A DNA stretch of 64,000 nt from an uncultured Williamsia sp. Lineage in GTDB: Bacteria; Actinomycetota; Actinomycetes; Mycobacteriales; Mycobacteriaceae. Positions 1 through 64,000 of this stretch are shown here, in pieces. Where the stretch lies: positions 248,001 through 312,000 of the forward strand of contig NZ_CANLWM010000003.1 of NCBI RefSeq assembly GCF_947494875.1, written 5' to 3'. Within the stretch, counting starts at the first letter, position 1, and each line of letters begins with the position of its first letter. A program made the position numbers and the translations under genes. A model generated the notes under the pieces. That model was not told the origin of the DNA. It did no database searches and saw only the letters and a list, made by a program, of their open reading frames with translations.

Positions 1-1070
1 GGCAGGACGCGACGGGCGACGAGGTAGTCGACACCCATCCATCCCTGCCGGATGTACCGACCGAACTGGATGCACGTCCCGGGGGCGCCGCTGGCCGACG
101 GGACGAACTTGATGTGCTCGATCGCGTCCTTGACCCCCTCTCCCGTCAGGGGTTTGGCGTTGCCGAGCGCCCGGCTGATGACGACGGCGACGTCACGACA
201 CAGGGAGGGCATGAAGTACGCCGGTCGACGCCCGTAGCGCGCCTCGAAGCGGTCGAGGAAACGCTGTCCGACCTCGTTGCGCTCGTCGTAGCTGTCCAGG
301 CCGATCCATCCCGACAGTTGCTTCATCCAGGTCCGGTTGATGTGGGCCAGCTCGAACGCGGTGGTCGTGTAGCGGGGCGGATCCCAGTCGATGGCCTCCA
401 GGGCCGCGTTAAACCCCCACAGTCCATGTCCGAAACCGACGTGGACGACCGCGTCGGGTCCGCTGTCCCGCAGTGCGCGTACCGCGGCAGCCTTGTCGGA
501 CTCGACCTGGGGGATGGCGACCGTGGTGAGGACGGTGATGCCGGCGTCGGCGTAGACACGTTCGGCGAACGCGAGGTACTCCTTGCCGATCAACGACGAC
601 TCGTAGGCGATGGCGATGCGACGCCGATCGTCACCGATCAGCACGGACGCGAGCATCACCGGTTCCTCCGGCATCGATCCGTTGTTGAGCGCGAAGCACC
701 ATTCGCCGAGTGCGCCCTCGGACCCGCAGATCGTGATGATCGGGACCTCGGCGACTCGTTCGACGTGTGGCCGCAGCGGGACGACGTTGTCCGAGACGTA
801 CGGACCGAAGATGGCGAGACACCCCTCGGCGACGAGGTCGTCGAAGGCGTCGCGGACCGCCTTGAAGCTCCCGTTCGGCAGCCCGAGCACCTGCCGGTGC
901 AGGATCTCGATCGGGCGGTCCACGAGCTTCGACTCGTACGCCTCGTCGAAGACCATCCGCAGTGCGTCGATCGCGTCGGTGTCGGCGCCACCTCCGGTCG
1001 GATAGTCGCTCAGATAACCGACTTTCAGCGGGACGACGGATCCGTAACCACGCGAGGAGTCATTGCTCAT
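1..1070 (-). CDS. ABC-type substrate-binding protein without signal peptide (3' end cut by window edge)
   Basis: About 356 codons are visible from an ATG at 1070; the C-terminus lies beyond the left edge. The translation reads as a type-1 periplasmic-binding fold of the branched-chain amino acid (LivK/Peripla_BP_6) class. It opens with LKVGYLSDYPTGG and continues with AIFGPYVSDNVVPLRPHVE, VPIITICGSEG and IGKEYLAFAERVYADAG. The N-terminus (MSNDSSRGYGSVVPLKVGY) has no hydrophobic signal peptide or lipobox, so the protein is probably cytosolic, as in AmiC-like ligand sensors. It diverges from a tetR gene only 40 bp away, and no permease or ATPase gene is nearby. A sensor role for a catabolic substrate is inferred; an importer subunit is less likely. 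Confidence 0.8.
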   Translation of the reverse strand, partial: MSNDSSRGYGSVVPLKVGYLSDYPTGGGADTDAIDALRMVFDEAYESKLVDRPIEILHRQVLGLPNGSFKAVRDAFDDLVAEGCLAIFGPYVSDNVVPLRPHVERVAEVPIITICGSEGALGEWCFALNNGSMPEEPVMLASVLIGDDRRRIAIAYESSLIGKEYLAFAERVYADAGITVLTTVAIPQVESDKAAAVRALRDSGPDAVVHVGFGHGLWGFNAALEAIDWDPPRYTTTAFELAHINRTWMKQLSGWIGLDSYDERNEVGQRFLDRFEARYGRRPAYFMPSLCRDVAVVISRALGNAKPLTGEGVKDAIEHIKFVPSASGAPGTCIQFGRYIRQGWMGVDYLVARRVL

Positions 1071-1110
1071 GCGGGTCAACCTACACGGCGAATGTTGGTA
1101 GGCTGCGGCA

Positions 1111-1803
1111 ATGGCGCAACGCGGTGGGACCGCTTCGGAACGGGCGGCTCGGGCAGAGGTGACCCGACGACAGCTCGTGGACGCGGGGCGCGTCGTCTTC
1201 GCGCGTGACGGTTACGACGAGGTCGGCGTGGCCGACATCGTCGAGGAGTCCGGCGTCGGGACGCGGGGCGCCTTCTATCACCACTTCGCCGGCAAGCTGG
1301 ACCTCTTCCGCGAGGTCTACGCCGACGTCGAGCGCGATCTCGTGCTCCGCGCGATCGCCAGTCCCCCACCGGGATCGACGTGGGACCGGCTTCGCAACGG
1401 ACTGCACGACGTCGTCGATGCGGCCGCCGCGCCGGAGATCCGCCGCATCCTGTTCGAGGACGGACGTCGGGTGCTCGGGTGGGCGGAGACGCGTGCCGAC
1501 CGTCGCGGCGGGAGTTTCGCGATGATCCGGGACGCGCTCGTCGAGTGTGCCGACTCCGGGGTGATCGAGACCGACGACCCCGTGGCGCTGGCCCACGCCG
1601 TCATCGCCGTCGTGGAGGAATCGGCGATGATGACGCGATCCGATCGTTCGCGATCCACGTCGGCCCGACGCGCGAGAGCCTGTCTCGACCAGCTGCTCGA
1701 CGCGGTCTCGACACCGTCGGGCGCGGCGTCGACAGCGGGGCCGGAGGTGATCCCGAACCCGCGATCGCGGCGCCGGGCGGCGGACAAAGCTCCCCGCGGA
1801 TGA
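1111..1803 (+). CDS. TetR/AcrR-family transcriptional regulator
   Basis: 230 residues. The N-terminal helix-turn-helix is typical of TetR: TRRQLVDAGRVVFARDGYDEVGVADIVEESGVGTRGAFYHHFAGKLDLF, given here as a span over residues 18-66 (key pieces: ADIVEESGV, GAFYHHFAGK). The rest is the variable ligand-binding domain, ending in a basic tail (RSRRRAAD). The ATG at 1111 has no clear Shine-Dalgarno, so the message may be leaderless. The gene diverges from the substrate-binding protein gene and lies 143 bp before an amidohydrolase gene whose upstream region carries the local palindrome. It is one of two candidate regulators of region 1. Its ligand is unknown. Confidence 0.9.
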   Translation: MAQRGGTASERAARAEVTRRQLVDAGRVVFARDGYDEVGVADIVEESGVGTRGAFYHHFAGKLDLFREVYADVERDLVLRAIASPPPGSTWDRLRNGLHDVVDAAAAPEIRRILFEDGRRVLGWAETRADRRGGSFAMIRDALVECADSGVIETDDPVALAHAVIAVVEESAMMTRSDRSRSTSARRARACLDQLLDAVSTPSGAASTAGPEVIPNPRSRRRAADKAPRG

Positions 1804-1819
1804 CCATCGGACGCTATAG

Positions 1820-1839
1820 TGGAAATGCCGTTCTCGTCG
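1820..1839 (+). promoter_or_regulatory. Candidate operator, region 1 palindrome (site A)
   Basis: The bases GGAAATGCCGTTCTC (1821-1835) lie about 110 bp before the amidohydrolase gene. Near-copies occur in the divergent promoter regions at 14552-14589 (13 of 15 matches for each of two copies), at 8496-8532, and in looser form at 5951-5990. The site lies between genes, and several copies form imperfect inverted repeats, which fits a TetR-type operator. Regulator and function are inferred. Confidence 0.5.
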
Positions 1840-1946
1840 TCGAGAAGCCGCTTTCGCAGGGGCGGTCGGATCGTTGCCACACCGCGGGATGATCCGGGCG
1901 GCGGCCCCCCGAGACAGAACCGAAGCGTGAGATCAAAGGAGACACC

Positions 1947-3239
1947 ATGCGCGCCGAAGACATGATCCTCGTGAGCGTGGACGACCATCTGGTCGAGCCA
2001 CCCGACCTCTTCGAGGGTCGCGTTCCGAGCAAGTTCGCCGACGAGGCACCACGCGTCATCACGCAGAAGAACGGGTCGGAGGCGTGGACGTTCAACAACG
2101 CTGTCGTCCCCAACATCGGTCTTAACGCGGTCGCGGGTCGTCCCCGCGAGGAGTACGGCGTCGAACCGACGGCGTTCAACGAGATGCGACCCGGCTGCTA
2201 CGACATCCACGAGCGCGTCAAGGACATGAACGCCGGCGGTGTGCTCGGGTCCATGTGCTTCCCCTCGTTCCCCGGTTTCGCCGGACGGCTCTTCGCCAGT
2301 CACGGTGACAAGGAGTTGGGTGCCGCCATCACACGTGCGTACAACGACTGGCACATCGAGGAGTGGTGCGGCACCTACCCGGGACGCTTCATCCCGATGG
2401 CCATCCCGATCATGTGGGACCCCGAGGAGTGCGCGAAGGAGATCCGTCGCAACGCGGAGAAGGGCTGCCACTCGCTGAGTTTCACCGAGAACCCCGCGAC
2501 GCTCGGCTTCCCCAGCTTCCACGACGAGTACTGGGACCCGGTGTGGCAGGCCGCGTCGGACTGCCAGGTCGTCATCTCCGTCCACCTCGGCTCGAGTGGC
2601 AAGATCACCATGACCGCCGACAACGCGCCGATCGACGTGATGATCACGCTGCAGCCGATGAACGTCTGCTCTGCCGCGGCCGACCTCCTCTGGTCGCGCG
2701 TGGTGAAGAACTTCCCCGACCTGCGCTTTGCGCTGTCCGAGGGTGGCACCGGGTGGATCCCCTACTTCATCGACCGCCTCGACCGGACCTACGAGATGCA
2801 CCACCTGTGGACAGGGCAGGACTTCGCGGACAAGAAGCCGAGCGAGGTCTTCCGCGAGCGGTTCATGACCTGCTTCATCTCCGATCCAGTGGGCATCAAG
2901 CTCCGGCACGACATCGGCATCGACAACATCTCGTGGGAATGCGACTACCCCCACTCGGATTCGTCGTGGCCGAAGGCTCCGGAGGAGTTGGAGGCCGTGA
3001 TGGCCGGCGTCCCGGACGACGAGGTCAACAAGATCACGTACGAGAACGCCAGCCGCTGGTACAACTTCGAGCCGTTCAAGCACCGCTCGCGCGAGCAGTG
3101 CACGGTGGGCGCACTCCGCGAGGAGGCGGCCGGACACGACGTCGAGATCCGCAGCTTCGACCAGGGTCGGTTCGAGCGCAAGAAGGGTGTCGACCTCGGA
3201 GTGTTCAGCAAGGTCGCGAACTCGCCCAGCAATGCCTGA
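1947..3239 (+). CDS. Amidohydrolase family 2 protein (ACMS-decarboxylase-like)
   Basis: 430 residues, starting at an ATG with a strong ribosome site (AAAGGAG, 1935-1941). The fold is the metal-dependent TIM-barrel Amidohydro_2 family. The N-terminal SVDDHLVEPP (residues 10-19) replaces the usual HxH strand. His213 lies in VISVHLG, and ECDYPHSDSSW carries the likely metal ligand Asp333 and His336. Relatives include decarboxylases and hydrolases of catabolic pathways. In actinobacteria they often occur in steroid, terpene or aromatic degradation clusters. An SDR gene follows 24 bp downstream, probably in one operon. The exact reaction (decarboxylation or C-C or C-N hydrolysis) cannot be told. 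Confidence 0.85.
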   Translation: MRAEDMILVSVDDHLVEPPDLFEGRVPSKFADEAPRVITQKNGSEAWTFNNAVVPNIGLNAVAGRPREEYGVEPTAFNEMRPGCYDIHERVKDMNAGGVLGSMCFPSFPGFAGRLFASHGDKELGAAITRAYNDWHIEEWCGTYPGRFIPMAIPIMWDPEECAKEIRRNAEKGCHSLSFTENPATLGFPSFHDEYWDPVWQAASDCQVVISVHLGSSGKITMTADNAPIDVMITLQPMNVCSAAADLLWSRVVKNFPDLRFALSEGGTGWIPYFIDRLDRTYEMHHLWTGQDFADKKPSEVFRERFMTCFISDPVGIKLRHDIGIDNISWECDYPHSDSSWPKAPEELEAVMAGVPDDEVNKITYENASRWYNFEPFKHRSREQCTVGALREEAAGHDVEIRSFDQGRFERKKGVDLGVFSKVANSPSNA

Positions 3240-3263
3240 TCGCATCGGACGCCGGGGGCCGCG

Positions 3264-4031
3264 ATGAAGGTCGCGGTCGTCGGCGCCTCGAGCGGACTCG
3301 GTCGGTGCATCGCGGTGGGGCTCGGGGAGCGCGGGAACTCGGTCGCGCTGCTCGCGCGGCGCAAAGAGCGACTGCAGACGGCCGCCGCGGAGGCCGGTCC
3401 GTCGTCGGTCGCCATCGAGTGCGACGTCACCGACGAGCTGTCGAGCAAAACGGCGATCGACGAGGCGGCCGCGGAGCTCGGCGGCCTCGACGCACTGGTG
3501 TACGCCACGGGCATCGGCAGGATGGGGCCGCTGGTCGACACGACAGCGGACACGTGGTCCTCGCTGTTCGCGACGAACGTCACCGGTGCCGCATTGGTGA
3601 CATCGGCTGCGATCCCCCATCTGATGGAATCCGACGTACGCGTCGCCGTCTACCTGTCGTCGCTGAGCGCGTCGTTGACCGGGCCGTGGCCGATGCTGGG
3701 TGGGTATGCGGTGAGCAAGGCGGCTCTCGACAAGCTGATCGAGGCGTTCACCGAGGAACACCCAGACATCGGCTTCACCAGGCTCGCCGTGGGTGACACC
3801 TACGGCGGCAAGGGCGATTCGCAGACCGGGTTCCACCATGACTGGGATCCGGAGTTGTTCACGGAGTCGGTCAACGTCTGGCTGGAACGCAAGCTGATGA
3901 ACGGGGGTCTCATCCACCCCGATCACCTCGTGGGCATGGTGACGTCGATCCTGACGGTGGGGCGCAGCAGTTTCCTGCCGTCGGTCACCCTGACCCCGCG
4001 TCCCCCGAGTCGAGCGGGCGCGCCGCGGTAG
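3264..4031 (+). CDS. Short-chain dehydrogenase/reductase
   Basis: 255 residues. The Rossmann glycine motif GASSGLG (residues 7-13) follows a beta strand at the very N-terminus. The catalytic YAVSK gives Tyr148 and Lys152, with Ser candidates in LSSLSAS just before. It probably oxidises a hydroxyl or reduces a ketone with NAD(P). The C-terminal 30 residues are Pro/Arg-rich and unlike the family core. It lies 24 bp after the amidohydrolase and probably shares its transcript, which ends at the hairpin at 4050-4079. The substrate is unknown. Confidence 0.88.
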   Translation: MKVAVVGASSGLGRCIAVGLGERGNSVALLARRKERLQTAAAEAGPSSVAIECDVTDELSSKTAIDEAAAELGGLDALVYATGIGRMGPLVDTTADTWSSLFATNVTGAALVTSAAIPHLMESDVRVAVYLSSLSASLTGPWPMLGGYAVSKAALDKLIEAFTEEHPDIGFTRLAVGDTYGGKGDSQTGFHHDWDPELFTESVNVWLERKLMNGGLIHPDHLVGMVTSILTVGRSSFLPSVTLTPRPPSRAGAPR

Positions 4032-4049
4032 CGGTGTGGGTCGACGCAA

Positions 4050-4079
4050 GGCGGGCAGGTCCTTCGGGGCCTGCCCGCC
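4050..4079. terminator. Bidirectional terminator hairpin
   Basis: A perfect 10-bp stem, GGCGGGCAGG (4050-4059) with CCTGCCCGCC (4070-4079), encloses a 10-nt loop containing TTCG. It sits exactly between the convergent SDR and nitroreductase genes, so it can serve both. There is no U-tract, as is usual in actinobacteria. Confidence 0.75.
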
Positions 4080-4083
4080 GTAG

Positions 4084-4782
4084 TCATGTCCGGGGACCAG
4101 ACGATCCGGACCAGGGCGTCTCCCACGAATCACATGCGGTGACCTCGCGAAGAGGCTTGCGGCGCACCTCGCGATGCCGGCCGCGCGGCCACCCCGCCGT
4201 GACCGTCGCCGCGATCTGCCAGTCCGGCGGAACGCCGACCGCCTCCCGGAGTTCGTCCTCGAACACCGTGTGCCACAGCGACATCGCGGTTCCGAGGCCG
4301 TGAGCGCGGGCCGCGAGAGCGAAGTTCTGGACGGCGGGGAAGATCGATCCGCCGTGCAGCAGTTCCGACCCGACACCGGGCAGAGCGCGGACACAGAACA
4401 GCAGGCAGACAGGTGCGTCGCCGCCGGTCTCGGCATAATCGCGCATGGCTCGGTGGGCTCGCGTCCGTGCGTCGGCGTCGGGCGCGACGTCCCGCGGCGG
4501 GTCGGCGATCCCGTAGAACTGCTTCGCCTCATCCCAACTGCGCAGGGCTGACCGCGAGATGATGTCCCGCACCGACCGCGACTCGAGGACGACGAAACGC
4601 CAGGGCTGCTGGTTGCCACCCGAGGGCGCCCACGTGGCGGCCTCCAGGCATCGGCGGAGGACCTCGGTGGGTACGGGGTCGTCGCGGTAGCGCCGGATGG
4701 TGGACGCCGAGCGGAGCACGGTCCAGACGTCGTCGGACGCGTCGACGGCCCGGTCCGTCGATCCCGGGTCGACCGAGGTCAC
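4084..4782 (-). CDS. Nitroreductase-family FMN oxidoreductase
   Basis: 232 residues from a GTG whose bases overlap the TGA of the upstream DapB-like gene (GTGA, 4779-4782), so translation is probably coupled. The family signature is clear: LRSASTIRRYRDDPVP, then APSGGNQQPWRFVVL (FMN-phosphate binding) at roughly residues 52-66, and AVQNFALAARAHGLGTAMS near the middle. Such enzymes use FMN and NAD(P)H on nitro groups, quinones or unsaturated carbonyls, and some act as dehydrogenases in catabolic clusters. Operon pairing with the dehydrogenase suggests consecutive redox steps. The substrate is unknown. Confidence 0.88.
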   Translation of the reverse strand: MTSVDPGSTDRAVDASDDVWTVLRSASTIRRYRDDPVPTEVLRRCLEAATWAPSGGNQQPWRFVVLESRSVRDIISRSALRSWDEAKQFYGIADPPRDVAPDADARTRAHRAMRDYAETGGDAPVCLLFCVRALPGVGSELLHGGSIFPAVQNFALAARAHGLGTAMSLWHTVFEDELREAVGVPPDWQIAATVTAGWPRGRHREVRRKPLREVTACDSWETPWSGSSGPRT

Positions 4783-5885
4783 CAGTCGCCCCCGGGGACC
4801 ACCCCCAGCCAGGTGCCGCCACGCATCGGACCGGTCACCAGCGGCAGGTCCAGCGTGGACAACAAGCCCGGCGGGGCGTCCATGACCGCGGGGATGGCGT
4901 TGATCTCGCGCATCACGGTCGCGTAGGTGAGGCCACGGAGATTGCTCCCGCGCCCGTGCATCTCGATGTCGACCGTGTAGGTGGGCAGGCCGTCGACGAT
5001 GACCCGGTAGCCCCCGTGCGGGGACGGGTGCTGCGGCCAGTCCGGTGCGGAACTCTCCCCCATGCGGGTGATGTGTTCGAGGATGATGCGTTCCTCTCCC
5101 CCGAGGTGTCCGACGACGCGGAACCACATGCCGCCCATGGTCCCTGCCGGCACCGTGCCCGACGCGACCTCGTAGTCCTCCGGGGTGATCCACTTGTCGA
5201 TCGTCGTGGTCACCTCGTCGAGGGGCAGGCCCAGCCCGTCGGCGACGAGATGCACGATCGGTGCCCACAGCGCCTGCAGTCGGGCGGGATCGAACAGGGG
5301 CGCCTCGAACTCCGCCGGACGACCGAAGCCCATGAAGTCGAACATGATGTCCGGCTGGTCGATGCCGCCGTAGTCGAGGATCTCCTGCATGGTGATGGTG
5401 TCGACGCGCGCGCTGAAGCCGGACATCGTCAACGCGATGACGTCGTTGGCCCATCCCGGGTCGACACCGCTGGTGAACAGGCTGCTGTGCCCGTCCGCGC
5501 ACGCCGCGCGCAACACGTCGATCGACGCGGTGTCCGCGGCGGGCGGGTAACACATCGGGACCAGTGACGTGCACACCACGTTCTTGCCCGCGCGCAGGCA
5601 GGAGGCGACATCCTGGACGGCTTCCTCGTACCGGTAGTCGCCGGACGCGAAGTAGGCGACGACATCGGCGTCGAGGGCGAGTGCCGCGGCGTGATCGTTC
5701 GTGGCGACGATACCCGTGTCGGGGAGGCCGCAGAGGGATCCTGCGTCGCGACCGACCTTGGCCTGCGAGTGCACCACGACGCCGACGAGCTCGAGACCTG
5801 GGTGATTGATGACGGCCCGGAGTGCTGCGACGCCGACCTGACCCGGCCCCCAGATGATCACCTTCGGTTTCGGCCGCAGGCTCAC
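4779..5885 (-). CDS. DapB-like NAD(P)-binding dehydrogenase
   Basis: 368 residues from a GTG at 5885 preceded by AGGAGGGAG. An in-frame ATG 108 bp further upstream would run through the promoter palindromes and is rejected. A Rossmann motif (KVIIWGPGQVG, Gly13-x-Gly15-x-x-Gly18) opens the protein. The rest resembles the dihydrodipicolinate-reductase-like / diaminopentanoate dehydrogenase C-terminal family found across mycobacteria and rhodococci. Lysine synthesis is unlikely, as this length is too great for DapB. The gene diverges from an enoyl-CoA hydratase gene across a 149-bp region carrying two palindromes, and is followed by the nitroreductase. It probably reduces or oxidises a catabolic intermediate. 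Confidence 0.8.
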   Translation of the reverse strand: MSLRPKPKVIIWGPGQVGVAALRAVINHPGLELVGVVVHSQAKVGRDAGSLCGLPDTGIVATNDHAAALALDADVVAYFASGDYRYEEAVQDVASCLRAGKNVVCTSLVPMCYPPAADTASIDVLRAACADGHSSLFTSGVDPGWANDVIALTMSGFSARVDTITMQEILDYGGIDQPDIMFDFMGFGRPAEFEAPLFDPARLQALWAPIVHLVADGLGLPLDEVTTTIDKWITPEDYEVASGTVPAGTMGGMWFRVVGHLGGEERIILEHITRMGESSAPDWPQHPSPHGGYRVIVDGLPTYTVDIEMHGRGSNLRGLTYATVMREINAIPAVMDAPPGLLSTLDLPLVTGPMRGGTWLGVVPGGDW

Positions 5886-5950
5886 AGGACTCTCCCTCCT
5901 GGTGCGGCAGGGACGGGATCGTGGACCGAGGGAGCCGCAGACCCTCCGTG

Positions 5951-5990
5951 TGAGAACATGATAACCGTCATACGGAAATGGCCGTTTCCG
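5951..5990. promoter_or_regulatory. Candidate operator pair in divergent promoter (site C)
   Basis: Two elements sit between the DapB-like and enoyl-CoA hydratase genes. CGGAAATGGCCGTTTCCG (5973-5990) is an 18-bp palindrome broken at only one base pair. It matches the region 1 motif if one extra G is allowed. GAGAACATGATAACC (5952-5966) matches the motif on the minus strand at 10 of 15 positions. The spacing differs from sites A and B, so a second regulator could be involved. Confidence 0.5.
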
Positions 5991-6034
5991 CATCGTCGAG
6001 TGCGATGCGATCCCGCCCGTGCGAAGGAGTGTCA

Positions 6035-6943
6035 GTGCCCGACTACCAGTTCCTGAAGTGGGAGACGTTCGACGACGGCGCCATCGTCCGGATCTCGTTG
6101 AACCGACCTGAGACCCGAAATGCGCAGAACCGAGGGATGCTCGTCGAGCTGGACGAGGCGTTCGGCGCGGCGGAGTTCGACGACAAGGTGCGCGTCGTGA
6201 TCCTCGCCGGCGAGGGCAAGATGTTCTCGTCGGGACACGACCTGGGGTCGAAGGTGGCCATGGCCGAGTACACCCCGGGACCCGACCAGCATCCGACCGC
6301 CGGGAACAACGGCGGCAGCCGCGACGGCACCGAGAAGCGGATGCTCCAGGAGTGGCACTACTTCTTCCAGAACACCCTGCGGTGGCGGAACCTGCGCAAG
6401 ATCACCCTCGCGCAGGTCCACGGTGACGTGTTCTCCGCCGGCCTGATGCTCATGTGGGCCTGCGATCTCATCGTCGGCAGCGACGACACCCGCTTCGCCG
6501 ACGTGGTGGGCACCCGGCTGGGCATGTGCGGCATGGAGTACTTCGGGCACCCCTGGGAGTTCGGGCCCCGGCGGACCAAGGAGCTCATGCTCACCGGCGA
6601 CGCCATCGACATCGAGGAGGCACACCGCCTCGGGATGGTGAGCAAGATCTTCCCGCGCGAGACCCTCCCCGACCAGACACTGGAACTCGCGCGCCGGATC
6701 GCGCAGGTGCCCACCATGGCCGCGCTGATGATCAAGGAGTCGGTGAACCAGACCGTCGACTGCATGGGCTTCTACAACGCGCTGCAGTCGTGCTTCTCGC
6801 TGCACCAGCTCAACCACTCGCACTGGGCCGAGGTCCGGGAGGACAAGGTCCCGCGTGCCGACGAGTCACACGGTGTGCCGAACTGGCGGGAGGCGCCGCC
6901 CATCGTGATGTCGATGAAGGACCGTGTGCGCGCCGATGACTGA
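6035..6943 (+). CDS. Enoyl-CoA hydratase/isomerase family protein
   Basis: 302 residues from a GTG with GAAGGAG five bases upstream. An ATG at 5978 lies inside the palindrome and is rejected. Crotonase features include ISLNRPETRNAQN at the N-terminus, an oxyanion-hole strand MFSSGHDLGSKV, and QVHGDVFSAGLMLMWACDLIVG. The usual GGG of that last motif is changed to SAGLM. A 30-residue polar insertion follows the first oxyanion motif. The catalytic acids cannot be assigned safely, so hydratase, isomerase or hydrolase activity are all possible. The thioesterase gene begins inside the last codons, so the two are translated together. Confidence 0.87.
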   Translation: MPDYQFLKWETFDDGAIVRISLNRPETRNAQNRGMLVELDEAFGAAEFDDKVRVVILAGEGKMFSSGHDLGSKVAMAEYTPGPDQHPTAGNNGGSRDGTEKRMLQEWHYFFQNTLRWRNLRKITLAQVHGDVFSAGLMLMWACDLIVGSDDTRFADVVGTRLGMCGMEYFGHPWEFGPRRTKELMLTGDAIDIEEAHRLGMVSKIFPRETLPDQTLELARRIAQVPTMAALMIKESVNQTVDCMGFYNALQSCFSLHQLNHSHWAEVREDKVPRADESHGVPNWREAPPIVMSMKDRVRADD

Positions 6944-7373
6944 CACGGCCGTCGGCCGTTCGTCCGGGACGCCGATGCAGGTCGACCCGGGTCACCTGTT
7001 CGCGACGCTCCCCCTGTTCGACGTTCACGACTCGACGGAGTCGGTGGTCGTCGAACTCGAACACCGTGCGGACCTGGTGAACTCGCACGACGCGATCCAG
7101 GGCGGTCTGATCGCGACCCTGATCGACATCGCCGGTGGCCGTCTGGCGCTCACCAGCGCGCCGGACGGCCATGCGGTCACGACCGCGGACATGACCGTGC
7201 ACTTCGTGGCGCCCGTGCGGGTGGGACCCGCACGGGCGATAGCGACGCCGGTGCGCGTCGGGTCCCGGCTGATCGTCGTGGCGGTGGACGTGGTGGACGC
7301 CGGTGCCGGCGACCGGCTGTCCACGCGGAGCACGCTCACGTTCGCCGTCCTGGGTCCGCGCACCGCGACCTGA
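6936..7373 (+). CDS. PaaI/hotdog-fold acyl-CoA thioesterase
   Basis: 145 residues from the ATG at 6936, which overlaps the hydratase stop. A GTG at 6924 with GAAGGA just upstream would add four residues and cannot be excluded. The hotdog signature is plain: SHDAIQGGLIATLIDIAGGRLA (key residues His, Gly-Gly, Asp-Ile-Ala) then TTADMTVHFVAPVRVGPA. It probably releases CoA from a pathway acyl-CoA and so prevents CoA trapping. It ends a two-gene operon with the hydratase and meets the acyl-CoA dehydrogenase gene tail to tail 30 bp away. Confidence 0.87.
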   Translation: MTDTAVGRSSGTPMQVDPGHLFATLPLFDVHDSTESVVVELEHRADLVNSHDAIQGGLIATLIDIAGGRLALTSAPDGHAVTTADMTVHFVAPVRVGPARAIATPVRVGSRLIVVAVDVVDAGAGDRLSTRSTLTFAVLGPRTAT

Positions 7374-7402
7374 CGCGGTCGCAAAGAGGTCCCGGGTCCG
7401 CC

Positions 7403-8431
7403 TCAGGCCGAGGCGACCGACGTGTCGTAGCGAGCGGACGCGGCGCGGTCGAGTGCGTCGTCGGCGGTGCCCCAGACGAGAGCCCACGCCCGGGCGCGCC
7501 GGTAGTACAGCTGGGCGTCCTGCTCCATGCCGAACCCGTAGCCGCCGTGCACGTGGAGTCCGCGATAGGTCGCGTCGCGTGCCGCCTCGAAGGCGGCCGC
7601 GAACGCCATGGCCGACAGTTCCCGGACGCGTGCCGGCTCCTCCTCGAACGCCGCCGCCGCCCGCTGTGCGAGGAGGCGCGCGCCGTCCAGGGCCGTGGCG
7701 CAGTCGGCGAGAGGGTGCGACACCGCCTGGAACGTCCCGATGAGCGTCCCGAAAGCCGATCGTTGTCGCGCGTATTCCACACCCATCTCGAGCCCTCGTG
7801 CGCCGATCCCCACGAGTGCGGCAGCGGTCAGACAGAGCCACCGGTCGAGCGCGGACTGGAACACCACGGCCGCGTCCTCCCCGTCGGCCAGGACCTCGAG
7901 GTCGGTCGCGTGGACGTCGGACACCGGCATGCTGCCGATGTTCTCGACGGGCTCCTGTGCCGTGGGACGGGCCAGCACGAGACGGTGCTCGTGCAGACCG
8001 ATCACGGCGTCGGCGACAGCGCCGCCCGCCGCCATCCGCCACACCCCGCCACGCGTCGCACGCGGTACGAAGGTCACGGTCTGCTCGCCCGCCAACACCG
8101 CGGACAGCGTCTCGGCGGCCACGGGTGACGCCCCGGCGACCTCGCCGAGGGTCCAGGCGCCGACCTGCGCCTCGATCAACGGGGCCGGGGCGATGTGCCG
8201 ACCGTGGAGTTCCGCGATCAGGTTCAGGTCGCTCATCGAGCCGCCCCACCCGTCGTGGTCCTCCCCGACCGCGATGGGCACCCCGCCGGTCTCGGTGAGC
8301 ACCGCCCAGAGTGCGGCGTCGAACCCGAGCGGCTCGGCAGCACGGACGCGGTCGACCGTCGCCTCGCGCGCGTAGAGCGATCGGAACGCGTCCCGCAGCT
8401 GGGTCTGTTCGTCGGTGAGCGTGAGATCCAC
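7403..8431 (-). CDS. Acyl-CoA dehydrogenase, small-subunit type
   Basis: 342 residues from a GTG with AGGAG five bases upstream. It begins LTLTDEQTQLRDAFRSLYARE, and the C-terminal helices carry ARQRSAFGTLIGTFQAVSHPLAD and HVHGGYGFGMEQDAQLYYRRA. The middle domain is poorly conserved, and the usual TEP-GSD FAD segment is absent. This is typical of the degenerate partner in the heterotetrameric FadE enzymes known from mycobacterial steroid catabolism. The second dehydrogenase (8595-9770), with a good FAD segment, is divergent from the same promoter region, so the two may form an alpha2beta2 enzyme. That pairing is inferred. Confidence 0.85.
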   Translation of the reverse strand: MDLTLTDEQTQLRDAFRSLYAREATVDRVRAAEPLGFDAALWAVLTETGGVPIAVGEDHDGWGGSMSDLNLIAELHGRHIAPAPLIEAQVGAWTLGEVAGASPVAAETLSAVLAGEQTVTFVPRATRGGVWRMAAGGAVADAVIGLHEHRLVLARPTAQEPVENIGSMPVSDVHATDLEVLADGEDAAVVFQSALDRWLCLTAAALVGIGARGLEMGVEYARQRSAFGTLIGTFQAVSHPLADCATALDGARLLAQRAAAAFEEEPARVRELSAMAFAAAFEAARDATYRGLHVHGGYGFGMEQDAQLYYRRARAWALVWGTADDALDRAASARYDTSVASA

Positions 8432-8495
8432 GAGGACTCCTGTGTGAGGCGACGGTGCCCGGGCCCGTCGTCCGCCCGGGTGCCACCGTCCAGAC

Positions 8496-8532
8496 GGCAA
8501 CGCTGTTATTGTGTTGTGAGAATAGCATTATC
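8496..8532. promoter_or_regulatory. Candidate operator pair in divergent promoter (site D)
   Basis: GGCAACGCTGTTATT (8496-8510) on the plus strand and GAGAATAGCATTATC (8518-8532), which reads as GATAATGCTATTCTC on the minus strand, match the site A core at 10 and 11 of 15 positions. They lie between the two divergent acyl-CoA dehydrogenase genes in a locally AT-rich stretch, where promoters are expected. Confidence 0.45.
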
Positions 8533-8594
8533 GCTGTTGGCGAGGTCCGAGCCGATACCGTTGTCGGTCCCGCCGCGACGAGGAGGTCGACGCC

Positions 8595-9770
8595 GTGCAG
8601 TTCACCGACAGCCCCGAACTCGCGCAGCTCCGGACGGAGGTGCGCGACCACCTGACCGAGGTGATGACACCCGAGCGGCGCGAACGGATCTACCGTAGCG
8701 GCGTCTCGCACGACAAGGACCTGATCGCCGGTCTCGTCGACCGTGGCTGGTTCGTCCCCCCGCACCTCGCCGAGGCCGTCGGCGCGCCCGTCCGCACCGC
8801 GGTCGAGCAGAGCGCCATCGACGCGGAGCTGATGTACGCCGACGCCCCGACGTATCTCTCCGCGACCACGATGATGGTGGCGTCGGTGATCCATCACGCG
8901 GGGACCGACGAGATGAAGGAACGCATCCTCGGGCCGGCGCTGGGCGGCGAGGTCACCATCGCGCTCGGCTTCACCGAGCCGGAGTCCGGCTCCGACGTCG
9001 CCGCCGCGGCGACCCGTGCGGTGCGCGACGGCGACGACTGGGTCATCAACGGCTCGAAGATGTTCACCACCAACGGTCACATCGCCGACTACGTCTTCCT
9101 GCTCGCCCGGACCGACCCGACCGTCCCGAAGCACAAGGGCCTCACCATGTTCCTCGTGCCCATGGACACACCGGGGTGCGACGCGCAGGCGGTGTGGACC
9201 CTCTCCGGCGAGCGCACGAACATCACGTTCTACAGCGACGTGCGGATCGGCGACGAGCAGCGCATCGGCGACGTGAACGCCGGGTGGAGTGTGCTGAACA
9301 TCGCCCTGGTCGACGAGCACGCGTCGAGTTGGGGTCCGCACCTCGCCCGGCTCCTGCACCACGCCGAGGCCTGGGCGCACGAGAAGCGGGTGGACGACCA
9401 GGGTGTCACCGCCACCCCGATCGACGACCCGGCGACGCGGCGTCGGCTCGCCCGCATCGCCATGGAGGTCGAGGTGTCGGACCTCCTGCAGCAGCGCTGC
9501 CTGTGGATGTCGGGCAACGGCGACATGCCGATCGCCGAGGGTCCGATGTCGAAGCTGTACAGCACCGAGGCACTGGAGCGCGCGACCGAGGACGTCGTGG
9601 AGATGGTCGGCCCGGACGGGTTGCGTTCGTACCTCGAGCCGACCGCCCCCGAGGACGGGATGTTCGAGCAGACCATGCGGTTCAGCCTGGGCACCACGAT
9701 CTACGCGGGTACGAGTGAGGTCCAGCGCACGATCATCGCCCAGCGGGGCTTGAAGCTGCCGCGGACCTGA
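8595..9770 (+). CDS. Acyl-CoA dehydrogenase, catalytic-type subunit
   Basis: 391 residues from a GTG eight bases after AGGAGG. The FAD/substrate strand ALGFTEPESGSDV is near residue 125, followed by WVINGSKMFTTNGHIADY. The C-terminus has the conserved GTTIYAGTSEVQRTIIAQR. FAD-linked alpha,beta-dehydrogenation of an acyl-CoA is expected. The catalytic Glu position is not certain from reading alone. It is divergent from the smaller dehydrogenase and followed by a strong terminator, so it is transcribed alone. Its preference for branched or cyclic substrates is only inferred from the surrounding genes. Confidence 0.9.
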   Translation: MQFTDSPELAQLRTEVRDHLTEVMTPERRERIYRSGVSHDKDLIAGLVDRGWFVPPHLAEAVGAPVRTAVEQSAIDAELMYADAPTYLSATTMMVASVIHHAGTDEMKERILGPALGGEVTIALGFTEPESGSDVAAAATRAVRDGDDWVINGSKMFTTNGHIADYVFLLARTDPTVPKHKGLTMFLVPMDTPGCDAQAVWTLSGERTNITFYSDVRIGDEQRIGDVNAGWSVLNIALVDEHASSWGPHLARLLHHAEAWAHEKRVDDQGVTATPIDDPATRRRLARIAMEVEVSDLLQQRCLWMSGNGDMPIAEGPMSKLYSTEALERATEDVVEMVGPDGLRSYLEPTAPEDGMFEQTMRFSLGTTIYAGTSEVQRTIIAQRGLKLPRT

Positions 9771-9775
9771 GGCGC

Positions 9776-9807
9776 ACGCGTCCGCGGGGATCTCGCCGCG
9801 GACGCGT
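9776..9807. terminator. Bidirectional terminator hairpin
   Basis: A perfect 12-bp stem, ACGCGTCCGCGG (9776-9787) with CCGCGGACGCGT (9796-9807), has an 8-nt loop. It lies between convergent genes, and its right end touches the stop codon of the tetR gene. Confidence 0.78.
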
Positions 9808-10574
9808 CAGCTCTTCGCGCGGGTGCGTGGTGCGGTACGCGGTTTCGTCGTCTTGCGCGGCATGACGCGCGGGCCGGCGGCCTCGGACGGTGTCGTCACG
9901 GCCTGGTGACACCACGACCACATGTCGTCGACCGACAGCGGGACGTTGGGTCCGGTCAGGTTGAAGACACCGATCTGGGCGAAGCCCGACAGCGTCGTGC
10001 TCAGCAGCGACGTGATCTGTGCCGCCGTGAGATCCGTGCGGATCAGGCCCTCGTCCTGGCACGCCGCGACGATGCGCGCGAGGAGCCGGTGCTGGGGCTC
10101 CCACACCTTCCAGAAGTCCGCGGGCCGTTCGATCTCCAGGCTCAGGTGGTAGATCGTGACCATCCGGCCACCCTTGTCCTCCGACGACTGCGCGCGCGAC
10201 AGGAATCCCCGACAGAAGGCCTCCAGCTGCTCCATGGAGCCCTCGACGCCGGACACCTGTTGGCGGAGGTCCTCGGTGAACTGGCTCGTCAGGTCCTCGT
10301 ACAACGCGAGGAGCAACTCCTCCTTGCCGGCGAAATGCTGATAGAAGGCACGCAGGCTGAGGTTGGAGCGCTCGATGAGCGTCTGCACGGTGAAGTCGGC
10401 GCGTCCGGATTCCTCGACGAGATCGAGGGCCGCGGCGAGGAACCGCGAGCTCCGTGCCAGGGCTCGCGCCCGCGCCGCACTCAGACGGCGGTCGATGGTC
10501 CGCTGCTTCCACAGCGGCGCATCGCCGTCCGTCACATCGGCCGGTGCGTCCGACGCGGCCTCGTCACTGCTCAT
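9807..10574 (-). CDS. TetR-family transcriptional regulator
   Basis: 255 residues. After a 40-residue polar leader comes the HTH domain: AALDLVEESGRADFTVQTLIERSNLSL, then RAFYQHFAGKEELLLALYED (roughly residues 47-95). The C-terminus is a basic, Thr/Arg/Lys-rich tail (PRKTTKPRTAPRTRAKS). The gene lies 55 bp after the enoyl-CoA hydratase and may be the last gene of the HpcH operon. A weak copy of the region 1 motif sits in that gap. It is the better placed of the two candidate regulators of the sites at 8.5 and 14.5 kb. This link is inferred. Confidence 0.9.
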   Translation of the reverse strand: MSSDEAASDAPADVTDGDAPLWKQRTIDRRLSAARARALARSSRFLAAALDLVEESGRADFTVQTLIERSNLSLRAFYQHFAGKEELLLALYEDLTSQFTEDLRQQVSGVEGSMEQLEAFCRGFLSRAQSSEDKGGRMVTIYHLSLEIERPADFWKVWEPQHRLLARIVAACQDEGLIRTDLTAAQITSLLSTTLSGFAQIGVFNLTGPNVPLSVDDMWSWCHQAVTTPSEAAGPRVMPRKTTKPRTAPRTRAKS

Positions 10575-10592
10575 TTCCTCAGGTTACGACAT

Positions 10593-10610
10593 GTGAGAAT
10601 GCTCGTGCTC
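10593..10610 (-). promoter_or_regulatory. Weak candidate operator before tetR (site E)
   Basis: GTGAGAATGCTCGTGCTC lies 19 bp before the tetR start. Its GAGAATGC half matches the region 1 motif; the other half does not (8 of 15 overall). It could be an autoregulatory half-site, but chance is possible. Confidence 0.25.
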
Positions 10611-10629
10611 GCCTGACACGGCTGCGGGG

Positions 10630-11451
10630 TCACGACGACGTCCACTCGGGGTCGCGCTTCTCCATGAACGCGCGAGGCCCCTCGACGGCGTCCTTGGTCA
10701 GTGCCACCTTCATCCGATAGTTCTCCGCGATCAGCTCCGCCTCGTAGATCGGCAGGGTCAACCCCTTGCGGATGGCCATGCGTGTTCCCCGAACCGCCAG
10801 CGGCGCATTGCGATTGATGATCGCGGCCACCTCCCAGGCCCGGGACATCAGATCGTCGTGCGCGACGACCTCGGTGACGAGTCCGAGGTCGAACGCGCGC
10901 TCGACGGAGAGACGTTCGTGCTTGCCGGTCAGGGCCATTCTCATCGCGACCGGCAACGGCAACACCCGGGCCAGTCGGACGGCCTCGCGACCGGAGGTGA
11001 GACCGATGCTGACGTGGGGGTCCATGAACGCCGCCTGATCCGAGGCGATCGTCACGTCGGCCGTGGTGACGAAGTCCAGCCCCGCGCCGCATGCCAGGCC
11101 GTTCACGGCGCAGATGATCGGCTTAGTGGTCTGCAGCCACGGCGGGGTGGCCTCCTGCGGTGCGTCCCACTGGCGCATGGAGCTGAGGACGGGCTCGCCC
11201 TGGGTGTCGATCCCCGCTGCGTTGGTGGTGTCGTGCCCGTCTGCCTTGGAGACGTCCGCACCGACGCAGAGTGCTCTTCCCGTACCCGTGAGGATCAGTG
11301 TCCAGACGTCGTCGCGCGCCTCGAGTTCGGCGTAGACCCCCGCGAGTTCGGCGATCATCTCGTCGTTGATGGCGTTGAGCACATGCGGACGGTTCAGCGT
11401 GACACATGCTGTCCTGTCCCGGATCTCGACCTCGATGGTCTCGTACGACAT
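10630..11451 (-). CDS. Enoyl-CoA hydratase/isomerase family protein
   Basis: 273 residues from the ATG at 11451. Crotonase features: VTLNRPHVLNAIND, then ALCVGADVSKADG (oxyanion hole 1), PIICAVNGLACGAGLDFVTTADVTIAS (oxyanion hole 2, spans about residues 95-121) and FMDPHVSIGLTSGREAVRLARVLP. In the last segment the usual acid pair is not obvious, so hydratase activity is not assured. It is the fourth gene after the aldolase, dioxygenase and hydroxyacid dehydrogenase, with a 38-bp gap, and probably belongs to that operon. Confidence 0.87.
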   Translation of the reverse strand: MSYETIEVEIRDRTACVTLNRPHVLNAINDEMIAELAGVYAELEARDDVWTLILTGTGRALCVGADVSKADGHDTTNAAGIDTQGEPVLSSMRQWDAPQEATPPWLQTTKPIICAVNGLACGAGLDFVTTADVTIASDQAAFMDPHVSIGLTSGREAVRLARVLPLPVAMRMALTGKHERLSVERAFDLGLVTEVVAHDDLMSRAWEVAAIINRNAPLAVRGTRMAIRKGLTLPIYEAELIAENYRMKVALTKDAVEGPRAFMEKRDPEWTSS

Positions 11452-11489
11452 GGGGCCCTCTCGTCTCGTGCCTCTCGCGGCGACCGCTG

Positions 11490-12563
11490 TCATGAGGTCG
11501 TGATCGTGTCGTGCCGTGGGGCCACGGGCGTACCGAACAGTGCCTCGAACCGCTCCGTGAACGCCGGCCACACGCCCGGGTTGATCAGCCGTGGCGGGTG
11601 CGCACCGCTCAGCAGCTGCGTCCACTGCTGCGCGGTCGCGACCGCGATGTCGCGGGCCGCCTCGCGGGTGATCCCGGCGAGGTGCGGCGTGGCGACCACG
11701 GAGTCGAGAGCGAGCAGCGGCTCGTCGGCGGTCGGCGGTTCGGTGTGGAACACGTCGAGTCCCGCACCGGCGATCCGGCCCTCGGTCAGCGCGGAGTACA
11801 GCGCCTGCTCGTCGTGGATCGGACCGCGGGCCGTGGAGATGAAATATGCGGTCGCCTTCATCGTGGCGAACTCCCGCTTGCCGATCAGCCCCCGCGTCTG
11901 ATCGGTGAGCGGGCAGGTCACCTGGACGAAGTCCGCCCGCGCGAGCAGGTCCGGCAGGTCGGTCACCGTCACCCCGCGAGCCCGCGCGGCGGCGGGTGTG
12001 AGGTACGGGTCGAACACCAGCACCTCCATCGCGAAGGGTGCGCAGAGTTCGACGAGTCGACCACCGATCGCGCCCATCCCGATGACGCCCAGCGTCTTCC
12101 CCGACAACTGGCTCCCCTGCAGGGAGAGTCGATGACCCAGGCTGCCGGCCCGCAGGGCTCGGTCCGCCCGCGTCACGTTCTTGGCGAGGTCGAGCATGAA
12201 GCCCAGGGCGTGCTCGGCGACCGCCTCGGCGCCGGGACCGGAGTTGTTGCACACGGCGATCCCCGCGCGGGTGCAGGCCTCGACGTCGATCACGTCGTAA
12301 CCTGCGCCCGCGGAGCACACCGCGAGCAGATCCGGACACCGCCGGATCAGCTCCTCCCCCACGAGCCACTGGTCGCCGTCGGCGAACTGGCTGACGTCGG
12401 TCCGCGTGGCGACCTGGTACCCGTGGGCGCCCTGCAGCAGCGCCCAGGCCGCCTCGGGGTCGGCGAGGTCGAGGTGGACCACGTCGAGGTCGACGTCGGA
12501 GGCGGCGAGCACGTCACCCGCCGCGGGGTCCGTCCACCGTTCGTAGACGAGCCGAGGGGTCAT
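11490..12563 (-). CDS. D-isomer specific 2-hydroxyacid dehydrogenase
   Basis: 357 residues. Its ATG overlaps the stop of the dioxygenase gene (TGATG), so translation is coupled. The NAD-binding domain shows KTLGVIGMGAIGGRLVELC with downstream acidic FDPY. The catalytic regions are TARGPIHDEQAL (Arg), GLDVFHTEPP (Glu) and ATPHLAGIT (His). It converts a D-2-hydroxyacid to the 2-oxoacid or the reverse. Next to an HpcH/HpaI aldolase, which makes or cleaves 2-oxo-4-hydroxyacids or 2-hydroxyacyl compounds, it would handle a short 2-oxo or 2-hydroxy acid. The substrate is unknown. Confidence 0.88.
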   Translation of the reverse strand: MTPRLVYERWTDPAAGDVLAASDVDLDVVHLDLADPEAAWALLQGAHGYQVATRTDVSQFADGDQWLVGEELIRRCPDLLAVCSAGAGYDVIDVEACTRAGIAVCNNSGPGAEAVAEHALGFMLDLAKNVTRADRALRAGSLGHRLSLQGSQLSGKTLGVIGMGAIGGRLVELCAPFAMEVLVFDPYLTPAAARARGVTVTDLPDLLARADFVQVTCPLTDQTRGLIGKREFATMKATAYFISTARGPIHDEQALYSALTEGRIAGAGLDVFHTEPPTADEPLLALDSVVATPHLAGITREAARDIAVATAQQWTQLLSGAHPPRLINPGVWPAFTERFEALFGTPVAPRHDTITTS

Positions 12564-13675
12564 CAGTCGACCTTGGGCTTCGCCTGCGCCGCCTTGAACA
12601 TGTCCGCCAGTGCGCTGTCGACGTTCTTGTAGTCGTTCGTCGCGATGGCGCCGTCGCGGCCCGGGACCACGTCGTAGCCGAGGCGGAGATCCTTGTTCTC
12701 CATGTGGAAGTACTCCCGTCCCTGCGGCAGCCGGCGATCCGACAGCGGGACCTCCATCCACGCGCGCAGGAAGCACCGCGCCTTCTTCGGATCGGTCCCC
12801 GAGACGAAGTCGGACCGCGAGTGACACATCGCGAAGTTGTTCGCGACGCCGGCCTCGCCGGACTCCAGACGGAACTCCACCTGCTGGCGGATGAGCACCG
12901 TCCGCAGGTAGTCGATGGCCTCGGTCTCCTTCTCCGTGAACTCCCGTCCCAGGGCGTGCATGGCGGGCAGGATGCTGCTGTAGGTGAAGTTGATGCAGAT
13001 CTTGCCGTCCACCTGGGAGAACACGGGGACGTTGTACGGGGTCACATCCGGCTGATCGTCCGGCTGCTCACTGCGACGATGGTGCGGGAAGCCCTCGTAG
13101 AGCACCTCCAGGAGGTCGGGTCGGTTCTCCAGGACGGTGTTGTGCGCCGCCGGTCCGCTCGAGAACTGGCTGGCGCCACCCTCCATCGCGGGGTACACGC
13201 ACAGCAGCGACAGGATGTCCGCCGCGTCGTTGTGCATCGCGAGCTCCGCGCTCGACTTTGTGCCGCGGGCCGGCTGCACACCGTTGGGGAGGATCTCCTC
13301 CTGCACACGCACCATCCGGTGACCCATCGAGTTGTTCGACACGAGGTACCCGAGGTGGGTGCAGAAGGCCCAGTACATCCGCTCGAGTTCCTCGATCGAG
13401 TGCTCCTCGACCGGGAAACCACGGACGACGGCGAGGCCGCGTCCGAACATGATCTCGCGGTAGATCTTCTCGAAGTCGTCGTTCAGACCCGGATGACGAG
13501 CGTCCTCCGGGGTGATCTCGTCACGACCCTTGTGCGCGGTCGCGGCGAGGATCGAGCGCAGGGCCTCGAGGTTCTTGGCCGAGAGGTCGAACGCGAAGTC
13601 GTCCTTCCCCGTGAACGTCGCTCCGGTCCACGCCATCGGGTCGTCGACCTTCTGCTGATAGATCGCTGTGGGCAT
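12563..13675 (-). CDS. TfdA/TauD-family Fe(II)/2-oxoglutarate-dependent dioxygenase
   Basis: 370 residues from an ATG with GGAGG five bases upstream. The iron facial triad is visible: His148 and Asp150 in AMHNDAAD, and the distal His285 in MCHSRSDF. ARCFLRAWM further on supplies the 2-oxoglutarate-binding Arg. It should hydroxylate an unactivated carbon of an acid or ester, using O2 and 2-oxoglutarate. Length is somewhat above the TauD norm (about 280-300). It starts 51 bp after the aldolase gene and overlaps the hydroxyacid dehydrogenase gene. In this operon it could provide the alcohol that the later enzymes oxidise. Confidence 0.87.
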   Translation of the reverse strand: MPTAIYQQKVDDPMAWTGATFTGKDDFAFDLSAKNLEALRSILAATAHKGRDEITPEDARHPGLNDDFEKIYREIMFGRGLAVVRGFPVEEHSIEELERMYWAFCTHLGYLVSNNSMGHRMVRVQEEILPNGVQPARGTKSSAELAMHNDAADILSLLCVYPAMEGGASQFSSGPAAHNTVLENRPDLLEVLYEGFPHHRRSEQPDDQPDVTPYNVPVFSQVDGKICINFTYSSILPAMHALGREFTEKETEAIDYLRTVLIRQQVEFRLESGEAGVANNFAMCHSRSDFVSGTDPKKARCFLRAWMEVPLSDRRLPQGREYFHMENKDLRLGYDVVPGRDGAIATNDYKNVDSALADMFKAAQAKPKVD

Positions 13676-13725
13676 CTCATCCTCCAATCTGTCGGGCCCC
13701 CACCGCGATGTGCGGGCCGTCGTTG

Positions 13726-14532
13726 TCATCTGGTGGCGGTCATCCGGGTGGTGCCGGCCTCGTCGAGCGCACGCAGCGTCCGGACGCGGTCGCCGGCCGC
13801 GACGGTCATGAAGCCGAGATCGGTCCCGGCGGAGACGAACCGCAGACCCCGGTCGACGTAGCGCCGGAGCAGATCGACCGCGGGGACCCCCGCGACACCG
13901 AACGCCGGGCCGCGCGCCCGACAGGCGTCCGCGACGCGGCAGACGGCCTCGTCGAACACATCCGAGGCGAAGTCCTCGTGGACGCCGAGGTCGAGGGACA
14001 GGTCGTTCGCGCCGAGCAGGATCATGTCGACACCGGGTACGGCGGCGATCTCGTCCACGGCGGAGAGTCCCGCCCTCGACTCGACCATCACCGTCACGCT
14101 GGTGAAGGCCCGCGCCGCGACCATGACCTCCGCGACAGAACGGTGGCCGTATCCCGTGGCCGCGGTGGGACCCGAGACCGATCGGCGTCCCGTCGGGGGG
14201 AAATGCGCCGCGGCGACGACATCGGCTGCCTGACGTGCACTCTCGATGTGCGGGACGATCACCCCGGTCGCCCCGACGTCGAGTGCGCGCCCGATGCCGG
14301 ACGCGTCGTGGCCCGACACGCGCACCAGCGCCACGATTCCCGCGGAGACCGCAGCCGAACACAGGTCAGCAGCCGCGTCCAGCGGAAGGGCGGTGTGTTC
14401 GAGGTCGACGTACACCGCGTCGAACCCGCATGTGGCCGCGACCATGGGCACCACCGGTGAGCGAAAGTGCTGCACAGCCATGCACAGCACGACACCATCG
14501 GTGTCGAGTGCGTCGCGCAGACCGGCCGTCAC
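13726..14532 (-). CDS. HpcH/HpaI aldolase family protein
   Basis: 268 residues from a GTG at 14532. An in-frame ATG at 14568 would add 12 residues but lies within the operator palindromes, so the shorter form is preferred. Neither start has a good ribosome site. Family features: FDAVYVDLEHTALPLD, GATGVIVPHIESARQAADVV, TVMVESRAGL (metal-binding Glu) and DMILLGANDLSLDLG (metal-binding Asp). Such class II aldolases act on 2-oxo-4-hydroxyacids or 4-hydroxy acyl compounds with a divalent metal. It opens the operon with the dioxygenase, hydroxyacid dehydrogenase and hydratase. Its true substrate is unknown. Confidence 0.85.
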   Translation of the reverse strand: MTAGLRDALDTDGVVLCMAVQHFRSPVVPMVAATCGFDAVYVDLEHTALPLDAAADLCSAAVSAGIVALVRVSGHDASGIGRALDVGATGVIVPHIESARQAADVVAAAHFPPTGRRSVSGPTAATGYGHRSVAEVMVAARAFTSVTVMVESRAGLSAVDEIAAVPGVDMILLGANDLSLDLGVHEDFASDVFDEAVCRVADACRARGPAFGVAGVPAVDLLRRYVDRGLRFVSAGTDLGFMTVAAGDRVRTLRALDEAGTTRMTATR

Positions 14533-14551
14533 ACCGCAACCGTAGCGGATT

Positions 14552-14589
14552 GAGAACGACGTTTCCACGAATGGAGAAATGCTGTTCTC
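14552..14589. promoter_or_regulatory. Double operator in divergent promoter (site B)
   Basis: Two copies of the region 1 motif lie head to head between the aldolase operon and the thiolase-like gene. GAGAACGACGTTTCC (14552-14566) reads GGAAACGTCGTTCTC on the minus strand. AGAAATGCTGTTCTC (14575-14589) is on the plus strand. Each differs from site A at only two of 15 positions. This is the strongest example of the motif and fits joint control of both transcripts. Confidence 0.6.
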
Positions 14590-14610
14590 GTCGTGTGGTA
14601 GACCTCTGCC

Positions 14611-15759
14611 ATGGCTTCACGGGCGGTGGCGATCGTCGGCGCGGCACTCTCCGAGTGCGGTCGTGTCCCCGACATGACAGCGCGCGGGCTCGCCGCCCAG
14701 GCCGCTCGGCGCGCTCTCGCCGACTCCGGACTGGACAAGGACGACATCGACGGGTTCGGGGCCCACGGCGCACTGCTGAGTCCGGTCGACGCGGCCGAGC
14801 ACCTCGGTCTGCGCCCGTCCTGGGTCGATTCGACCGATGTCGGGGGTTCCTCCTGGGTCGCGATGGCCCAGCACGCCGCAGCGGCGATCGCGGTGGGCGA
14901 GGTCGACGTCGTCCTGCTGACCTACGGCTCGACAGCGCGATCCGACGTCAAACGCAAGGTGCGGGGGTCGGCCGCGGCGATGCCGACCGGCGGACCGATG
15001 CAGTTCGAGACCCAGTACGGCGCGACGCTGATCGCGAAGTACGCGATGGCCGCCCGCCGCCACATGATCGAGTTCGGGACGACCTGCGAGCAACTCGCCG
15101 AGATCGCCGTCGCCGCACACGAGTGGGGGGCGATGAACCCCGACGCGTTCGAGTCGTTCTCGATCACCGCCGACGACGTGGCCGCGGCGCCGATGCTCGC
15201 CGACCCGTTCACCGCGAAACACGTCTGCCTGCGCACCGACGGTGGTGGCGCAGTCGTCCTCGCGGCGGAGGAGAGGGTGGGCGACTGCGCGGCGGCGCCG
15301 GTGTGGATCCGGGGCAGCGCGCAGGCCGCGAGTCACGTCTCGATGTCCGCGTGGGGTGACTTCACGCGGTCGCCCGCGGCGGACTCGGGACCGGCTGCCT
15401 TCGCCCGGGCGGGTGTGTCTCCGGACGACATCGACGTCTGCCAGCTCTACGACTCGTTCACCCACACGGTGCTGACGACGGTGGAGGACCTCGGGTTCTG
15501 CGAGAAGGGCGAGGGCGGGCCGTTCATCGCGGAGGGTCGCCTCCGGCCCGGGGGGTCGTTGCCCACGAACACCGACGGCGGCGGACTCGCGTCCTGCCAT
15601 CCCGGGATGCGCGGGATGTTCCTGATGGTCGAGGCGGTCCGTCAGCTGCGCGGGGTCTGCGGTGATCGACAGGTCCCGGACGCCGCGCTGGCCTGCGTGA
15701 ACGCGATGGGAGGGTTCATGTCCCACTCGGCGACGATGATCCTGGGGACGAGCCGATGA
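14611..15759 (+). CDS. SCP2-thiolase-like protein (Ltp2-type aldolase candidate)
   Basis: 382 residues of thiolase fold. The usual nucleophilic Cys region reads STDVGGSSWVAM, with no Cys. The C-terminal block reads GGGLASCHPGMRGMFLMVEAVRQLRG, and the final Cys motif is replaced by NAMGGFMSHSATM. This is the pattern of the non-thiolytic SCP2 group, which includes the steroid side-chain retro-aldolase Ltp2. The next gene, a DUF35 protein, overlaps it by ATGA, and Ltp2-type aldolases need a DUF35 partner. A retro-aldol cleavage of a hydroxyacyl-CoA is therefore the likeliest role. This is inferred from family knowledge and context. Confidence 0.85.
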   Translation: MASRAVAIVGAALSECGRVPDMTARGLAAQAARRALADSGLDKDDIDGFGAHGALLSPVDAAEHLGLRPSWVDSTDVGGSSWVAMAQHAAAAIAVGEVDVVLLTYGSTARSDVKRKVRGSAAAMPTGGPMQFETQYGATLIAKYAMAARRHMIEFGTTCEQLAEIAVAAHEWGAMNPDAFESFSITADDVAAAPMLADPFTAKHVCLRTDGGGAVVLAAEERVGDCAAAPVWIRGSAQAASHVSMSAWGDFTRSPAADSGPAAFARAGVSPDDIDVCQLYDSFTHTVLTTVEDLGFCEKGEGGPFIAEGRLRPGGSLPTNTDGGGLASCHPGMRGMFLMVEAVRQLRGVCGDRQVPDAALACVNAMGGFMSHSATMILGTSR

Positions 15760-16181
15760 GTGAGCTGCGGGTCGCGCCCGACGAGCCGACACCGGATCTC
15801 GACACCGAATGGTGGTGGGATGCGATCGACGGCCACCGGCTGATGGTCGTCCGGTGTCCCCGATGCGACCGGGTCACCGCGGTGGCCGCGGCGTTCTGCC
15901 CGCGGTGCTGGGCCGAGGACGTGGAGCGCGTGCCCGCGTCGGGCACCGCGACGCTGTACACCTGGACCACCGTGCTCCAGGGGTACGGACCGTTCGCCGA
16001 GAAGGCACCGTATGTCGTCGCGATGGTCGACCTCGAGGAGGGGCCCCGCCTCATGACGGAGATCGTGGACGCGGATCCGGCAACCCTCCACGCCGGACTG
16101 CGATTGACAGTAGGTTTTCGGGACCGCGAGAAGGGCCGCGCGGTGATGGTGTTCGCGCCGACCACGGACACGGTTCGATGA
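15756..16181 (+). CDS. DUF35 OB-fold/zinc-ribbon protein, partner of the thiolase-like protein
   Basis: 141 residues. A rubredoxin-like zinc ribbon (Cys34-x-x-Cys37 and Cys48-x-x-Cys51, in VVRCPRCDRV and AFCPRCW) precedes an OB-fold (TATLYTWTTVLQGYGPF; PYVVAMVDLEEG). The start overlaps the thiolase-like stop (ATGA), so the two are coupled. DUF35 proteins form complexes with SCP2-type thiolase-like enzymes and complete their active site. The pairing with the preceding gene is well supported by order and overlap. Confidence 0.88.
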   Translation: MSELRVAPDEPTPDLDTEWWWDAIDGHRLMVVRCPRCDRVTAVAAAFCPRCWAEDVERVPASGTATLYTWTTVLQGYGPFAEKAPYVVAMVDLEEGPRLMTEIVDADPATLHAGLRLTVGFRDREKGRAVMVFAPTTDTVR

Positions 16182-16274
16182 GCGCGACGCCGTCCGCGTC
16201 GAGTCTGAGAATCTGCGACATGCATGACGAATCCAGTCCGCAAGGGCCGTTCGGGCAGTACCGTACGGATGCCG

Positions 16275-16295
16275 TTACTGTAAGACCGTCAGTTG
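16275..16295. promoter_or_regulatory. Candidate operator of the mce-linked regulon (site 1, weaker copy)
   Basis: TTACTGTA (16275-16282), 5 nt, then GTCAGTTG (16288-16295). It matches the pattern TTACYGTN-N5-NNCAGTAA, whose perfect copy is at 30606-30626. It lies 110 bp before the aldehyde dehydrogenase that heads the mce operon. The right arm is imperfect, so the site is less certain than the others. Confidence 0.45.
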
Positions 16296-16404
16296 GGACA
16301 CCGGCGGGCACGCCATCCGCGAGCACGACGCCGCCACAACCGCTTTCGCCCGAACAGACATCGCCGCACAGGCCCCCACGACGTGGGCGACCGAGGAGCA
16401 CGAG

Positions 16405-17931
16405 ATGACCACCCAGCAGGCCACCGCCGAGGAGACCAGCGTCGACGTCAACCGTCGCGCGTCCGAACGGGGGGAATCCCGGCTCTTCATCGGCGGTGAA
16501 CTCGTGCCGGCCCGCTCGGGCGAGGAGTTCGAGAACCACGCGCCGGCAACCGGTGCTCGCCTCGGCGTGACGGCCGCTGCAGGCACGCAGGACATGGATG
16601 CGGCGATCTCCGCTGCCCGCTCCGCGTTCGACGCCGAGGTCTGGTCGCGGGATCGGGCCCTGCGCAAGCGGTGCCTGCTGCAGCTCCAGGAGGCTCTCGA
16701 GGCCGAGCGTGCCGAGATCGCCGACGAACTCATGTCGGAGGTCGGCGCCCCGCGGATGACGATGGACATCGCGCAGTTGAACTGGCCGCTTCTCGACGCG
16801 CTCACCTACCCCGCGGACCTGATCGACACCTTCGCGTGGGAACGCGACCTCGGCCCCGGCGCCGTCTCCGACGCGAGGAACAAGCGACTCGCCGTGAAGG
16901 AGCCGGTGGGTGTCGTGGCCGCGATCGCGCCGTGGAACTTCCCCCTCGAGATCAACCTGAACAAGCTGGGGCAGGCGCTGGCCACGGGGAACACGGTGGT
17001 GCTCAAGCCGGACCCGAACACCCCGTGGAACGCGACCCGCCTCGGACGCCTCATCGCCGAGAAGACGGATTTCCCGGCCGGCGTCGTGAACGTCGTCCCC
17101 ACTCCCGACAACGCGGTGGCGCAACAGCTGGTCACCGATCCCCGCGTCGACCTCGTGTCGTTCACGGGTTCGACCGCGGTCGGTCAGCTCATCGCGCGTC
17201 TCTCGGCGGACCGGGTGACGAACACGTTCCTCGAGCTCGGCGGCAAGTCCGCGATGGTGATCCTCCCCGACGCCGACATCGATTCCGCGATCATCAACTC
17301 GATGCAGGTCTGTGTGCACGCCGGGCAGGGATGTGCGATCAACACCCGACTGCTCGTCCACCGGTCGCAGTACGAGCGAGCCACCGAACTCGTCGCGGGC
17401 CTCTACCAGTCGATCCAGCCCGGGGACCCCGCCTCACCGGGCACGCTGCTCGGACCGGTGATCAACCCCAAGCAGCACGAGCGGATCCTGGGCTACATCG
17501 AGCGCGCTCGACAGGCCGGCGGCGAGATCGTCACCGGCGGTGGGGCACCCACCGACCTGCCCGCACACCTGCAGGGCGGGACGTACGTCGAGTCGACGCT
17601 CATCCGCGGTCTCGACAACTCGGCGGAGGCCGCACAGGACGAGATCTTCGGGCCCGTGATGGTCCTGCTGGCCTACGACGACGTCGACGAGGCGCTGGCG
17701 ATCGCCAACGACAGCCGCTACGGCCTGTCGGGATCGGTGTTCGCCGGCTCCGCCGAGACCGGCCTGGACTTCGCACGTCGGATGCGGACCGGCTCCGTCA
17801 TGGTGAACGGCGGCATGTTCTACGGCGCGGACGCACCGTACGGCGGATACAAGCAGAGCGGTGTGGGTCGGCAGAACGGCGTGGAGGGCTTCGAGCAGTA
17901 CCTCGAGACGAAGATCATCGGATACCACTGA
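16405..17931 (+). CDS. Aldehyde dehydrogenase heading the mce operon
   Basis: 508 residues from an ATG with GAGGAG six bases upstream. The NAD-linked ALDH signatures are intact: IAPWNFPLEI, the general-base Glu277 in LELGGKS, and the nucleophile Cys310 in HAGQGCAI. The first 30 residues are an extra polar leader. The yrbEA gene follows after 25 bp, so this enzyme is probably made with the transporter. A close paralogue with the same leader style lies at 39762-41282. It probably oxidises an aldehyde released from the imported lipid to an acid. Confidence 0.9.
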   Translation: MTTQQATAEETSVDVNRRASERGESRLFIGGELVPARSGEEFENHAPATGARLGVTAAAGTQDMDAAISAARSAFDAEVWSRDRALRKRCLLQLQEALEAERAEIADELMSEVGAPRMTMDIAQLNWPLLDALTYPADLIDTFAWERDLGPGAVSDARNKRLAVKEPVGVVAAIAPWNFPLEINLNKLGQALATGNTVVLKPDPNTPWNATRLGRLIAEKTDFPAGVVNVVPTPDNAVAQQLVTDPRVDLVSFTGSTAVGQLIARLSADRVTNTFLELGGKSAMVILPDADIDSAIINSMQVCVHAGQGCAINTRLLVHRSQYERATELVAGLYQSIQPGDPASPGTLLGPVINPKQHERILGYIERARQAGGEIVTGGGAPTDLPAHLQGGTYVESTLIRGLDNSAEAAQDEIFGPVMVLLAYDDVDEALAIANDSRYGLSGSVFAGSAETGLDFARRMRTGSVMVNGGMFYGADAPYGGYKQSGVGRQNGVEGFEQYLETKIIGYH

Positions 17932-17956
17932 TGCCCGGACCCGGAGGCTGCCCGCG

Positions 17957-18715
17957 ATGACGCGGCTGCTCCCCCTGATGCGCGGCATCGGGGGTCTCTT
18001 CCTGATGGCGGCGGACACGTCGAAGTTCCTCTTCCGCCGTCCCTTTCAGACCCGTGAGTTCTTCGAGCAGGCGTGGTTCGTGGCGCGTGTCTCGATCATG
18101 CCGACCCTGCTGGTGGCGTTCCCCTTCACGGTCCTCGTCAGCTTCACGCTGAACATCCTGCTGCGCGAGCTGGGAGCGGCCGACCTCAGCGGCGCCGGTG
18201 CGGCGCTGGGCGCGGTCACCCAGGTCGGCCCCGTCGTCACGGTGCTGATCGTGGCCGGCGCCGGTGCGACCGCGATGTGCGCCGACCTCGGGTCCCGCAC
18301 CGTCCGTGAGGAGATCGAGGCGATGGAGGTGCTCGGCATCGACCCGGTCCAACGGCTCGTCGTGCCGCGGGTCCTCGCATCCGGGCTCGTCGCGATGCTC
18401 CTGAACAGTCTGGTCTGCACCATCGGGATCGTCGGCGGATACCTGTTCTCCGTCTACCTCCAGGGTGTGAACCCCGGGGCGTTCGTCGCCGGGATCACGC
18501 TGCTCACCCACCTCACCGAGGTGGTCATCTCGATGATCAAGGCGCTGCTCTTCGGGCTCATCGCCGGCCTCGTCGCGTGCTACCAGGGGCTGATGGTCCG
18601 CGGCGGTGCGAAGAGCGTGGGCAACGCGGTCAACGAGACGGTCGTGTACGCGTTCATGTCCCTGTTCGTGGTGAACGTCGTCGTCACCGCCATCGGCATC
18701 CGGCTGGGTTCGTGA
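17957..18715 (+). CDS. yrbEA: YrbE/MlaE-family permease of the Mce transporter, subunit A
   Basis: 252 residues, integral membrane, with about five hydrophobic segments. The MlaE family core is visible: GAGATAMCADLGSRTVREE followed by IEAMEVLGIDPVQRLVVPR, the cytosolic EExxAM..L..D loop that contacts the ATPase MceG. No ATPase gene is in the window, as usual, since one MceG serves all loci. The start at 17957 is 25 bp after the ALDH stop, and the stop overlaps the next ATG (TGATG). It forms the permease heterodimer with YrbEB. Confidence 0.92.
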   Translation: MTRLLPLMRGIGGLFLMAADTSKFLFRRPFQTREFFEQAWFVARVSIMPTLLVAFPFTVLVSFTLNILLRELGAADLSGAGAALGAVTQVGPVVTVLIVAGAGATAMCADLGSRTVREEIEAMEVLGIDPVQRLVVPRVLASGLVAMLLNSLVCTIGIVGGYLFSVYLQGVNPGAFVAGITLLTHLTEVVISMIKALLFGLIAGLVACYQGLMVRGGAKSVGNAVNETVVYAFMSLFVVNVVVTAIGIRLGS

Positions 18716-19560
18716 TGGTCATCGCAGCGCGGTATCCGCGCACGTACCGGACCGTCCGCACGCCCGTGCGGTGGGCGCACACCATGGGCCATCCCGCGAT
18801 GTTCTACCTCCGCGCGATCGCCGGTATCCCCACAGTCGTCACCCGATTCCGTCGCGAGACCGTCCGCCTGGTGGCCGAGATCAGCATGGGATCGGGTGCG
18901 CTCGCGGTCATCGGCGGCACCGTCATCATCGTCGGGTTCCTGACCCTGGCGGCGGGCGGCACCCTGGCCGTGCAGGGCTTCAGTTCCCTCGGCAACCTCG
19001 GGATCGAGGCGCTCACCGGCTTTTTCGCCGCATTCATCAACGTGCGCATCTCCGCACCGGTGATCGCCGGTATCGGCCTCGCGGCCACCATCGGCGCCGG
19101 CTCCACCGCCCAACTCGGCGCGATGCGGATCAACGAGGAGATCGACGCGCTCGACTCGATGGCGATCAACCCGATGACCTACCTGGTGAGCACGCGTGTC
19201 CTCGCCGGTCTGCTGGCGATCATCCCGCTGTACTCGCTGGCCGTGGTCGCGTCGTTCCTCGCCAGCCGGTACACCACGGTCCTGTTGTTCGGGCAGTCCG
19301 GTGGTCTCTACGACCACTACTTCTCGACGTTCCTGAACCCCGTCGACATCCTGTGGTCGTTCATGCAGGCGATCATCATGGCCGTCGTCGTGATGCTCGT
19401 GCACACCTACTACGGCTACTTCGCCAGCGGCGGCGCCGAGGGTGTCGGCGTCGCGGTCGGCAACGCGGTCCGCTCGTCGCTGATCGCGGTCGTCGCGGTC
19501 ACGCTCCTCAGCTCGCTCGCCCTGTACGGCACCAACGGCAACTTCAACCTCTCGGGATGA
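18715..19560 (+). CDS. yrbEB: YrbE/MlaE-family permease of the Mce transporter, subunit B
   Basis: 281 residues, integral membrane. The family core reads GAGSTAQLGAMRINEEIDA then LDSMAINPMTYLVSTRVLAG, the same ATPase-facing loop as in the A subunit. The ATG shares its first base with the stop of yrbEA. A 30-residue basic N-terminus precedes the first membrane helix. The mceA ATG overlaps its stop, so the whole set is translationally coupled. It partners YrbEA to form the inner-membrane channel base. Confidence 0.92.
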   Translation: MVIAARYPRTYRTVRTPVRWAHTMGHPAMFYLRAIAGIPTVVTRFRRETVRLVAEISMGSGALAVIGGTVIIVGFLTLAAGGTLAVQGFSSLGNLGIEALTGFFAAFINVRISAPVIAGIGLAATIGAGSTAQLGAMRINEEIDALDSMAINPMTYLVSTRVLAGLLAIIPLYSLAVVASFLASRYTTVLLFGQSGGLYDHYFSTFLNPVDILWSFMQAIIMAVVVMLVHTYYGYFASGGAEGVGVAVGNAVRSSLIAVVAVTLLSSLALYGTNGNFNLSG

Positions 19561-20750
19561 CGGGCGTGCAGGCGAAGACATCCGGACCCGGGGCGCAGGC
19601 GCTCGCGGGCCTGCTGTTCGTGGTCGGGTTGGTGGCCATCGTGGCCGTCTCCCTCACGATGTTCGCCGGGGGCTTCACCACCTCGGTGCCGGTCACGGTG
19701 ATCTCGGACCGGGCCGGTCTGGTGATGGACCCGGACGCGAAGGTCAAGCTGCGGGGTGTCCAGGTGGGGCGCGTCAGCGCGATCAGCACCGACGGCGATC
19801 GTGCACGTCTGACCCTGGCCATGGACCCCGGCCAGATGCGACACATCCCGAGCAACACCCTCGCCGAGATCCGCTCGGTCACGTTCTTCGGAGCCAAGTT
19901 CGTCGACCTGATCCCGCCGGAGGACGCGTCCACCAGACCGCTTGCCGCGCATGCGATCCTGCAGTCGAGGAGCGTGACCGTCGAGTTCAACACCCTGTTC
20001 GACCAGTTGACCGACGTCCTCTCCCGCGTCCAGCCCGAGAAGCTGAACGCGACGCTCGGCGCGCTGGCGACGGCGTTCCGCGGCAAGGGTGCGCAGTTCG
20101 GCGACACCCTTGACAAGTTCAACGAGACGCTCAAGACGGTGAATCCCACCCTGCCCACGTTCAGCACGGATCTGCAGAAGCTCAACACCGTGGTGCGGAC
20201 CTACGCGTCGGTGTCCGACCCCCTGGTGAACACGTTGCGGTCGTCGACCACGATCAGCACCACCCTGGTCGAGAAGGAACGACAGCTCGACCGGCTGCTC
20301 TCCGGGGTCATCGGGCTGTCCGACGTCGGTGACGCCGTCGTGGGCCGCAACGCGGACGGGCTCGTGAGCACTGCTCGCGCGCTGGTGCCCACACTGGATC
20401 TCACCAGCGAGTACAACGTCTCCTTCGGCTGCACCCTGGGCGGTTTCAAGAACTTCTACAACCGGGCCGAGTTGATGCCCTACCCGTTCGCCGGCCCCGG
20501 AGCCGTCCAGGCGGTCAGTTTCCTGGCGGCCAGCCCCGCGTACAAGTACCCCACGAACCTCCCGAAGCTGACCCGCGCCGGGCGGACCTACTGCGGTTCG
20601 CTGCCGCGGTTGCCCTACGACGAACAGCCGCAGTTCCTCGTCGCCGACTACGGCGCGAACCCGTTCGAGGGCCGGTCGAAGTCGACCGAGCTCAACGTCG
20701 AGAGCTTCCAGCAGCTGCTGTTCGGCCCGCCTGTGGGACTCGCGCCGTGA
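19557..20750 (+). CDS. mceA: MCE-family protein MceA
   Basis: 397 residues. One N-terminal membrane helix (about residues 14-40: ALAGLLFVVGLVAIVAVSL) is followed by the MCE domain, with DRAGLVMDPDAKVKLRGVQVG as its start (span of 21; key residues Gly-Leu and Lys-Leu-Arg-Gly-Val). A helical region and a C-terminal segment with FGCTLGGFKNFYNR complete it. As the first Mce subunit it also shows the 'A' habit of a longer C-terminal domain. It forms the periplasmic lipid tunnel with MceB to MceF. ATGA overlap with yrbEB. Confidence 0.93.
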   Translation: MTGVQAKTSGPGAQALAGLLFVVGLVAIVAVSLTMFAGGFTTSVPVTVISDRAGLVMDPDAKVKLRGVQVGRVSAISTDGDRARLTLAMDPGQMRHIPSNTLAEIRSVTFFGAKFVDLIPPEDASTRPLAAHAILQSRSVTVEFNTLFDQLTDVLSRVQPEKLNATLGALATAFRGKGAQFGDTLDKFNETLKTVNPTLPTFSTDLQKLNTVVRTYASVSDPLVNTLRSSTTISTTLVEKERQLDRLLSGVIGLSDVGDAVVGRNADGLVSTARALVPTLDLTSEYNVSFGCTLGGFKNFYNRAELMPYPFAGPGAVQAVSFLAASPAYKYPTNLPKLTRAGRTYCGSLPRLPYDEQPQFLVADYGANPFEGRSKSTELNVESFQQLLFGPPVGLAP

Positions 20751-21799
20751 GCCCGTCGAAGCGCGGTGGACGTCCCATCGCGGCCATCGTCAAGTTCTCC
20801 GTCTTCGCCGTCGTCATGCTGCTCACCACGGCCGGTCTCGTCATCGTGTTCGACCAGTGGCGGTCGGGACCGACGTCGGACTACAAGGCGGTCTTCACCG
20901 ACGTCTCCGGATTGAAAGCCGGCGACACCGTGCGAATCGCGGGCATCCGGGTGGGGACGGTGACGGCCGTGGACCTCGGGCTGCGCGACCACAAGGTGAC
21001 GGTGGGGTTCGACTCCGATTCCGGCTCACCCCTCACCCGGGGCACCCGGGCGCAGGTGCGCTACCTGAACCTGACCGGTGACCGGTACCTGGAGCTCGCC
21101 GACGGGCCCGGCTCGGCGGCGCGCCTCCCCAAGGGCGGCACGATCCCGCAGAGTCAGACGTCCCCGGCGCTGAATCTCGATCAGCTCATCGGTGGTTTCA
21201 AGCCGTTGATCCGCGTCCTCGACCCGGACCAGTCCAACGCGTTGACGGCGTCGCTCGTGCAGATCCTGCAGGGGCAGGGCGGGACGCTGGTGTCGCTGCT
21301 GTCGAACACGAGCTCGTTCACCTCGACCCTCGCCGACAACGACCGATTGATCGGGGAGGTCATCACCAACCTGCGCACCGTCCTGGACACGATCGCCAAG
21401 AACGGCGACCAGTTCAGCGACACCATCGGGCAGCTGGACTCGCTGGTCAACGGGCTGGCTGCGCAGCGGACGCAGATCGGTCGGGCGGTCGGTCAGATCG
21501 ACAGCGGGACAGCGAGTCTCGCCAGTCTGCTGCAGGACACCCGCCCGAACCTCACCCAGACCATCAACAACCTGTCGATCCTCGCGCCGACCCTGCAGGC
21601 ACAGCGGGGCATCGTCGACTCGGCCCTGCAGAAGGCGCCGGAGAACTTCCGGAAGGTGGCGCGGCTGGGCTCCTACGGCAACTTCTTCAACTTCTATCTC
21701 TGCGGTGTCTCGGTCAACCTCACCGGGTTGGACGGCAAGACGGTGAAACTCCCGTGGGTTCAGCAACAGACGGGACGGTGTTCTTTCCAAGATGAATAG
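20747..21799 (+). CDS. mceB: MCE-family protein MceB
   Basis: 350 residues from a GTG overlapping the mceA stop (GTGA). One N-terminal membrane helix (FSVFAVVMLLTTAGLVIVF) leads into the MCE domain: YKAVFTDVSGLKAGDTVRIAG, with the following V-G-T-V turn. The long helical region has many Gln, Asn and Leu and would form the coiled tunnel. The end, YGNFFNFYLCGVSVNLTG, is typical of MceB. It is one subunit of the hetero-hexameric lipid conduit. Its stop overlaps mceC by 8 nt. Confidence 0.93.
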   Translation: MSPSKRGGRPIAAIVKFSVFAVVMLLTTAGLVIVFDQWRSGPTSDYKAVFTDVSGLKAGDTVRIAGIRVGTVTAVDLGLRDHKVTVGFDSDSGSPLTRGTRAQVRYLNLTGDRYLELADGPGSAARLPKGGTIPQSQTSPALNLDQLIGGFKPLIRVLDPDQSNALTASLVQILQGQGGTLVSLLSNTSSFTSTLADNDRLIGEVITNLRTVLDTIAKNGDQFSDTIGQLDSLVNGLAAQRTQIGRAVGQIDSGTASLASLLQDTRPNLTQTINNLSILAPTLQAQRGIVDSALQKAPENFRKVARLGSYGNFFNFYLCGVSVNLTGLDGKTVKLPWVQQQTGRCSFQDE

Positions 21800-22850
21800 G
21801 TATCGCGCCGGCGACCTCGTGCGGGTCGGCATCCTCGGCCTCGTGATCGTCGTGGCCGTCATCCTCGCCGGCCTGCAGTTCGAGAAGCTGTGGTCGTTCT
21901 CCTCGGGCGTCCGCTACACCGCCGTCTTCACCGAGGCCGGGGGTCTCAAGTCCGGCGACACGGTGACGATCGGTGGCGTGGAGGTGGGTGCGGTGCAGGG
22001 CATCTCCCTCCGAGGAGACGGACTCGTCGACGTCGACTTCACCGTGCGGGACGGTATGCGACTCGGTGACACCACGCGGGCGTCCATCGAGACGCAGTCG
22101 CTGCTCGGGCAGCGGGCGGTCGTCGTCGCACCGGACGGGACGGGACAACTCTCCCCGTCGTCGCCGATCCCGGTCGCGCGGACGAACTCCCCCTACTCGT
22201 TGTCCGACGCCCTCAACGGCGTCACACGCAACACCGCCGGACTCGACACCGCAGACCTCGACAAGGCGCTCGACACCCTGTCCGGGACGTTGACCGCGAC
22301 CCGGCCGGAACTCGGCCCGACCTTCGACGGCCTCTCGCGTCTGTCCCGGACGATCAATGCTCGCGACGACAGCCTGCGGGATCTGTTGGACAGCACCAGC
22401 AAGGTGACGGGGATCCTCGCCACGCAGAGCGCGAAGGTGAACAGCCTCATCCTGGGCGCGAACGACATCGTCGACGAGCTCAACGCGCGACGTCAGCAGA
22501 TCGTGGACCTGCTGGCGAACACCTCCGCGGTGACCGAGCAGCTGACCATCCTGTCGCGCGAGAACGGGGACAAGCTGGCGCCGACGCTCGCGCGACTCAA
22601 CGACGTCACCGCGGTGCTGCAGAAGAACCGCGACAACATCGCCAAGGCCATCCCCGGCCTGGCGAAGTACGCGACCGTCGTCGGTGAGGGCGTCTCCAGC
22701 GGGCCGTACTACAACGCCTATGTCGCGAACCTGCTGCCGGGACAGTTCATCCAGCCCTTCCTCAACGGGGCGTTCGGACTGCCCCCGCAACCGCTCCCGC
22801 TGCCGATCGTGAACCCCGATCCGCCCTTCATCCCCACCCCCGCAGCATGA
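21792..22850 (+). CDS. mceC: MCE-family protein MceC
   Basis: 352 residues. An N-terminal helix (LVRVGILGLVIVVAVILAG) precedes the MCE domain (YTAVFTEAGGLKSGDTVTIGG). A long helical part follows, and a short Pro-rich C-terminus (PPQPLPLPIVNPDPPFIPTP) ends it. The end lacks the long acidic or Pro tail seen in some MceC proteins. It belongs to the same lipid-import tunnel; the start lies within the last codons of mceB, and the mceD ATG overlaps its stop. Confidence 0.92.
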   Translation: MNRYRAGDLVRVGILGLVIVVAVILAGLQFEKLWSFSSGVRYTAVFTEAGGLKSGDTVTIGGVEVGAVQGISLRGDGLVDVDFTVRDGMRLGDTTRASIETQSLLGQRAVVVAPDGTGQLSPSSPIPVARTNSPYSLSDALNGVTRNTAGLDTADLDKALDTLSGTLTATRPELGPTFDGLSRLSRTINARDDSLRDLLDSTSKVTGILATQSAKVNSLILGANDIVDELNARRQQIVDLLANTSAVTEQLTILSRENGDKLAPTLARLNDVTAVLQKNRDNIAKAIPGLAKYATVVGEGVSSGPYYNAYVANLLPGQFIQPFLNGAFGLPPQPLPLPIVNPDPPFIPTPAA

Positions 22851-24109
22851 GGATCACGATGCGACGTCTCGATCTCAGGAAGACCGCCGCGGCCCTGCTC
22901 GTGGTGGCCGTCCTCGTGGGCGCCTACGTCGGGTACCGGGTCGTGGAGGCCCCGATGAAGGTGACGGCCTACTTCGGGTCGACCACGTCGATCTACGTGG
23001 GCGACGCCGTGACGGTCGCCGGAGTGACGGTGGGCAAGATCGACTCGATCACCCCGCGCGGCACCCAGAACGAGATCGTCATGTCCGTCGACCACGGCGT
23101 GAAGATCCCCGCAGGCGCCAGTGCGGTCATCATCAGCCGCAGTCTGATCGCGGCGCGCTCGGTGCAGTTCACGCCGAGCTACACCGGTACCGGGCCGACG
23201 ATGCGGTCCGGTGCGACGATCCCGCGTGAACGCACGGCCGTACCCGTGGAGTGGGACGAGGTGAAGACGCAGCTGAAACGCCTCGCCGACACCCTCGGAC
23301 CGCAGGGCGACGACGCGACCGGGACGCTGTCGCGGTTCATCGACTCCGCCGGGACAGCGCTCGCCGGCAACGGGGACAAACTCCGCGGTGCCCTGACCGA
23401 GCTCGCGCAGTCCTCGAAGATCCTGTCCGACAAGAGCAGTGACATCGGCAGCACGATCGCGGCGCTGCAGACCTTCGTCTCGGCGCTGAAGGGCAGCACG
23501 CAGCAGATCTCGTCGCTGCAGGCGAATCTCGGATCGCTCACCTCGACGATCAGCGCGGGCAGCTCGGACCTCGACGGTGCGCTGCGGAACCTCGCCACCG
23601 CGAGCACCGAGGTGCAGGCGTTCATCGCGGGCAGCCGGGACCAGGTGAGCGAGACGGTGCAGCGCCTCGGCGACGCCACGCGCGTGCTCGTCGACAAGAC
23701 CGACGACCTCCAACAGCTGCTGCACGTCGCGCCGAACGCGCTGGCCAACTACAACAACAACTACAACCCGACGACCGGAAGCCTCGTCGGCGTGTTCGTC
23801 ACCAACAACTTCGCGAGCCCCGCCAACTTCCTCTGCGACGCGGTCGCGAGCCTCCGCAACGCCACGTCGGCACAGGGTGCGCAGCTGTGCGCCGACTACC
23901 TCGGACCCGCCCTGAACACGGTGGCGGTCAACTACCCCACGTTCGGCATCAACCCGCTCAAGCCCCCGGCCCCGGCCCCGGGACGGCTGCTGTACAGCCA
24001 GGACAAGCTCGAACCGTCGGCCGACTCGTCCCAGCAGTCCTCGTCGCCGCCGAAGAAGACGCCGGTGACGTCCCTGCAGCAGTTGCTCGTCCCCGGGAGC
24101 AAGCCATGA
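22847..24109 (+). CDS. mceD: MCE-family protein MceD
   Basis: 420 residues from the ATG at 22847 that overlaps the mceC stop. A second ATG at 22859 (MRRLDLRK) is an equally possible start. The membrane helix (TAAALLVVAVLVGAYVGYRV) is followed by the MCE domain (VTAYFGSTTSIYVGDAVTVAG). The helical domain has repeated Ser/Gln-rich segments, and the C-terminal 60 residues are Pro/Ser/Lys-rich. It is one subunit of the tunnel. The mceE ATG overlaps its stop. Confidence 0.92.
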   Translation: MRITMRRLDLRKTAAALLVVAVLVGAYVGYRVVEAPMKVTAYFGSTTSIYVGDAVTVAGVTVGKIDSITPRGTQNEIVMSVDHGVKIPAGASAVIISRSLIAARSVQFTPSYTGTGPTMRSGATIPRERTAVPVEWDEVKTQLKRLADTLGPQGDDATGTLSRFIDSAGTALAGNGDKLRGALTELAQSSKILSDKSSDIGSTIAALQTFVSALKGSTQQISSLQANLGSLTSTISAGSSDLDGALRNLATASTEVQAFIAGSRDQVSETVQRLGDATRVLVDKTDDLQQLLHVAPNALANYNNNYNPTTGSLVGVFVTNNFASPANFLCDAVASLRNATSAQGAQLCADYLGPALNTVAVNYPTFGINPLKPPAPAPGRLLYSQDKLEPSADSSQQSSSPPKKTPVTSLQQLLVPGSKP

Positions 24110-25302
24110 CCAGGCCACGACGGCACGCCCGGCTGACGGCGGCGATCTGCATGGCGCTGGGCGTGCTGCTCACCGCCTCCGGCTGCGGGTGGAACGGCCT
24201 GAACTCGCTTCCCCTCCCCGGCGCCCAGGGTCACGGCGAGGACGCGCAGAAGTTCACCGTCCGGCTCCTCGACGTCGGCCCGCTGCAACAGAACTCACCG
24301 GTCCTGCTCGACGACGTCGACGTGGGCAGCGTGGGCGCGATGCACGTCTACGGGTGGCGTGCATCGGTCGACATCTCGGTCAAGAAGGGTGTGATCATCC
24401 CGGCCAACGCCATCGCCGCCGTGGGTCAGACGAGCCTGTTGGGCTCGAGCCATCTCGCGCTGACGACACCACCGGGTGTGGCGGCTCAGGGACGCCTGGC
24501 GTCCGGGGCCACCATCGGGTTCGACCGTTCCGAGACCTACCCGAGCACCGAGCAGACGCTGTCGTCGCTGTCCTACGTGCTCAACGGAGGTGGCCTGGGC
24601 CAGCTCGCCGATTTCTCGTCGGAGCTGAACCAGGCCTTCGACGGGCGGCAGGACACCGTTCGTCAGCTGCTGCCGCGGCTCGACGAGATCCTTGGGACGC
24701 TGAACGACCAGCGTCAGACGATCGTCTCGACGACGCAGGGGGTGAACCAGTTGGCCGGCACACTCGCACGCAACGACGGCGTCCTCGAGGACGCGCTGAC
24801 GCGGATACCGGCGGCGCTCGACGTCCTGAACAAGGACCGGGACGAGCTGATCTCGGCGATCGAGAAGGCGGGGGCGTTCAGCGCGACGGCAGGTTCCGTC
24901 GTGGATCGTGCGGGAGCGGATCTGCGGCGCCTCGTCGAGGATCTCGTGCCCACGACCGACGCGTTGGCGAAGAACTCCGACGCGGTCGCGAAGACGGCGG
25001 CGTCGTTGACGACGTTCCCGTTCTCGCAGAGCCTCATCGACAAGTCGATCCATGGCGACTACTTCAACCTCTACATCGTCCTCGACCTCACCGTCCCGCG
25101 CCTGCGCAAGACGCTGCTGCTCGGGACCCCGCTGGGCGAGGCGCTGACCTCGCTGCCGGCCGTGGTCGGCAAGCAGCCGACCTCGTCGTCGAGCTACAGC
25201 AAGGACCCCTTGAAGGGCACGGTCGAACCCCCCGCCCCCGCACCCGCGCAGAAACTCCCCCAGGTGCCGGGATTCACGACGATGGGTCCGGGTGCGCCGT
25301 GA
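24106..25302 (+). CDS. mceE: MCE-family lipoprotein MceE
   Basis: 398 residues. The N-terminus is a lipoprotein signal: RRHAR, a hydrophobic stretch, then LLTASGC with the lipidated Cys27. Lipidation is the hallmark of MceE (LprK-type) subunits. The MCE domain follows (FTVRLLDVGPLQQNSPVLLDD) with the helical tunnel part, then a Pro-rich tail. The ATG overlaps the mceD stop. It would anchor one subunit through lipid rather than a membrane helix. Confidence 0.93.
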   Translation: MTRPRRHARLTAAICMALGVLLTASGCGWNGLNSLPLPGAQGHGEDAQKFTVRLLDVGPLQQNSPVLLDDVDVGSVGAMHVYGWRASVDISVKKGVIIPANAIAAVGQTSLLGSSHLALTTPPGVAAQGRLASGATIGFDRSETYPSTEQTLSSLSYVLNGGGLGQLADFSSELNQAFDGRQDTVRQLLPRLDEILGTLNDQRQTIVSTTQGVNQLAGTLARNDGVLEDALTRIPAALDVLNKDRDELISAIEKAGAFSATAGSVVDRAGADLRRLVEDLVPTTDALAKNSDAVAKTAASLTTFPFSQSLIDKSIHGDYFNLYIVLDLTVPRLRKTLLLGTPLGEALTSLPAVVGKQPTSSSSYSKDPLKGTVEPPAPAPAQKLPQVPGFTTMGPGAP

Positions 25303-26723
25303 TCCTCTCGCGCATGGTGAAGATCCAGCTGGCGATATTCGGTGTCCTGACCATCATCGGTCTGGCGGTGATGGGCTTCGGCTACATCCGGGTGCAGACG
25401 TTCCTGGGCATCGGGACGTACTCGGTCAAGGTCGACCTGCCGGCGGCGGGTGGGCTCTACCGGTTCGCCAACGTCACCTACCGCGGTGACCAGATCGGGC
25501 GGGTCACCGACGTCGGTCTCTCCGACGACGGGGTGACCGCGACCATGTCGCTCGACAGCGACCGCAAGATCCCGACGGATCTGCGCGCGGAGGTCAAGAG
25601 TGTCTCGGCGGTCGGTGAGCAGTACGTCGACATCATCCCGCAGACCGACGACGGACCTTATCTGCGCGACGGGTCGGTCATCCCCGTGAACCGCACGACG
25701 ATCCCGCAGGAGGTCGGGCCACTGCTGGACCAGCTCGACCGGTTGGTCTCCACGATCCCGGAGGACAAGTTCTCCACCCTGCTCGACGAGACCTATCGCG
25801 GCTTCGCGGGCGCGGGCGACGATCTCGGGACCATCCTGTCGTCGGCGAACGCGGTCGCGACGCAGTTGGAGGCCAACGATTCCCGGTTGGCCACGTTGAT
25901 CACCGACTCGGGCCCGCTGCTGGACACCCAGGTGAACGGCGCGGCGGACATCCGACGGTGGATCACCGGCCTGTCGGGGGTCACCGGGACGATCGCGAGC
26001 GACGACGCGAGTGTCCGGACCGTCCTGGACCAGGGCCCCGGACTGACGCAACAGGCGACCGCTCAACTCGCACAACTCAGCCCGACGCTGCCGCTGCTGC
26101 TCGCGAACCTGACCAACGTCGGGCAGGTGGCCGTGAAGTACAACCCCGGGTTGCGCCAGACGTTCATCCTGCTGCCGCGGCTGCTGCTGAACTCCGCCGC
26201 CGCCGATCCCCGGGCGAGCAGCGATCTGTTCGGCGCGGCGCGTGGTGACTTCAACCTGCAGGTCAACCAGCCGCCTGCGTGCACCGTCGGGTTCCTCCCG
26301 GCGTCGCAACGCCGCAACCCCGACGAGCTCAACACGGTCGACACCCCCAGCGACCTCTACTGCAAGCTGGCGCAGGACTCGCCGGTCGCCGTCCGCGGGG
26401 CGAGGAACTATCCGTGCATGGACACGCCGGGCCGCCGTGCGCCGACGGTCGCGCTGTGCAAGAGCAAGGACGGGTTCGCGCCCCTCGCCCGTAACGGTCC
26501 GTTCGTGGGTGGCAACCCGGCCGATCCCGACCTGGAACGTCAGGGCGTCCCGGACTCGTCCGGCGGCCCGCAGACGGGGACGCCGCGCAACTATGGCGCA
26601 CCGTCGTCCTACGACTCGTCCACGGGGAAGTTCGTGGCACCGGACGGCGAGATCTACACCGACGGCAACGCCGCGGGCGACTTCAGGCCGGCGACGTCCT
26701 GGACACAGCTCATGCCGCAGTGA
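25299..26723 (+). CDS. mceF: MCE-family protein MceF
   Basis: 474 residues from a GTG overlapping the mceE stop (GTGA); ATG 25314 is an alternative. One membrane helix (QLAIFGVLTIIGLAVMGFGY) and the MCE domain (YSVKVDLPAAGGLYRFANV, then YRGDQIGRVTDV) are present. The long C-terminal part holds several Cys residues (PPACTVGF, DLYCKL, YPCMDTP, VALCKS) and ends with a Tyr/Asp-rich segment. It completes the six-subunit tunnel. The SDR that follows 29 bp downstream is probably in the same transcript. Confidence 0.92.
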   Translation: MILSRMVKIQLAIFGVLTIIGLAVMGFGYIRVQTFLGIGTYSVKVDLPAAGGLYRFANVTYRGDQIGRVTDVGLSDDGVTATMSLDSDRKIPTDLRAEVKSVSAVGEQYVDIIPQTDDGPYLRDGSVIPVNRTTIPQEVGPLLDQLDRLVSTIPEDKFSTLLDETYRGFAGAGDDLGTILSSANAVATQLEANDSRLATLITDSGPLLDTQVNGAADIRRWITGLSGVTGTIASDDASVRTVLDQGPGLTQQATAQLAQLSPTLPLLLANLTNVGQVAVKYNPGLRQTFILLPRLLLNSAAADPRASSDLFGAARGDFNLQVNQPPACTVGFLPASQRRNPDELNTVDTPSDLYCKLAQDSPVAVRGARNYPCMDTPGRRAPTVALCKSKDGFAPLARNGPFVGGNPADPDLERQGVPDSSGGPQTGTPRNYGAPSSYDSSTGKFVAPDGEIYTDGNAAGDFRPATSWTQLMPQ

Positions 26724-26752
26724 CGGCGGACCACCACATCGAGGGGAAACGA

Positions 26753-27523
26753 ATGGATTTCACGGGTACCGCAGCGATCGTGACCGGGGGTGCCGGTGGT
26801 CTCGGCGAAGCCGTGGTGCGTGCCCTGCACGCCGCCGGCGGCGCGGTCGTGATCGCCGACCTCGCCGACGGCCCGGCCGCGGACCTGGCCGACGAACTCG
26901 GTGACCGTGTCCGGTACGTCCGCACCGACGTCCTCGACGACGACGACGTCACCGCCGCCATCACCGCCGCCTCCGAGCTCGCGACGTTCCGCTACGCGGT
27001 GATCGCGCACGGTGGGTTCGGGGTGGCGCAGCGCGTCGTCGGCAAGGACAACCGCCCCGCCGAGATGGCCGGCTTCGAGAAGACGATCAGCCTGTACCTG
27101 AACGGGACCTACAACGTCCTCCGCCTGACCGCGGCCGCGATCGCGGCGACGGACACCGACAGCCGCGACGAACGGGGTGCCGTCGTCGCGACCGCCTCGA
27201 TCGCCGGATACGAGGGTCAGGTCGGCCAGAGCGCCTACGCCGCGGCGAAAGCCGGCGTCATCGGACTCACCCTCGCCGCAGCACGCGATCTCGCCCCGGT
27301 CGCGGTGCGGGTCAACACGATCGCGCCGGGGACCATGCTCACACCGCGGATGGCGTCCGTCGGCGAGGAGATGCTCGCCGGTTTCGCCGCGAACGTGCCC
27401 TTCCCCCGCCGACTGGGGCAACCGTCGGAGTTCGCCGACCTCGCACTGCACCTGCTGTCGAACACCTACCTCAACGGCGAGGTGGTCCGGCTCGACGGCG
27501 CCCAACGGTTCCAGCCCCGCTGA
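26753..27523 (+). CDS. SDR, probable 3-hydroxyacyl-CoA dehydrogenase type 2
   Basis: 256 residues from an ATG with GAGGGGA a few bases upstream. A GTG at 26720 overlapping the mceF stop is possible but less likely. Features: AAIVTGGAGGLGEAVV (NAD-binding), the active-site YAAAKAG, and a C-terminus LLSNTYLNGEVVRLDGAQRF that resembles HSD10-type hydroxyacyl-CoA dehydrogenases. It should oxidise a 3-hydroxyacyl-CoA or a hydroxysteroid. It ends the ALDH-mce operon, and a strong terminator follows. Its place suggests that it acts on the imported lipid. Confidence 0.87.
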   Translation: MDFTGTAAIVTGGAGGLGEAVVRALHAAGGAVVIADLADGPAADLADELGDRVRYVRTDVLDDDDVTAAITAASELATFRYAVIAHGGFGVAQRVVGKDNRPAEMAGFEKTISLYLNGTYNVLRLTAAAIAATDTDSRDERGAVVATASIAGYEGQVGQSAYAAAKAGVIGLTLAAARDLAPVAVRVNTIAPGTMLTPRMASVGEEMLAGFAANVPFPRRLGQPSEFADLALHLLSNTYLNGEVVRLDGAQRFQPR

Positions 27524-27530
27524 CCCCACC

Positions 27531-27565
27531 GGTCTCCACCGCGCAGGACCTGCGCGGTGGAGACC
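27531..27565. terminator. Strong bidirectional terminator
   Basis: A 17-bp perfect inverted repeat (GGTCTCCACCGCGCAGG at 27531-27547 and its complement at 27549-27565) surrounds a single central A. In RNA the loop would open to at least 3 nt. It separates the mce operon from the convergent thiolase-fusion gene. Confidence 0.8.
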
Positions 27566-27568
27566 GCC

Positions 27569-29227
27569 TCAGCCCTCCCGGCGGAACAGGATGGCGCCGG
27601 ACGGTACGCCGCCGCCGGCGGTGGCGACCGCGACCCGGGCGTCGGGGACCTGGAGGCCGCTCCCCCGCCCACGAAGCTGCAGGACCGCCTCGCGGACGAA
27701 CCCGTATCCGTGGAGACGCCCGGCCGACAGTTGTCCCCCATGGGGATTGAGCGGCAGCGTGCCGTCCACGGCGATCCCGGACCCGTCGCCGATGAGGTCG
27801 GCGGCCTCGCCCGCTCCGCAGAAGCCGAGCGTCTCGATCCACGACAGCGCGTTGAACGTGAAACCGTCGTAGATGCAGCCCACGTCGACGTCGTCGGGGC
27901 CCAGGTCGGTCCGCGACCACAGGTGCGCTGCGGGTCCGATGGTCTGCGGCAGGTAGTGCAGTGTTCCCTGATCCCAGCTCAACGGCTCGGTGATCTGGGT
28001 CCCGACCGCCTCGACGAAGACGGGTTCGCAGTCCATGTCGGCGACGGCGTCGATCGCGGAGACCACGACGGCGACGGCACCGTCGCAGGGGACGTCGCAG
28101 TCGTACAGGCCGAACGGCGTCGAGACCATCCGGGCCGACATGTACTCGTCCATCGTCAACGGATCCCGGTACACCGCCTCGGGATTGGCGCCGGCGTGGG
28201 CGCGGGTCGTCACCGCGATCGCACCCAGCACCTCACGTCCGACCCCGTACCGGTGCATGTAGTTCGACGCCTGACAGCCGATCCACGTCGCCGGGGACAT
28301 CGCGCCGTAGGGCCCCCGGGACTCCATCATCCCCTCGGGACGGCCGGACGGCGGGTCGATCTCCCCGGCCCGCATCATCGCGCTGTTGGTCGACTGCCAC
28401 ACCGACCGGATGCACAGGACGTGGCGACACAGCCCGGCCGAGACGGCGAGCATCGCGGTGATGATGGACCCGTTCTGTCCCGGGAGGTCTCCCCCGCCGT
28501 TGACCCACGTGGGGTGGATCGTCAACGACTGTTCGAGGGGCATGATGCCGCCCTCGGAGATGCCGGTCGGACCCCAGCCGGGGTAGGTGGACAGGCCGTC
28601 GATGTCGTCCATCGTCAGGCCCGCGTCGGCGACGGCGCGCTCGGCGGCGTCGACGGCGAGCGTCACGGGATCGATCATGAGCCGGCGTCCGACCCTCGAC
28701 TGGCCGACACCGGTGATCGCGACGTCGTCCTCGAACTTGCGCCGCGACACCGGCGGTCGCACACGTCGCGACGCGGGATCCGGCTCGGGGACGGGCCCGG
28801 TCTCCCCGCCGGCCTCGGGATCGGGTTCGAACAGGGGCAGCCAGACGTGCTCGGACGCCTGCTCGAAGCGCACGCGCACGCGCATCCCGACCACCACGTC
28901 GTCGACGTCGCACCCGACGACGTTCGTCGTCAACCGGGCGCCGTCGTCCTCGTCGATGGCGACGATGGCGACGACGTAGGGCGGGGGCATCGAGGGGACG
29001 AGGTGCTGGTGGTTCACCGACACCCCGACGACCGTCCCCCGGCCCGACGTCGGTGTCATCGTCAACGAGCGGGAGCGACACCGACGGCATGCTGCCGGCG
29101 TCGGGTTGTTCCACGCGCCGCAGTCGTCGCACCGGCTGATACGCAGCACGCCGTCGGCTCCCGATGCCCAGAAGTCACGGGTCAGGATGGTCGTCTGAGG
29201 GGCAGGTCTGATCGAGGTCGTGGTCAT
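27569..29227 (-). CDS. DUF35-thiolase fusion protein (Ltp2/ChsH2-type aldolase candidate)
   Basis: 552 residues. The N-terminal third is DUF35: a zinc ribbon with Cys33, Cys36, Cys47 and Cys50, then the OB-fold PYVVAIVAIDEDDGARL. A Pro/Glu linker (about residues 135-160) leads into an SCP2-type thiolase domain from about residue 164 (DDVAITGVGQSRVGR). The thiolase Cys is missing (GGGDLPGQNG), and the C-terminal block GGQLSAGRLHGYGFVREA matches the non-thiolytic group. It is thus a one-chain version of the pair at 14611-16181. It lies after tesB and a small membrane protein on the same strand. A retro-aldol role is likely but not shown. Confidence 0.88.
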   Translation of the reverse strand: MTTTSIRPAPQTTILTRDFWASGADGVLRISRCDDCGAWNNPTPAACRRCRSRSLTMTPTSGRGTVVGVSVNHQHLVPSMPPPYVVAIVAIDEDDGARLTTNVVGCDVDDVVVGMRVRVRFEQASEHVWLPLFEPDPEAGGETGPVPEPDPASRRVRPPVSRRKFEDDVAITGVGQSRVGRRLMIDPVTLAVDAAERAVADAGLTMDDIDGLSTYPGWGPTGISEGGIMPLEQSLTIHPTWVNGGGDLPGQNGSIITAMLAVSAGLCRHVLCIRSVWQSTNSAMMRAGEIDPPSGRPEGMMESRGPYGAMSPATWIGCQASNYMHRYGVGREVLGAIAVTTRAHAGANPEAVYRDPLTMDEYMSARMVSTPFGLYDCDVPCDGAVAVVVSAIDAVADMDCEPVFVEAVGTQITEPLSWDQGTLHYLPQTIGPAAHLWSRTDLGPDDVDVGCIYDGFTFNALSWIETLGFCGAGEAADLIGDGSGIAVDGTLPLNPHGGQLSAGRLHGYGFVREAVLQLRGRGSGLQVPDARVAVATAGGGVPSGAILFRREG

Positions 29228-29282
29228 GACGATGCGTCCTTGTCGAGGGGGTGCTGCACGAAGATGGCTGTGGGCCGGGCGG

Positions 29283-29720
29283 TCAACCGCGCAGGCGACG
29301 TGCGACGGCCATGCCGAGGACGGCGGGGACCATGGTGATGAGGAACGTCCACGCCAGCCCGGAGGTCAGCTCCACCCCGGGTGAGACGCCAGCGAGTCCC
29401 GAGACCTCCAGCACGCCCAGCACACTGCACACGACGCCGGTCACCACGGCGCACACCACGGCCGCCCGCACCCACGTGTAGGCGTCGACGGTGTCTCGGT
29501 TGCGACGCGATACGCCGTCGACGACACCGGCTGCCACGGCCACGAGGATGACGATCGCGGTACCCGAGTACCGGAACGCCGCGCTGTGCAGCGGCGCGGA
29601 CTCGGTGAGCGCGCCCGCGGCCGTCCGCACGGCGATGTGTGCGACGGCCAGGATCAGGCCGCGTACGACCCAGTCGACGGCGCGGGATCGGGTGACCGTG
29701 CGTCCGGACGAGGCCGTCAC
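29283..29720 (-). CDS. Small four-helix membrane protein (B-4DMT-like)
   Basis: 145 residues with four hydrophobic helices (near residues 18-32, 50-67, 85-103, 119-138). The pattern WVVRGLILAVAHIAVR, AFRYSGTAIVILVAVAAGVVDG resembles small mycobacterial proteins annotated as B-4DMT transporters. I am only moderately sure of that family. The start overlaps the tesB stop, so translation is coupled, and the fused thiolase gene follows. Substrate and role are unknown; a link to lipid handling is inferred from the operon. Confidence 0.75.
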   Translation of the reverse strand: MTASSGRTVTRSRAVDWVVRGLILAVAHIAVRTAAGALTESAPLHSAAFRYSGTAIVILVAVAAGVVDGVSRRNRDTVDAYTWVRAAVVCAVVTGVVCSVLGVLEVSGLAGVSPGVELTSGLAWTFLITMVPAVLGMAVARRLRG

Positions 29721-30538
29721 CCGGCCGCCATCACGCGGATCATCGACTCCTGCGCGTAGGCGGCCACCAGACGCCCGTCGGCGGTGAACACGTCACCGGT
29801 GCCGAACCCGCGGGACCGGTTGAGCGCCAGGCCTCGCTGGCGGATGAGCAGCCAGTCGTCGAGGTGGATGTCGTCGTGGAACCACATGGTGTGGGAGGTG
29901 ACCGCGGTGTGGACGCGAACCCCGTTGTCCTGCTGCGCGACTCCCTCGACGGGCAGCAGGAGCGTGCCGATCATGGAGAGGTCGGTGGCGTGGGCCAGCA
30001 GTGCCTTCTGCATCCACTCGTCGTCGGCCCGGACCGGCGCGCGCATCCACAGCGCGCACTCGGACGGCTGCGAGCGCCGGTCGAAGAGGTCGACGTCGCC
30101 GACGATGCGGACATCCCACGGCAGGATCCCCAGATCGACGGGACGGGCGTCGTCGGGGCTTCCCGGCGGATCCCCCACGGGCAGCAGGGTCGGACCGTCC
30201 TCCGGAGTGTGGAAGGACATCAGCGTGTGGCCGATCGTGCGCTCGCCCTGTCGGGCCGCGACCCGCGCCGACGCATACGTCCGGCCGTTGTGCAGCGATG
30301 TCACGTCGAAGTCGACGGGGGTGTCGGTCGCACCCTCGCGCGCGAACAAATGCGTGAAGGATTTCAGGGACTTCTCGGGCGCGGCCGACGCGGCGGCCAT
30401 CACCGCCTGACCCATGATCTGTCCGCCGAACACGCGGTCGGTGCCGATCGGGATGTTGTCGCCCCGGAACGTGCCGCTGTCGTCGGTGGGTGCGAGGCGG
30501 AGACAACGATCGAGTTCGTCGAGCGACAACACCGACAC
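29717..30538 (-). CDS. tesB: Acyl-CoA thioesterase II (TesB family)
   Basis: 273 residues from a GTG seven bases after GGAGG. Longer frames upstream have no ribosome site and cross the operator. Double-hotdog features: FGGQIMGQAVMAAA in the first half, HLFAREGATDTPVDFDV, and in the second half HTMWFHDDIHLDDWLLI with AYAQESMIRV at the end. It hydrolyses acyl-CoA esters in the cytosol. A perfect copy of the mce-linked palindrome lies 68 bp upstream. It leads an operon with the small membrane protein and the DUF35-thiolase fusion. Confidence 0.9.
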   Translation of the reverse strand: MSVLSLDELDRCLRLAPTDDSGTFRGDNIPIGTDRVFGGQIMGQAVMAAASAAPEKSLKSFTHLFAREGATDTPVDFDVTSLHNGRTYASARVAARQGERTIGHTLMSFHTPEDGPTLLPVGDPPGSPDDARPVDLGILPWDVRIVGDVDLFDRRSQPSECALWMRAPVRADDEWMQKALLAHATDLSMIGTLLLPVEGVAQQDNGVRVHTAVTSHTMWFHDDIHLDDWLLIRQRGLALNRSRGFGTGDVFTADGRLVAAYAQESMIRVMAAG

Positions 30539-30605
30539 CGGTGGACCTCCATGGGCAGGCGCCGCGGCGTCGGGGTCGACGTCGTCGGCGAGTGATCGGA
30601 ACGCG

Positions 30606-30626
30606 TTACTGTATCTCCTACAGTAA
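30606..30626. promoter_or_regulatory. Perfect palindromic operator (site 2 of the mce-linked regulon)
   Basis: TTACTGTA (30606-30613), 5 nt, TACAGTAA (30619-30626): a perfect inverted repeat with 8-bp arms. It lies in the divergent region between tesB and the mce-associated genes and defines the motif seen at 16275, 33695 and 41315. A TetR- or GntR-type dimer would fit. No regulator gene lies next to it. Confidence 0.7.
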
Positions 30627-30777
30627 GCGCTCGTACTCAGGTCTGAGAAGAATCTGAACATTGCCGTGACCTGCGTCGGATCGGCCAACACGGCTGGAGC
30701 GTGCGGGTACTGTGACCCGCGTCGGTCACCGGGCCGACGGACGGTCGGGATCGACCGGCTCTCGAGAGGTGGTGGAC

Positions 30778-31740
30778 GTGTTCGGCTCGTCGAGGCGCAA
30801 GGCCGACCCCCCGGATCCGGACGAGTCCGCACCGGGTGACGGGAGCGGCGAGGCAGTCGATGCGTTGAGTGCGGCTCGCGACGACATCGCCCGGCTCGAG
30901 GCGGAGGCGCAGGAGGTGGAGGCCAAGGCCACGCAGGCGCGGGAACGGATGGAGCGACTCGAGGCGGCACGTGTCGCCGAGGAGGAGGCCCGCACGCTCG
31001 AGGCCGCCGCGGCGGAGTCGGCGCGGCAGGCGGCGGAGGCGCGCAAGCGGGTCGCCGCACTCTCGGGAGGGGTTTCCGGTGGCGCCGACACGGCCGTCGC
31101 CGTGTCCGACGACACCGGCGAGGACGCCGACGACACGGTCACAGACACCGACACCGACGATGCCGACTCGACATCGACGGACGTCCGGCGACGGTCGCGT
31201 CTGCGGCGGATCGGGTCCGGGGTCGCGTCGGGAACGCGCGGCGGGGTCGTCGCGCTGACCCGCCCACCGGTCGCCGTGGCCGCCGCGGCCGTGGTTGTCG
31301 TCGTGGGGCTGGCCTCGCTCGCCGGATTCCTCGTCGTCGATCACCTCGACGTCCGCCACGATGCCGACCTCCGGGGCGAGGCGCTCGCGGCCGCCCGGCA
31401 AGGCGTGGTCGATCTGACCTCGATCGACCACACCAAGGCCGACGCCGACGTCGCGCGGATCGTCGACAACTCGACGGGCGGCTTCCGCGACGACTTCCAG
31501 AAGCGTTCCGGCGCTTTCGTGTCCGTGGTCCAGGACTCGCAGGTGTCCACCGCCGGCACCGTCACCGGTGTCGGCGTCGAATCGGTGTCGGACTCCTCCG
31601 CTGTCGCGTTGGTCGCGGCGACGTCGAAGGTCACGAACTCCGCCGGCGCACAGGACCAGCCGCGCATGTGGCGGCTGCGGGTGACACTGACCAGAGATCA
31701 AGGGGTGTACAAGATGTCACGAGTGGACTTCGTCCCGTGA
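30778..31740 (+). CDS. Mce-associated membrane protein with N-terminal coiled coil
   Basis: 320 residues from a GTG at 30778 (RBS-like GAGAGG nearby; an earlier GTG at 30712 is possible). Residues about 30-95 are Ala/Glu/Arg-rich heptads and should form a coiled coil. An Asp/Thr-rich stretch follows, then one membrane helix (about 165-190, PVAVAAAAVVVVVGLASLA) and an extracytoplasmic NTF2-like domain ending in MWRLRVTLTRDQGVYKMSRV. This matches the Mce-associated (Mas) proteins that accompany mce operons. It overlaps the next gene by GTGA. It probably stabilises or assists the Mce complex. Confidence 0.82.
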   Translation: MFGSSRRKADPPDPDESAPGDGSGEAVDALSAARDDIARLEAEAQEVEAKATQARERMERLEAARVAEEEARTLEAAAAESARQAAEARKRVAALSGGVSGGADTAVAVSDDTGEDADDTVTDTDTDDADSTSTDVRRRSRLRRIGSGVASGTRGGVVALTRPPVAVAAAAVVVVVGLASLAGFLVVDHLDVRHDADLRGEALAAARQGVVDLTSIDHTKADADVARIVDNSTGGFRDDFQKRSGAFVSVVQDSQVSTAGTVTGVGVESVSDSSAVALVAATSKVTNSAGAQDQPRMWRLRVTLTRDQGVYKMSRVDFVP

Positions 31741-32435
31741 AGGCCGACGTCAGCGAACGGGACACGTCGGTGAGCGACGCCGAGGCGCCGGAGGACAGCG
31801 CCGCGGACGGCCCCGACGGCGCCACCACCGACGGCACGGCAGCCGACAGCACGGTGACCCTCGAGAAGACCGAGACCGCGAAGTCGCCTGCGGTGACCGA
31901 GAAGAAGGGTCGGTTCCGTCGCCTCCGCGCAGCGGTCGCGCCCCGGACGCGACGGGGACGTGTCGTCGCCGGGGTCCTGTCCGTCCTGGTGGTCGCGGCG
32001 GTCGCGGTCGTCCTGTCGCTCTACCTCGCGCTCACGCGTCCGGACCGCGCGATCGACTCGTCCGAGCGATCAGCGGCCACAGCGGCGGCCGGCCAGGGGG
32101 CTGTCGCGATCCTCGCGTACGAACCGGCGAAGTTGCAGCAGGACTTCGACTCCGCGAAACAGCGTCTGACAGGACCGTTCCGCGACTACTACACGACGTT
32201 CACGACCGAGGTCGTCGCACCGGCGGTCAAGGCGAAGCAGATCACGTCCGCGGTCACCGTGGTCGGGTCGTCTCTGACGTCGATCGACGACTCCCAGGCC
32301 ACCGCACTGGTTTTCGTGAACCAGACAGTGACGTCGACCGACAGCAAGGACCCGCGCCTGACGTCGAGCAGCATCAAGGTCGGCATGCAGAAGGTCGACG
32401 GGGCCTGGAAGATCTCCAGCTTCGACCCCGTGTGA
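31737..32435 (+). CDS. Mce-associated membrane protein
   Basis: 232 residues from a GTG overlapping the previous stop. A 75-residue acidic, Thr-rich cytosolic part ends in a basic patch (GRFRRLRAAVAPRTRRGR), then one membrane helix (about 76-100), then an NTF2-like outer domain ending in IKVGMQKVDGAWKISSFDPV. It is a paralogue of the preceding gene, as is usual for Mas pairs beside mce operons. It is the last gene of this two-gene operon and converges with a thiolase gene 16 bp away. Confidence 0.83.
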   Translation: MKADVSERDTSVSDAEAPEDSAADGPDGATTDGTAADSTVTLEKTETAKSPAVTEKKGRFRRLRAAVAPRTRRGRVVAGVLSVLVVAAVAVVLSLYLALTRPDRAIDSSERSAATAAAGQGAVAILAYEPAKLQQDFDSAKQRLTGPFRDYYTTFTTEVVAPAVKAKQITSAVTVVGSSLTSIDDSQATALVFVNQTVTSTDSKDPRLTSSSIKVGMQKVDGAWKISSFDPV

Positions 32436-32451
32436 CGCCGACGGGGTCCCG

Positions 32452-33633
32452 TCAGACCTCGACGACCACTCCCCCGGCCTGACCGCCGCCCGCACACATC
32501 GCGGCGACACCGATCCCGCCGCCGCGACGACGGAGGTCGCCGACGAGGGTGGCGATCATGCGTCCCCCGCTCGCGGCGATGGGGTGGCCGATGCTGCACC
32601 CGCTGCCGTGGATGTTGACGACGTCCTCGGAGATGCCGAACTCGCGGCAGGCCGCGATCGGCACCGATGCGAACGCCTCGTTGATCTCCCACAGCGCGAC
32701 GTCGGCGACGGTGAGCCCGGACCGGTCGAGCAGGCGACGGATCACCGCGATGGCCGCGCTGCCGGTGTCGCGGGGTGACGTCGCGGTGGAGGCGACCGCG
32801 CGGATCTGGGCGAGGGCGGTCACCCCGGTCGACCGGGCGGTGTCGGGGTCGGCGACGACCAGCGCCGCGGCGGCGTCGTTCAGGCCGCTCGCGTTCCCCG
32901 CCGTGATCGAGAACCCGTCGATCTCCGGGTGCACGGGTGCGAGGGAGGCGAGTTTCTCCGCCGTCGTCGACCGACGCGGGTGCTCGTCCACCGCGAACAC
33001 CGCCGACTGCCCGTCGGCGCGCACCGCCTCGATGGGATCGATCTCGTCGACGAAGGTGCCGTCGTCGATCGCCGCGATCGCCCGCTGATGGGAGCGCAGG
33101 GCCCACTCGTCCATGGCCTCCCGGCTGATCGCGTAGGCGCGCGCCGTGTTCCACCCGACGGTGATGGACATGTCCATCGCGGGCGCCTCGGCGGAGTCGG
33201 GGTGGGTGAACGGCATCCACGGCTCGACGAACTCGTCGGCGGTGCCCGGGACACGTTGCTTCATGACCGGTGTCAGCGAGGTGCTCTGGACACCTCCGGC
33301 GATCACCACCGAGGCGGCCCCGGCGGCCACGGTGGTCGCGGCGACCGCGGTCGCGGAGAGGCCGCCGGCGCAGTGGCGGTTGACCGCGAGGCCGGGAACC
33401 GACGTGAGCCCGGTGGCGACGGCGGCGTGCCGGGCGAGATCGCCTCCGCCGTAGTGTGATTCGGCGAGGACGATGTCGTCGACGCGGTCGGCGCCGAGCC
33501 CGGAGCGCTCGAGTGCCGATCGGACCACGTGCGCGGCCATCGTCTCGGCCGGGGTCCCCGCGAGGGACCCCTTGAACGCGGTCCCCACCGGGGTGCGGGT
33601 GGTGGCGACGATGACCGGGCGCGTCGACAGCAA
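32452..33633 (-). CDS. Acetyl-CoA acetyltransferase / 3-ketoacyl-CoA thiolase
   Basis: 393 residues, probably from a TTG at 33633 with GGAGG six bases upstream. This is a true thiolase: the nucleophile Cys88 in NRHCAGGLSATA, the NEAFA loop, the His in GCSIGHPIAASGGRM, and the second Cys in MCAGGGQAGG. It cleaves 3-ketoacyl-CoA to release acetyl- or propionyl-CoA at the end of a beta-oxidation turn. A copy of the mce-linked palindrome lies 62 bp upstream. It contrasts with the Cys-less thiolase-like proteins at 14.6 and 27.6 kb. Confidence 0.92.
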   Translation of the reverse strand: MLSTRPVIVATTRTPVGTAFKGSLAGTPAETMAAHVVRSALERSGLGADRVDDIVLAESHYGGGDLARHAAVATGLTSVPGLAVNRHCAGGLSATAVAATTVAAGAASVVIAGGVQSTSLTPVMKQRVPGTADEFVEPWMPFTHPDSAEAPAMDMSITVGWNTARAYAISREAMDEWALRSHQRAIAAIDDGTFVDEIDPIEAVRADGQSAVFAVDEHPRRSTTAEKLASLAPVHPEIDGFSITAGNASGLNDAAAALVVADPDTARSTGVTALAQIRAVASTATSPRDTGSAAIAVIRRLLDRSGLTVADVALWEINEAFASVPIAACREFGISEDVVNIHGSGCSIGHPIAASGGRMIATLVGDLRRRGGGIGVAAMCAGGGQAGGVVVEV

Positions 33634-33694
33634 GACAGACCTCCGAGGGACGACGGATCGCCGACGGACAGGTCGCCGTCGACGACTGACGACA

Positions 33695-33715
33695 TTACCG
33701 TAAGGCTTTCAGTAA
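33695..33715. promoter_or_regulatory. Candidate operator of the mce-linked regulon (site 3)
   Basis: TTACCGTA (33695-33702), 5 nt, TTCAGTAA (33708-33715). The arms agree with the perfect site at 30606 at 14 of 16 positions. It lies between the divergent thiolase and cutinase genes and could control both. Confidence 0.6.
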
Positions 33716-33804
33716 GTGCGCCGGTCCACCGTGTCCCGGAGGCCGTCCCGGGGCGGCCGACGACCGTCGGCGGGGACACCCGGTGCCGTAGCATCCGTCG
33801 TGTG

Positions 33805-34512
33805 ATGAAGCGCCTGTTCGCGTCCCTGTCCGTCGCCGTCGCGGTGGCCACCACCGGTGTCGTCCTGACCGGCGCCGCGCCCGCGTCCGCGGCGCCGTGT
33901 TCGAACGTCGAGGTCGTGTTCGCCCGGGGAACCGCGGAGCCGGCACCCCCGATCGGACTGACGGGTTCGGCGTTCATCGCGTCGCTGAGGTCGCAGCTGC
34001 CCGGCCGCTCGGTGGCGCAGTACGGCGTGAACTACCCCGCGTCGGCGAGCTTCACCGACCGCATCGGTACCGCGCGCTCGGTGATCGCAGGCGTGAACGA
34101 CGTGCAGCGGAGGGTCGCGTTCCTGGCGTCGGCGTGCCCCGGGACGCGGATCGTCCTCGCCGGCTACTCCCAGGGTGCGGTGGTCGCCGGCTACGCCGTG
34201 AGCCCGCAGGTGGTCCTGCCACCGGAGTACCGCACCTTCACCCCGCGCCCGCTGGCGCCCGCGCTGCTGCAGAAGATCGCCGCGGTCGTCCTCTTCGCCC
34301 CGCCGTCGGCGCGGTTCCTGTCCGACGCGGGTGCGCCGCCGGTCGCCGTGCAACCTGCCCTCGCCGGGCGTACCGCGCGGTACTGCATCCCCTCCGACAA
34401 CATCTGCAACGGGGCGCCGCTGGCGGGCCCGGGTGCTGTGCACGTGCTCTACGCGGTGAACGGCGACGTCGTACGCGGGGCGGGTTTCGCCGCCCGGGCG
34501 GTGCGCGGCTGA
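33805..34512 (+). CDS. Secreted cutinase-family esterase (Culp-like)
   Basis: 235 residues. A Sec signal peptide (MKRLFASLSVAVAVATT...) ends with a likely cut at ASA-APC. The mature part begins CSNVEVVFARGTAEP, the family's first strand. The nucleophile Ser122 lies in AGYSQGAVVAG. The acid is probably in CIPSDNICNG, and the His in GAVHVLYAVNGD. Such enzymes hydrolyse cutin, esters or phospholipids outside the cell. With the lipase that follows and the Mce importer, it could free lipids for uptake. It shares the operator region at 33695 with the thiolase. A strong terminator follows. Confidence 0.9.
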   Translation: MKRLFASLSVAVAVATTGVVLTGAAPASAAPCSNVEVVFARGTAEPAPPIGLTGSAFIASLRSQLPGRSVAQYGVNYPASASFTDRIGTARSVIAGVNDVQRRVAFLASACPGTRIVLAGYSQGAVVAGYAVSPQVVLPPEYRTFTPRPLAPALLQKIAAVVLFAPPSARFLSDAGAPPVAVQPALAGRTARYCIPSDNICNGAPLAGPGAVHVLYAVNGDVVRGAGFAARAVRG

Positions 34513-34526
34513 CCCACCCCGACGAG

Positions 34527-34557
34527 ACACCCCGACGACCGTTGGTCGTCGGGGTGT
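34527..34557 (+). terminator. Terminator after the cutinase gene
   Basis: A perfect 13-bp stem, ACACCCCGACGAC (34527-34539) with GTCGTCGGGGTGT (34545-34557), has a 5-nt loop CGTTG and is followed by TCTG. It starts 14 bp after the stop codon. Confidence 0.8.
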
Positions 34558-34722
34558 TCTGCGTTCGGGCCCCCGCTCGCGGCTGTCGTTGTGGCGAAGA
34601 AACACACATCGGCACATCAGTTGGCACCCGTCACCGAACTCAACTCCCGTTGTGGCACCGACCACAACGGATCGCACACTCGCACCCGGTGGCCGTCTCG
34701 GCCACGATCGAGGGGGGCATGC

Positions 34723-36021
34723 GTGCAACATCTGAGGTTCCGCCGCGTCCGCTGGGTGACGACCGTCGTCACGGCAGCCGCGGCACTGGTCATCTGGGGT
34801 TCGGCGACGGCGGTCGCCGCTCCACCACCCGCGCCGGTGCTCCCGGCGCTGCCCGGCGTCCCGACGCCACCACTCCCGCCGGCCTCGGAGCTCGGGCCGT
34901 CGTACTCCGACCCGGGTCCGCTGTACCGGCACCCGCCGAACCTCGCGTCGATGCGGGACGGCGACGTGATCGGTGCTCAGCGCAAGCCCAACCCGTTCCG
35001 GGTGGTGCCGTCCGAGACCTGGCAGATCCGGTACAAGACGACGGACTCGCACGGGCAGCCGATGGTCGGTGTCACCCTGGTGATGGCACCGTTCAACCGT
35101 GCCGCCAACGTTCCGCTGCTCTCGTACCAGATGATCACCAACGCCCTCGGCATGCGGTGTCAGGCATCGCAGAGCGTGTACACGTCGACCGATTTCTCGG
35201 CGTCCCCGGCCGATCCTTGGGGCTTCAACGTCGCGCTGTTGCGCGGGTGGGCGATCGCCGTCCCCGACCACCTCGGGGAGAAGTCGGCGTACGGAGCGGT
35301 CCGTATGAGCGGTCACGTCATCCTCGACGGGATCCGCGCCGCCACGCGGTGGGCCCCGCTGCGTCTGCAGAAGTCGCGGGTCGGCATGTCCGGGTACTCC
35401 GGTGGTGGGATGGCGACCGCATCGGCTGCTGCGCAGCAGCCGACCTATGCCCCCGACGTGAATCTGGTCGGGTCGGCCGAGGGCGGCGTGCCCACCAACC
35501 TCGAGCAGATGGCCGAGGCCATCGGCACCGAGAAGACGCATCCCGCGTTCGGTCTGGCGATGGCCGCCGCCCTCGGGCTCGAGCGTGAGTACCCGAAGGA
35601 GCTGCCCATCAGCAAGCACCTGAACTGGCTCGGGTTGCAGACGCGGGCGCAGATGGCGAACGCCTGCACCAACGAGATCCTCACCGTCGGGTTCGGCAAG
35701 ACGGCACGGATGCTGGCGACGAACTTCGATCTGCTGAACGACCCGTCGACGAAGAAGGTGCTGCGGGAGAACTCCATCGGGTACATGCCGGAGACCCCGA
35801 CGGCGCCGATCTTCGAGTTCCACTCCCCGACGGACCCGTTGATCTCGGTGGCGTTCCTGAACCAGACGATGGCCCGGTACTGCCGGGCGGGCACCAAGGT
35901 CGTCCAGTTGTCGACGCCGGCACCGGAGCACCTGAGCGCGGCCGCCGTGGGGTTCTTCCCCGCCCTGCAGTGGCTGCAGGACCGGTTCGACGGGAAGCCG
36001 GCGCCGACGACCTGTCGATGA
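34723..36021 (+). CDS. Secreted lipase (LIP/secretory lipase family)
   Basis: 432 residues from a GTG six bases after AGGGGGG. A Sec signal peptide runs to about TAVAAAPPPAP, followed by a Pro-rich stretch. The alpha/beta-hydrolase nucleophile is Ser226 in GMSGYSGGGMATA. EFHSPTDPLI and PAPEHLSAA near the end supply Asp and His. The family (PF03583-like) acts on triacylglycerols or other esters and is common in mycolic-acid bacteria. It follows the cutinase after a terminator and so has its own promoter. It probably releases fatty acids outside the cell. Confidence 0.88.
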   Translation: MQHLRFRRVRWVTTVVTAAAALVIWGSATAVAAPPPAPVLPALPGVPTPPLPPASELGPSYSDPGPLYRHPPNLASMRDGDVIGAQRKPNPFRVVPSETWQIRYKTTDSHGQPMVGVTLVMAPFNRAANVPLLSYQMITNALGMRCQASQSVYTSTDFSASPADPWGFNVALLRGWAIAVPDHLGEKSAYGAVRMSGHVILDGIRAATRWAPLRLQKSRVGMSGYSGGGMATASAAAQQPTYAPDVNLVGSAEGGVPTNLEQMAEAIGTEKTHPAFGLAMAAALGLEREYPKELPISKHLNWLGLQTRAQMANACTNEILTVGFGKTARMLATNFDLLNDPSTKKVLRENSIGYMPETPTAPIFEFHSPTDPLISVAFLNQTMARYCRAGTKVVQLSTPAPEHLSAAAVGFFPALQWLQDRFDGKPAPTTCR

Positions 36022-36050
36022 TCGGGTTGCCGCTCGCCTAGGGTCGGAGC

Positions 36051-37040
36051 ATGTTCCAGACCCCCGGGCCGGTCGTCGTCGATCTCGACGACCGGTCCGG
36101 GGGTCTTCTCGATCCCCCGGTTTATCGCGGTGGTCCTCGGATCGGGGTCGTCTCCGCTGACCTGCCCGAGGCTGCATGGGGGGCGGCCGCGCAGGGCTGC
36201 GACGTCGTCTATGCGACACCGCAAGTCGCCGGCGACCGACGCTGGTGCGTCGGCGTCGACGATCCCGGGGGGACCGCCGCTCGGGTGGTCGACGACCTCG
36301 CGCGACACCCCCAGGCGGCGGCGGTGCTCGCACAGGTCCTGCGAGCCGGGGAACACGTGTCGGTCGCGCACGCCCTGCTCGTCGAGTCGTTCGCCTACTC
36401 GACCCTGCTCGGCGGCCCCGAGTTCGCGAAGTGGCTCGCCGGGCGTGGCGAGAAGCCGGCGCCGCCCCCGGCGTCCGATCCGGTCCTGATCGACCGCGAC
36501 GACGACGTCCTGACGATCGCGCTCAACCGGCCGGACCGACGCAACGCCTACGGGGCAGCGCTGCGGGACGCGCTGAACGCGGCGATCGACGTCGCCCGGT
36601 ACGACAGCACGGTCCGCGCGGTCCACCTGCGGGCGGTCGGTTCGTCGTTCTGTTCCGGCGGCGACCTCGCGGAGTTCGGGACCACCGCCGATGTCGCGAC
36701 CGCCCACGTCATCCGGACCGCGGTCGGGTCGGGCCCGCGGATCGCCGAGATCGCGTCGACGGTCACGGCGTTCGTCCACGGCGGGTGTGTGGGTGCGGGC
36801 ATCGAGCTCCCGGCGATGGCCGGCCGGGTGGTCATGGACCCCGCGACGATCGTGCACCTGCCCGAGCTGTCGATGGGCCTCATCCCGGGAGCCGGTGGGA
36901 CGGTCAGCATCTCCCGGCGGATCGGGCGCTGGCGCACGTTCCACCTGGCCGCCACCGACGAGGTGGTCGACCCGGCGACGGCACTCGCCTGGGGCCTCTG
37001 CGACGCCGTCGAGGCGGTCAGACCGGTCGACCCTCGATGA
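36051..37040 (+). CDS. Enoyl-CoA hydratase/isomerase with a long N-terminal extension
   Basis: 329 residues. The crotonase core starts only at about residue 142 (DPVLIDRDDDVLTIALNRP) and contains RAVGSSFCSGGDLAEFG, FVHGGCVGAGIELPAMAG and LPELSMGLIPGAGGTVSISR. The first 140 residues (start MFQTPGPVVVDLDD) have no motif I recognise, though HVSVAHALLVESFAYSTLLGG looks structured. The core ends early, without the usual C-terminal helices, so the extension may replace them. The last 23 bp overlap the convergent amidohydrolase gene. The reaction is uncertain. Confidence 0.8.
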   Translation: MFQTPGPVVVDLDDRSGGLLDPPVYRGGPRIGVVSADLPEAAWGAAAQGCDVVYATPQVAGDRRWCVGVDDPGGTAARVVDDLARHPQAAAVLAQVLRAGEHVSVAHALLVESFAYSTLLGGPEFAKWLAGRGEKPAPPPASDPVLIDRDDDVLTIALNRPDRRNAYGAALRDALNAAIDVARYDSTVRAVHLRAVGSSFCSGGDLAEFGTTADVATAHVIRTAVGSGPRIAEIASTVTAFVHGGCVGAGIELPAMAGRVVMDPATIVHLPELSMGLIPGAGGTVSISRRIGRWRTFHLAATDEVVDPATALAWGLCDAVEAVRPVDPR

Positions 37041-38424
37041 GCGTGTGGACGACGCGAGCCGCGCCGGGATCGGCCAGGACCTCCCGGCCCGGGCGGTCCA
37101 GCACGACGACGTCGCCGCACTCCGCCACCGCGATCCGCCGCTCGGGCCCGCCGGGGGTCGCGGCGCCCGACTGGTAGGCCGCGAACGCCTGCGCCGCAGT
37201 GCATCTCTCGTCGGGGCGACCCACGCGACGTCCGAGACGCGTCCTGCGGTGCACGGCCGCGTCGATCACCGCGAGGGGGTCCACGGGACCGTACGGCGTG
37301 TCACTGCTGAGGGCGACAGGCACACCGACCCGCGTCAGACTCGCGCACCGATAGAGATCGTCGTGGTCGCCCGGGTCGGATCCGTCGAGGAAGTCGTCGC
37401 CGCGGTCGGCGAGGAAACCGGGTTGGGTGACGACGGTGACGCCGAGTTCGCCGAGGTGCCGTGCGGTGCTCGCATCCACCACACCCGCGTGTTCGACGCG
37501 ATCCCCCCGCCCGACCCCGGCCGCGAGGCTCAGCGCGAGGGCGGCACGGGACACGCAGTGCACCGCGACCGCCCGGCCCGCCTCGTGGGCCGCGGTGACC
37601 GCCGCGGTCAGCTCGGTCAGCGACGGCATCGGTGCGTCCGCGACGACGATCTTGTACGGGCCCGTCGTGACCCGTGACGACGCCACCTGTTTCCCGAGGG
37701 GCACGCCGAGCAGATGCAATCGCTGCGGGAGGCGCCGTTCGTCCGCCGCGGTGATCAAAGCCGTGAGGGAGCGGTCGTCGAGATCCGGTGTCGCATCGGT
37801 GATCTCGACGATCCCCAGCCCGGCCAGACGGGCGCCCACGGCGTCGAGAGCCGGTGGTCCCGCTCCCGGGAGGCGTGACCGCACCAGGTCGTCGGCCCGC
37901 CACAGACGGCCCGTCGGCCGACCGAGCGGGTCGCGCTCGACGCCCGGATGGTCCGCGGTGTCGAGCCGGAGGGCCCGGATCGCAGCCGCGTTCACCGTCC
38001 ACAGCGCGCCGCTGCGGTGCTGGATCCGCACCGGTCGGTCTGCGTGCAGTCCGTCGAGGACGTCGGCGTCGAGATCGCCGGCGACCGTCTCGATGTAGCC
38101 GGTCCCCCGCACCCAGCCGGCGGGGTCGGACGGGGCCCGGGCCAGCGCGGCGGCGAGGTCGGCGCGGTCGCGGACCGCGGGCGGGCCGCACGGCGTGGAC
38201 GAATCCGCCGCGGCGGTGGCGAAGAGGTGGGCGTGGTGGTCGACGAAGCCCGGCATGACCGCGCAACGGTCGGCGTCGACGACGACGTCGGCGGATCCTG
38301 TCGCGAGACGTGGTGCGACGGCTGTGATCAGCGAGTCACCCCCGGGTCCGCAGGCGATCCGGATGTCGACGGGCGTCGGGCCGCCGGTGTCGGCGTTGAC
38401 GACGACGCAGGACCGGATCGGCAC
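37018..38424 (-). CDS. Amidohydrolase family 3 protein
   Basis: 468 residues. Metal-binding elements of the urease-like superfamily are visible: GFVDHHAHLF (HxH-type), TGPYKIVVAD (candidate carbamylated Lys), AVHCVSRAAL, RVEHAGVV, and ALSSDTPYGPVDPL (Asp). The fold has the small beta-sandwich composite domain at both ends (NADTG..., VVVLDRPGREVLADPG). Members hydrolyse amides, imides or formamides of many kinds. It is divergent from the CoA-transferase gene across 47 bp. The substrate is unknown. Confidence 0.87.
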   Translation of the reverse strand: MPIRSCVVVNADTGGPTPVDIRIACGPGGDSLITAVAPRLATGSADVVVDADRCAVMPGFVDHHAHLFATAAADSSTPCGPPAVRDRADLAAALARAPSDPAGWVRGTGYIETVAGDLDADVLDGLHADRPVRIQHRSGALWTVNAAAIRALRLDTADHPGVERDPLGRPTGRLWRADDLVRSRLPGAGPPALDAVGARLAGLGIVEITDATPDLDDRSLTALITAADERRLPQRLHLLGVPLGKQVASSRVTTGPYKIVVADAPMPSLTELTAAVTAAHEAGRAVAVHCVSRAALALSLAAGVGRGDRVEHAGVVDASTARHLGELGVTVVTQPGFLADRGDDFLDGSDPGDHDDLYRCASLTRVGVPVALSSDTPYGPVDPLAVIDAAVHRRTRLGRRVGRPDERCTAAQAFAAYQSGAATPGGPERRIAVAECGDVVVLDRPGREVLADPGAARVVHTLIEGRPV

Positions 38425-38471
38425 GGCCGCTATGCTATCGCCGCAGGCCAGATGCTCCTCCGACGAGGCGG

Positions 38472-39689
38472 GTGCGGGTGGATCCGACGACAGGCGACGC
38501 CACGGCGCAGTGGGCGCGTCACGGCCTCACGTCGCTGTGCGGTGAGCCCTCGGGCACCGGCGACGCCAGTCGCGCCGGGGTGCTCGTCGAGGCGCATCGC
38601 GTGCTTGCCCACGTCCGTCCGGGGGCCACGGTCGGCGATGCCGCGGTCCTTCTCGCGGGCCGCGCCGCGCTGTCGGGACGGAGCCGCGCGGGGTCCGTCT
38701 CCGTCGGTGGGGCGTCCCGACTTCTCCCGGCCCGCGACGGCCACGTCGCGATCACGCTGTCACGGGACGACGACGTCGACCTGGTCCCCGCGTTCCTTCG
38801 CCGCGCCGTCGAGCGCGCGGACTCCTGGGTGGCGCTCACCGATGCCGCGAGGGTGATGTCGCCCGCGGAGTGGGTGGACCGGGGCGCCGAACTCGGGCTC
38901 CCGGTCGCGGCGCTCGGCGAGACCGCACCCGGCGCGCCCGTCGTGTCCCGGCGAGGATCCCGTCGGAGCGCGGGTGAACGGCCGTTGCTCGTCGCGGACC
39001 TCTCGTCCCTGTGGGCGGGACCGCTGTGTACCCGACTTCTCGCCGATGCCGGCGCGACGGTCGTCAAGGTGGAGAGCCCGGCGCGCCCCGACGGTGCCCG
39101 GCAGGGCGACGTCCGCTTCTTCGACTGGATGAACCACGGGAAACTCTCCTGGGCGGTCGATCCCACGCGATCTCCCGACCGCGTCCGTCAGCTGCTGCGG
39201 TGCGCTGATGTCGTGGTCGAGGCCTCCAGGCCGCGGGCGCTGCGGCGACTGGGTCTCGACTCGTCGTCGGTGCCGGCACGACCCGGACAGGTGTGGTTGC
39301 GCATCACCGGCCACGGTCTCGCCCACCCCGACCGCGTCGCCTTCGGTGACGACGCGGCGGTGGCGGGTGGGCTCGTGGTCGGGACCCCGCGCCACACGAT
39401 GTTCTGTGCCGACGCCGTCGCCGACCCGCTGACGGGCCTCGAGGCGGCCCGGGCGGTGACGCAGAGCCTCGCCCGTGGCGGCGGCGAAGTCATCGACGTC
39501 GCGCTGTCGACGGTCGCGGCCCGGTACGCCGCGCTCGGGACCGTCGACACGGGGGCTCGGATCGACCGGCCGGACCCGCCGTCGGCACCCCCGTTCACGC
39601 CGTCGGCGGCACGGCTCGGCGCCGATGGCGATCGCGTCGAGAGACTTCTCGCGTCCATCGCCTCGACGGGGTACGGTCACGGCACCTGA
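38472..39689 (+). CDS. Family III CoA-transferase with permuted domain order
   Basis: 405 residues, GTG start. The usual opening of CaiB/BaiF enzymes (LLVADLSSLWAGPLCTRLLADAGATVVKVES, here spanning about residues 172-202) is not at the N-terminus but after a 165-residue domain. That first domain (SVSVGGASRLLPARDGHVA, LGLPVAALGE) resembles the small domain that normally comes later. The catalytic Asp is probably Asp293 or Asp294 in AFGDDAAVAGG. It should move CoA between acids. ALDH2 follows and probably shares the transcript. I believe similar permuted forms occur in other actinobacteria. Confidence 0.82.
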   Translation: MRVDPTTGDATAQWARHGLTSLCGEPSGTGDASRAGVLVEAHRVLAHVRPGATVGDAAVLLAGRAALSGRSRAGSVSVGGASRLLPARDGHVAITLSRDDDVDLVPAFLRRAVERADSWVALTDAARVMSPAEWVDRGAELGLPVAALGETAPGAPVVSRRGSRRSAGERPLLVADLSSLWAGPLCTRLLADAGATVVKVESPARPDGARQGDVRFFDWMNHGKLSWAVDPTRSPDRVRQLLRCADVVVEASRPRALRRLGLDSSSVPARPGQVWLRITGHGLAHPDRVAFGDDAAVAGGLVVGTPRHTMFCADAVADPLTGLEAARAVTQSLARGGGEVIDVALSTVAARYAALGTVDTGARIDRPDPPSAPPFTPSAARLGADGDRVERLLASIASTGYGHGT

Positions 39690-39714
39690 ACAGTTCGACA
39701 AAGGATGTACAACT

Positions 39715-39765
39715 GTGTCTGACGTCGTCCCCACCCCCGGCACGCCGACCCCGAGCCGGTCGTGA
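39715..39765 (+). other. Possible 16-codon leader ORF before the second aldehyde dehydrogenase
   Basis: A GTG at 39715 has AAAGGA nine bases upstream and encodes a 16-residue Pro/Thr-rich peptide (VSDVVPTPGTPTPSRS). Its TGA overlaps the GTG start of the aldehyde dehydrogenase (GTGA). The dehydrogenase itself has no ribosome site, so this frame may deliver ribosomes to it. It could also be chance. Confidence 0.35.
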
Positions 39766-41282
39766 CCGACCTCGCGGACGCCGCCACCAGCGTCGAGGTC
39801 AACCGGCAGGCCGCCGCAGCGGCGGAGTCACGCATGCTGATCGGCGGGCGGCTCGTCGCGGCCCGGTCGGGGGCGGAGTTCGAGAACCGGTCCCCTGCCA
39901 CCGGCGTCGTGCTCGGCTCCACCGCGGCGGCGGGGCCGGAGGACATGGACGCCGCCATCGCCGCGGCGCGAACGGCATTCGACGACGGCATCTGGGCCTC
40001 GGATCGGGCTCTGCGCCGTCGGTGCCTGCTGCAGTTGCAGGAGGCTGTCGAGGCCGAGCGTGACCAGATCGTCGACGAGCTGATCGCGGAGGTCGGCGCA
40101 CCCCGGATGACGATGGGTATCGCTCAACTCGACTGGCCACTCCTCGACGCTCTCACCTACCCCGCCGACCTCATCGACAGCTTCGAGTGGGAACGCGATC
40201 TCGGGCCCGGTGAGGTCGCGGGACCGGACAACCGTCGGATGGTGGTGAAGGAGCCGATCGGCGTCGTCGGGGCCATCGCGCCCTGGAACTTCCCCCTCGA
40301 GATCGCGTTGAACAAACTCGGGCAGGCGCTCGCCACCGGCAACACCGTCGTCCTCAAGCCGGACCCGAACACCCCCTGGAACGCCACGCGGCTGGGACGG
40401 TTGATCGTCGAGCACACCGACATCCCGGCCGGCGTGGTGAACATCGTCCCCACGCCGGACAACTCGGTCGCCGAGATGCTCGTCACCGACCCCCGCGTCG
40501 ACCTGATCTCCTTCACCGGATCGACGACGGTGGGACAGCTGATCGTCCGGAGATCCGCCGACACCCTGAAGAAGGTCTTCCTCGAACTCGGCGGCAAGTC
40601 CGCGATGGTCGTCCTCCCCGACGCCGACATCGACGGCGTCGTCGGCAACACGATGGCGGTCTGCGTCCACGCCGGACAGGGGTGCGCCATCACGACCAGG
40701 TTGCTGGTACCCGCGTCCCGGCACGACGAGGTCGCGGAGAAGGTCGCCGACCTCTTCGCACTCTTCCGTCCCGGCGATCCCGCCTCCGACGCGACGGTCT
40801 TGGGACCGGTGGTCAACCGGGCACAGCAGGAGCGGGTGCTCGGCTACGTCGAGCGGGCGCGGGCGGCGGGTGCCGACATCGTGACCGGTGGTCGTGCACC
40901 GGCCGATCTCCCCGAGCACCTGCGTGGGGGGACGTTCGTCGAGGCGACGCTGATCGCGGGACTCGACAACTCCTCCGAGGCGGCGCAGGACGAGATCTTC
41001 GGACCCGTCATGGTCCTTCTCCCGTACGACGACGAGGAGGACGCGCTGCGGATCGCGAACGACAGTCGATACGGGCTGTCGGGGTCGGTGTGGTCGGCGT
41101 CGGACGAGCGGGCCCTGGCGTTCGCCCGACGGGTGCGGACGGGGTCGATGATGGTGAACGGCGGCATGTTCTACGGCGCGGACGCCCCCTACGGCGGGTA
41201 CAAGCAGAGCGGGGTCGGCCGTCAGAACGGCGTCGAGGGGTTCGAGCAGTACCTCGAGACGAAGACCATCGGGTACCGCTGA
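39762..41282 (+). CDS. Aldehyde dehydrogenase, paralogue of the mce-operon enzyme
   Basis: 506 residues from a GTG. The residues IAPWNFPLEI, LELGGKS and HAGQGCAI with nucleophile Cys308 are intact. The whole chain aligns with the enzyme at 16405 without large gaps, and the last 40 residues are almost the same, so a duplication is clear. The polar leader (SVEVNRQAAAAAESR) is also shared. It follows the CoA-transferase by 72 bp and precedes an SDR that carries the mce-linked operator. A role on a related aldehyde is likely. Confidence 0.9.
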   Translation: MTDLADAATSVEVNRQAAAAAESRMLIGGRLVAARSGAEFENRSPATGVVLGSTAAAGPEDMDAAIAAARTAFDDGIWASDRALRRRCLLQLQEAVEAERDQIVDELIAEVGAPRMTMGIAQLDWPLLDALTYPADLIDSFEWERDLGPGEVAGPDNRRMVVKEPIGVVGAIAPWNFPLEIALNKLGQALATGNTVVLKPDPNTPWNATRLGRLIVEHTDIPAGVVNIVPTPDNSVAEMLVTDPRVDLISFTGSTTVGQLIVRRSADTLKKVFLELGGKSAMVVLPDADIDGVVGNTMAVCVHAGQGCAITTRLLVPASRHDEVAEKVADLFALFRPGDPASDATVLGPVVNRAQQERVLGYVERARAAGADIVTGGRAPADLPEHLRGGTFVEATLIAGLDNSSEAAQDEIFGPVMVLLPYDDEEDALRIANDSRYGLSGSVWSASDERALAFARRVRTGSMMVNGGMFYGADAPYGGYKQSGVGRQNGVEGFEQYLETKTIGYR

Positions 41283-41314
41283 CACCCGCGACAATGACGA
41301 GCGGGACCGCCACG

Positions 41315-41335
41315 GTACCGTCGGACCAACAGTAA
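41315..41335. promoter_or_regulatory. Candidate operator of the mce-linked regulon (site 4)
   Basis: GTACCGTC (41315-41322), 5 nt, AACAGTAA (41328-41335). It matches the perfect site at 30606 at 12 of 16 arm positions and lies 28 bp before the SDR gene, where it would overlap the promoter. Confidence 0.5.
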
Positions 41336-41363
41336 GTGTTTCGGTGGAGCAGAGAGGCGCACG

Positions 41364-42053
41364 ATGACACGCACGGTCGTGATCTCCGGGGGTACGGGCG
41401 GACTGGGGTCGGCGGTGACCGCGCGGCTCGCCGCCGACGGGTGGCGCGTGGTCGTCCCGTGGGTCGTCGAGTCCGAGCTCGACCGCGTGCGTGGGGTCGA
41501 CGGGATCGAACTGATCCAGGCCGACCTGATGGATCCCGACAGTGTCGCGACGGTCGTCGATCTCGCCACGGCGGACGGATCCGAACTGCGCTCGCTCGTC
41601 AATCTGGTCGGCGGCTTCGCCATGGGGGGTCGTCTGCACGAGACCCCGGTCGACGACTTCGAATCCCTTCTGCGCCTCAACGTCCGGCCGCTCTACCTCC
41701 TGAGCCAGGCCGTCCTCCCGCATCTCGTCGCCGCCGGCGGCGGGGCGATCGTGGGGGTGTCGGCGAAGGCCGCGTTCGCCCCGTTCTCAGGGGCGTCCGC
41801 CTACGTCACCGCCAAAGCCGCGGTGTGGACGCTCATCCAGTCGATCGCGGTCGAGTACGCCAAGGACGGTGTCCGCGCGAACGCGATCCTGCCGTCGGTC
41901 ATCGACACCCCCGGGAACCGGGACTCGCAGCCGTCGGCCGACAGGTCGAACTGGGTGTCGCCCGCGCAGATCGCCGAGGCGATCGCGTTCCTCGTGTCCG
42001 ACGCGGGGTCCGCGGTGACCGGTGCGCAGGTCCCGGTGCCGGGCGTCGGCTGA
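41364..42053 (+). CDS. Short-chain dehydrogenase/reductase
   Basis: 229 residues. The coenzyme motif GGTGGLG (residues 9-15) is at the N-terminus, NLVGGFAMGG stands for the NNAG motif, and the active site is YVTAKAAV with Ser in GVSAKAA. The C-terminal substrate loop is short (VIDTPGNRD), and the last residues (GAQVPVPGVG) match the classical SDR end. It oxidises or reduces a carbonyl with NAD(P). It has its own operator at 41315 and ends at a small hairpin. Confidence 0.88.
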   Translation: MTRTVVISGGTGGLGSAVTARLAADGWRVVVPWVVESELDRVRGVDGIELIQADLMDPDSVATVVDLATADGSELRSLVNLVGGFAMGGRLHETPVDDFESLLRLNVRPLYLLSQAVLPHLVAAGGGAIVGVSAKAAFAPFSGASAYVTAKAAVWTLIQSIAVEYAKDGVRANAILPSVIDTPGNRDSQPSADRSNWVSPAQIAEAIAFLVSDAGSAVTGAQVPVPGVG

Positions 42054-42061
42054 CCCTGCGT

Positions 42062-42079
42062 CCGACCGCCGTCGGTCGG
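42062..42079. terminator. Small hairpin between convergent genes
   Basis: CCGACCG (42062-42068) pairs with CGGTCGG (42073-42079) around a 4-nt loop, in the 28-bp gap between the SDR and GyrI-like genes. The stem is short, so terminator function is only likely. Confidence 0.45.
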
Positions 42080-42081
42080 CA

Positions 42082-42699
42082 TCACGCTCGACGAACCGGC
42101 TGCCGGAGGATGGTGCGCAGCCGTTCCGGCGCCGCCCGGCGGGGATCGCCGAGGTAGATCTCGTGGTGACGACCGGTCATCCGTAGTCCTCGGGCGGGGA
42201 TCACCTCGTCGTGCATCGTCGCCAGGACCGGGCCCTCGTCGTCGTACGGTCCGACGTGCAGCGTCTGCACGACGAGCCCCTCGTCGAGGACGTCGTGATG
42301 CAGGTCGGCCAGACGAGGACCGCGTCCGCGCGCCGCCACCGTCGTCGCGGCGTCCGTGACGTCCCGCGCGTCGAGCCATGGGGCGACCAGAATCATCACG
42401 GTCCACCGCCAGCGTGACTTGTCCCGTCGCGTCGTGAACACGGTCGGGTCGTCGGCCCACCACAGCGCCTCGAGTGGCATGACGCGGACGTCGCGGTCGT
42501 GGCGCTGCCGGCTGTGCGCCTTGAGCGCGTAGGCGACCGGATAGAGCGTGGACACGGCGTCGGCGTAGGCGGGTGTGGTGTTCGGGTCACCCTCGCCGTC
42601 GATCATCAGATACCGCTGCGGCGGGATCTCGAGGACGTCGAACCGGTCCCGCCGTGCCGAGTACCCGGGCAGGTCGCGGCGCAGGTCGACCGCGCTCAC
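42082..42699 (-). CDS. GyrI-like small-molecule-binding domain protein
   Basis: 205 residues. The chain resembles GyrI-like proteins of the SOUL/GyrI fold: FDVLEIPPQRYLMIDGEGDPN near the N-terminus (family hallmark), then LYPVAYALKAHSR, MPLEALWWADD, VVQTLHVGPYDDEGP and HHEIYLGDPRRAAPERLRTILRQP at the end. Such proteins bind drugs or other small hydrophobic molecules, and some hydrolyse toxic compounds. It stands alone, with no linked regulator. The ligand is unknown. Confidence 0.82.
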   Translation of the reverse strand: MSAVDLRRDLPGYSARRDRFDVLEIPPQRYLMIDGEGDPNTTPAYADAVSTLYPVAYALKAHSRQRHDRDVRVMPLEALWWADDPTVFTTRRDKSRWRWTVMILVAPWLDARDVTDAATTVAARGRGPRLADLHHDVLDEGLVVQTLHVGPYDDEGPVLATMHDEVIPARGLRMTGRHHEIYLGDPRRAAPERLRTILRQPVRRA

Positions 42700-42847
42700 G
42701 ACGCCGCCTCCCTGACCACGGCGGTCACCCTAGTGGCGGTCGCCGTCCCCCGCGCCCGGTGCCCTGCGCCGCGTTGTGTGTTCCCTTCGGTCACAGACAC
42801 CGGTACTCTGACATCGACCAATGGCACTGTGGGCGGTGGGAGTGACG

Positions 42848-43768
42848 ATGACGACGGCGACACGGATGGACGGGGCACCGAGTCGGGTGGACGCCGGGAT
42901 GGACGAGGTGTCGCGCCGCCTCGTCGACTCGTCGCTGGTCGCCTCCCGCAACGCGATGACCGAGATCGACTGGACCGCGCCCCTCGACGCGCACGGACAC
43001 GGGTGCAGCCCGGAATGGTCGGCGCTGTACGGGACCCGGTACTGGGACGAACTCTCCGAGGAACAACGTGTGCGGCTCACCCGGCACGAGATCGCCTCGG
43101 TGATGACGATCGGTGTCTGGTTCGAGATGATGTTGCAGCAGTTGGTCATCCGCGACCAGCGGACAGTTTCGGCCCACTCCCCCGAGTTTCACTTCGCCAT
43201 GACCGAGATCGCCGACGAGTGCCGGCACTCACTGATGTTCTCGGCCGCGTCGCAGCGCCTCGTCGGGCGCTCGTATCACCCGTCGCCGAAGGTCGCCCGG
43301 ATGGGACGCGTCTTCATGACCGTGGCGCGAGGAGAGGTCGCCTACGCGGGGATCCTCGTCGCCGAGGAGATCCTCGACGTCCTGCAGCGCGGCTCGCTCG
43401 GCGACAGGCGTGTCCTCCCGCTCATCCAGACGGTCAACGAGGTGCACGTCCTCGAGGAGTCCCGGCACATGCGTTTCGCGCGGGAACAGGTCCGCGAGGC
43501 GATGGTCGGTGCCGGACGCCTCCGCCGGGCGAGCAGTGCCGTCCTCGTCGCACTCGGTGCGGAGATGATCGTGATCAACCTCGTCCGGCCCCAGGTGTTC
43601 GCCGACGCGGGGCTCGACAAGCGTCGCGCCGTCGGCGAGATGATCGCCAACGAACACCGACACGCGATGCTGCGCGGCAGCTGCGTGCACCTGATGCAGT
43701 TCCTCGACGAGGTCGGACTGCTGACGCCCACGGCGGCCCGGATCTATCGCCGGTGCCACCTGCTCTGA
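42848..43768 (+). CDS. AurF-type diiron oxygenase
   Basis: 306 residues from an ATG with GGTGGGAG just upstream; an ATG at 42821 would add nine residues without a ribosome site. Four helices carry the iron ligands: RHEIASVMTIGVWFE, MTEIADECRHSLMFSAA, VNEVHVLEESRHMRFARE and MIANEHRHAMLRG. This E/ExxH-type set is that of the AurF p-aminobenzoate N-oxygenase family (PF11583). Members oxidise aryl-amines, but many act on unknown substrates. It is followed 18 bp later by an acyl-CoA synthetase pseudogene, perhaps once its partner. Confidence 0.85.
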   Translation: MTTATRMDGAPSRVDAGMDEVSRRLVDSSLVASRNAMTEIDWTAPLDAHGHGCSPEWSALYGTRYWDELSEEQRVRLTRHEIASVMTIGVWFEMMLQQLVIRDQRTVSAHSPEFHFAMTEIADECRHSLMFSAASQRLVGRSYHPSPKVARMGRVFMTVARGEVAYAGILVAEEILDVLQRGSLGDRRVLPLIQTVNEVHVLEESRHMRFAREQVREAMVGAGRLRRASSAVLVALGAEMIVINLVRPQVFADAGLDKRRAVGEMIANEHRHAMLRGSCVHLMQFLDEVGLLTPTAARIYRRCHLL

Positions 43769-43786
43769 GCGGTCTACCCTCGCAGG

Positions 43787-45258
43787 ATGGCCGGACTGGA
43801 CACGCCGCTCACACCACTGCGATTCCTCGAGCGAGCCGCCGAGGTCCACCCCGACTCCGAGGCCGTGGTCGACGGCGACCGCCGGATCACCCACCGCGAG
43901 TTGGCCGCCGCGGCACAGCGTCTGGCCTCGGCCGTGCGTCGATCCGGGGTGGGTGAGGGTGAGCGCGTGGCGTTCCTCGCGACCAACCGCCTGGAGCTGC
44001 TCGTCGCGCACTTCGGGGTACCGCTCGCCGGCGCCGTGCTCGTCGCGGTGAACACACGTCTCTCGCCGCAGGAGGTCGCCTACATCTGTGAGCACTCGTC
44101 GTCGCGGATCCTGTTCGGCGACAGCGATCTGCTCGCCGCGCTGGACGACGTCGACCTCGCGGTGTCCGAGGTGGTCGACCTCGACACGGGTTACGCGGAG
44201 TTCCTCGATCGCGGGATCGACGAGCAGTTGCCGTGGGACGTCGAGGACGAGACGGCGACCATCACGGTCAACTACACCTCCGGGACCACGGGGCGCCCCA
44301 AGGGCGTGATGTACACCCACCGTGGTGCGTACCTGAACGCCCTGGGCGAGATGCACCACCAGGGCTTCACCCACGACAGCCGCTACCTGTGGACCCTGCC
44401 CATGTTCCACTGCAACGGGTGGTGCACGACGTGGGCGGTGACCGCGGCGGCGGCGACACACGTGTGTCTGCGCGCGGTCCGTGGTGAGGCGATCTGGGGA
44501 CTGATCGACGACGAGCGGGTCGACCATCTCTGCGGCGCCCCGACGGTCCTCACCACGCTGGCCACGGCCCCCGAGGCGCACCACCTCGACCGGCCCCTCA
44601 CCGTCGTGACCGCAGGCGCGCCACCGAGTCCCACCGTGGTCGGTCAGATCCGTGACCTCGGTGCCACCCTCGTGCAAACGTGCAGATGGCGCGTCAGGGA
44701 GCCGGGATGATCACGGCCGACCGCCTGCGCGTCGTACGCCGCGAGACCGACGGCGACGGTGCGCTGGTGGACGTCGCGCCCGACGGGGTGGAGATGGGTG
44801 AGATCGTCATGCGCGGCAACGGGGTGATGAAGGGCTATCTCGACGACAAGGACGCGACCTCGGAGGCGTTCGCCGGCGGATGGTTCCACTCGGGCGACCT
44901 CGGCGTGATGCACCCGGACGGGTACGTGCAGCTGCTGGACCGGGCGAAGGACATCGTGATCTCCGGTGGCGAGAACATCTCGACCATCGAGGTCGAGCAG
45001 GCCCTCGCGTCCCATCCGGACGTCGCCGACGTCGTCGTGATCGGCGTCCCCGATGAGAAGTGGGGTGAGCGGCCCAAGGCCTTCGTCGTCGCCCGGGAGG
45101 GTGCCTCGCCCGACGCCGACAGCCTCGTCGCGCACGTGCGGTCACGGCTGGCCGCGTTCAAGGCGCCGCGGGAGATCGTGTTCACCGATGCGCTGCCGCG
45201 GACGTCGACGGGCAAGGTGCGCAAGAACGCCTTGCGCGAGTCCGAGGCCGGCGGCTGA
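43787..45258 (+). pseudogene. Acyl-CoA synthetase broken by an internal deletion
   Basis: Frame 1 (43787-44710) reads as an intact AMP-binding enzyme up to RDLGATLVQ, with the P-loop-like YTSGTTGRPKGVMYTHRG. Then it goes into nonsense and stops. A second frame (from about 44685) resumes with MARQGAGMITADRLRVV, the GWFHSGDLGVMHPDGY motif and the C-terminal Lys in RTSTGKVRKN. Relatives have about 33 residues between these points, including the YGLTE adenylation motif; these are missing. Two CGTGCA copies (44671-44676 and 44679-44684) sit at the joint. The product should be inactive. An assembly or read error is the alternative. Confidence 0.8.
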
Positions 45259-45624
45259 GCTCGTCGGCGTCAGTTCTCGTGCGCGGTGAGGAGGATGGTG
45301 TCGACGCCGACCGGTCGGCGTGGGCGCATCGCGCACCACCGCAGCGGCCGGCACGCGCACCTTCGTGTCGGTGTGCTGTGAGCGCCGGGCGAGCACGTCG
45401 TGGGACCGGGAGCCGTCGAGGGTGTGGCGGAAGGACCCGCGTTCGGCGGGATCGTCGGCCGCACACCGGATGTCGGGCGGTCTGAGTCTGGCGACGGCTG
45501 GTCCTTCGCGCGGGCAGGAGCATCACCGGCGCCGAACTCCTGTGCCGCCGCCGGGACACCATACTCACGGCGCGGATGCCGACGATCGCGGCATGCTCCG
45601 GCGGAGCGGCGCTACCGTCGTGGC
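45259..45624. other. 366-bp stretch without an intact gene; possible gene remnant on the minus strand
   Basis: No frame here has both a good start and a good protein-like product. On the minus strand one frame (about 45530 down to 45320) reads DIRCAADDPAERGSFRHTL and onward to VRVPAAAVVRDAPTP. A shift near 45315 would join it to VGVDTILLTAHEN and a stop at 45270. It lacks a start codon. This could be the tail of a decayed gene beside the acyl-CoA synthetase pseudogene. I do not recognise the family. I see no RNA gene or repeat here. Confidence 0.35.
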
Positions 45625-46368
45625 ATGCAGCTCACGACGATCCCCGCAGGGGACGGAGACACCGAAGCCCACATCGCACGACCGCAGTCCGGCTCCGGGC
45701 CGGGGGTGGTGTTGTTCATGGACGCCATCGGTGTGCGACCGGCCCTGGTCGAGATGGCAGAGCGCATCGCGTCGTGGGGGTACGTCGTCCTCACGCCCAA
45801 CCTGTTCTACCGCGACGGCAGCGTCGACGACGTCCGCCCGCACATCGATCTGCGTGTCGACGGCGCACGGGACGCGTTCTTCGGCAAAGCCATGCCCCGG
45901 GTCGGGTCGCTGTTCGGGCAGGATCTGTCGGGCGACCTCGACGCGTACCGTGCGGCGGTACAGGGCATCGACGGCGTGACCGGTTCGACGATCGGATGCG
46001 TGGGCTACTGCATGGGTGCCCGGGTGGCGACCTTGTTCGCGGCCCGCCATCCGCAGGTGGTCGGTGCGGCCGCCGGCTTCCACGGCGGTGGCCTCGTCAC
46101 CGACGACCCCGCGAGCCCGCACCGGCAGATCGCGTCGGCCACGGCGGAGTTCGTCTTCGGCCACGCCGACAACGACTCGTCGATGCCGCCGGAGGCGGTC
46201 ACCGAGCTCGGTCGTGCACTCGACGACGCCGGCCTGACCGCGACGAACGAGATCTACCCCAACGCGCCCCACGGGTTCACGATGGTCGACACGTCCATGT
46301 ATCAGGAGCAGGGCGCCGAGCGGTCGTTCCGGGAGCTCGAGGCGCTGTACGCCCGCGCGCTGCGCTGA
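45625..46368 (+). CDS. Dienelactone hydrolase family protein
   Basis: 247 residues from the ATG at 45625; longer in-frame starts have no support. The alpha/beta-hydrolase core has the nucleophile Cys129 in GCVGYCMGARVA, EFVFGHADNDSSMPPEA for the acid, and PNAPHGFTMVD for the His. FMDAIGVRPAL near the start is the oxyanion strand. Cys rather than Ser is the DLH hallmark. Family members cleave dienelactones or other lactones and esters. No aromatic ring-cleavage gene is nearby, so the substrate is unknown. Confidence 0.88.
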   Translation: MQLTTIPAGDGDTEAHIARPQSGSGPGVVLFMDAIGVRPALVEMAERIASWGYVVLTPNLFYRDGSVDDVRPHIDLRVDGARDAFFGKAMPRVGSLFGQDLSGDLDAYRAAVQGIDGVTGSTIGCVGYCMGARVATLFAARHPQVVGAAAGFHGGGLVTDDPASPHRQIASATAEFVFGHADNDSSMPPEAVTELGRALDDAGLTATNEIYPNAPHGFTMVDTSMYQEQGAERSFRELEALYARALR

Positions 46369-46407
46369 CATCCGGCCGGGTTCCGCCGACGGCCGCCGTC
46401 GCCTAAA

Positions 46408-46423
46408 CTAGAACACGTTCTAG
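46408..46423. promoter_or_regulatory. KstR-type operator
   Basis: CTAGAACACGTTCTAG has 7-bp perfect arms and fits the published KstR consensus TNNAACNNGTTNNA exactly (TAGAACACGTTCTA). It lies 22 bp before the start of the nitronate monooxygenase gene, so a bound repressor would block its promoter. The kstR gene is not in the window. This links the gene to cholesterol or steroid degradation. Confidence 0.7.
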
Positions 46424-46445
46424 ATCTCGGGCCGAGAGGACGACC

Positions 46446-47579
46446 GTGCACACACCGCTCTGCGACACCCTGGGGATCGAGTACCCGATCTTCGCGTTCA
46501 CCCACTGCCGCGACGTGGTCGTCGCGGTCAGCAAGGCCGGGGGCTTCGGTGTCCTGGGTGCCGTGGGCTACACACCCGAGGAACTCGAGGTGGAGCTGCG
46601 GTGGATCGACGAGCGCATCGGCGACCGCCCCTACGGTGTCGACATCGTCATCCCGAACAAGTACGAGGGGATGGACTCCGACCTGTCGGGTGAGGAGCTG
46701 GCCGACATGCTGCGGAAGATGGTCCCGCAGGAGACGCTGGACTTCGGACGGAAGCTGCTCACCGACCACGGCGTGCCGCTGGCCGAGGGCGACGACAACA
46801 GCCTGCAGTTGCTGGGCTGGACCGAGGCAACGGCCACCCCGCAGGTGGAGATCGCCCTCCAGCACGAGAAGGTGCGGCTCATCGCGAACGCGCTGGGCAC
46901 CCCGCCGGTCGAGATGATCCAGCACATCCAGTCGACGGGCCGGAAGGTCGCCGCGCTGTGCGGGTCGCCGTATCAGGCGCGCAAGCACGCCGACGCCGGA
47001 GTCGACATCATCATCGCGCAGGGCGGTGAGGGCGGCGGTCACTGCGGTGAGGTCGGGTCGATCGTGCTCTGGCCGCAGGTCGTCGCGGAGGTCGCGCCCA
47101 TCCCCGTCCTCGCCGCCGGCGGCATCGGCAGCGGCCAACAGATCGCGGCCGCGTTGGCGTTGGGTGCACAGGGCGCCTGGTCGGGATCGCAGTGGCTGAT
47201 CGTCGAGGAGTCGGCGAACACCAGCAAGCAGCACGAGGCGTACATCAACGCCACGAGTCGGGACACGGTCCGGAGTCGGTCCTTCACGGGCAAGCCGTGT
47301 CGGATGCTCAAGAACGACTGGACCGAGGCGTGGGAGAAGCCCGAGAACCCCGATCCGCTCGGTATGCCGCTGCAGTACATGGTGTCCGGGATGGCCGTCG
47401 CGGCGACGCACAAGTACCCCGACCAGACCGTCGACGTCGCGTTCAACCCCGTCGGCCAGGTGGTCGGACAGTTCCGGAAGGTGGAGAGGACCTCGGCGGT
47501 GATCGAGCGCTGGGTGCAGGAATACCTCCAGGCCACAGGCACTCTCGACGACATCAACGCCGCTGCCGCCGGCGTCTGA
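46446..47579 (+). CDS. Nitronate monooxygenase / 2-nitropropane dioxygenase-like flavoprotein
   Basis: 377 residues from a GTG five bases after GAGAGGA. The TIM-barrel FMN family is clear: the N-terminal FTHCRDVVVAVSKAGGFGVLG, DIIIAQGGEGGGHCGEVG with phosphate-binding glycines and the His, then PVLAAGGIGSGQQIAAALALGAQGAWSGS (the FMN-phosphate span). In actinobacteria such proteins are found in steroid gene sets, as shown here by the KstR-type operator. They may act as enoyl-reductase or dehydrogenase-like flavoproteins there. The real reaction is not known. Confidence 0.87.
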   Translation: MHTPLCDTLGIEYPIFAFTHCRDVVVAVSKAGGFGVLGAVGYTPEELEVELRWIDERIGDRPYGVDIVIPNKYEGMDSDLSGEELADMLRKMVPQETLDFGRKLLTDHGVPLAEGDDNSLQLLGWTEATATPQVEIALQHEKVRLIANALGTPPVEMIQHIQSTGRKVAALCGSPYQARKHADAGVDIIIAQGGEGGGHCGEVGSIVLWPQVVAEVAPIPVLAAGGIGSGQQIAAALALGAQGAWSGSQWLIVEESANTSKQHEAYINATSRDTVRSRSFTGKPCRMLKNDWTEAWEKPENPDPLGMPLQYMVSGMAVAATHKYPDQTVDVAFNPVGQVVGQFRKVERTSAVIERWVQEYLQATGTLDDINAAAAGV

Positions 47580-47672
47580 CCCGCCGCGTCGCGGAGTCGC
47601 GGGGCGGATGACGAGCCCCGGTGTCGGTCGTTACCCTGGTCGCCCCGAACGTCCCGACGCGAAGGAGGAACG

Positions 47673-47843
47673 ATGACCGTCGATCCCGATGCGACCGAAC
47701 CCGCCACCGGGGCCGTCCCCGTCGAGGCCATCCCGGACAAGCCCGTGCCCGAGGGAGCCGAGGCCGACATCCTCGAGCAGGAATTCGTCGTCGACGTCGA
47801 CGACGAGGAGTATCCGCACGTCGCCCAGACGCAGGACGACTGA
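47673..47843 (+). CDS. 56-residue acidic protein of unknown function
   Basis: A strong ribosome site (GAAGGAGGAA) lies just before the ATG. The product is very acidic (about 17 Asp/Glu against one Lys and no Arg) and has a Pro/Ala-rich first half, ILEQEFVVDVDDEEYPHV in the middle, and QTQDD at the end. There is no Cys or core-peptide pattern. I do not recognise the family. It is probably a small intrinsically disordered cytosolic protein. It lies 94 bp after the flavoprotein gene and 85 bp before the FAH-family gene. Confidence 0.7.
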   Translation: MTVDPDATEPATGAVPVEAIPDKPVPEGAEADILEQEFVVDVDDEEYPHVAQTQDD

Positions 47844-47927
47844 ACCCGGTCCGTCCCGCCTCAACGCCTGTAGATTCGTCGGCATCAGGGGGCGCGCGGC
47901 GCCGCCGTCGGCGTGGGAGGACGGACG

Positions 47928-48932
47928 ATGCGGCTACGACGGGTCGTGGACGGGGATCGTCGGGTCGTGGCCGTCCACCACGAGCAGAGCGACTCGTGGG
48001 TGGACCTGGATGCTGCGGCAGCGGTGTTCGACCACTCCGCCCGCGGCCCGCTCACCCAGGATCTCCTCGCGCTGCTGGCCGCCCGGGAACGTGGTCGCGA
48101 CCTGGCGCTGGGTCTCGCCGACCGCGCGGTGGCCGACCGGATCGCCGTCACGACGCCCGCGCCCGCACTCCCGTTCGATCCCCTGTCCCTGCGGTGCTTC
48201 CTGGGATGGGAGGAGCACTGGGTGCAGGCCGCCCACCACATCGTGCGCCGCAACCTGCCCGCGGCCTGGCCGTTCATCCGCGCGTACGAGACGGTGAGCC
48301 GTCGCACGTTCCCGGCCCTGCGCCCGGGTCCGGCGTTCGCCGACCATCCGGACTACTACACCGGCAACCACCGGACCATCCGTCCCGACGGCGCCGAACT
48401 CCCCTGGCCCACGTACACCGGCCTGCTCGACTACGAACTCGAGTTCGGGGTGATCGTCGACCGGCCGGTGTGCGATGCGACCTCCGCGGAGGCCGCAGCG
48501 GCGATCGGCGGGTTCGTCGTCTTCGACGACGTCAGTGCGCGCGACGTCCAGTGGGAGGAGCAGCGCCGCAGTTCGTTCGGCCCGGTGGTCAAGACCAAGA
48601 CGTTCGCGAGTGCGATGGGATCGGTGGTCGTCACCGCCGACGAGATCCTCCCCCACCTCGACGACCTCGCGGCACGCGTCGTCGTCGACGGTGAGACCTG
48701 GGCGGAGACCAGCACGGCCGGCATGCGGTGGTCCCCCGGCGACTGGGTGGCCTACGCCGCCCGCGGTGAGGAGATCGGACCCGGGGAGTTGTTCACCTCG
48801 GGCACCCTGCCGTCGGGGTCCGGGTTGGAGATCGACCGGTGGATCCAGCCGGGCCAGACCCTCACGCTGTCCATCGACCGCATCGGCGACGTGACCAACC
48901 GTGTCGGTGCGCCCGCCGGCGGGCCATCATGA
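47928..48932 (+). CDS. Fumarylacetoacetate hydrolase (FAH) family protein
   Basis: 334 residues from an ATG seven bases after GGGAGG. The metal-binding motif is present: Glu170 and Glu172 in YELEFGVIVDRP, and Asp200 or Asp201 in FVVFDDVSARD. FGPVVKTKTFASAMG gives the active-site Lys region. The N-terminal 90 residues are the domain seen in larger FAH proteins. Members hydrolyse or decarboxylate 2,4-dioxo acids in aromatic catabolism and other pathways. It meets a DUF5519 gene tail to tail. Confidence 0.88.
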   Translation: MRLRRVVDGDRRVVAVHHEQSDSWVDLDAAAAVFDHSARGPLTQDLLALLAARERGRDLALGLADRAVADRIAVTTPAPALPFDPLSLRCFLGWEEHWVQAAHHIVRRNLPAAWPFIRAYETVSRRTFPALRPGPAFADHPDYYTGNHRTIRPDGAELPWPTYTGLLDYELEFGVIVDRPVCDATSAEAAAAIGGFVVFDDVSARDVQWEEQRRSSFGPVVKTKTFASAMGSVVVTADEILPHLDDLAARVVVDGETWAETSTAGMRWSPGDWVAYAARGEEIGPGELFTSGTLPSGSGLEIDRWIQPGQTLTLSIDRIGDVTNRVGAPAGGPS

Positions 48933-48946
48933 CGACGACTTGCCCG

Positions 48947-49555
48947 TCACCGGGCGGTGGCGACGACCCGCGCGACGATCCGCGCGACGGTGTCGAGTTC
49001 GGACGCGTCCCGCGGGGCGTACAGGAAGAGGTACCCGTCCGGGAGCCCGAGCAGGGAACGGCCGGCGAGTGGGTGTCGCTCGCCCCAGCCGCAGCCGAGG
49101 ATCGTCGCGACGTCCCCGGGTGCAGCCACGACGTGCAGGGATCCCTGGCCGGGATGGACGTGCGCGATCTCCCCGGCGGACCGGCGAGACCACGCAGTCC
49201 CCGGATCGTCGACCACCACCGCGTCGTGGTGTCGCTCGAATCGGCTGCGGGCGAGGCTGTTCCCCGGCTCGCGGCCGACAGCCTCCACATGGGCGACGAC
49301 GGCGTCGATCATGTCCGCGCCGGGGATCTGGTCGAGCTGTCGGTGCGGGATGGGGTATGGGGCCATCGCCGGTCGCTCCCCCCGGTCCGGCAGCGTCCAG
49401 CCGTCGTGGGACGGTGCGGGATCGCCTGCGACGCTCAAGGTGTCGCGGGCCAGGACCCGCAGCACGGTGGTCACCGACCACCCGAACGGGGTCTGTGGGA
49501 GTCCACCCGGGCCGAGCGCCCGCCACGCGCGGTAGTCCTGCACGACTGCTCGCAC
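48947..49555 (-). CDS. DUF5519 (luciferase-domain) protein
   Basis: 202 residues from a GTG. The N-terminal half (YRAWRALGPGGLPQTPFGW, LDQIPGADMIDAV) is followed by the conserved EIAHVHPGQGSLHVVAAPGD, GWGERHPLAG and LPDGYLFLYAPRD. This set is typical of the DUF5519 family, named for its luciferase-like domain, whose biochemical role is not known. It lies alone on the minus strand between the FAH and P450 genes and diverges from the P450 gene (105-bp gap). Confidence 0.75.
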   Translation of the reverse strand: MRAVVQDYRAWRALGPGGLPQTPFGWSVTTVLRVLARDTLSVAGDPAPSHDGWTLPDRGERPAMAPYPIPHRQLDQIPGADMIDAVVAHVEAVGREPGNSLARSRFERHHDAVVVDDPGTAWSRRSAGEIAHVHPGQGSLHVVAAPGDVATILGCGWGERHPLAGRSLLGLPDGYLFLYAPRDASELDTVARIVARVVATAR

Positions 49556-49659
49556 ACCACTCCTCTGTCGCGGGTTCGACGAATGACCGCGCCACCATCC
49601 TGGGGCATCATGGCGACGAGCGCGACGACGTCCCCGAGACGAGCGATGAGGATCCGACG

Positions 49660-50964
49660 ATGAAGCTGATGCTGCGATGGTTCGTGATGCACGGGTTCCT
49701 GCGGTTCGTGGCGGGGCGGGCCGCAGCCGCCGGCGATCTGCAGGCCCGGCTCATCGGTGATCCGGCGGTGCGCGAGGACCCGACGGGCCTGTTCTCCGAC
49801 ATCCGCGCCCGCGGTCCCGTCACCAAGGGTCGTCTGGCGGCCGTCACCGTCGACCACGCGATCGTCCACCAGGTGCTGCGCTCCGACGACTTCCGCACGA
49901 TCGTGCTGGGATCGAAGCTGCCCGGCCCGCTCGGGGCGATCGAGCGCCGGACGCGGTCGGAGGCGCTGCACCCGCTGCGGCCGCCGTCGCTGTTGGCCAC
50001 CGAGCCGCCCGAGCACACGAGCTACCGCAAGATGGTGTCGTCGGTGTTCACCGCGCGCGCCGTCGCGGCGATGCGCGACAACGTGGAGGAGACCGCGCGA
50101 GCACTCCTCGACGACCTGGACGGCGCGGCCGGCACGGTCGACATCGTCGAGCGGTACTGCGCGAAGCTGCCGGTGACGGTGATCGGCGACATCCTCGGGG
50201 TCCCGGAGTCCGAGCGGGACAAGGTGCTGCACTTCGGCGAACTCGCCGCTCCCAGCCTCGATCTCGGTCTGCCGTGGGGACAGTTCCGCCGCGTGGAGCA
50301 CGGGATCGAGCGGTTCAACGAGTGGCTCGCCGACCACCTCGCCACGCTGCGGCGCTCCCCCGGCGACGACCTCATGAGCCAGCTGATCGCGGCGACCGAC
50401 AACGGCGTGTCGCTGACCGACGAGGAGCTGCGCGGGATCGCGGGGCTGGTGCTCGCGGCCGGGTTCGAGACGACGGTGAACATCCTCGGCAGCGGGATCG
50501 ACCTGTTGACCCATCACCCCGACCAGCTGGCGCTGCTGCAGGAGGATCCGTCGCTCTGGCCGAATGCCGTCGACGAGATGCTCCGGCTGCGCTCGCCTGT
50601 GCAGCTCACCGCGCGCTCGGCCGTGCGTCCGACGGAGGTCGGCGGCGTGTCCTTCGAGCGCGGCGAGTTGATCGTGCTGGTGCTGGCGGGGGCGAATCGT
50701 GACCCGGCCGTCTTCACCGACCCGGACCGGTTCGACGTCACCCGCGCGAACGCGAACAAGCACCACTCGTTCTCCGGCGGCCGCCACTTCTGCCTCGGCG
50801 CAGCCCTGGCGCGCGCCGAGACCGAGGTGGGTCTGCGGGCCCTCTTCGACCGCTACCCCGACCTCCGTGAGGCGGGTCCTCCGGTCCGACGCGACACCCG
50901 TGTGCTGCAGGGGTATTCGGCGATGCCGGTCACGCTCGGGGAACGCAGCAGCGCGCGCACCTGA
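49660..50964 (+). CDS. Cytochrome P450 monooxygenase
   Basis: 434 residues. The I-helix oxygen-binding motif is LAAGFETTVN, the K-helix ExxR is EMLRLR, and the heme loop is FSGGRHFCLGAALARAE with the ligand Cys378. The length and soluble N-terminus (after a short hydrophobic WFVMHGFLRFVAG stretch) fit bacterial class I P450s fed by ferredoxin and ferredoxin reductase, neither of which is in the window. The substrate is unknown. A large hairpin terminator follows. Confidence 0.92.
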   Translation: MKLMLRWFVMHGFLRFVAGRAAAAGDLQARLIGDPAVREDPTGLFSDIRARGPVTKGRLAAVTVDHAIVHQVLRSDDFRTIVLGSKLPGPLGAIERRTRSEALHPLRPPSLLATEPPEHTSYRKMVSSVFTARAVAAMRDNVEETARALLDDLDGAAGTVDIVERYCAKLPVTVIGDILGVPESERDKVLHFGELAAPSLDLGLPWGQFRRVEHGIERFNEWLADHLATLRRSPGDDLMSQLIAATDNGVSLTDEELRGIAGLVLAAGFETTVNILGSGIDLLTHHPDQLALLQEDPSLWPNAVDEMLRLRSPVQLTARSAVRPTEVGGVSFERGELIVLVLAGANRDPAVFTDPDRFDVTRANANKHHSFSGGRHFCLGAALARAETEVGLRALFDRYPDLREAGPPVRRDTRVLQGYSAMPVTLGERSSART

Positions 50965-50969
50965 GACAT

Positions 50970-51006
50970 GAGAACGCCCGGTCGACGACGTCGACCGGAC
51001 GTTCTC
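50970..51006. terminator. Long bidirectional terminator hairpin
   Basis: GAGAACGCCCGGTCGAC (50970-50986) pairs with GTCGACCGGACGTTCTC (50990-51006) with one mismatch and a 3-nt loop. It sits between the convergent P450 and carboxylic acid reductase genes. Confidence 0.78.
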
Positions 51007-51015
51007 GTCGTGCCG

Positions 51016-54000
51016 TCAGGCGAGCCCGAGCAATCTCAGGTCGGAGACGTACTTCGAGATCAGGGCGTGCGAGAGGTGTGGGATCTCGCCGCCGTCCCCC
51101 AGGCCCGCGTCGGCGACGGCGCGGACGAAGTGCTCCGACGGGATCGCCGAGCCGTGCACGGGCTCCTCGGGGGTCCGGTAGGCGTCCATCAGCGGCGCCA
51201 CCGACGCCTGCCGGATCCGTTCGGGCAGACCACGGATGGCCGTCTCGAACCGCTCGACCCAGGTCGCGTGGTCGTCGATGCGGGTGATCCGGACGCCGTC
51301 CTCCTGCATCCAGTCCACGACGCTGTCGAGCGAGATCCCGTCGTCGTGGGGGTTGACGACGTTGTAGGTCTCGTAGCCCTTCGCGACCGCCACGCCCAGT
51401 TCGGTGATCGCGCGTGCGGTGAAGTCGGCGGGCAGCCCGTCGTAGTGCGCCCGCGCCGACGACCCGTCGGTCTCGCGGCGGTAGAACGTCGCCGGCGCGA
51501 GACCGGTGGCGAGCACCGTGAGGATCAACCGGGAGAACACGTCGGGGACGTTGAGCTGTCCGGCGAACGTGCTGTGCGCCAGGATCATGTCCGACCGGAA
51601 GACCCCCACCGGCAACTCACACAGGTCGTGCGCCTCGCGGAGGAGGACCTCACCGGCCCACTTGCTCGTGCCGTACCCGTTCGCGTACGAATCGGCCACG
51701 GCCCGTTCGCTGCTCGCCGACCGGATGTCGAGGTCCTCGTCCAGCACCTGCGGCCCGCCCTGCTCGGCGACACCGACGGTCGACAGGTAGGTCACCGGCT
51801 TGCGCTGGGTCGTGAGCGCGAGACGGATCACCTCGGCGGTGCCGACGACATTCGGTCCGAACAACTGGTCGTAGGGCAGCACGTGGTTCACGAGTGCGGC
51901 CGGGTGGACGATCCTGTCGACTACCTGCGTGAGCCGTGCCCATGTCGTCTCGTCGAGGCCGAACCGCGGGCTCGCGATGTCGCCGGCCAGCACCTCGAGT
52001 CGTCGGCCAGCGAGTTCCCGGAAGTGTGCGCTCAGCTCGTCGTCGCCCGAGTCGAACACCGACTCCAGACGGCGCCGCGCGTCGGCGGTGTCGCGACCGC
52101 GGACGATGCAGACGAGGGTGCCGTCGACCTCGTCGAGACGCTCGAGCCACTCGAGGCACAGGAACCGGCCGAGGTAGCCGTTCGCGCCGGTGAGCAGCAC
52201 GGTCGTCGGGGTCTCGGGTGCCGACGGGAGCGTGGGCGCGGCCTCGACGAGGTCGGTGTCGAGGAACTTGTCCAGTGTCAGATCCGCGGCACGGACCGAC
52301 GACGCGTTCGGCCCGTGCACCGACGCGAACGTCGGCGCGGCATCCGCGCCGGAACGGACCGACTCGATGTGGGCGGCGATCGCGCCCATGTCCGTCGCCG
52401 CGCTCATGAGCAGACCGACCGGTACCTCGACGTCGAAGATCTCCGCGAGCAGCGTCGAGAAGCTCAACGCGGACAACGAATCCCCGCCGAGGTCGCCGAA
52501 GCGGGCGTCGGCGGCGAGTGCGGAGGTCCCACCCCCGATCACCGCGGCCGCCGCGCGACCGACGATCTCGACCACCGGACGGTCACCGGCCTCGCGACGC
52601 AGACGCCGCAACTCCTCGGTCTGTCCGTCGGCGAGGTCCCGGTAGAGCTGTTCCAGCCGGTCGCCGTAGCGCTCGGTCAGCTTCGGCCGCAACACCTTGC
52701 CGACACCGGACAGCAGTCCGTTGTCCCGGCTGAACGGCTCGCGCTCCACGATCACGTCCCGGGGGATCTCGTAGGAGTTCAGACCCGCCTCGCGGCCGGT
52801 CGACTTCAGCGAGTCCACGATCGCGTCGTGCAGCGCGGTGTCGTCGGCGACGCGGGCGACGGCCTCGTCGGTCGGCACGACGACCGCGAGCAGGAACGAC
52901 CGTGCGCTGTTGCCGTAGACGAAGATCTGCCCGACGCCGGGGGCGGCGGCGAACACGGCCTCGACGCGGGACAGCGCCACGAACTCGCCCTGCGCCAGCT
53001 TCAGCACGTTCTTGCGGCGGTCGAGGTACACGAGGTGATCGGGCCCGAGTTCGGCCATGATGTCGCCGGTCTTGTAGAAGCCGTCCTCGTCGAACACCTC
53101 GGCGGTGGTCTCGGGGCGCTTGTAGTAGCCGGGGAACAGCGACTCGGACCTGATGAGCAGCTCGCCGCGGGGGTGCGGTGAGTCGTCGACGTGGTACCCC
53201 AGCTCGGGAACGTCGACGAGCTTGTACTCGGTCACCGGTGGGCGGGTGATGTGTCCGTCGACGAGCACCGACCCCGCCTCGGTGGAGCCGTAGCCGTCGA
53301 TGAGGTGCACGTCGAGGCAGTCTGCGATGAAGTCCGCCATCTCCGGTGCGAGCGGCGCCGTGCCGCACATGGCCGCGAGCACGCGTCCGCCGAGGACGTC
53401 GTCGCGGATGTGCTGCTTCACGCTGTCGACGACGGCGTCGTCGGCGTCGGTCCCGCCGGAGCGCCGGTCGAGTTCGCTGACGTAGCGCTGGTGGATCATG
53501 TCGCACACCCGGGGGACGAGGGCGAGATCGGTGGGTCGGACGAGTGCGATGTCGTCCATGAGCGTGGACAGGTCGCTGGCCGCCACGAAGTAGGCGGTGC
53601 CCCCGGTGGCGATGGTCTTGGCCAACAGAGCCCGACCGGCGACGTGGCTCATCGGCATGTAGTTGACGGTGATGCCGGGCAGTGTGGGATCGCCGGTGAA
53701 CCAGAACGTCGTCCACAGGCGGCGGACACCCTTCACCGGGTACATGGCGCCCTTGGGGGCACCCGTGCTGCCCGATGTGTAGATCAGGTTCGCGAGGTCG
53801 TCGGAGTGGTCGACCCCGTCGCTGCCGAAGGCCGGCGCCGCGGGGAGGTCGCGTCCGCGGTCCAGCAGATCGTCGATGGTCTCGACCGCGATGTCGGCGT
53901 CACGGAGCGCGGCCGCGGCCTGCTCGACGGCCCGGCGCTGGGCGTCGTCGCGCGGGTCGTGGTCGAACAGGATCACGCGACGCGGGCGGTGGTCTGTGGT

Positions 54001-54549
54001 GGCGAGCTCCACGACGTCGTCGATGTGGTCGATCCCCACCGCCAGGACCGTGGGGGTGGTCTCGGTGAGGATCGGGAGGAGTTGCGCCGGCGCGGAACTC
54101 GTCTGCAGCGGGACCGTGACGAGCCCCAGGTGGATGCAGGCCAGATCGAGCGTCACGTAGTCGACGCTGGTGAAGCCGAGGGTCGCGATCAGCTCGCCCG
54201 ACTGCAGGCCGTCGGACTGCCATGCCGCGGCGACAGCGCGGACGCGGTCGGCGAGCTCGCGGTAGGAGACGGTCTCGAACTCGTCGCGCAGACGGACGGA
54301 CGCGGTGCCGTCGTCGCCGGTGACCACCTCGGTGGCGCGACGCCCCAGGGCGGGCCGGTCGGCGTAGGTGGAGAGGATCTCCTCGATGACCTGCGCGAGC
54401 GGGAGGTCGCTCGCGAGAACACGCTCGGCGAGATCTGGGTCCGGCGCGGCGTCGCGGAACTGCGGGTCGTCCTCGACGAGTCGCGCCCGTCGCTCGGCGA
54501 GCCGCTGATCGCGGGGTTCGTCGGTGGTGGAGACGTCCTGTGTGGTCAT
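51016..54549 (-). CDS. car: Carboxylic acid reductase (CAR)
   Basis: 1177 residues, the normal CAR length. The adenylation domain fills about residues 1-640, with [16 protein letters not shown] near 265, [11 protein letters not shown] and [13 protein letters not shown]. The carrier domain has [15 protein letters not shown], where Ser691 takes phosphopantetheine. The NADPH reductase domain starts with [12 protein letters not shown] near residue 790 and has catalytic Tyr959 and Lys963 in [10 protein letters not shown]. The enzyme activates a carboxylic acid with ATP and reduces it to the aldehyde. The required phosphopantetheinyl transferase is not in the window. With the two aldehyde dehydrogenases, it suggests aldehyde turnover in both directions. 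Confidence 0.96.
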
Positions 54550-54746
54550 CGCTGTCCTCCTGTCACTCCCCTGGTGTGCAAGACCAGACGCTCATCGATG
54601 ATCGTGAGCTTAGAACAGCTAAGTACTATTGCCGCTGCGCGTATTCCGCGAGAGCAGTGTGACCGTCGTCTCTGCGACAACGAATCGTCCATCTGCACAG
54701 GGGTTTTCGCGACATTGGTCCGATTGGACCGTTTCGACGGACGCGG

Positions 54747-55151
54747 TCAGCGCAGTGACGCGAGGCGGCGCTGGATGCGTTTGGCCGTCACGAGACGGCT
54801 CACGAACGCGACGGTGATCGACACGACGAACAGCAGCGCCTCGACGATCCAGGCATCGAACCGGGGGGTGGCCGCATCGACCGCGTTGCCGCTGAACCCG
54901 ACGGCGATCCCGCTGAGGATGGCCGAGCCGAAGGCGGGATACCCGGCCCGGTTCTCCAACCGCACCTTCCAGTCGACGGCGTCCCGGCGGGCCTGATCGC
55001 GGGTGTCCGCACCGCGGTGTCGGGAGGCCTCGATCGCGAGTTCGAGGTCCGGGTCGTCCGGGGCCCGCCACGCGCGCGCGGCGGACCAGATCCACCCCAG
55101 GACGATGACGACGTCGACCACGGTCAGCAGCACCGCCCCGACCGTCGTCAC
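54747..55151 (-). CDS. Small two-helix membrane protein, unknown function
   Basis: 134 residues. A hydrophobic helix at the N-terminus (VGAVLLTVVDVVIVLGWIW, about residues 4-22) and another at about 100-120 (AWIVEALLFVVSITVAFVS) frame a polar middle rich in Arg and Asp, with a weaker hydrophobic stretch AILSGIAVGFSG between. The C-terminus is basic (RIQRRLASLR). I do not recognise a family. It lies alone between CAR and the nitrate reductase on the same strand. Nothing indicates its job. Confidence 0.7.
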   Translation of the reverse strand: MTTVGAVLLTVVDVVIVLGWIWSAARAWRAPDDPDLELAIEASRHRGADTRDQARRDAVDWKVRLENRAGYPAFGSAILSGIAVGFSGNAVDAATPRFDAWIVEALLFVVSITVAFVSRLVTAKRIQRRLASLR

Positions 55152-55205
55152 GTGGCGATGGTATCGCCGCCGAGGTCCGTCCCGAGGTGGTCGGAGGTGC
55201 CGTGG

Positions 55206-58200
55206 TCAGTACACGTCGCGCAGGTAGCGCCGGTCGGCGGCGAGCGCCTGCACGTACGTCTCGGCGCTGTGCGGGGCGAGGCGGCCGTGCTCGGCGACGA
55301 CCCCCACCAGCGCGTCGTGGACGTCGGGAGCCATGCGGTCGGCGTCACCGCACACGCAGAACATCGCGCCACGCTGCAACCAGCGGAACAGCTCGGCGCC
55401 GTGTTCGCGCATCCGGTCCTGGACGTAGACCTTCTCGGCCTGGTCACGGGAGAAGGCGACGTCGAGCCGCGTGAGCACGCCGTCAGCGCGCAACTCGTCG
55501 AGTTCGTCGCGGTAGTAGAAGTCGGTGGCCTCGTGTTGCTCGCCGAAGAACAGCCAGTTGGGACCGTCGTGTCCGCGGGCGCGGCGGTCCTGCAGGAACG
55601 CCCGGAACGGGGCGATGCCGGTCCCCGGCCCCACCATGATCAGGGGGGTCGAGGGGTCGGTCGGTGGGCGGAACGAGGACGACCGACGGACGAACACCCG
55701 GACGTCGTCGTCGGCGTGGTCCGCCAGGTACGTCGAGCAGACGCCGCGCCGTGGGGTGCCGTGCACGTTGTACCGCACCGCCGACACGGTCAGGTGGATC
55801 TCGTCGGGGTGCTGTCGCGGGCTCGACGAGATCGAGTAGAGCCGCGGACGCAGGGGTGTCAGCACGTCGAGCCATTCGTCGGCGGTGGCCCGCACCGGAT
55901 GGTCGGCCAGCAGGTCGACCGACTGCCGACCCCACGCCCACTCGTCGAACGCGCCGCGGTTCTCCGGCAGCATCATCGCCTCGAGGTCGACGTCCCCGGT
56001 GCGCGTGATGACGAACCGCATCAGGTCGGGGGTGACCTTGGCGATCTCGAGGCGGTCACGGAGCGCGTCGCGCAGGGTGATCGACCCGACCGCGGGCACG
56101 TCGACGGTGGTGCCGCCGTCCAGGCCGGTGTGCTCCAGCCACTCCCCGACCAGAGACTCGCTGTTGCGGGGCCACACACCGAGCGCGTCGCCCGTCTCGT
56201 AGGTCAGGGTGTCGGCCGGGATCGCCACCCCGACGGTGCGGACGTCCTTCTGAGAACCCGGGAGGGTGAGCCGATGGTTGCGGGTCAGTGACGACACGAG
56301 AGGCCGTGTCCGGTCGTAGCGGACCGCGGTGGGCCCGGGTGCGCGCGTGTCCGCGACGGTGGGCTCGGTGGGTGGGCCGGACCCGATCGCCTCGACGACC
56401 GCGTCGAGCCACCGTGCCGCGTGTTCTTCGTACTCGGGTTCGCAGTCGACGCGATCGGTCAGTCTCACCGCCCCGAGATCGGCGAGCCGGCTGTCGAGGC
56501 GGCGCCCGTGGCCGCAGAAATCGGCGTAGGTCGAGTCGCCCAGCGCCAGCACCGCATACCGCAGGCCGGAGAGATCGAGGTCGACGTCTACGAGTTCCGA
56601 CCAGAAGGCCGCACCGTTGTCAGGCGCGTCGCCGTCCCCCGTCGTCGAGCTGACCACGACGACCGTCCCGAGACCGGGGAGATCACGGGGTGTCATCGCG
56701 TCCATCGGGCGGGTCACGACGCTCGTGCCCGCCGCGGTCAGTCGGGTCGCCACCGTCTCGACGACCTCCTCGGCGGTGCCGGTCTGCGAGGCCCACAGCA
56801 CCGTGACGGCCGATGCCGCGTCGTCGGCGGGTGCAGGCGAACCGACGACCGTGCGCGACCACATCCCCGCGAGGACGCCGTCGACGCGTGCGCGGACCGA
56901 CGGTCGCAGTGGCGCGGAGGCCGGGACGATCGGGACCTCTCCGGGTGAGACAGGGCGGGCGTCCAGACCGCTGACGAACCCGGCGAGCCAGTCGGCCTCG
57001 AGCGCGGTGGGTGTCTCGACCCGGTGGGTGTCGGCCACGCCGAGCGCGACGGCGAGGTCGCCCGTCCGGGTCGCGGTCGTGTCCTCCGCCCGTGCCGTCG
57101 CGACCCGGGTCAGCCGCACGGCGCACGCCTTGAACTCGGGCTGGCGGGAGTCGGGGTCGACCGCATCGTTGGTGACGGCGTTGACCGCGATGTCGGGGGC
57201 GAACCGGTCCGCGAAGTGGAAGGGGACGAAGCACGAACCGGGCAGCACCCGGTCGGTCACGACCGCCGGCAGGACGGAACGGCCACGGCGCGAGGCGATC
57301 TCGAGCGAGTCGCCGTCGGCCACACCGAGCGACGCCGCATCGTCGGGATGGACCTCGACGAACGGTGCGGGGTTCAGCCGCCGCAGTTTCTCGACGCGTC
57401 CGGTCTTCGTCATCGTGTGCCACTGGTGCGATAACCGTCCGGTGTTGAGGACGAAGGGGTGGTCGTCGTCGGGCATCTCGGCGGGATCGACGGCCGGTCG
57501 CGTGAGGAAACGAGCCCGACCGGACGGCGTCGGGAACGTGGGCCGGCCGCCGTCGGCGGCGACGTAGCGGACGGGGTGTCGCCGGTGCGGGTCGTCGGGC
57601 GGGCAGGGCCACTGGATCGGGCCGTCCGCGAGGCGGCCGTAGCTGATCCCGCGCAGATCCCACCCGGTCCGGGGATTGTGGAACCGCCGGATCTCGTCGA
57701 ACACGCCCTCGGCGTCGTCGTAGGTGAAGTGCTCGCCGAAGCCGAGCCCGCCGGCGATCTCGGCGACGATCCGCCAGTCCGGCAGCGCTTCGCCCGGTGG
57801 CGGCGCCGCGGGCCGGCACAGGGTCACCGACCGTTCGGAGTTCACCATCACGCCGTGGGTCTCGGACCACATGGCGGCCGGGAGGACGATGTCGGCGTAC
57901 TCGGTGGTCTCGGTGTCGCCGTAGACGTCCTGCACGACGACGAGGTCGGCGTTGCGGAGGGCGTCGATCACCGTCGCGCGGTTCGCGACGCTGGCGACGG
58001 GGTTGGTGCAGATGATCCAGGCGGCGCGGATGTCGCCGGCGGCCATCCGCTCGAACATGTCGACGGTGCCACCGCCGACGTCGGTCGAGATGGTCCCCCG
58101 CGGTACGCCCCACAGGTCCTCGACGTGCGCGCGGTCGCCGTCGTCGAGGACCGACCGCTGCCCCGGGAGTCCCGGACCCATGTAGCCCATCTCGCGTCCG

Positions 58201-59231
58201 CCCATGGCGTTCGGCTGTCCGGTGAGCGAGAACGGACCGCTACCCGTGCGGCAGATGGCGCCGGTCGCGAGGTGCAGGTTGCACAGGGCGTTGGTGTTCC
58301 ACGTGCCGTGGGTGGACTGGTTGAGCCCCATCGTCCACAGGCTCATCCAGTCGTCGGCCTCACCGATCCACGTGGCCGCGGTCCGCAGGTCGGACTCGTC
58401 GATGCCGCATTCCCGCGCGACGGTCGCGGGTGGGTACGCGTCCAGCGACGCGACGAGGTCGTCCCACCCGTCGGTCGACGAGGCGACGAACTCGTCGTCG
58501 ACGTGGCCGTCGGCGACCAGCAGGTGCAGGAGACCGTTGAGCAGCCACAGGTCCGAGCCGGGCCGGACCTGCAAGTGGAGGTCGGCTTTGTCCGCGGTGG
58601 CGGTGCGTCGGGGATCGACGACGATGACCTTCGCGCCCGCGCGCGACCGGTCGAGCATGCGCAGGTGCAGGATCGGGTGGCAGTCGGCCATGTTCGACCC
58701 GATGACGAGGAAGACGTCGGCGTGGTCGATGTCGTCGTAGGACCCGGGGGGACCGTCGGCGCCGAGCGACTGTTTGTAGCCGGTGCCCGCGCTGGCCATG
58801 CACAGTCGCGAGTTCGACTCGATGGCGTTGGTGCCCAGGAATCCCTTGACCAGTTTCGTCGCCAGATACTGCGCCTCGGTGGTCATCTGCCCCGACACGT
58901 ACAGCGCGACGGCGTCGGGGCCGTGCTGGTCGATGATCGCGCGGAGTCGGGCCGCGGTCTCCCGGATCGCGTCGGCAGCGGGTGCGGGATGCGCGGGCCC
59001 ACCCCTCTCGGGTCGGACCAGCGCCGTGGTCAGGCGGCCCGGAGCGGCGAGCATCTCCGCGGTGGTGGCGCCTTTCGTGCACAACCGGCCGCGATTGGCC
59101 GTGTGATCGCGGTCGCCGGACACGGACAGGACCCCGGTGGAGCCGTCGTCGCGGACGCCGGGCTGCAGGACGATGCCGCACCCGACACCGCAGTAGCCGC
59201 ACACCGATCGCACGCCGCTCCCCGCCACCAT
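55206..59231 (-). CDS. Assimilatory nitrate reductase fused to a diflavin (CysJ-like) reductase
   Basis: 1341 residues from an ATG at 59231; an upstream start would add 40 poorly conserved residues. Domains in order: 4Fe-4S site (Cys11, Cys14, Cys18, Cys51), bis-MGD molybdopterin domain with Mo ligand Cys144 in [13 protein letters not shown]-binding barrel (about residues 580-700), flavodoxin ([12 protein letters not shown], near 810), FAD domain (RLYSISSSP) and NADPH domain ([16 protein letters not shown], near 1200). One chain thus takes electrons from NADPH to nitrate. This form is known in actinobacteria. No nitrite reductase or nitrate transporter is next to it. Confidence 0.93.
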
Positions 59232-59379
59232 GGCCCCACTGTCGCGGCAGACGCGATCGGTGCGGTTGCCGTGCTGTGTGGCAGGGGTGACTTTCTGCTC
59301 ACGGTGAGCCGAAGGGAACGGTGAGGCCGCAGGCGGTGCGCCGACCTGCACGTGGTCGCGGGCTGGTAGAAATCGGCAG

Positions 59380-60684
59380 GTGAGCGAACACGCCTTCGGG
59401 CTGAGGACGCGGGCGATCCACGCGGGGGCCCGCGTCGATCCGACGACCGGTGCCCGGGCCGTCCCGATCTACCAGACCGCCAGTTACGTCTTCAGCGACG
59501 CCGACGACGCGGGTGACCTCTTCGCCCTCCAGAAGTACGGCAACGTGTACTCCCGGATCGGGAACCCGACGGTGGCGGCGTTCGAAGAACGCATCGCCAG
59601 CCTCGACGGCGGCATCGGGGCCGTGGCGACGGCGAGCGGACTGTCGGCGGAATTCGCCGTCTTCGCCACCCTCTGCGAGAGCGGCGACCACATCGTCGCC
59701 GCGGCCGGCCTCTACGGCGGCACGGTGACCCAGCTCGACGTCACCCTGCGTCGCTTCGGGATCCAGACCACGTTCGTCCCCGGGACGGACCCCGCCGACT
59801 ACGCGGCCGCGATCACCGATCGCACCAAGCTGGTCTACGCCGAGGTGATCGGCAACCCGTCGGGAGACATCGCCGACCTCGAGGGGCTCGCGGCGGTCGC
59901 GCACGAGCACGGGCTCCCGTTCGTCGTCGACGCGACGATGGCCACGCCGTGGCTCTGCCGGCCGATCGAGTTCGGTGCCGACGTCGTCGTGCACTCCGCG
60001 ACCAAGTTCCTCGGAGGCCACGGCACCACGCTCGGCGGCGTCGTCGTCGAATCCGGCCGATTCGACTGGGGCAACGGCCGATTCCCGGCGATGACCGAGC
60101 CCGTCGCCTCCTACGGCGGACTGAGCTGGTGGGGCAACTTCGGCGAGTACGGCTTCCTCACCAAGGTCCGCAGCGAGCAGGTCCGCGACCTCGGGGCGAG
60201 CCTGTCACCCACCTCGGCGTTCCAGCTGCTGCAGGGCATCGAGACGTTGCCGCAGCGGATGGACGCCCATGTCGCCAACGCACAGGCGGTCGCCGAGTGG
60301 CTCGACGCCGACCCGCGCACCGCATCGGTCGCCTACGCCGGGTTGCCCGGCCACCCGCATCACGAGCGCGCCGCGCGCTACCTGCCCAAGGGGCCCGGAG
60401 CGGTGTTCGCCTTCCGGGTGCGCGGCGGTCGTCGCGCCGGGCAGGCACTCGTCGAGAACGTCCGTCTGGCGAGCCATGTCGCGAACATCGGCGACGTGCG
60501 CACCCTGGTGATCCACCCGGGCAGCACCACCCATCGGCAGCTCACCCCCGAGCAGTTGGAGGCCGCCGGTGTGCCCGACGACCTCGTCCGCATCAGCGTC
60601 GGTATCGAGGACCTGGAGGACATCCTGTGGGATCTCGACCAGGCGCTGACCGTCGCCACCGAGGAGGTCGACAGTGACCGCTGA
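59380..60684 (+). CDS. metY: O-acetylhomoserine sulfhydrylase-type PLP enzyme (MetY family)
   Basis: 434 residues, GTG start. It is a Cys/Met-metabolism PLP enzyme with [20 protein letters not shown], the phosphate loop [17 protein letters not shown], and the Schiff-base Lys209 in [12 protein letters not shown]. The C-terminal [20 protein letters not shown] is typical of MetY. It makes homocysteine from O-acetylhomoserine and sulfide. It lies across a 148-bp divergent region from the nitrate reductase. The CoA-binding gene begins inside its last codons, so the two are coupled. Gamma-lyase activity is the alternative. Confidence 0.9.
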
Positions 60685-61174
60685 GACGCAGACACGCACC
60701 TGGCAGGGCCCGTCGGCGGCCCGTCGACGCGAGATCCTGCTGCGCACCAGGACCATCGCCATCGTCGGGGCCTCCGCGAACCCGGCCCGCGCCAGCTACT
60801 TCGTCAACCGCTACCTGACGTCGACCTCGGACTACACCGTGTGGTTGGTGAACCCGACGATCGACGAGGTCGACGGGACGCCGGTGTACCCGAGCCTCGC
60901 CGACCTGCCGGGCGTCCCCGACATGGTCGACGTCTTCCGGCGACATGACGACCTGCCCTCGGTGCTCGACGACACGCTGGCCGTCGGTGCGCAGACCCTC
61001 TGGTTGCAGCTGGGTCTCTGGCACGAGGACGTCGCACGTCGCGCCGAGGAGGCCGGACTCGACGTCGTCATGGACCGGTGCGTGAAGATCGAGCACGCCC
61101 GCTTCCACGGGGGTCTCCACCTCGCCGGCTTCGACACCGGAGTCATCGACTCGCGGCGACGCAGCGGCCTCTGA
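60674..61174 (+). CDS. CoA-binding protein (YccU-like)
   Basis: 166 residues from a GTG that overlaps the metY end by 11 nt. The Rossmann-like CoA_binding_2 domain shows RTIAIVGASANPARASYFVNRYL near residue 27, VWLVNPTIDEVDGTPVYPSL, DMVDVFRRHDDLPSVLDD and VVMDRCVKIEHARF. Such proteins bind CoA, and some sit beside MetY in many genomes, as here. Their job is not firmly known. A redox or sulfur link is inferred from the pair. Confidence 0.88.
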   Translation: MTAETQTRTWQGPSAARRREILLRTRTIAIVGASANPARASYFVNRYLTSTSDYTVWLVNPTIDEVDGTPVYPSLADLPGVPDMVDVFRRHDDLPSVLDDTLAVGAQTLWLQLGLWHEDVARRAEEAGLDVVMDRCVKIEHARFHGGLHLAGFDTGVIDSRRRSGL

Positions 61175-61234
61175 CGACGCTGTAGTCCCTGTTCACGGGC
61201 GCGTCGACCGGTGCTCGTCGGGTGCGATGACACG

Positions 61235-63061
61235 ATGGACGGTGTGAGCGACGACGACACACCCCGGTACCTGCCCATCGCCGACCATGGGGTGATCGGC
61301 GATCTCCGTACGGCGGCACTCGTCGGCACCACGGGGCGCATCGATTGGTTCTGCTGTCCGCGGTTCGACTCGCCGAGCGTGTTCGGGTCGCTGCTGGACG
61401 CGTCGAAGGGCGGTTCGTGGGACGTGTCGATGGTCGACGGTCTGGTGTCGACGAGGCAGTTCTACCTGCCCGATTCCAACGTCCTCGTCACCCGGTTCAT
61501 GAGCGAGGACGGCGTCGCCGAGGTGCAGGACCTCATGCCCCTGGCGCAACCGCGAGATCCCGAGCATCGCACCCGCATCGTCCGGCGGATCGAATGCGTG
61601 CGCGGGCGGGTCACGATGGCCATGCGCCTCGATCCGGCGTTCGACTACGGCCGGGCCGACCACACCGCGTCGGGGGTCGACGACACCCACATCACGCTCA
61701 CCGGTGGCGACCTGACGTTGCACCTCGCCGCCGACGTCCCGCTCGAGGTCGACGGCGGCGTCGTCGCCGCCCAGGTCCGACTCGGCGTCGGTGAGGCCGC
61801 CACGTTCACCCTCGGCGTCGACGAGATCCCGGACGACGAGGTCGATTCCGAGGCGTCGGAGCACATCATCCACGGGACGGTGCGGTTCTGGCAGGCGTGG
61901 CTGGGCCAGTCGAACTACCGCGGCCGGTGGCGTGAGATGGTGCACCGCTCGGCCCTCGCGCTCAAGCTTATGACGCACGAGCCGACGGGAGCCATCGTCG
62001 CGTCGGTCACCACCGCGCTGCCCGAGGAGATCGGTGGCGAACGCAACTGGGACTACCGCTACGTCTGGATCCGTGATGCGGCCTTCTCCCTGTACGGGCT
62101 CCTGCGTCTCGGGTTCAACGACGAGGCCGCCGCGTTCATGGGCTGGCTGACACGACGTTTCAGCGCCGGCGGCGGCGCCGACGGACGGCCGTTGCGCCTG
62201 ATGTACACCATCGACGGGGAGGCACCGCCGGACGAGAAGCCGCTCGAGCACTGGGAGGGCTACCGCGGGTCGACCCCGGTCAACATCGGCAACGGTGCGA
62301 CCAACCAGATGCAGCTCGACATCTACGGCGAACTCATCGACTCGGTCTACCTGTTCAACAAGTACGGGCCGGGCATCTCGTGGAACTCGTGGCATCAGTT
62401 GTGCGAGGTCATGTCCTGGCTCGTCGACAACTGGGACCAGTCCGACGAGAGCATCTGGGAGGTGCGGTCGGAGTCGCAGAACTTCGTGTACTCGCGGCTG
62501 ATGTGCTGGGTCGCGTTCGAGCGCATGATCCGGATGAGCCGCCAACGCGGGCTGCCCGGTGACGTCGGCACCTGGATGAAGACCCGCGACGCGATCTTCG
62601 ATCAGATCATGGTCAAGGGGTGGAACGAGGAGCGTGAATCCTTCACGCAGACATTCGAATCCGACCGCCTCGACGCATCGCTCCTGTTGATCCCCGCCGT
62701 GAAGCTGCTCTCCCCCACCGATCCTCGGTTCCTGTCGACGCTGAAGGCCATCGAGGGGCAACTGGTGAGCGACTCGCTGGTGTTCCGGTACGACTCGAGC
62801 GATCACGACGACGGGTTGAGTGGCACCGAGGGGACGTTCTCACTCTGCTCGTTCTGGTACGTCGAGGCACTCACCCGCGTCGGCCGCCGCGCCGATGCAC
62901 GCCTGGCGATGGAGAAGATGTTCACCCACGCCAACCACCTCGGTCTCTACGCCGAGCAGGTGGGCCTCACCGGTGAGCAGCTGGGGAACTTCCCGCAGGC
63001 CTTCACCCACCTGGCCCTCATCAGCGCCGCCTACAACCTCGACCGCGAACTCGGCGACTGA
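61235..63061 (+). CDS. Glycoside hydrolase family 15 protein (glucoamylase/trehalase-like)
   Basis: 608 residues from the ATG at 61235 (GTG at 61211 or 61244 also possible). An N-terminal beta-sandwich (YLPIADHGVIGDLRTAALVG, GRIDWFCCPRFDSPSVFG) precedes the (alpha/alpha)6 barrel. The signature ERNWDYRYVWIRDAAFS lies near residue 270, with WEGYRGSTPVNIGN after it and EGTFSLCSFWYVEALTR near the end. The family includes glucoamylase and mycobacterial trehalase. The enzyme has no signal peptide and is cytosolic. Trehalase activity is the best guess in this group. Confidence 0.9.
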   Translation: MDGVSDDDTPRYLPIADHGVIGDLRTAALVGTTGRIDWFCCPRFDSPSVFGSLLDASKGGSWDVSMVDGLVSTRQFYLPDSNVLVTRFMSEDGVAEVQDLMPLAQPRDPEHRTRIVRRIECVRGRVTMAMRLDPAFDYGRADHTASGVDDTHITLTGGDLTLHLAADVPLEVDGGVVAAQVRLGVGEAATFTLGVDEIPDDEVDSEASEHIIHGTVRFWQAWLGQSNYRGRWREMVHRSALALKLMTHEPTGAIVASVTTALPEEIGGERNWDYRYVWIRDAAFSLYGLLRLGFNDEAAAFMGWLTRRFSAGGGADGRPLRLMYTIDGEAPPDEKPLEHWEGYRGSTPVNIGNGATNQMQLDIYGELIDSVYLFNKYGPGISWNSWHQLCEVMSWLVDNWDQSDESIWEVRSESQNFVYSRLMCWVAFERMIRMSRQRGLPGDVGTWMKTRDAIFDQIMVKGWNEERESFTQTFESDRLDASLLLIPAVKLLSPTDPRFLSTLKAIEGQLVSDSLVFRYDSSDHDDGLSGTEGTFSLCSFWYVEALTRVGRRADARLAMEKMFTHANHLGLYAEQVGLTGEQLGNFPQAFTHLALISAAYNLDRELGD

Positions 63062-63095
63062 GCGGCGCGGACGGATCTGCGTGATCCTGGTGTGC

Positions 63096-63548
63096 ATGAC
63101 ACGAGACGACGTGACCCGCACCATCGCCGCCCGCCGCGTGGAACTCGGACTGACATGGCAGTCGTTGGCCGACGCGATCGACAAGCCCGTCGTGTGGACC
63201 ACCGCGGCGTTGCTGGGACAGCACCCCATCCCGCGACCGGAGGCCGAGGTGCTGCTCGAGAAGCTCGGTCTGTCCACGGATCTCGTCCCGATCCTCGGGG
63301 CGGTCCCGGTCCGTGGCACCGACCGCGACGTGGTGAGCAAGGACCCGACGATCTACCGGCTCTACGAGGCGCTGGCCGTGTACGGACCCGCGCTGAAGGA
63401 ACTGATCCACGAACAGTTCGGCGACGGCATCATGAGCGCCATCAACTTCAGCGTCGACATCGACAAGAAGCCGCACCCGTCGGGTGACCGCGTCGTCATC
63501 ACCCTCGACGGGAAGTTCCTGCCCTACGACTGGGTCTCGGCCGACTGA
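63096..63548 (+). CDS. cynS: Cyanase (cyanate hydratase)
   Basis: 150 residues, close to the family norm (156 in E. coli). The N-terminal helical domain (RTIAARRVELGLTWQSLADAIDK) precedes the catalytic domain. The active-site residues Arg88, Glu91 and Ser114 keep the same 3- and 23-residue spacing as Arg96, Glu99 and Ser122 of the E. coli enzyme. It turns cyanate and bicarbonate into ammonia and CO2. No cyanate transporter or carbonic anhydrase gene is adjacent. With the nitrate reductase it adds to nitrogen supply. Confidence 0.95.
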   Translation: MTRDDVTRTIAARRVELGLTWQSLADAIDKPVVWTTAALLGQHPIPRPEAEVLLEKLGLSTDLVPILGAVPVRGTDRDVVSKDPTIYRLYEALAVYGPALKELIHEQFGDGIMSAINFSVDIDKKPHPSGDRVVITLDGKFLPYDWVSAD

Positions 63549-63574
63549 CATCCGACACGCACGGCCCGCGCCGT

Positions 63575-63705
63575 CTGTTGGGCGCCCGGGACCACCTGTT
63601 GGGCACCCGGAGCAGTCGAATGGGTGGCTAGGCCGTCCGCGCGGTTCCTACCGCCCAACGAACGGGTCCTACCGCCCAACGAACGGGTCCTACCGCCCGC
63701 CGAAC
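63575..63705. repeat. Cluster of five 21-bp repeats, two in one orientation and three inverted
   Basis: Copies at 63575-63595 and 63596-63616 begin CTGTTGGGC. Three tandem copies at 63643-63663, 63664-63684 and 63685-63705 contain CCTACCGCCCAACGAAC or a close variant. The complement of the second type (TTGGGCGGTAGGACC) resembles the first type. The cluster lies between the convergent cynS and zwf genes and could fold into alternative hairpins, so it may act as a terminator. Confidence 0.75.
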
Positions 63706-63715
63706 GGGACCGGGG

Positions 63716-64000
63716 TCACTTCCCGGTGACGAACCAGCCGATCGGCGCCGCGAGTTGATCGGCCGCACCCGGCCCCATCGAGCCGGCGGGGTACGACTGC
63801 ACCGACGGCGGGTTCTCCAGCAGGGGCTGCGCGACCTCCCAGACGTGCGCCAGACCGTCGGGGCGGGTGAACAGCGACCGGTCACCGTCGAGGACGTCGT
63901 TGAGCAGGCGCGAGTACGGCGACAGGGCGCCGCCGTTGTCGGAGTCGACGGTGTCGAGCGGCAGGTCGAGGTGCGCGACCGCGAGGTCCTCGCCGGGACC
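63716..64000 (-). CDS. zwf: Glucose-6-phosphate dehydrogenase, C-terminal end (cut by window edge)
   Basis: 94 C-terminal residues and the stop are visible; the rest lies beyond the right edge. The frame reads SPYSRLLNDVLDGDRSLFTR, then DGLAHVWEVAQPLL and VQSYPAGSMGPGAADQLAAP, which match the C-terminus of Zwf (the Y.RLL.D...GD.TLF.R motif and the P.YPAGS.GP end). The enzyme starts the oxidative pentose phosphate pathway and supplies NADPH. Its stop is 11 bp from the repeat cluster. Confidence 0.85.
   Translation of the reverse strand, partial: GPGEDLAVAHLDLPLDTVDSDNGGALSPYSRLLNDVLDGDRSLFTRPDGLAHVWEVAQPLLENPPSVQSYPAGSMGPGAADQLAAPIGWFVTGK

Follow-up and report, generated by a model that had tools for sequence, protein, structure and literature searches.

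Gene content and operator-like sites of the window

The window (the whole stretch of DNA that was analysed, 64,000 nucleotides) takes in the right end of a 61-kb island (C3:203-264 kb) with 57 gene calls, among whose proteins generic beta-oxidation enzymes are numerous. The features of the window part are given below by window position, with motif scores from the position weight matrix (PWM) and identities to five 80-kb mycobacterial stretches that carry orthologous islands.

1111..1803, +, second TetR-family protein (TetR_C_41, Pfam), unsupported as the motif's regulator
1821..1835, operator-like 15-mer 5' of the DitZ-like amidohydrolase gene (exact match, 20.4 bits, PWM seed)
1947..3239, +, Amidohydro_2 protein, DitZ/PtmU3-like (PDB 8uyr DitZ, E = 1.7e-118; PtmU3, 5.4e-40)
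3264..4031, +, short-chain dehydrogenase (Pfam adh_short)
4084..4782, -, nitroreductase-family protein (Pfam PF00881)
4779..5885, -, DapB-like oxidoreductase (Pfam DapB_N and DAP_DH_C, run on 4779-5993)
5952..5989, operator-like pair between the DapB-like and enoyl-CoA hydratase genes (5952-5966, weak 15-mer, 8.3 bits; 5974-5989, 16-mer GGAAATGGCCGTTTCC, 18.0 bits)
6035..6943, +, enoyl-CoA hydratase/isomerase family (Pfam ECH_1; NCBIfam PRK08290, 388 bits; 81-82% identical in the five stretches)
6924..7373, +, 4HBT thioesterase-like (Pfam; gene call start 6975)
7403..8431, -, acyl-CoA dehydrogenase (Pfam; IpdE2 model 115.7 bits, under its cutoff of 450)
8496..8532, operator-like pair, 22 bp apart, between two acyl-CoA dehydrogenase genes (8496-8510, 11.9 bits; 8518-8532, 23.0 bits, seed)
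8595..9770, +, acyl-CoA dehydrogenase (Pfam)
9807..10574, -, TetR-family regulator TetR84 (Pfam TetR_N)
10595..10610, operator-like 16-mer GAGAATGCTCGTGCTC in the promoter of TetR84 (16.6 bits)
10630..11451, -, enoyl-CoA hydratase/isomerase family (Pfam)
11490..12563, -, D-2-hydroxyacid dehydrogenase family (Pfam)
12563..13675, -, TauD/TfdA-family protein (Pfam PF02668; 79-81% identical in the five stretches)
13726..14532, -, HpcH/HpaI aldolase family (Pfam PF03328)
14552..14589, operator-like pair between the HpcH and thiolase-like genes (14552-14566, 19.5 bits; 14575-14589, 17.2 bits; both seeds)
14611..15759, +, thiolase-like protein (Pfam Thiolase_C_1; PDB 4u4e, 9myr, 6ok1)
15756..16181, +, DUF35 partner, ChsH2 C-terminal type (Pfam PF01796, PF12172)

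For the DapB-like gene the gene caller prefers a GTG start at 5885 over an ATG at 5993, and the HpcH/HpaI start is uncertain, placed at 14445 by the gene call and as far out as 14568 by the open reading frame.

The motif is a near-palindrome with the half-site G[AG]nAAYG, the halves being 1 bp (15-mer) or 2 bp (16-mer) apart, and it frequently occurs in pairs spaced 22-24 bp. Every copy named in the preliminary description (1821, 5952/5974, 8496/8518, 14552/14575 and 10595) was found; the last, described there as a weak form, is instead a well-scoring 16-mer centred 28 bp ahead of the TetR84 start, in the promoter of the regulator itself. The PWM was built from six seeds, four in the window (17-23 bits) and two upstream (C3:203117 and C3:227213). 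With up to 3 mismatches the 15-mer of the preliminary description has 6 matches in the window, compared with a mean of 1.4 in 100 shuffles, none of which reached 6; two of the six, at 23072 and 32629, are within gene calls and look like chance.

Distribution of the motif in the island and genome

Upstream of the window the island has more sites, at C3:203117, 209671, 211405, 222847, 227213, 243778/243800 and 245562, and the cluster of sites does not begin at 1820. The regulon is larger than the first 16 kb, and the island starts 45 kb upstream of the window. A strict 15-mer pattern, GRNAAYRNYRTTNYC, which was fitted to the sites and written after these were known, has seven matches in the 4.77-Mb genome, six of them in the island, and its reversed control has none. 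At ≥14 bits with a 1- or 2-bp spacer, 14 of 15 island sites are intergenic (8 of 9 once the six seeds are removed) in an island that is 94.3% coding by gene calls, and sites are mostly within 150 bp of a gene start. The strict 16-mer was not enriched in the island, which holds 1 of its 6 genome matches (control, 1). Because the looser GAKAAYGNCRTTMTC has 183 genome matches at two mismatches (control, 17), we judged it unspecific and rejected it as a genome-wide search pattern.

The commonness of such loose matches might suggest that the shared words are chance products of a GC-rich genome, an explanation that we find barely credible: the reversed controls gave 0 for the strict pattern and 17 versus 183 for the loose one, and it is contradicted by the conservation of the sites in orthologous promoters as compared with coding windows (below). 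The motif could also be real and yet serve a general regulator, or be a promoter element, rather than a pathway-specific operator. The closeness of the sites to gene starts and a TATAGT directly 5' of the 1821 site are promoter-like; however, the island holds six of the seven strict matches in the genome, and from genus to genus the dyad goes with a single TetR family, making this explanation very improbable.

TetR84 as the candidate regulator

TetR84 has a TetR_N DNA-binding domain (PF00440, 34.9 bits versus a cutoff of 24) and its genome gave no other match at E ≤ 1e-20, 17 of the 86 first-look candidates having been scored. A search with its model by Foldseek gave chains of FadR, EthR2 and KstR2 as the top five (TMq 0.48-0.60), at only 16-18% identity to KstR2 and the acyl-CoA-responsive FadR regulators, and no entry named KstR was among its 52 sequence matches, as judged by entry name. 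We fetched 29 loci (~3.6 kb each) from its 42 non-self matches, homologues of ~30% identity, and all 29 contain the dyad at ≥13 bits, 23 of them on both sides of tetR. Closer orthologues (61-69% identical) are present in 51 mycobacterial loci. The palindrome in the TetR84 promoter, a 16-mer here at 10595, is likewise a 16-mer in all 47 orthologous regions between the AMH-a and TetR84 genes; because of this we dropped a model that used 15-mers only, with which the AMH-a promoters gave 1 site in 48 at 13 bits. The 2-bp spacer was admitted only after these promoters had been inspected.

The preliminary description had left the regulator as the TetR protein at 9807 or that at 1111, and the evidence supports the former and not the latter. 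The 1111 protein is 25.8% identical to TetR84; we rejected it as the regulator on account of its lack of any match of ≥50% identity in the five orthologous islands (46% in one) and of the different palindrome before its own start (CCTAC-N13-GTAGG, 1080-1102). The other island candidate, g68 (C3:241821-242432), is also a TetR protein and is well conserved, with 55-59% identity in all five mycobacterial stretches; however, a g68-like match was found in only 1 of 20 stretches examined (L068, 28%), compared with the motif's presence beside TetR84 homologues in all 29 distant loci fetched, and the promoter region of the g68 operon has another dyad. Binding of the motif by either of these proteins is thus improbable, and its regulator is very probably the TetR protein at 9807-10574 rather than that at 1111. 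On these comparisons TetR84 is most likely an autoregulated repressor of the TetR type, with predicted binding and repression at the motif.

Conservation of the sites in mycobacteria

We searched the orthologous promoters with the motif built from this genome only (≥12 bits), allowing spacers of 0-3 bp in promoters and coding windows alike. Sites were present in 47 of 47 loci at the AMH-a|TetR84 promoter (best site with a spacer of 1 or 2 bp in 47), 41 of 41 at thiolase|HpcH (37), 36 of 41 at the promoter between the acyl-CoA dehydrogenases, with pairs 22 bp apart (35), and 31 of 35 at that between the enoyl-CoA hydratase and DapB-like genes (29), in a set of 51 loci that are related and partly from one species; the background was 69 of 1876 coding 250-bp windows. 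A further promoter, SDR40|ligase39, had the site in 12 of 20 loci as a 16-mer at 12 bits and in 0 of 20 as a 15-mer at 13 bits. In four of these orthologous promoter regions the site columns carry 1.71-1.97 bits versus 0.96-1.26 elsewhere. Upstream of AMH76, the DitZ-like amidohydrolase, the mycobacteria have no counterpart site (at 10 bits, 0 of 16), and there was none in 41 gaps between TetR84 and its convergent neighbour, a weak control because the gap is short. These footprints at orthologous promoters of other species support well the proposal of a regulon.

Of the 57 gene calls of the island, 41 have matches of ≥50% identity in all five 80-kb stretches despite rearranged blocks. Strict 15-mers of the mycobacterial genomes are mostly outside the stretches, those inside being 2 of 15 (M. 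aurum), 2 of 22, 2 of 27 and 2 of 27 in four of the five genomes. Strict 16-mers number 29 in the five stretches, 4 of them marked coding and located within or near HpcH; reversed-control counts for the mycobacterial 16-mers were 2-7.

An igr-like operon and the enzymes of the island

Mid-island, genes 61-67 form an igr-type run of a P450, two acyl-CoA dehydrogenases, a MaoC/FAS1-dehydratase, a DUF35 and an Ltp2-like protein, the igr order being cyp125, fadE28/29, chsH1/H2, ltp2. The P450 has CYP125MRCA as its best PDB match and the Ltp is 66% identical to the other genomic copy; judged by sequence, the operon is a diverged copy. No TetR84-type site precedes it, and its last gene is a TetR gene of its own. 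Its inclusion in the TetR84 regulon is thus not supported, and because of it a single regulator does not obviously control everything: of the earlier claim that one regulator serves the whole pathway, the sharing of the site by many promoters stands.

PtmU3 and AibH2 are amidohydrolase-fold nonheme diiron hydroxylases, the former from diterpenoid biosynthesis, according to the part of PMC7782822 drawn on. Four island "amidohydrolases", only 23-36% identical to one another, keep the ligand set of these enzymes (D-x-H, H, E, D[YF]PH), and the D/E after DYPH is kept alongside the six metal ligands. A hydroxylase role for such proteins rests on homology, and the protein at 1947..3239 is a possible diiron hydroxylase. 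The thiolase-like protein at 14611..15759 has GGSS in the region in which thiolases carry Cys. Thiolases have a motif with a nucleophilic cysteine, which this protein apparently lacks, and it is a possible retro-aldolase.

None of the 57 island gene calls has a Pfam domain of the 9,10-seco steroid set (KshA Rieske, KstD, HsaC extradiol), and with no Rieske, extradiol or KstD-type domain in the island its ring chemistry is therefore a guess.

Comparison with known systems

The TetR regulator KstR (Rv3574/MSMEG_6042) of lipid and cholesterol catabolism shows a similar design in the part of PMC1995591 considered, being an autoregulated repressor with a short palindrome at many divergent promoters and two copies in one region. 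Its operator TnnAACnnGTTnnA, in which AAC and GTT are 2 bp apart (PMC1995591), differs from the island motif, AAY-G-n-C-RTT or AAY-G-nn-C-RTT, in its dyad centre. The kstR3/HBC operon of Mycolicibacterium neoaurum similarly lies apart from the sterol cluster and has, next to its TetR gene, genes for an aldolase (atf1), an acyl dehydratase and an acyl-CoA dehydrogenase; however, compared by description only, it is one small operon, upregulated with phytosterols (PMC10398937, in part). The terpenoid catabolic dit clusters of Pseudomonas and Paraburkholderia resemble the island in encoding a P450 together with a sterol-carrier-like protein, in the portions of PMC13063091 and PMC10710418 used, and among solved structures the nearest to the protein at 1947-3239 bears the name DitZ. 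Unlike these clusters with their DitA Rieske dioxygenase, the island has no Rieske domain listed for any of its 57 gene calls. Neither the cluster nor its operator was found described in the open-licence literature, no paper on the DitZ enzyme was recognized by title among the matches listed, the part of PMC4810484 covered holds nothing on the island, and a plasmid search gave only two short haloarchaeal matches. The proposal of an undescribed catabolic system is plausible, with a polycyclic isoprenoid acid as the favoured substrate.

A model for the island

Taken as a whole, we consider it probable that TetR84 governs a regulon within a 61-kb island that probably degrades an isoprenoid acid; sequence supports the operator, the identity of the regulator and the gene set, and we infer the repression, ligand, chemistry and substrate. 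TetR84, most likely as a dimeric repressor, would recognize the G[AG]nAAYG dyads, of which those in pairs, at a distance of 22-24 bp or roughly two turns of the helix, present the same face, and would control its own gene and 12 promoter regions that would serve ~37 of the 57 gene calls. By analogy with other TetR regulators of acyl-CoA catabolism, an acyl-CoA from the island's substrate would probably release it. This substrate is most likely an isoprenoid acid, polycyclic or branched and of a terpenoid or sterol-like kind, handled as CoA thioesters: P450s and ligases would prepare the side chain, the PtmU3/DitZ-type "amidohydrolases" would hydroxylate CoA esters, and thiolase-like/DUF35 pairs would split the resulting hydroxy-acyl-CoAs by a retro-aldol reaction.

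The regulon may be right and the substrate another, such as an alicyclic (naphthenic-type) acid, a methyl-branched fatty acid or a steroid side chain only, for which we see a prospect only a little short of even. The many generic beta-oxidation enzymes would suit such substrates, and the CYP125-like P450 and Ltp2-like protein suggest side chains of the sterol type; against this are the PtmU3/AibH2 ligand set in four proteins, the diterpenoid context of PtmU3 in the part of PMC7782822 drawn on, and the DitZ name, which, going by the name only, is in the style of a diterpenoid cluster. A still broader extension of the isoprenoid model, which we advance tentatively and regard as on the unlikely side, is an undescribed and widely conserved actinobacterial mineralisation of polycyclic isoprenoids that combines diiron beta-hydroxylation, retro-aldol ring opening by thiolase-like/DUF35 proteins, removal of the isoprenoid side chain by the CYP125/Ltp2-like operon and two TetR regulators. 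Here PtmU3/DitZ-type diiron monooxygenases would hydroxylate, at the beta position, acyl-CoAs in which a quaternary alpha carbon blocks beta-oxidation, and control would be split between TetR84, with its tandem GAGAAYG operators, and g68 for the side-chain operon.

The regulator, its operator and ~37 genes now form a unit that is open to testing, and the operator supplies an induction reporter with which to look for the substrate of the island, which is common in part to the 51 fetched mycobacterial loci and in large part to the five stretches. Should the amidohydrolase-fold proteins prove to be diiron oxygenases, many proteins of environmental actinobacteria that are annotated as hydrolases would be misnamed.

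A dyad motif concentrated in one gene island

The preliminary description had proposed a palindrome shared by promoters in the first 16 kb of the window, and the motif is real: its 15-mer matched the window six times with at most 3 mismatches, where 1.4 matches were expected and 100 shuffles never reached six, and the matches at 23072 and 32629, being inside genes, are probably due to chance. In the 4.77-Mb genome (17 contigs), of which the window is C3:248001-312000, a first pattern, GAGAAYNNNRTTNNC, had 10 matches (reversed control, 0), five of them in C3:203-263 kb and two of those five before the window's start, and aligned sites gave the odd dyad GAKAAYGNCRTTMTC. A PWM built on six seed sites (four from the window) identified additional intergenic sites upstream of the window. 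A strict pattern, GRNAAYRNYRTTNYC, had seven genome-wide matches: six within an island of 57 gene calls (C3:203-264 kb, genes 34-90) and one at C10:42473-42487 (L016:8473), between acyl-CoA dehydrogenase and short-chain dehydrogenase (SDR) genes that are a possible extra member of the regulon. As this pattern had been fitted to the sites themselves, independent tests were sought.

A half-site model with a spacer of 1 or 2 bp (15-mers and 16-mers, respectively) accounts for more of the copies first described, and the one called weak proved to be the second of these 16-mers:

Window 5974: 16-mer site, 18.0 bits
Window 10595: 16-mer site, 16.6 bits

With these spacers the island has 15 sites of at least 14 bits, 14 intergenic and one inside gene 63; over the 144 kb scanned, one more, of 14.4 bits (C3:169068), falls outside it. 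Sites also pair up, separated by ~22–23 bp, at 5952/5974, 8496/8518 and 14552/14575 in the window and at 243778/243800 on the contig. Against the half-site model, a strict 16-mer pattern had six genome matches with only one in the island (control, 1).

Probable assignment to TetR84

The island's TetR genes are:

C3:204509-205216: TetR35
C3:241821-242432 (L012:13821-14432): g68
Window 1111-1803: TetR75
Window 9807-10574: TetR84

Either of the last two had been suggested as the regulator, and our searches favored TetR84 over TetR75. A dyad of at least 13 bits was present in all 29 TetR84-homologue loci (~3.6 kb each, kept for 29 of 42 non-self matches), flanking the tetR gene on both sides in 23 loci, and mostly as GAGAAT/C...ATTCTC; these homologues are ~30% identical, with gene neighbourhoods unlike that of the window in the 20 stretches compared. 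Directly before TetR75, in contrast, lies a different palindrome, CCTAC-N13-GTAGG (window 1080-1102), probably its own predicted operator. At E≤1e-20, TetR84 had matches in 33 of 151 family genomes, its own counted, and none in the seven genus mates listed; it was the only such match in its own genome (17 of 86 first-look candidates scored). A profile scan of genome contigs with a 15-sequence alignment, from which the best 80 loci were taken, identified 51 orthologue loci (L070-L119, L127; best segment 61–69% identical), whose records all name mycobacterial genera or Mycobacteriaceae though not all distinct species, and a second tier (52–57% identity) with a different neighbourhood. On these sequence comparisons, the assignment of the motif to TetR84 as its predicted regulator is well supported.

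Among the matches listed, more distant relatives occurred in Frankiales, Streptomyces, Actinomadura, Prauserella, Amycolatopsis and others. Distant homologues (L050-L069) with dyads GAGAATnnnATTCTC or GGTAATGTCATTACC adjoin genes for an acyl-CoA dehydrogenase (ACAD), a ligase, a hydratase or a P450, an arrangement that points to a family of related regulons.

The top five PDB matches that Foldseek returned for a TetR84 model built from 25 sequences (mean pLDDT 81, pTM 0.69) were FadR, EthR2 and KstR2 chains (TMq 0.48–0.60), a modelled fold compatible with, and not decisive for, an acyl-CoA-type ligand. That TetR84 represses, which ligand it takes and what substrate the island serves are points that we infer.

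Conservation of sites and genes in mycobacteria

Island-gene orthologues were located in the 51 loci, and the regions between them were scored with the half-site model from this genome (spacers 0–3, 12 bits). Over these loci, which are related so that counts are not independent trials, sites were found between the amidohydrolase gene AMH-a and TetR84 in 47/47 (every one with spacer 2), thiolase and HpcH in 41/41 (best spacer 1 in 28, 2 in nine, 0 in four), the two ACAD genes in 36/41, ECH and DapB in 31/35, and SDR40 and ligase39 in 12/20, with a site in 69 of 1876 coding 250-bp control windows. No site (0/41) fell between TetR84 and the convergent gene beside it, a short gap and hence a weak control. 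An earlier 15-mer PWM at 13 bits gave counts of 34/41, 33/41 and 25/35, with 1/48 for AMH-a, 0/20 for SDR40 and ligase39, 0/16 for the amidohydrolase gene AMH76, and 0.64% of the 1876 coding windows. Centre distances of secondary sites peak at 22 bp and, less strongly, at 24, and when four of these regions are aligned the site columns hold 1.71–1.97 bits versus 0.96–1.26 elsewhere.

In five 80-kb stretches (M. aurum, M. hippocampi, M. setense, Mycobacterium sp. OAS707 and sp. URHD0025), a match of at least 50% identity was present in every stretch for 41 of the 57 island genes; some of the other 16 (TetR35, genes 36, 37 and 38, ACAD49 (48–50%), ADH57, SDR70, SDR71, DapB72, gene 73, SBP74, TetR75, AMH76 (3/5), SDR77, 4HBT81 and DUF35-90) may fall outside the DNA retrieved. 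Gene order is rearranged in blocks, genes 78-90 adjoining gene 39 in mycobacteria and lying at the far end here, and block promoters carry sites in both arrangements. The stretches, 1.1–1.3% of each genome, hold 5/10 (M. aurum), 4/9, 6/20, 6/9 and 8/11 of the strict 16-mers (genome-wide reversed controls 2, 6, 7, 4 and 3); extrapolated boundaries put four of these 29 in coding sequence, within or near HpcH. Strict 15-mers lie mostly outside (in-stretch 2/15, 2/22, 2/27 and 2/27 in the four genomes placed; 38 in total in the fifth), and we suspect that those elsewhere are sites of putative TetR84 paralogues. Another run, of five such 15-mers, lies at 3.11–3.18 Mb in M. aurum (G151:C1:3113414-3181028).

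Island content and limits of the proposed regulon

Genes were called by a codon-usage script, and a Pfam scan of all 57 calls at 203-264 kb (34-90) identified acyl-CoA ligases, acyl-CoA dehydrogenases, crotonases (one double), MaoC proteins, CaiB-type transferases, two P450s, DapB-like oxidoreductases, a TauD/TfdA protein, an HpcH aldolase, two thiolase-like/DUF35 pairs and four Amidohydro_2 proteins. Two further features are:

C3:247916-249070 (window 1-1070), minus strand: Peripla_BP_6 gene, periplasmic-binding-protein-like, 68–72% identical in 3/5 mycobacterial stretches; no motif site found upstream
C3:264405-274723; window 17957-26700: aldehyde dehydrogenase gene and yrbE/mce-like operon, following the island

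The yrbE/mce-like operon was assigned from later gene calls and sequence reading, with no Pfam call, as matching mycobacterial mce-type runs; homologous runs adjoin or sit within several mycobacterial islands, with a motif site upstream in two.

By a hand count that assumes same-strand runs to be operons, 12 promoter regions with sites serve ~37 of the 57 island genes. The proposal of one regulator for a whole pathway is supported to that extent, but not for the CYP125/Ltp2-like operon (genes 61-68), where no TetR84 site was found. Inspected by eye, the region upstream of this operon has a TTGAC element with TAGACA ~17 bp on in the five mycobacteria and also a dyad unlike that of TetR84, near CCGGACA...TGTCCGG there and CGTACA...TGTACG here (C3:235421-235660), which is a candidate second operator; a scripted search of the region for strict palindromes found none. 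The operon's last gene is the TetR gene g68, conserved (55–59%) in all five stretches. Lacking a TetR84 site and having a different upstream dyad and its own conserved TetR, this operon may therefore be under separate control.

Enzymes and inferred chemistry

The best match to the gene 61 P450 was CYP125MRCA, which its name marks as a reconstructed CYP125 ancestor. For the Ltp-like gene 67, all eight genomes searched had a match, the best one being 81–83% identical in the seven mycobacterial genomes and 61% in the Frankiaceae genome, and a further copy lies elsewhere in the gene's own genome (C4:350399, 66% identity). At 14611, the thiolase-like protein reads GGSS in the region of the usual thiolase cysteine, and it matched PDB 6ok1 'Lipid-transfer protein' (1.1e-42), an Ltp2/DUF35 aldolase.

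Among the Amidohydro_2 proteins, AMH76 (window 1947-3239) matched 8uyr 'DitZ' (E=1.7e-118) and PtmU3 (5.4e-40), AMH-a matched DitZ (1e-56), AMH55 matched 4dzi (2e-95) and PtmU3 (4.6e-19), and AMH50 was compared by alignment only. PtmU3 and AibH2 are reported, with the AibH2 ligands, as amidohydrolase-fold nonheme diiron hydroxylases (PMC7782822), and all four island proteins keep D-x-H, H, E, and D[YF]PH then D or E. From the DitZ/PtmU3, Ltp2-like and CYP125-like matches, we propose that the island may hydroxylate isoprenoid acyl-CoAs and cleave them by a retro-aldol reaction.

TetR-controlled acyl-CoA catabolism is an already known kind of system; we found no description of this operator, regulator family and island in the literature searched. 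For Pseudomonas abietaniphila, 5-hydroxylated resin acids are reported with the responsible enzymes unknown (PMC13063091), and a putative enzyme of the DitZ/PtmU3-like type could be their source.
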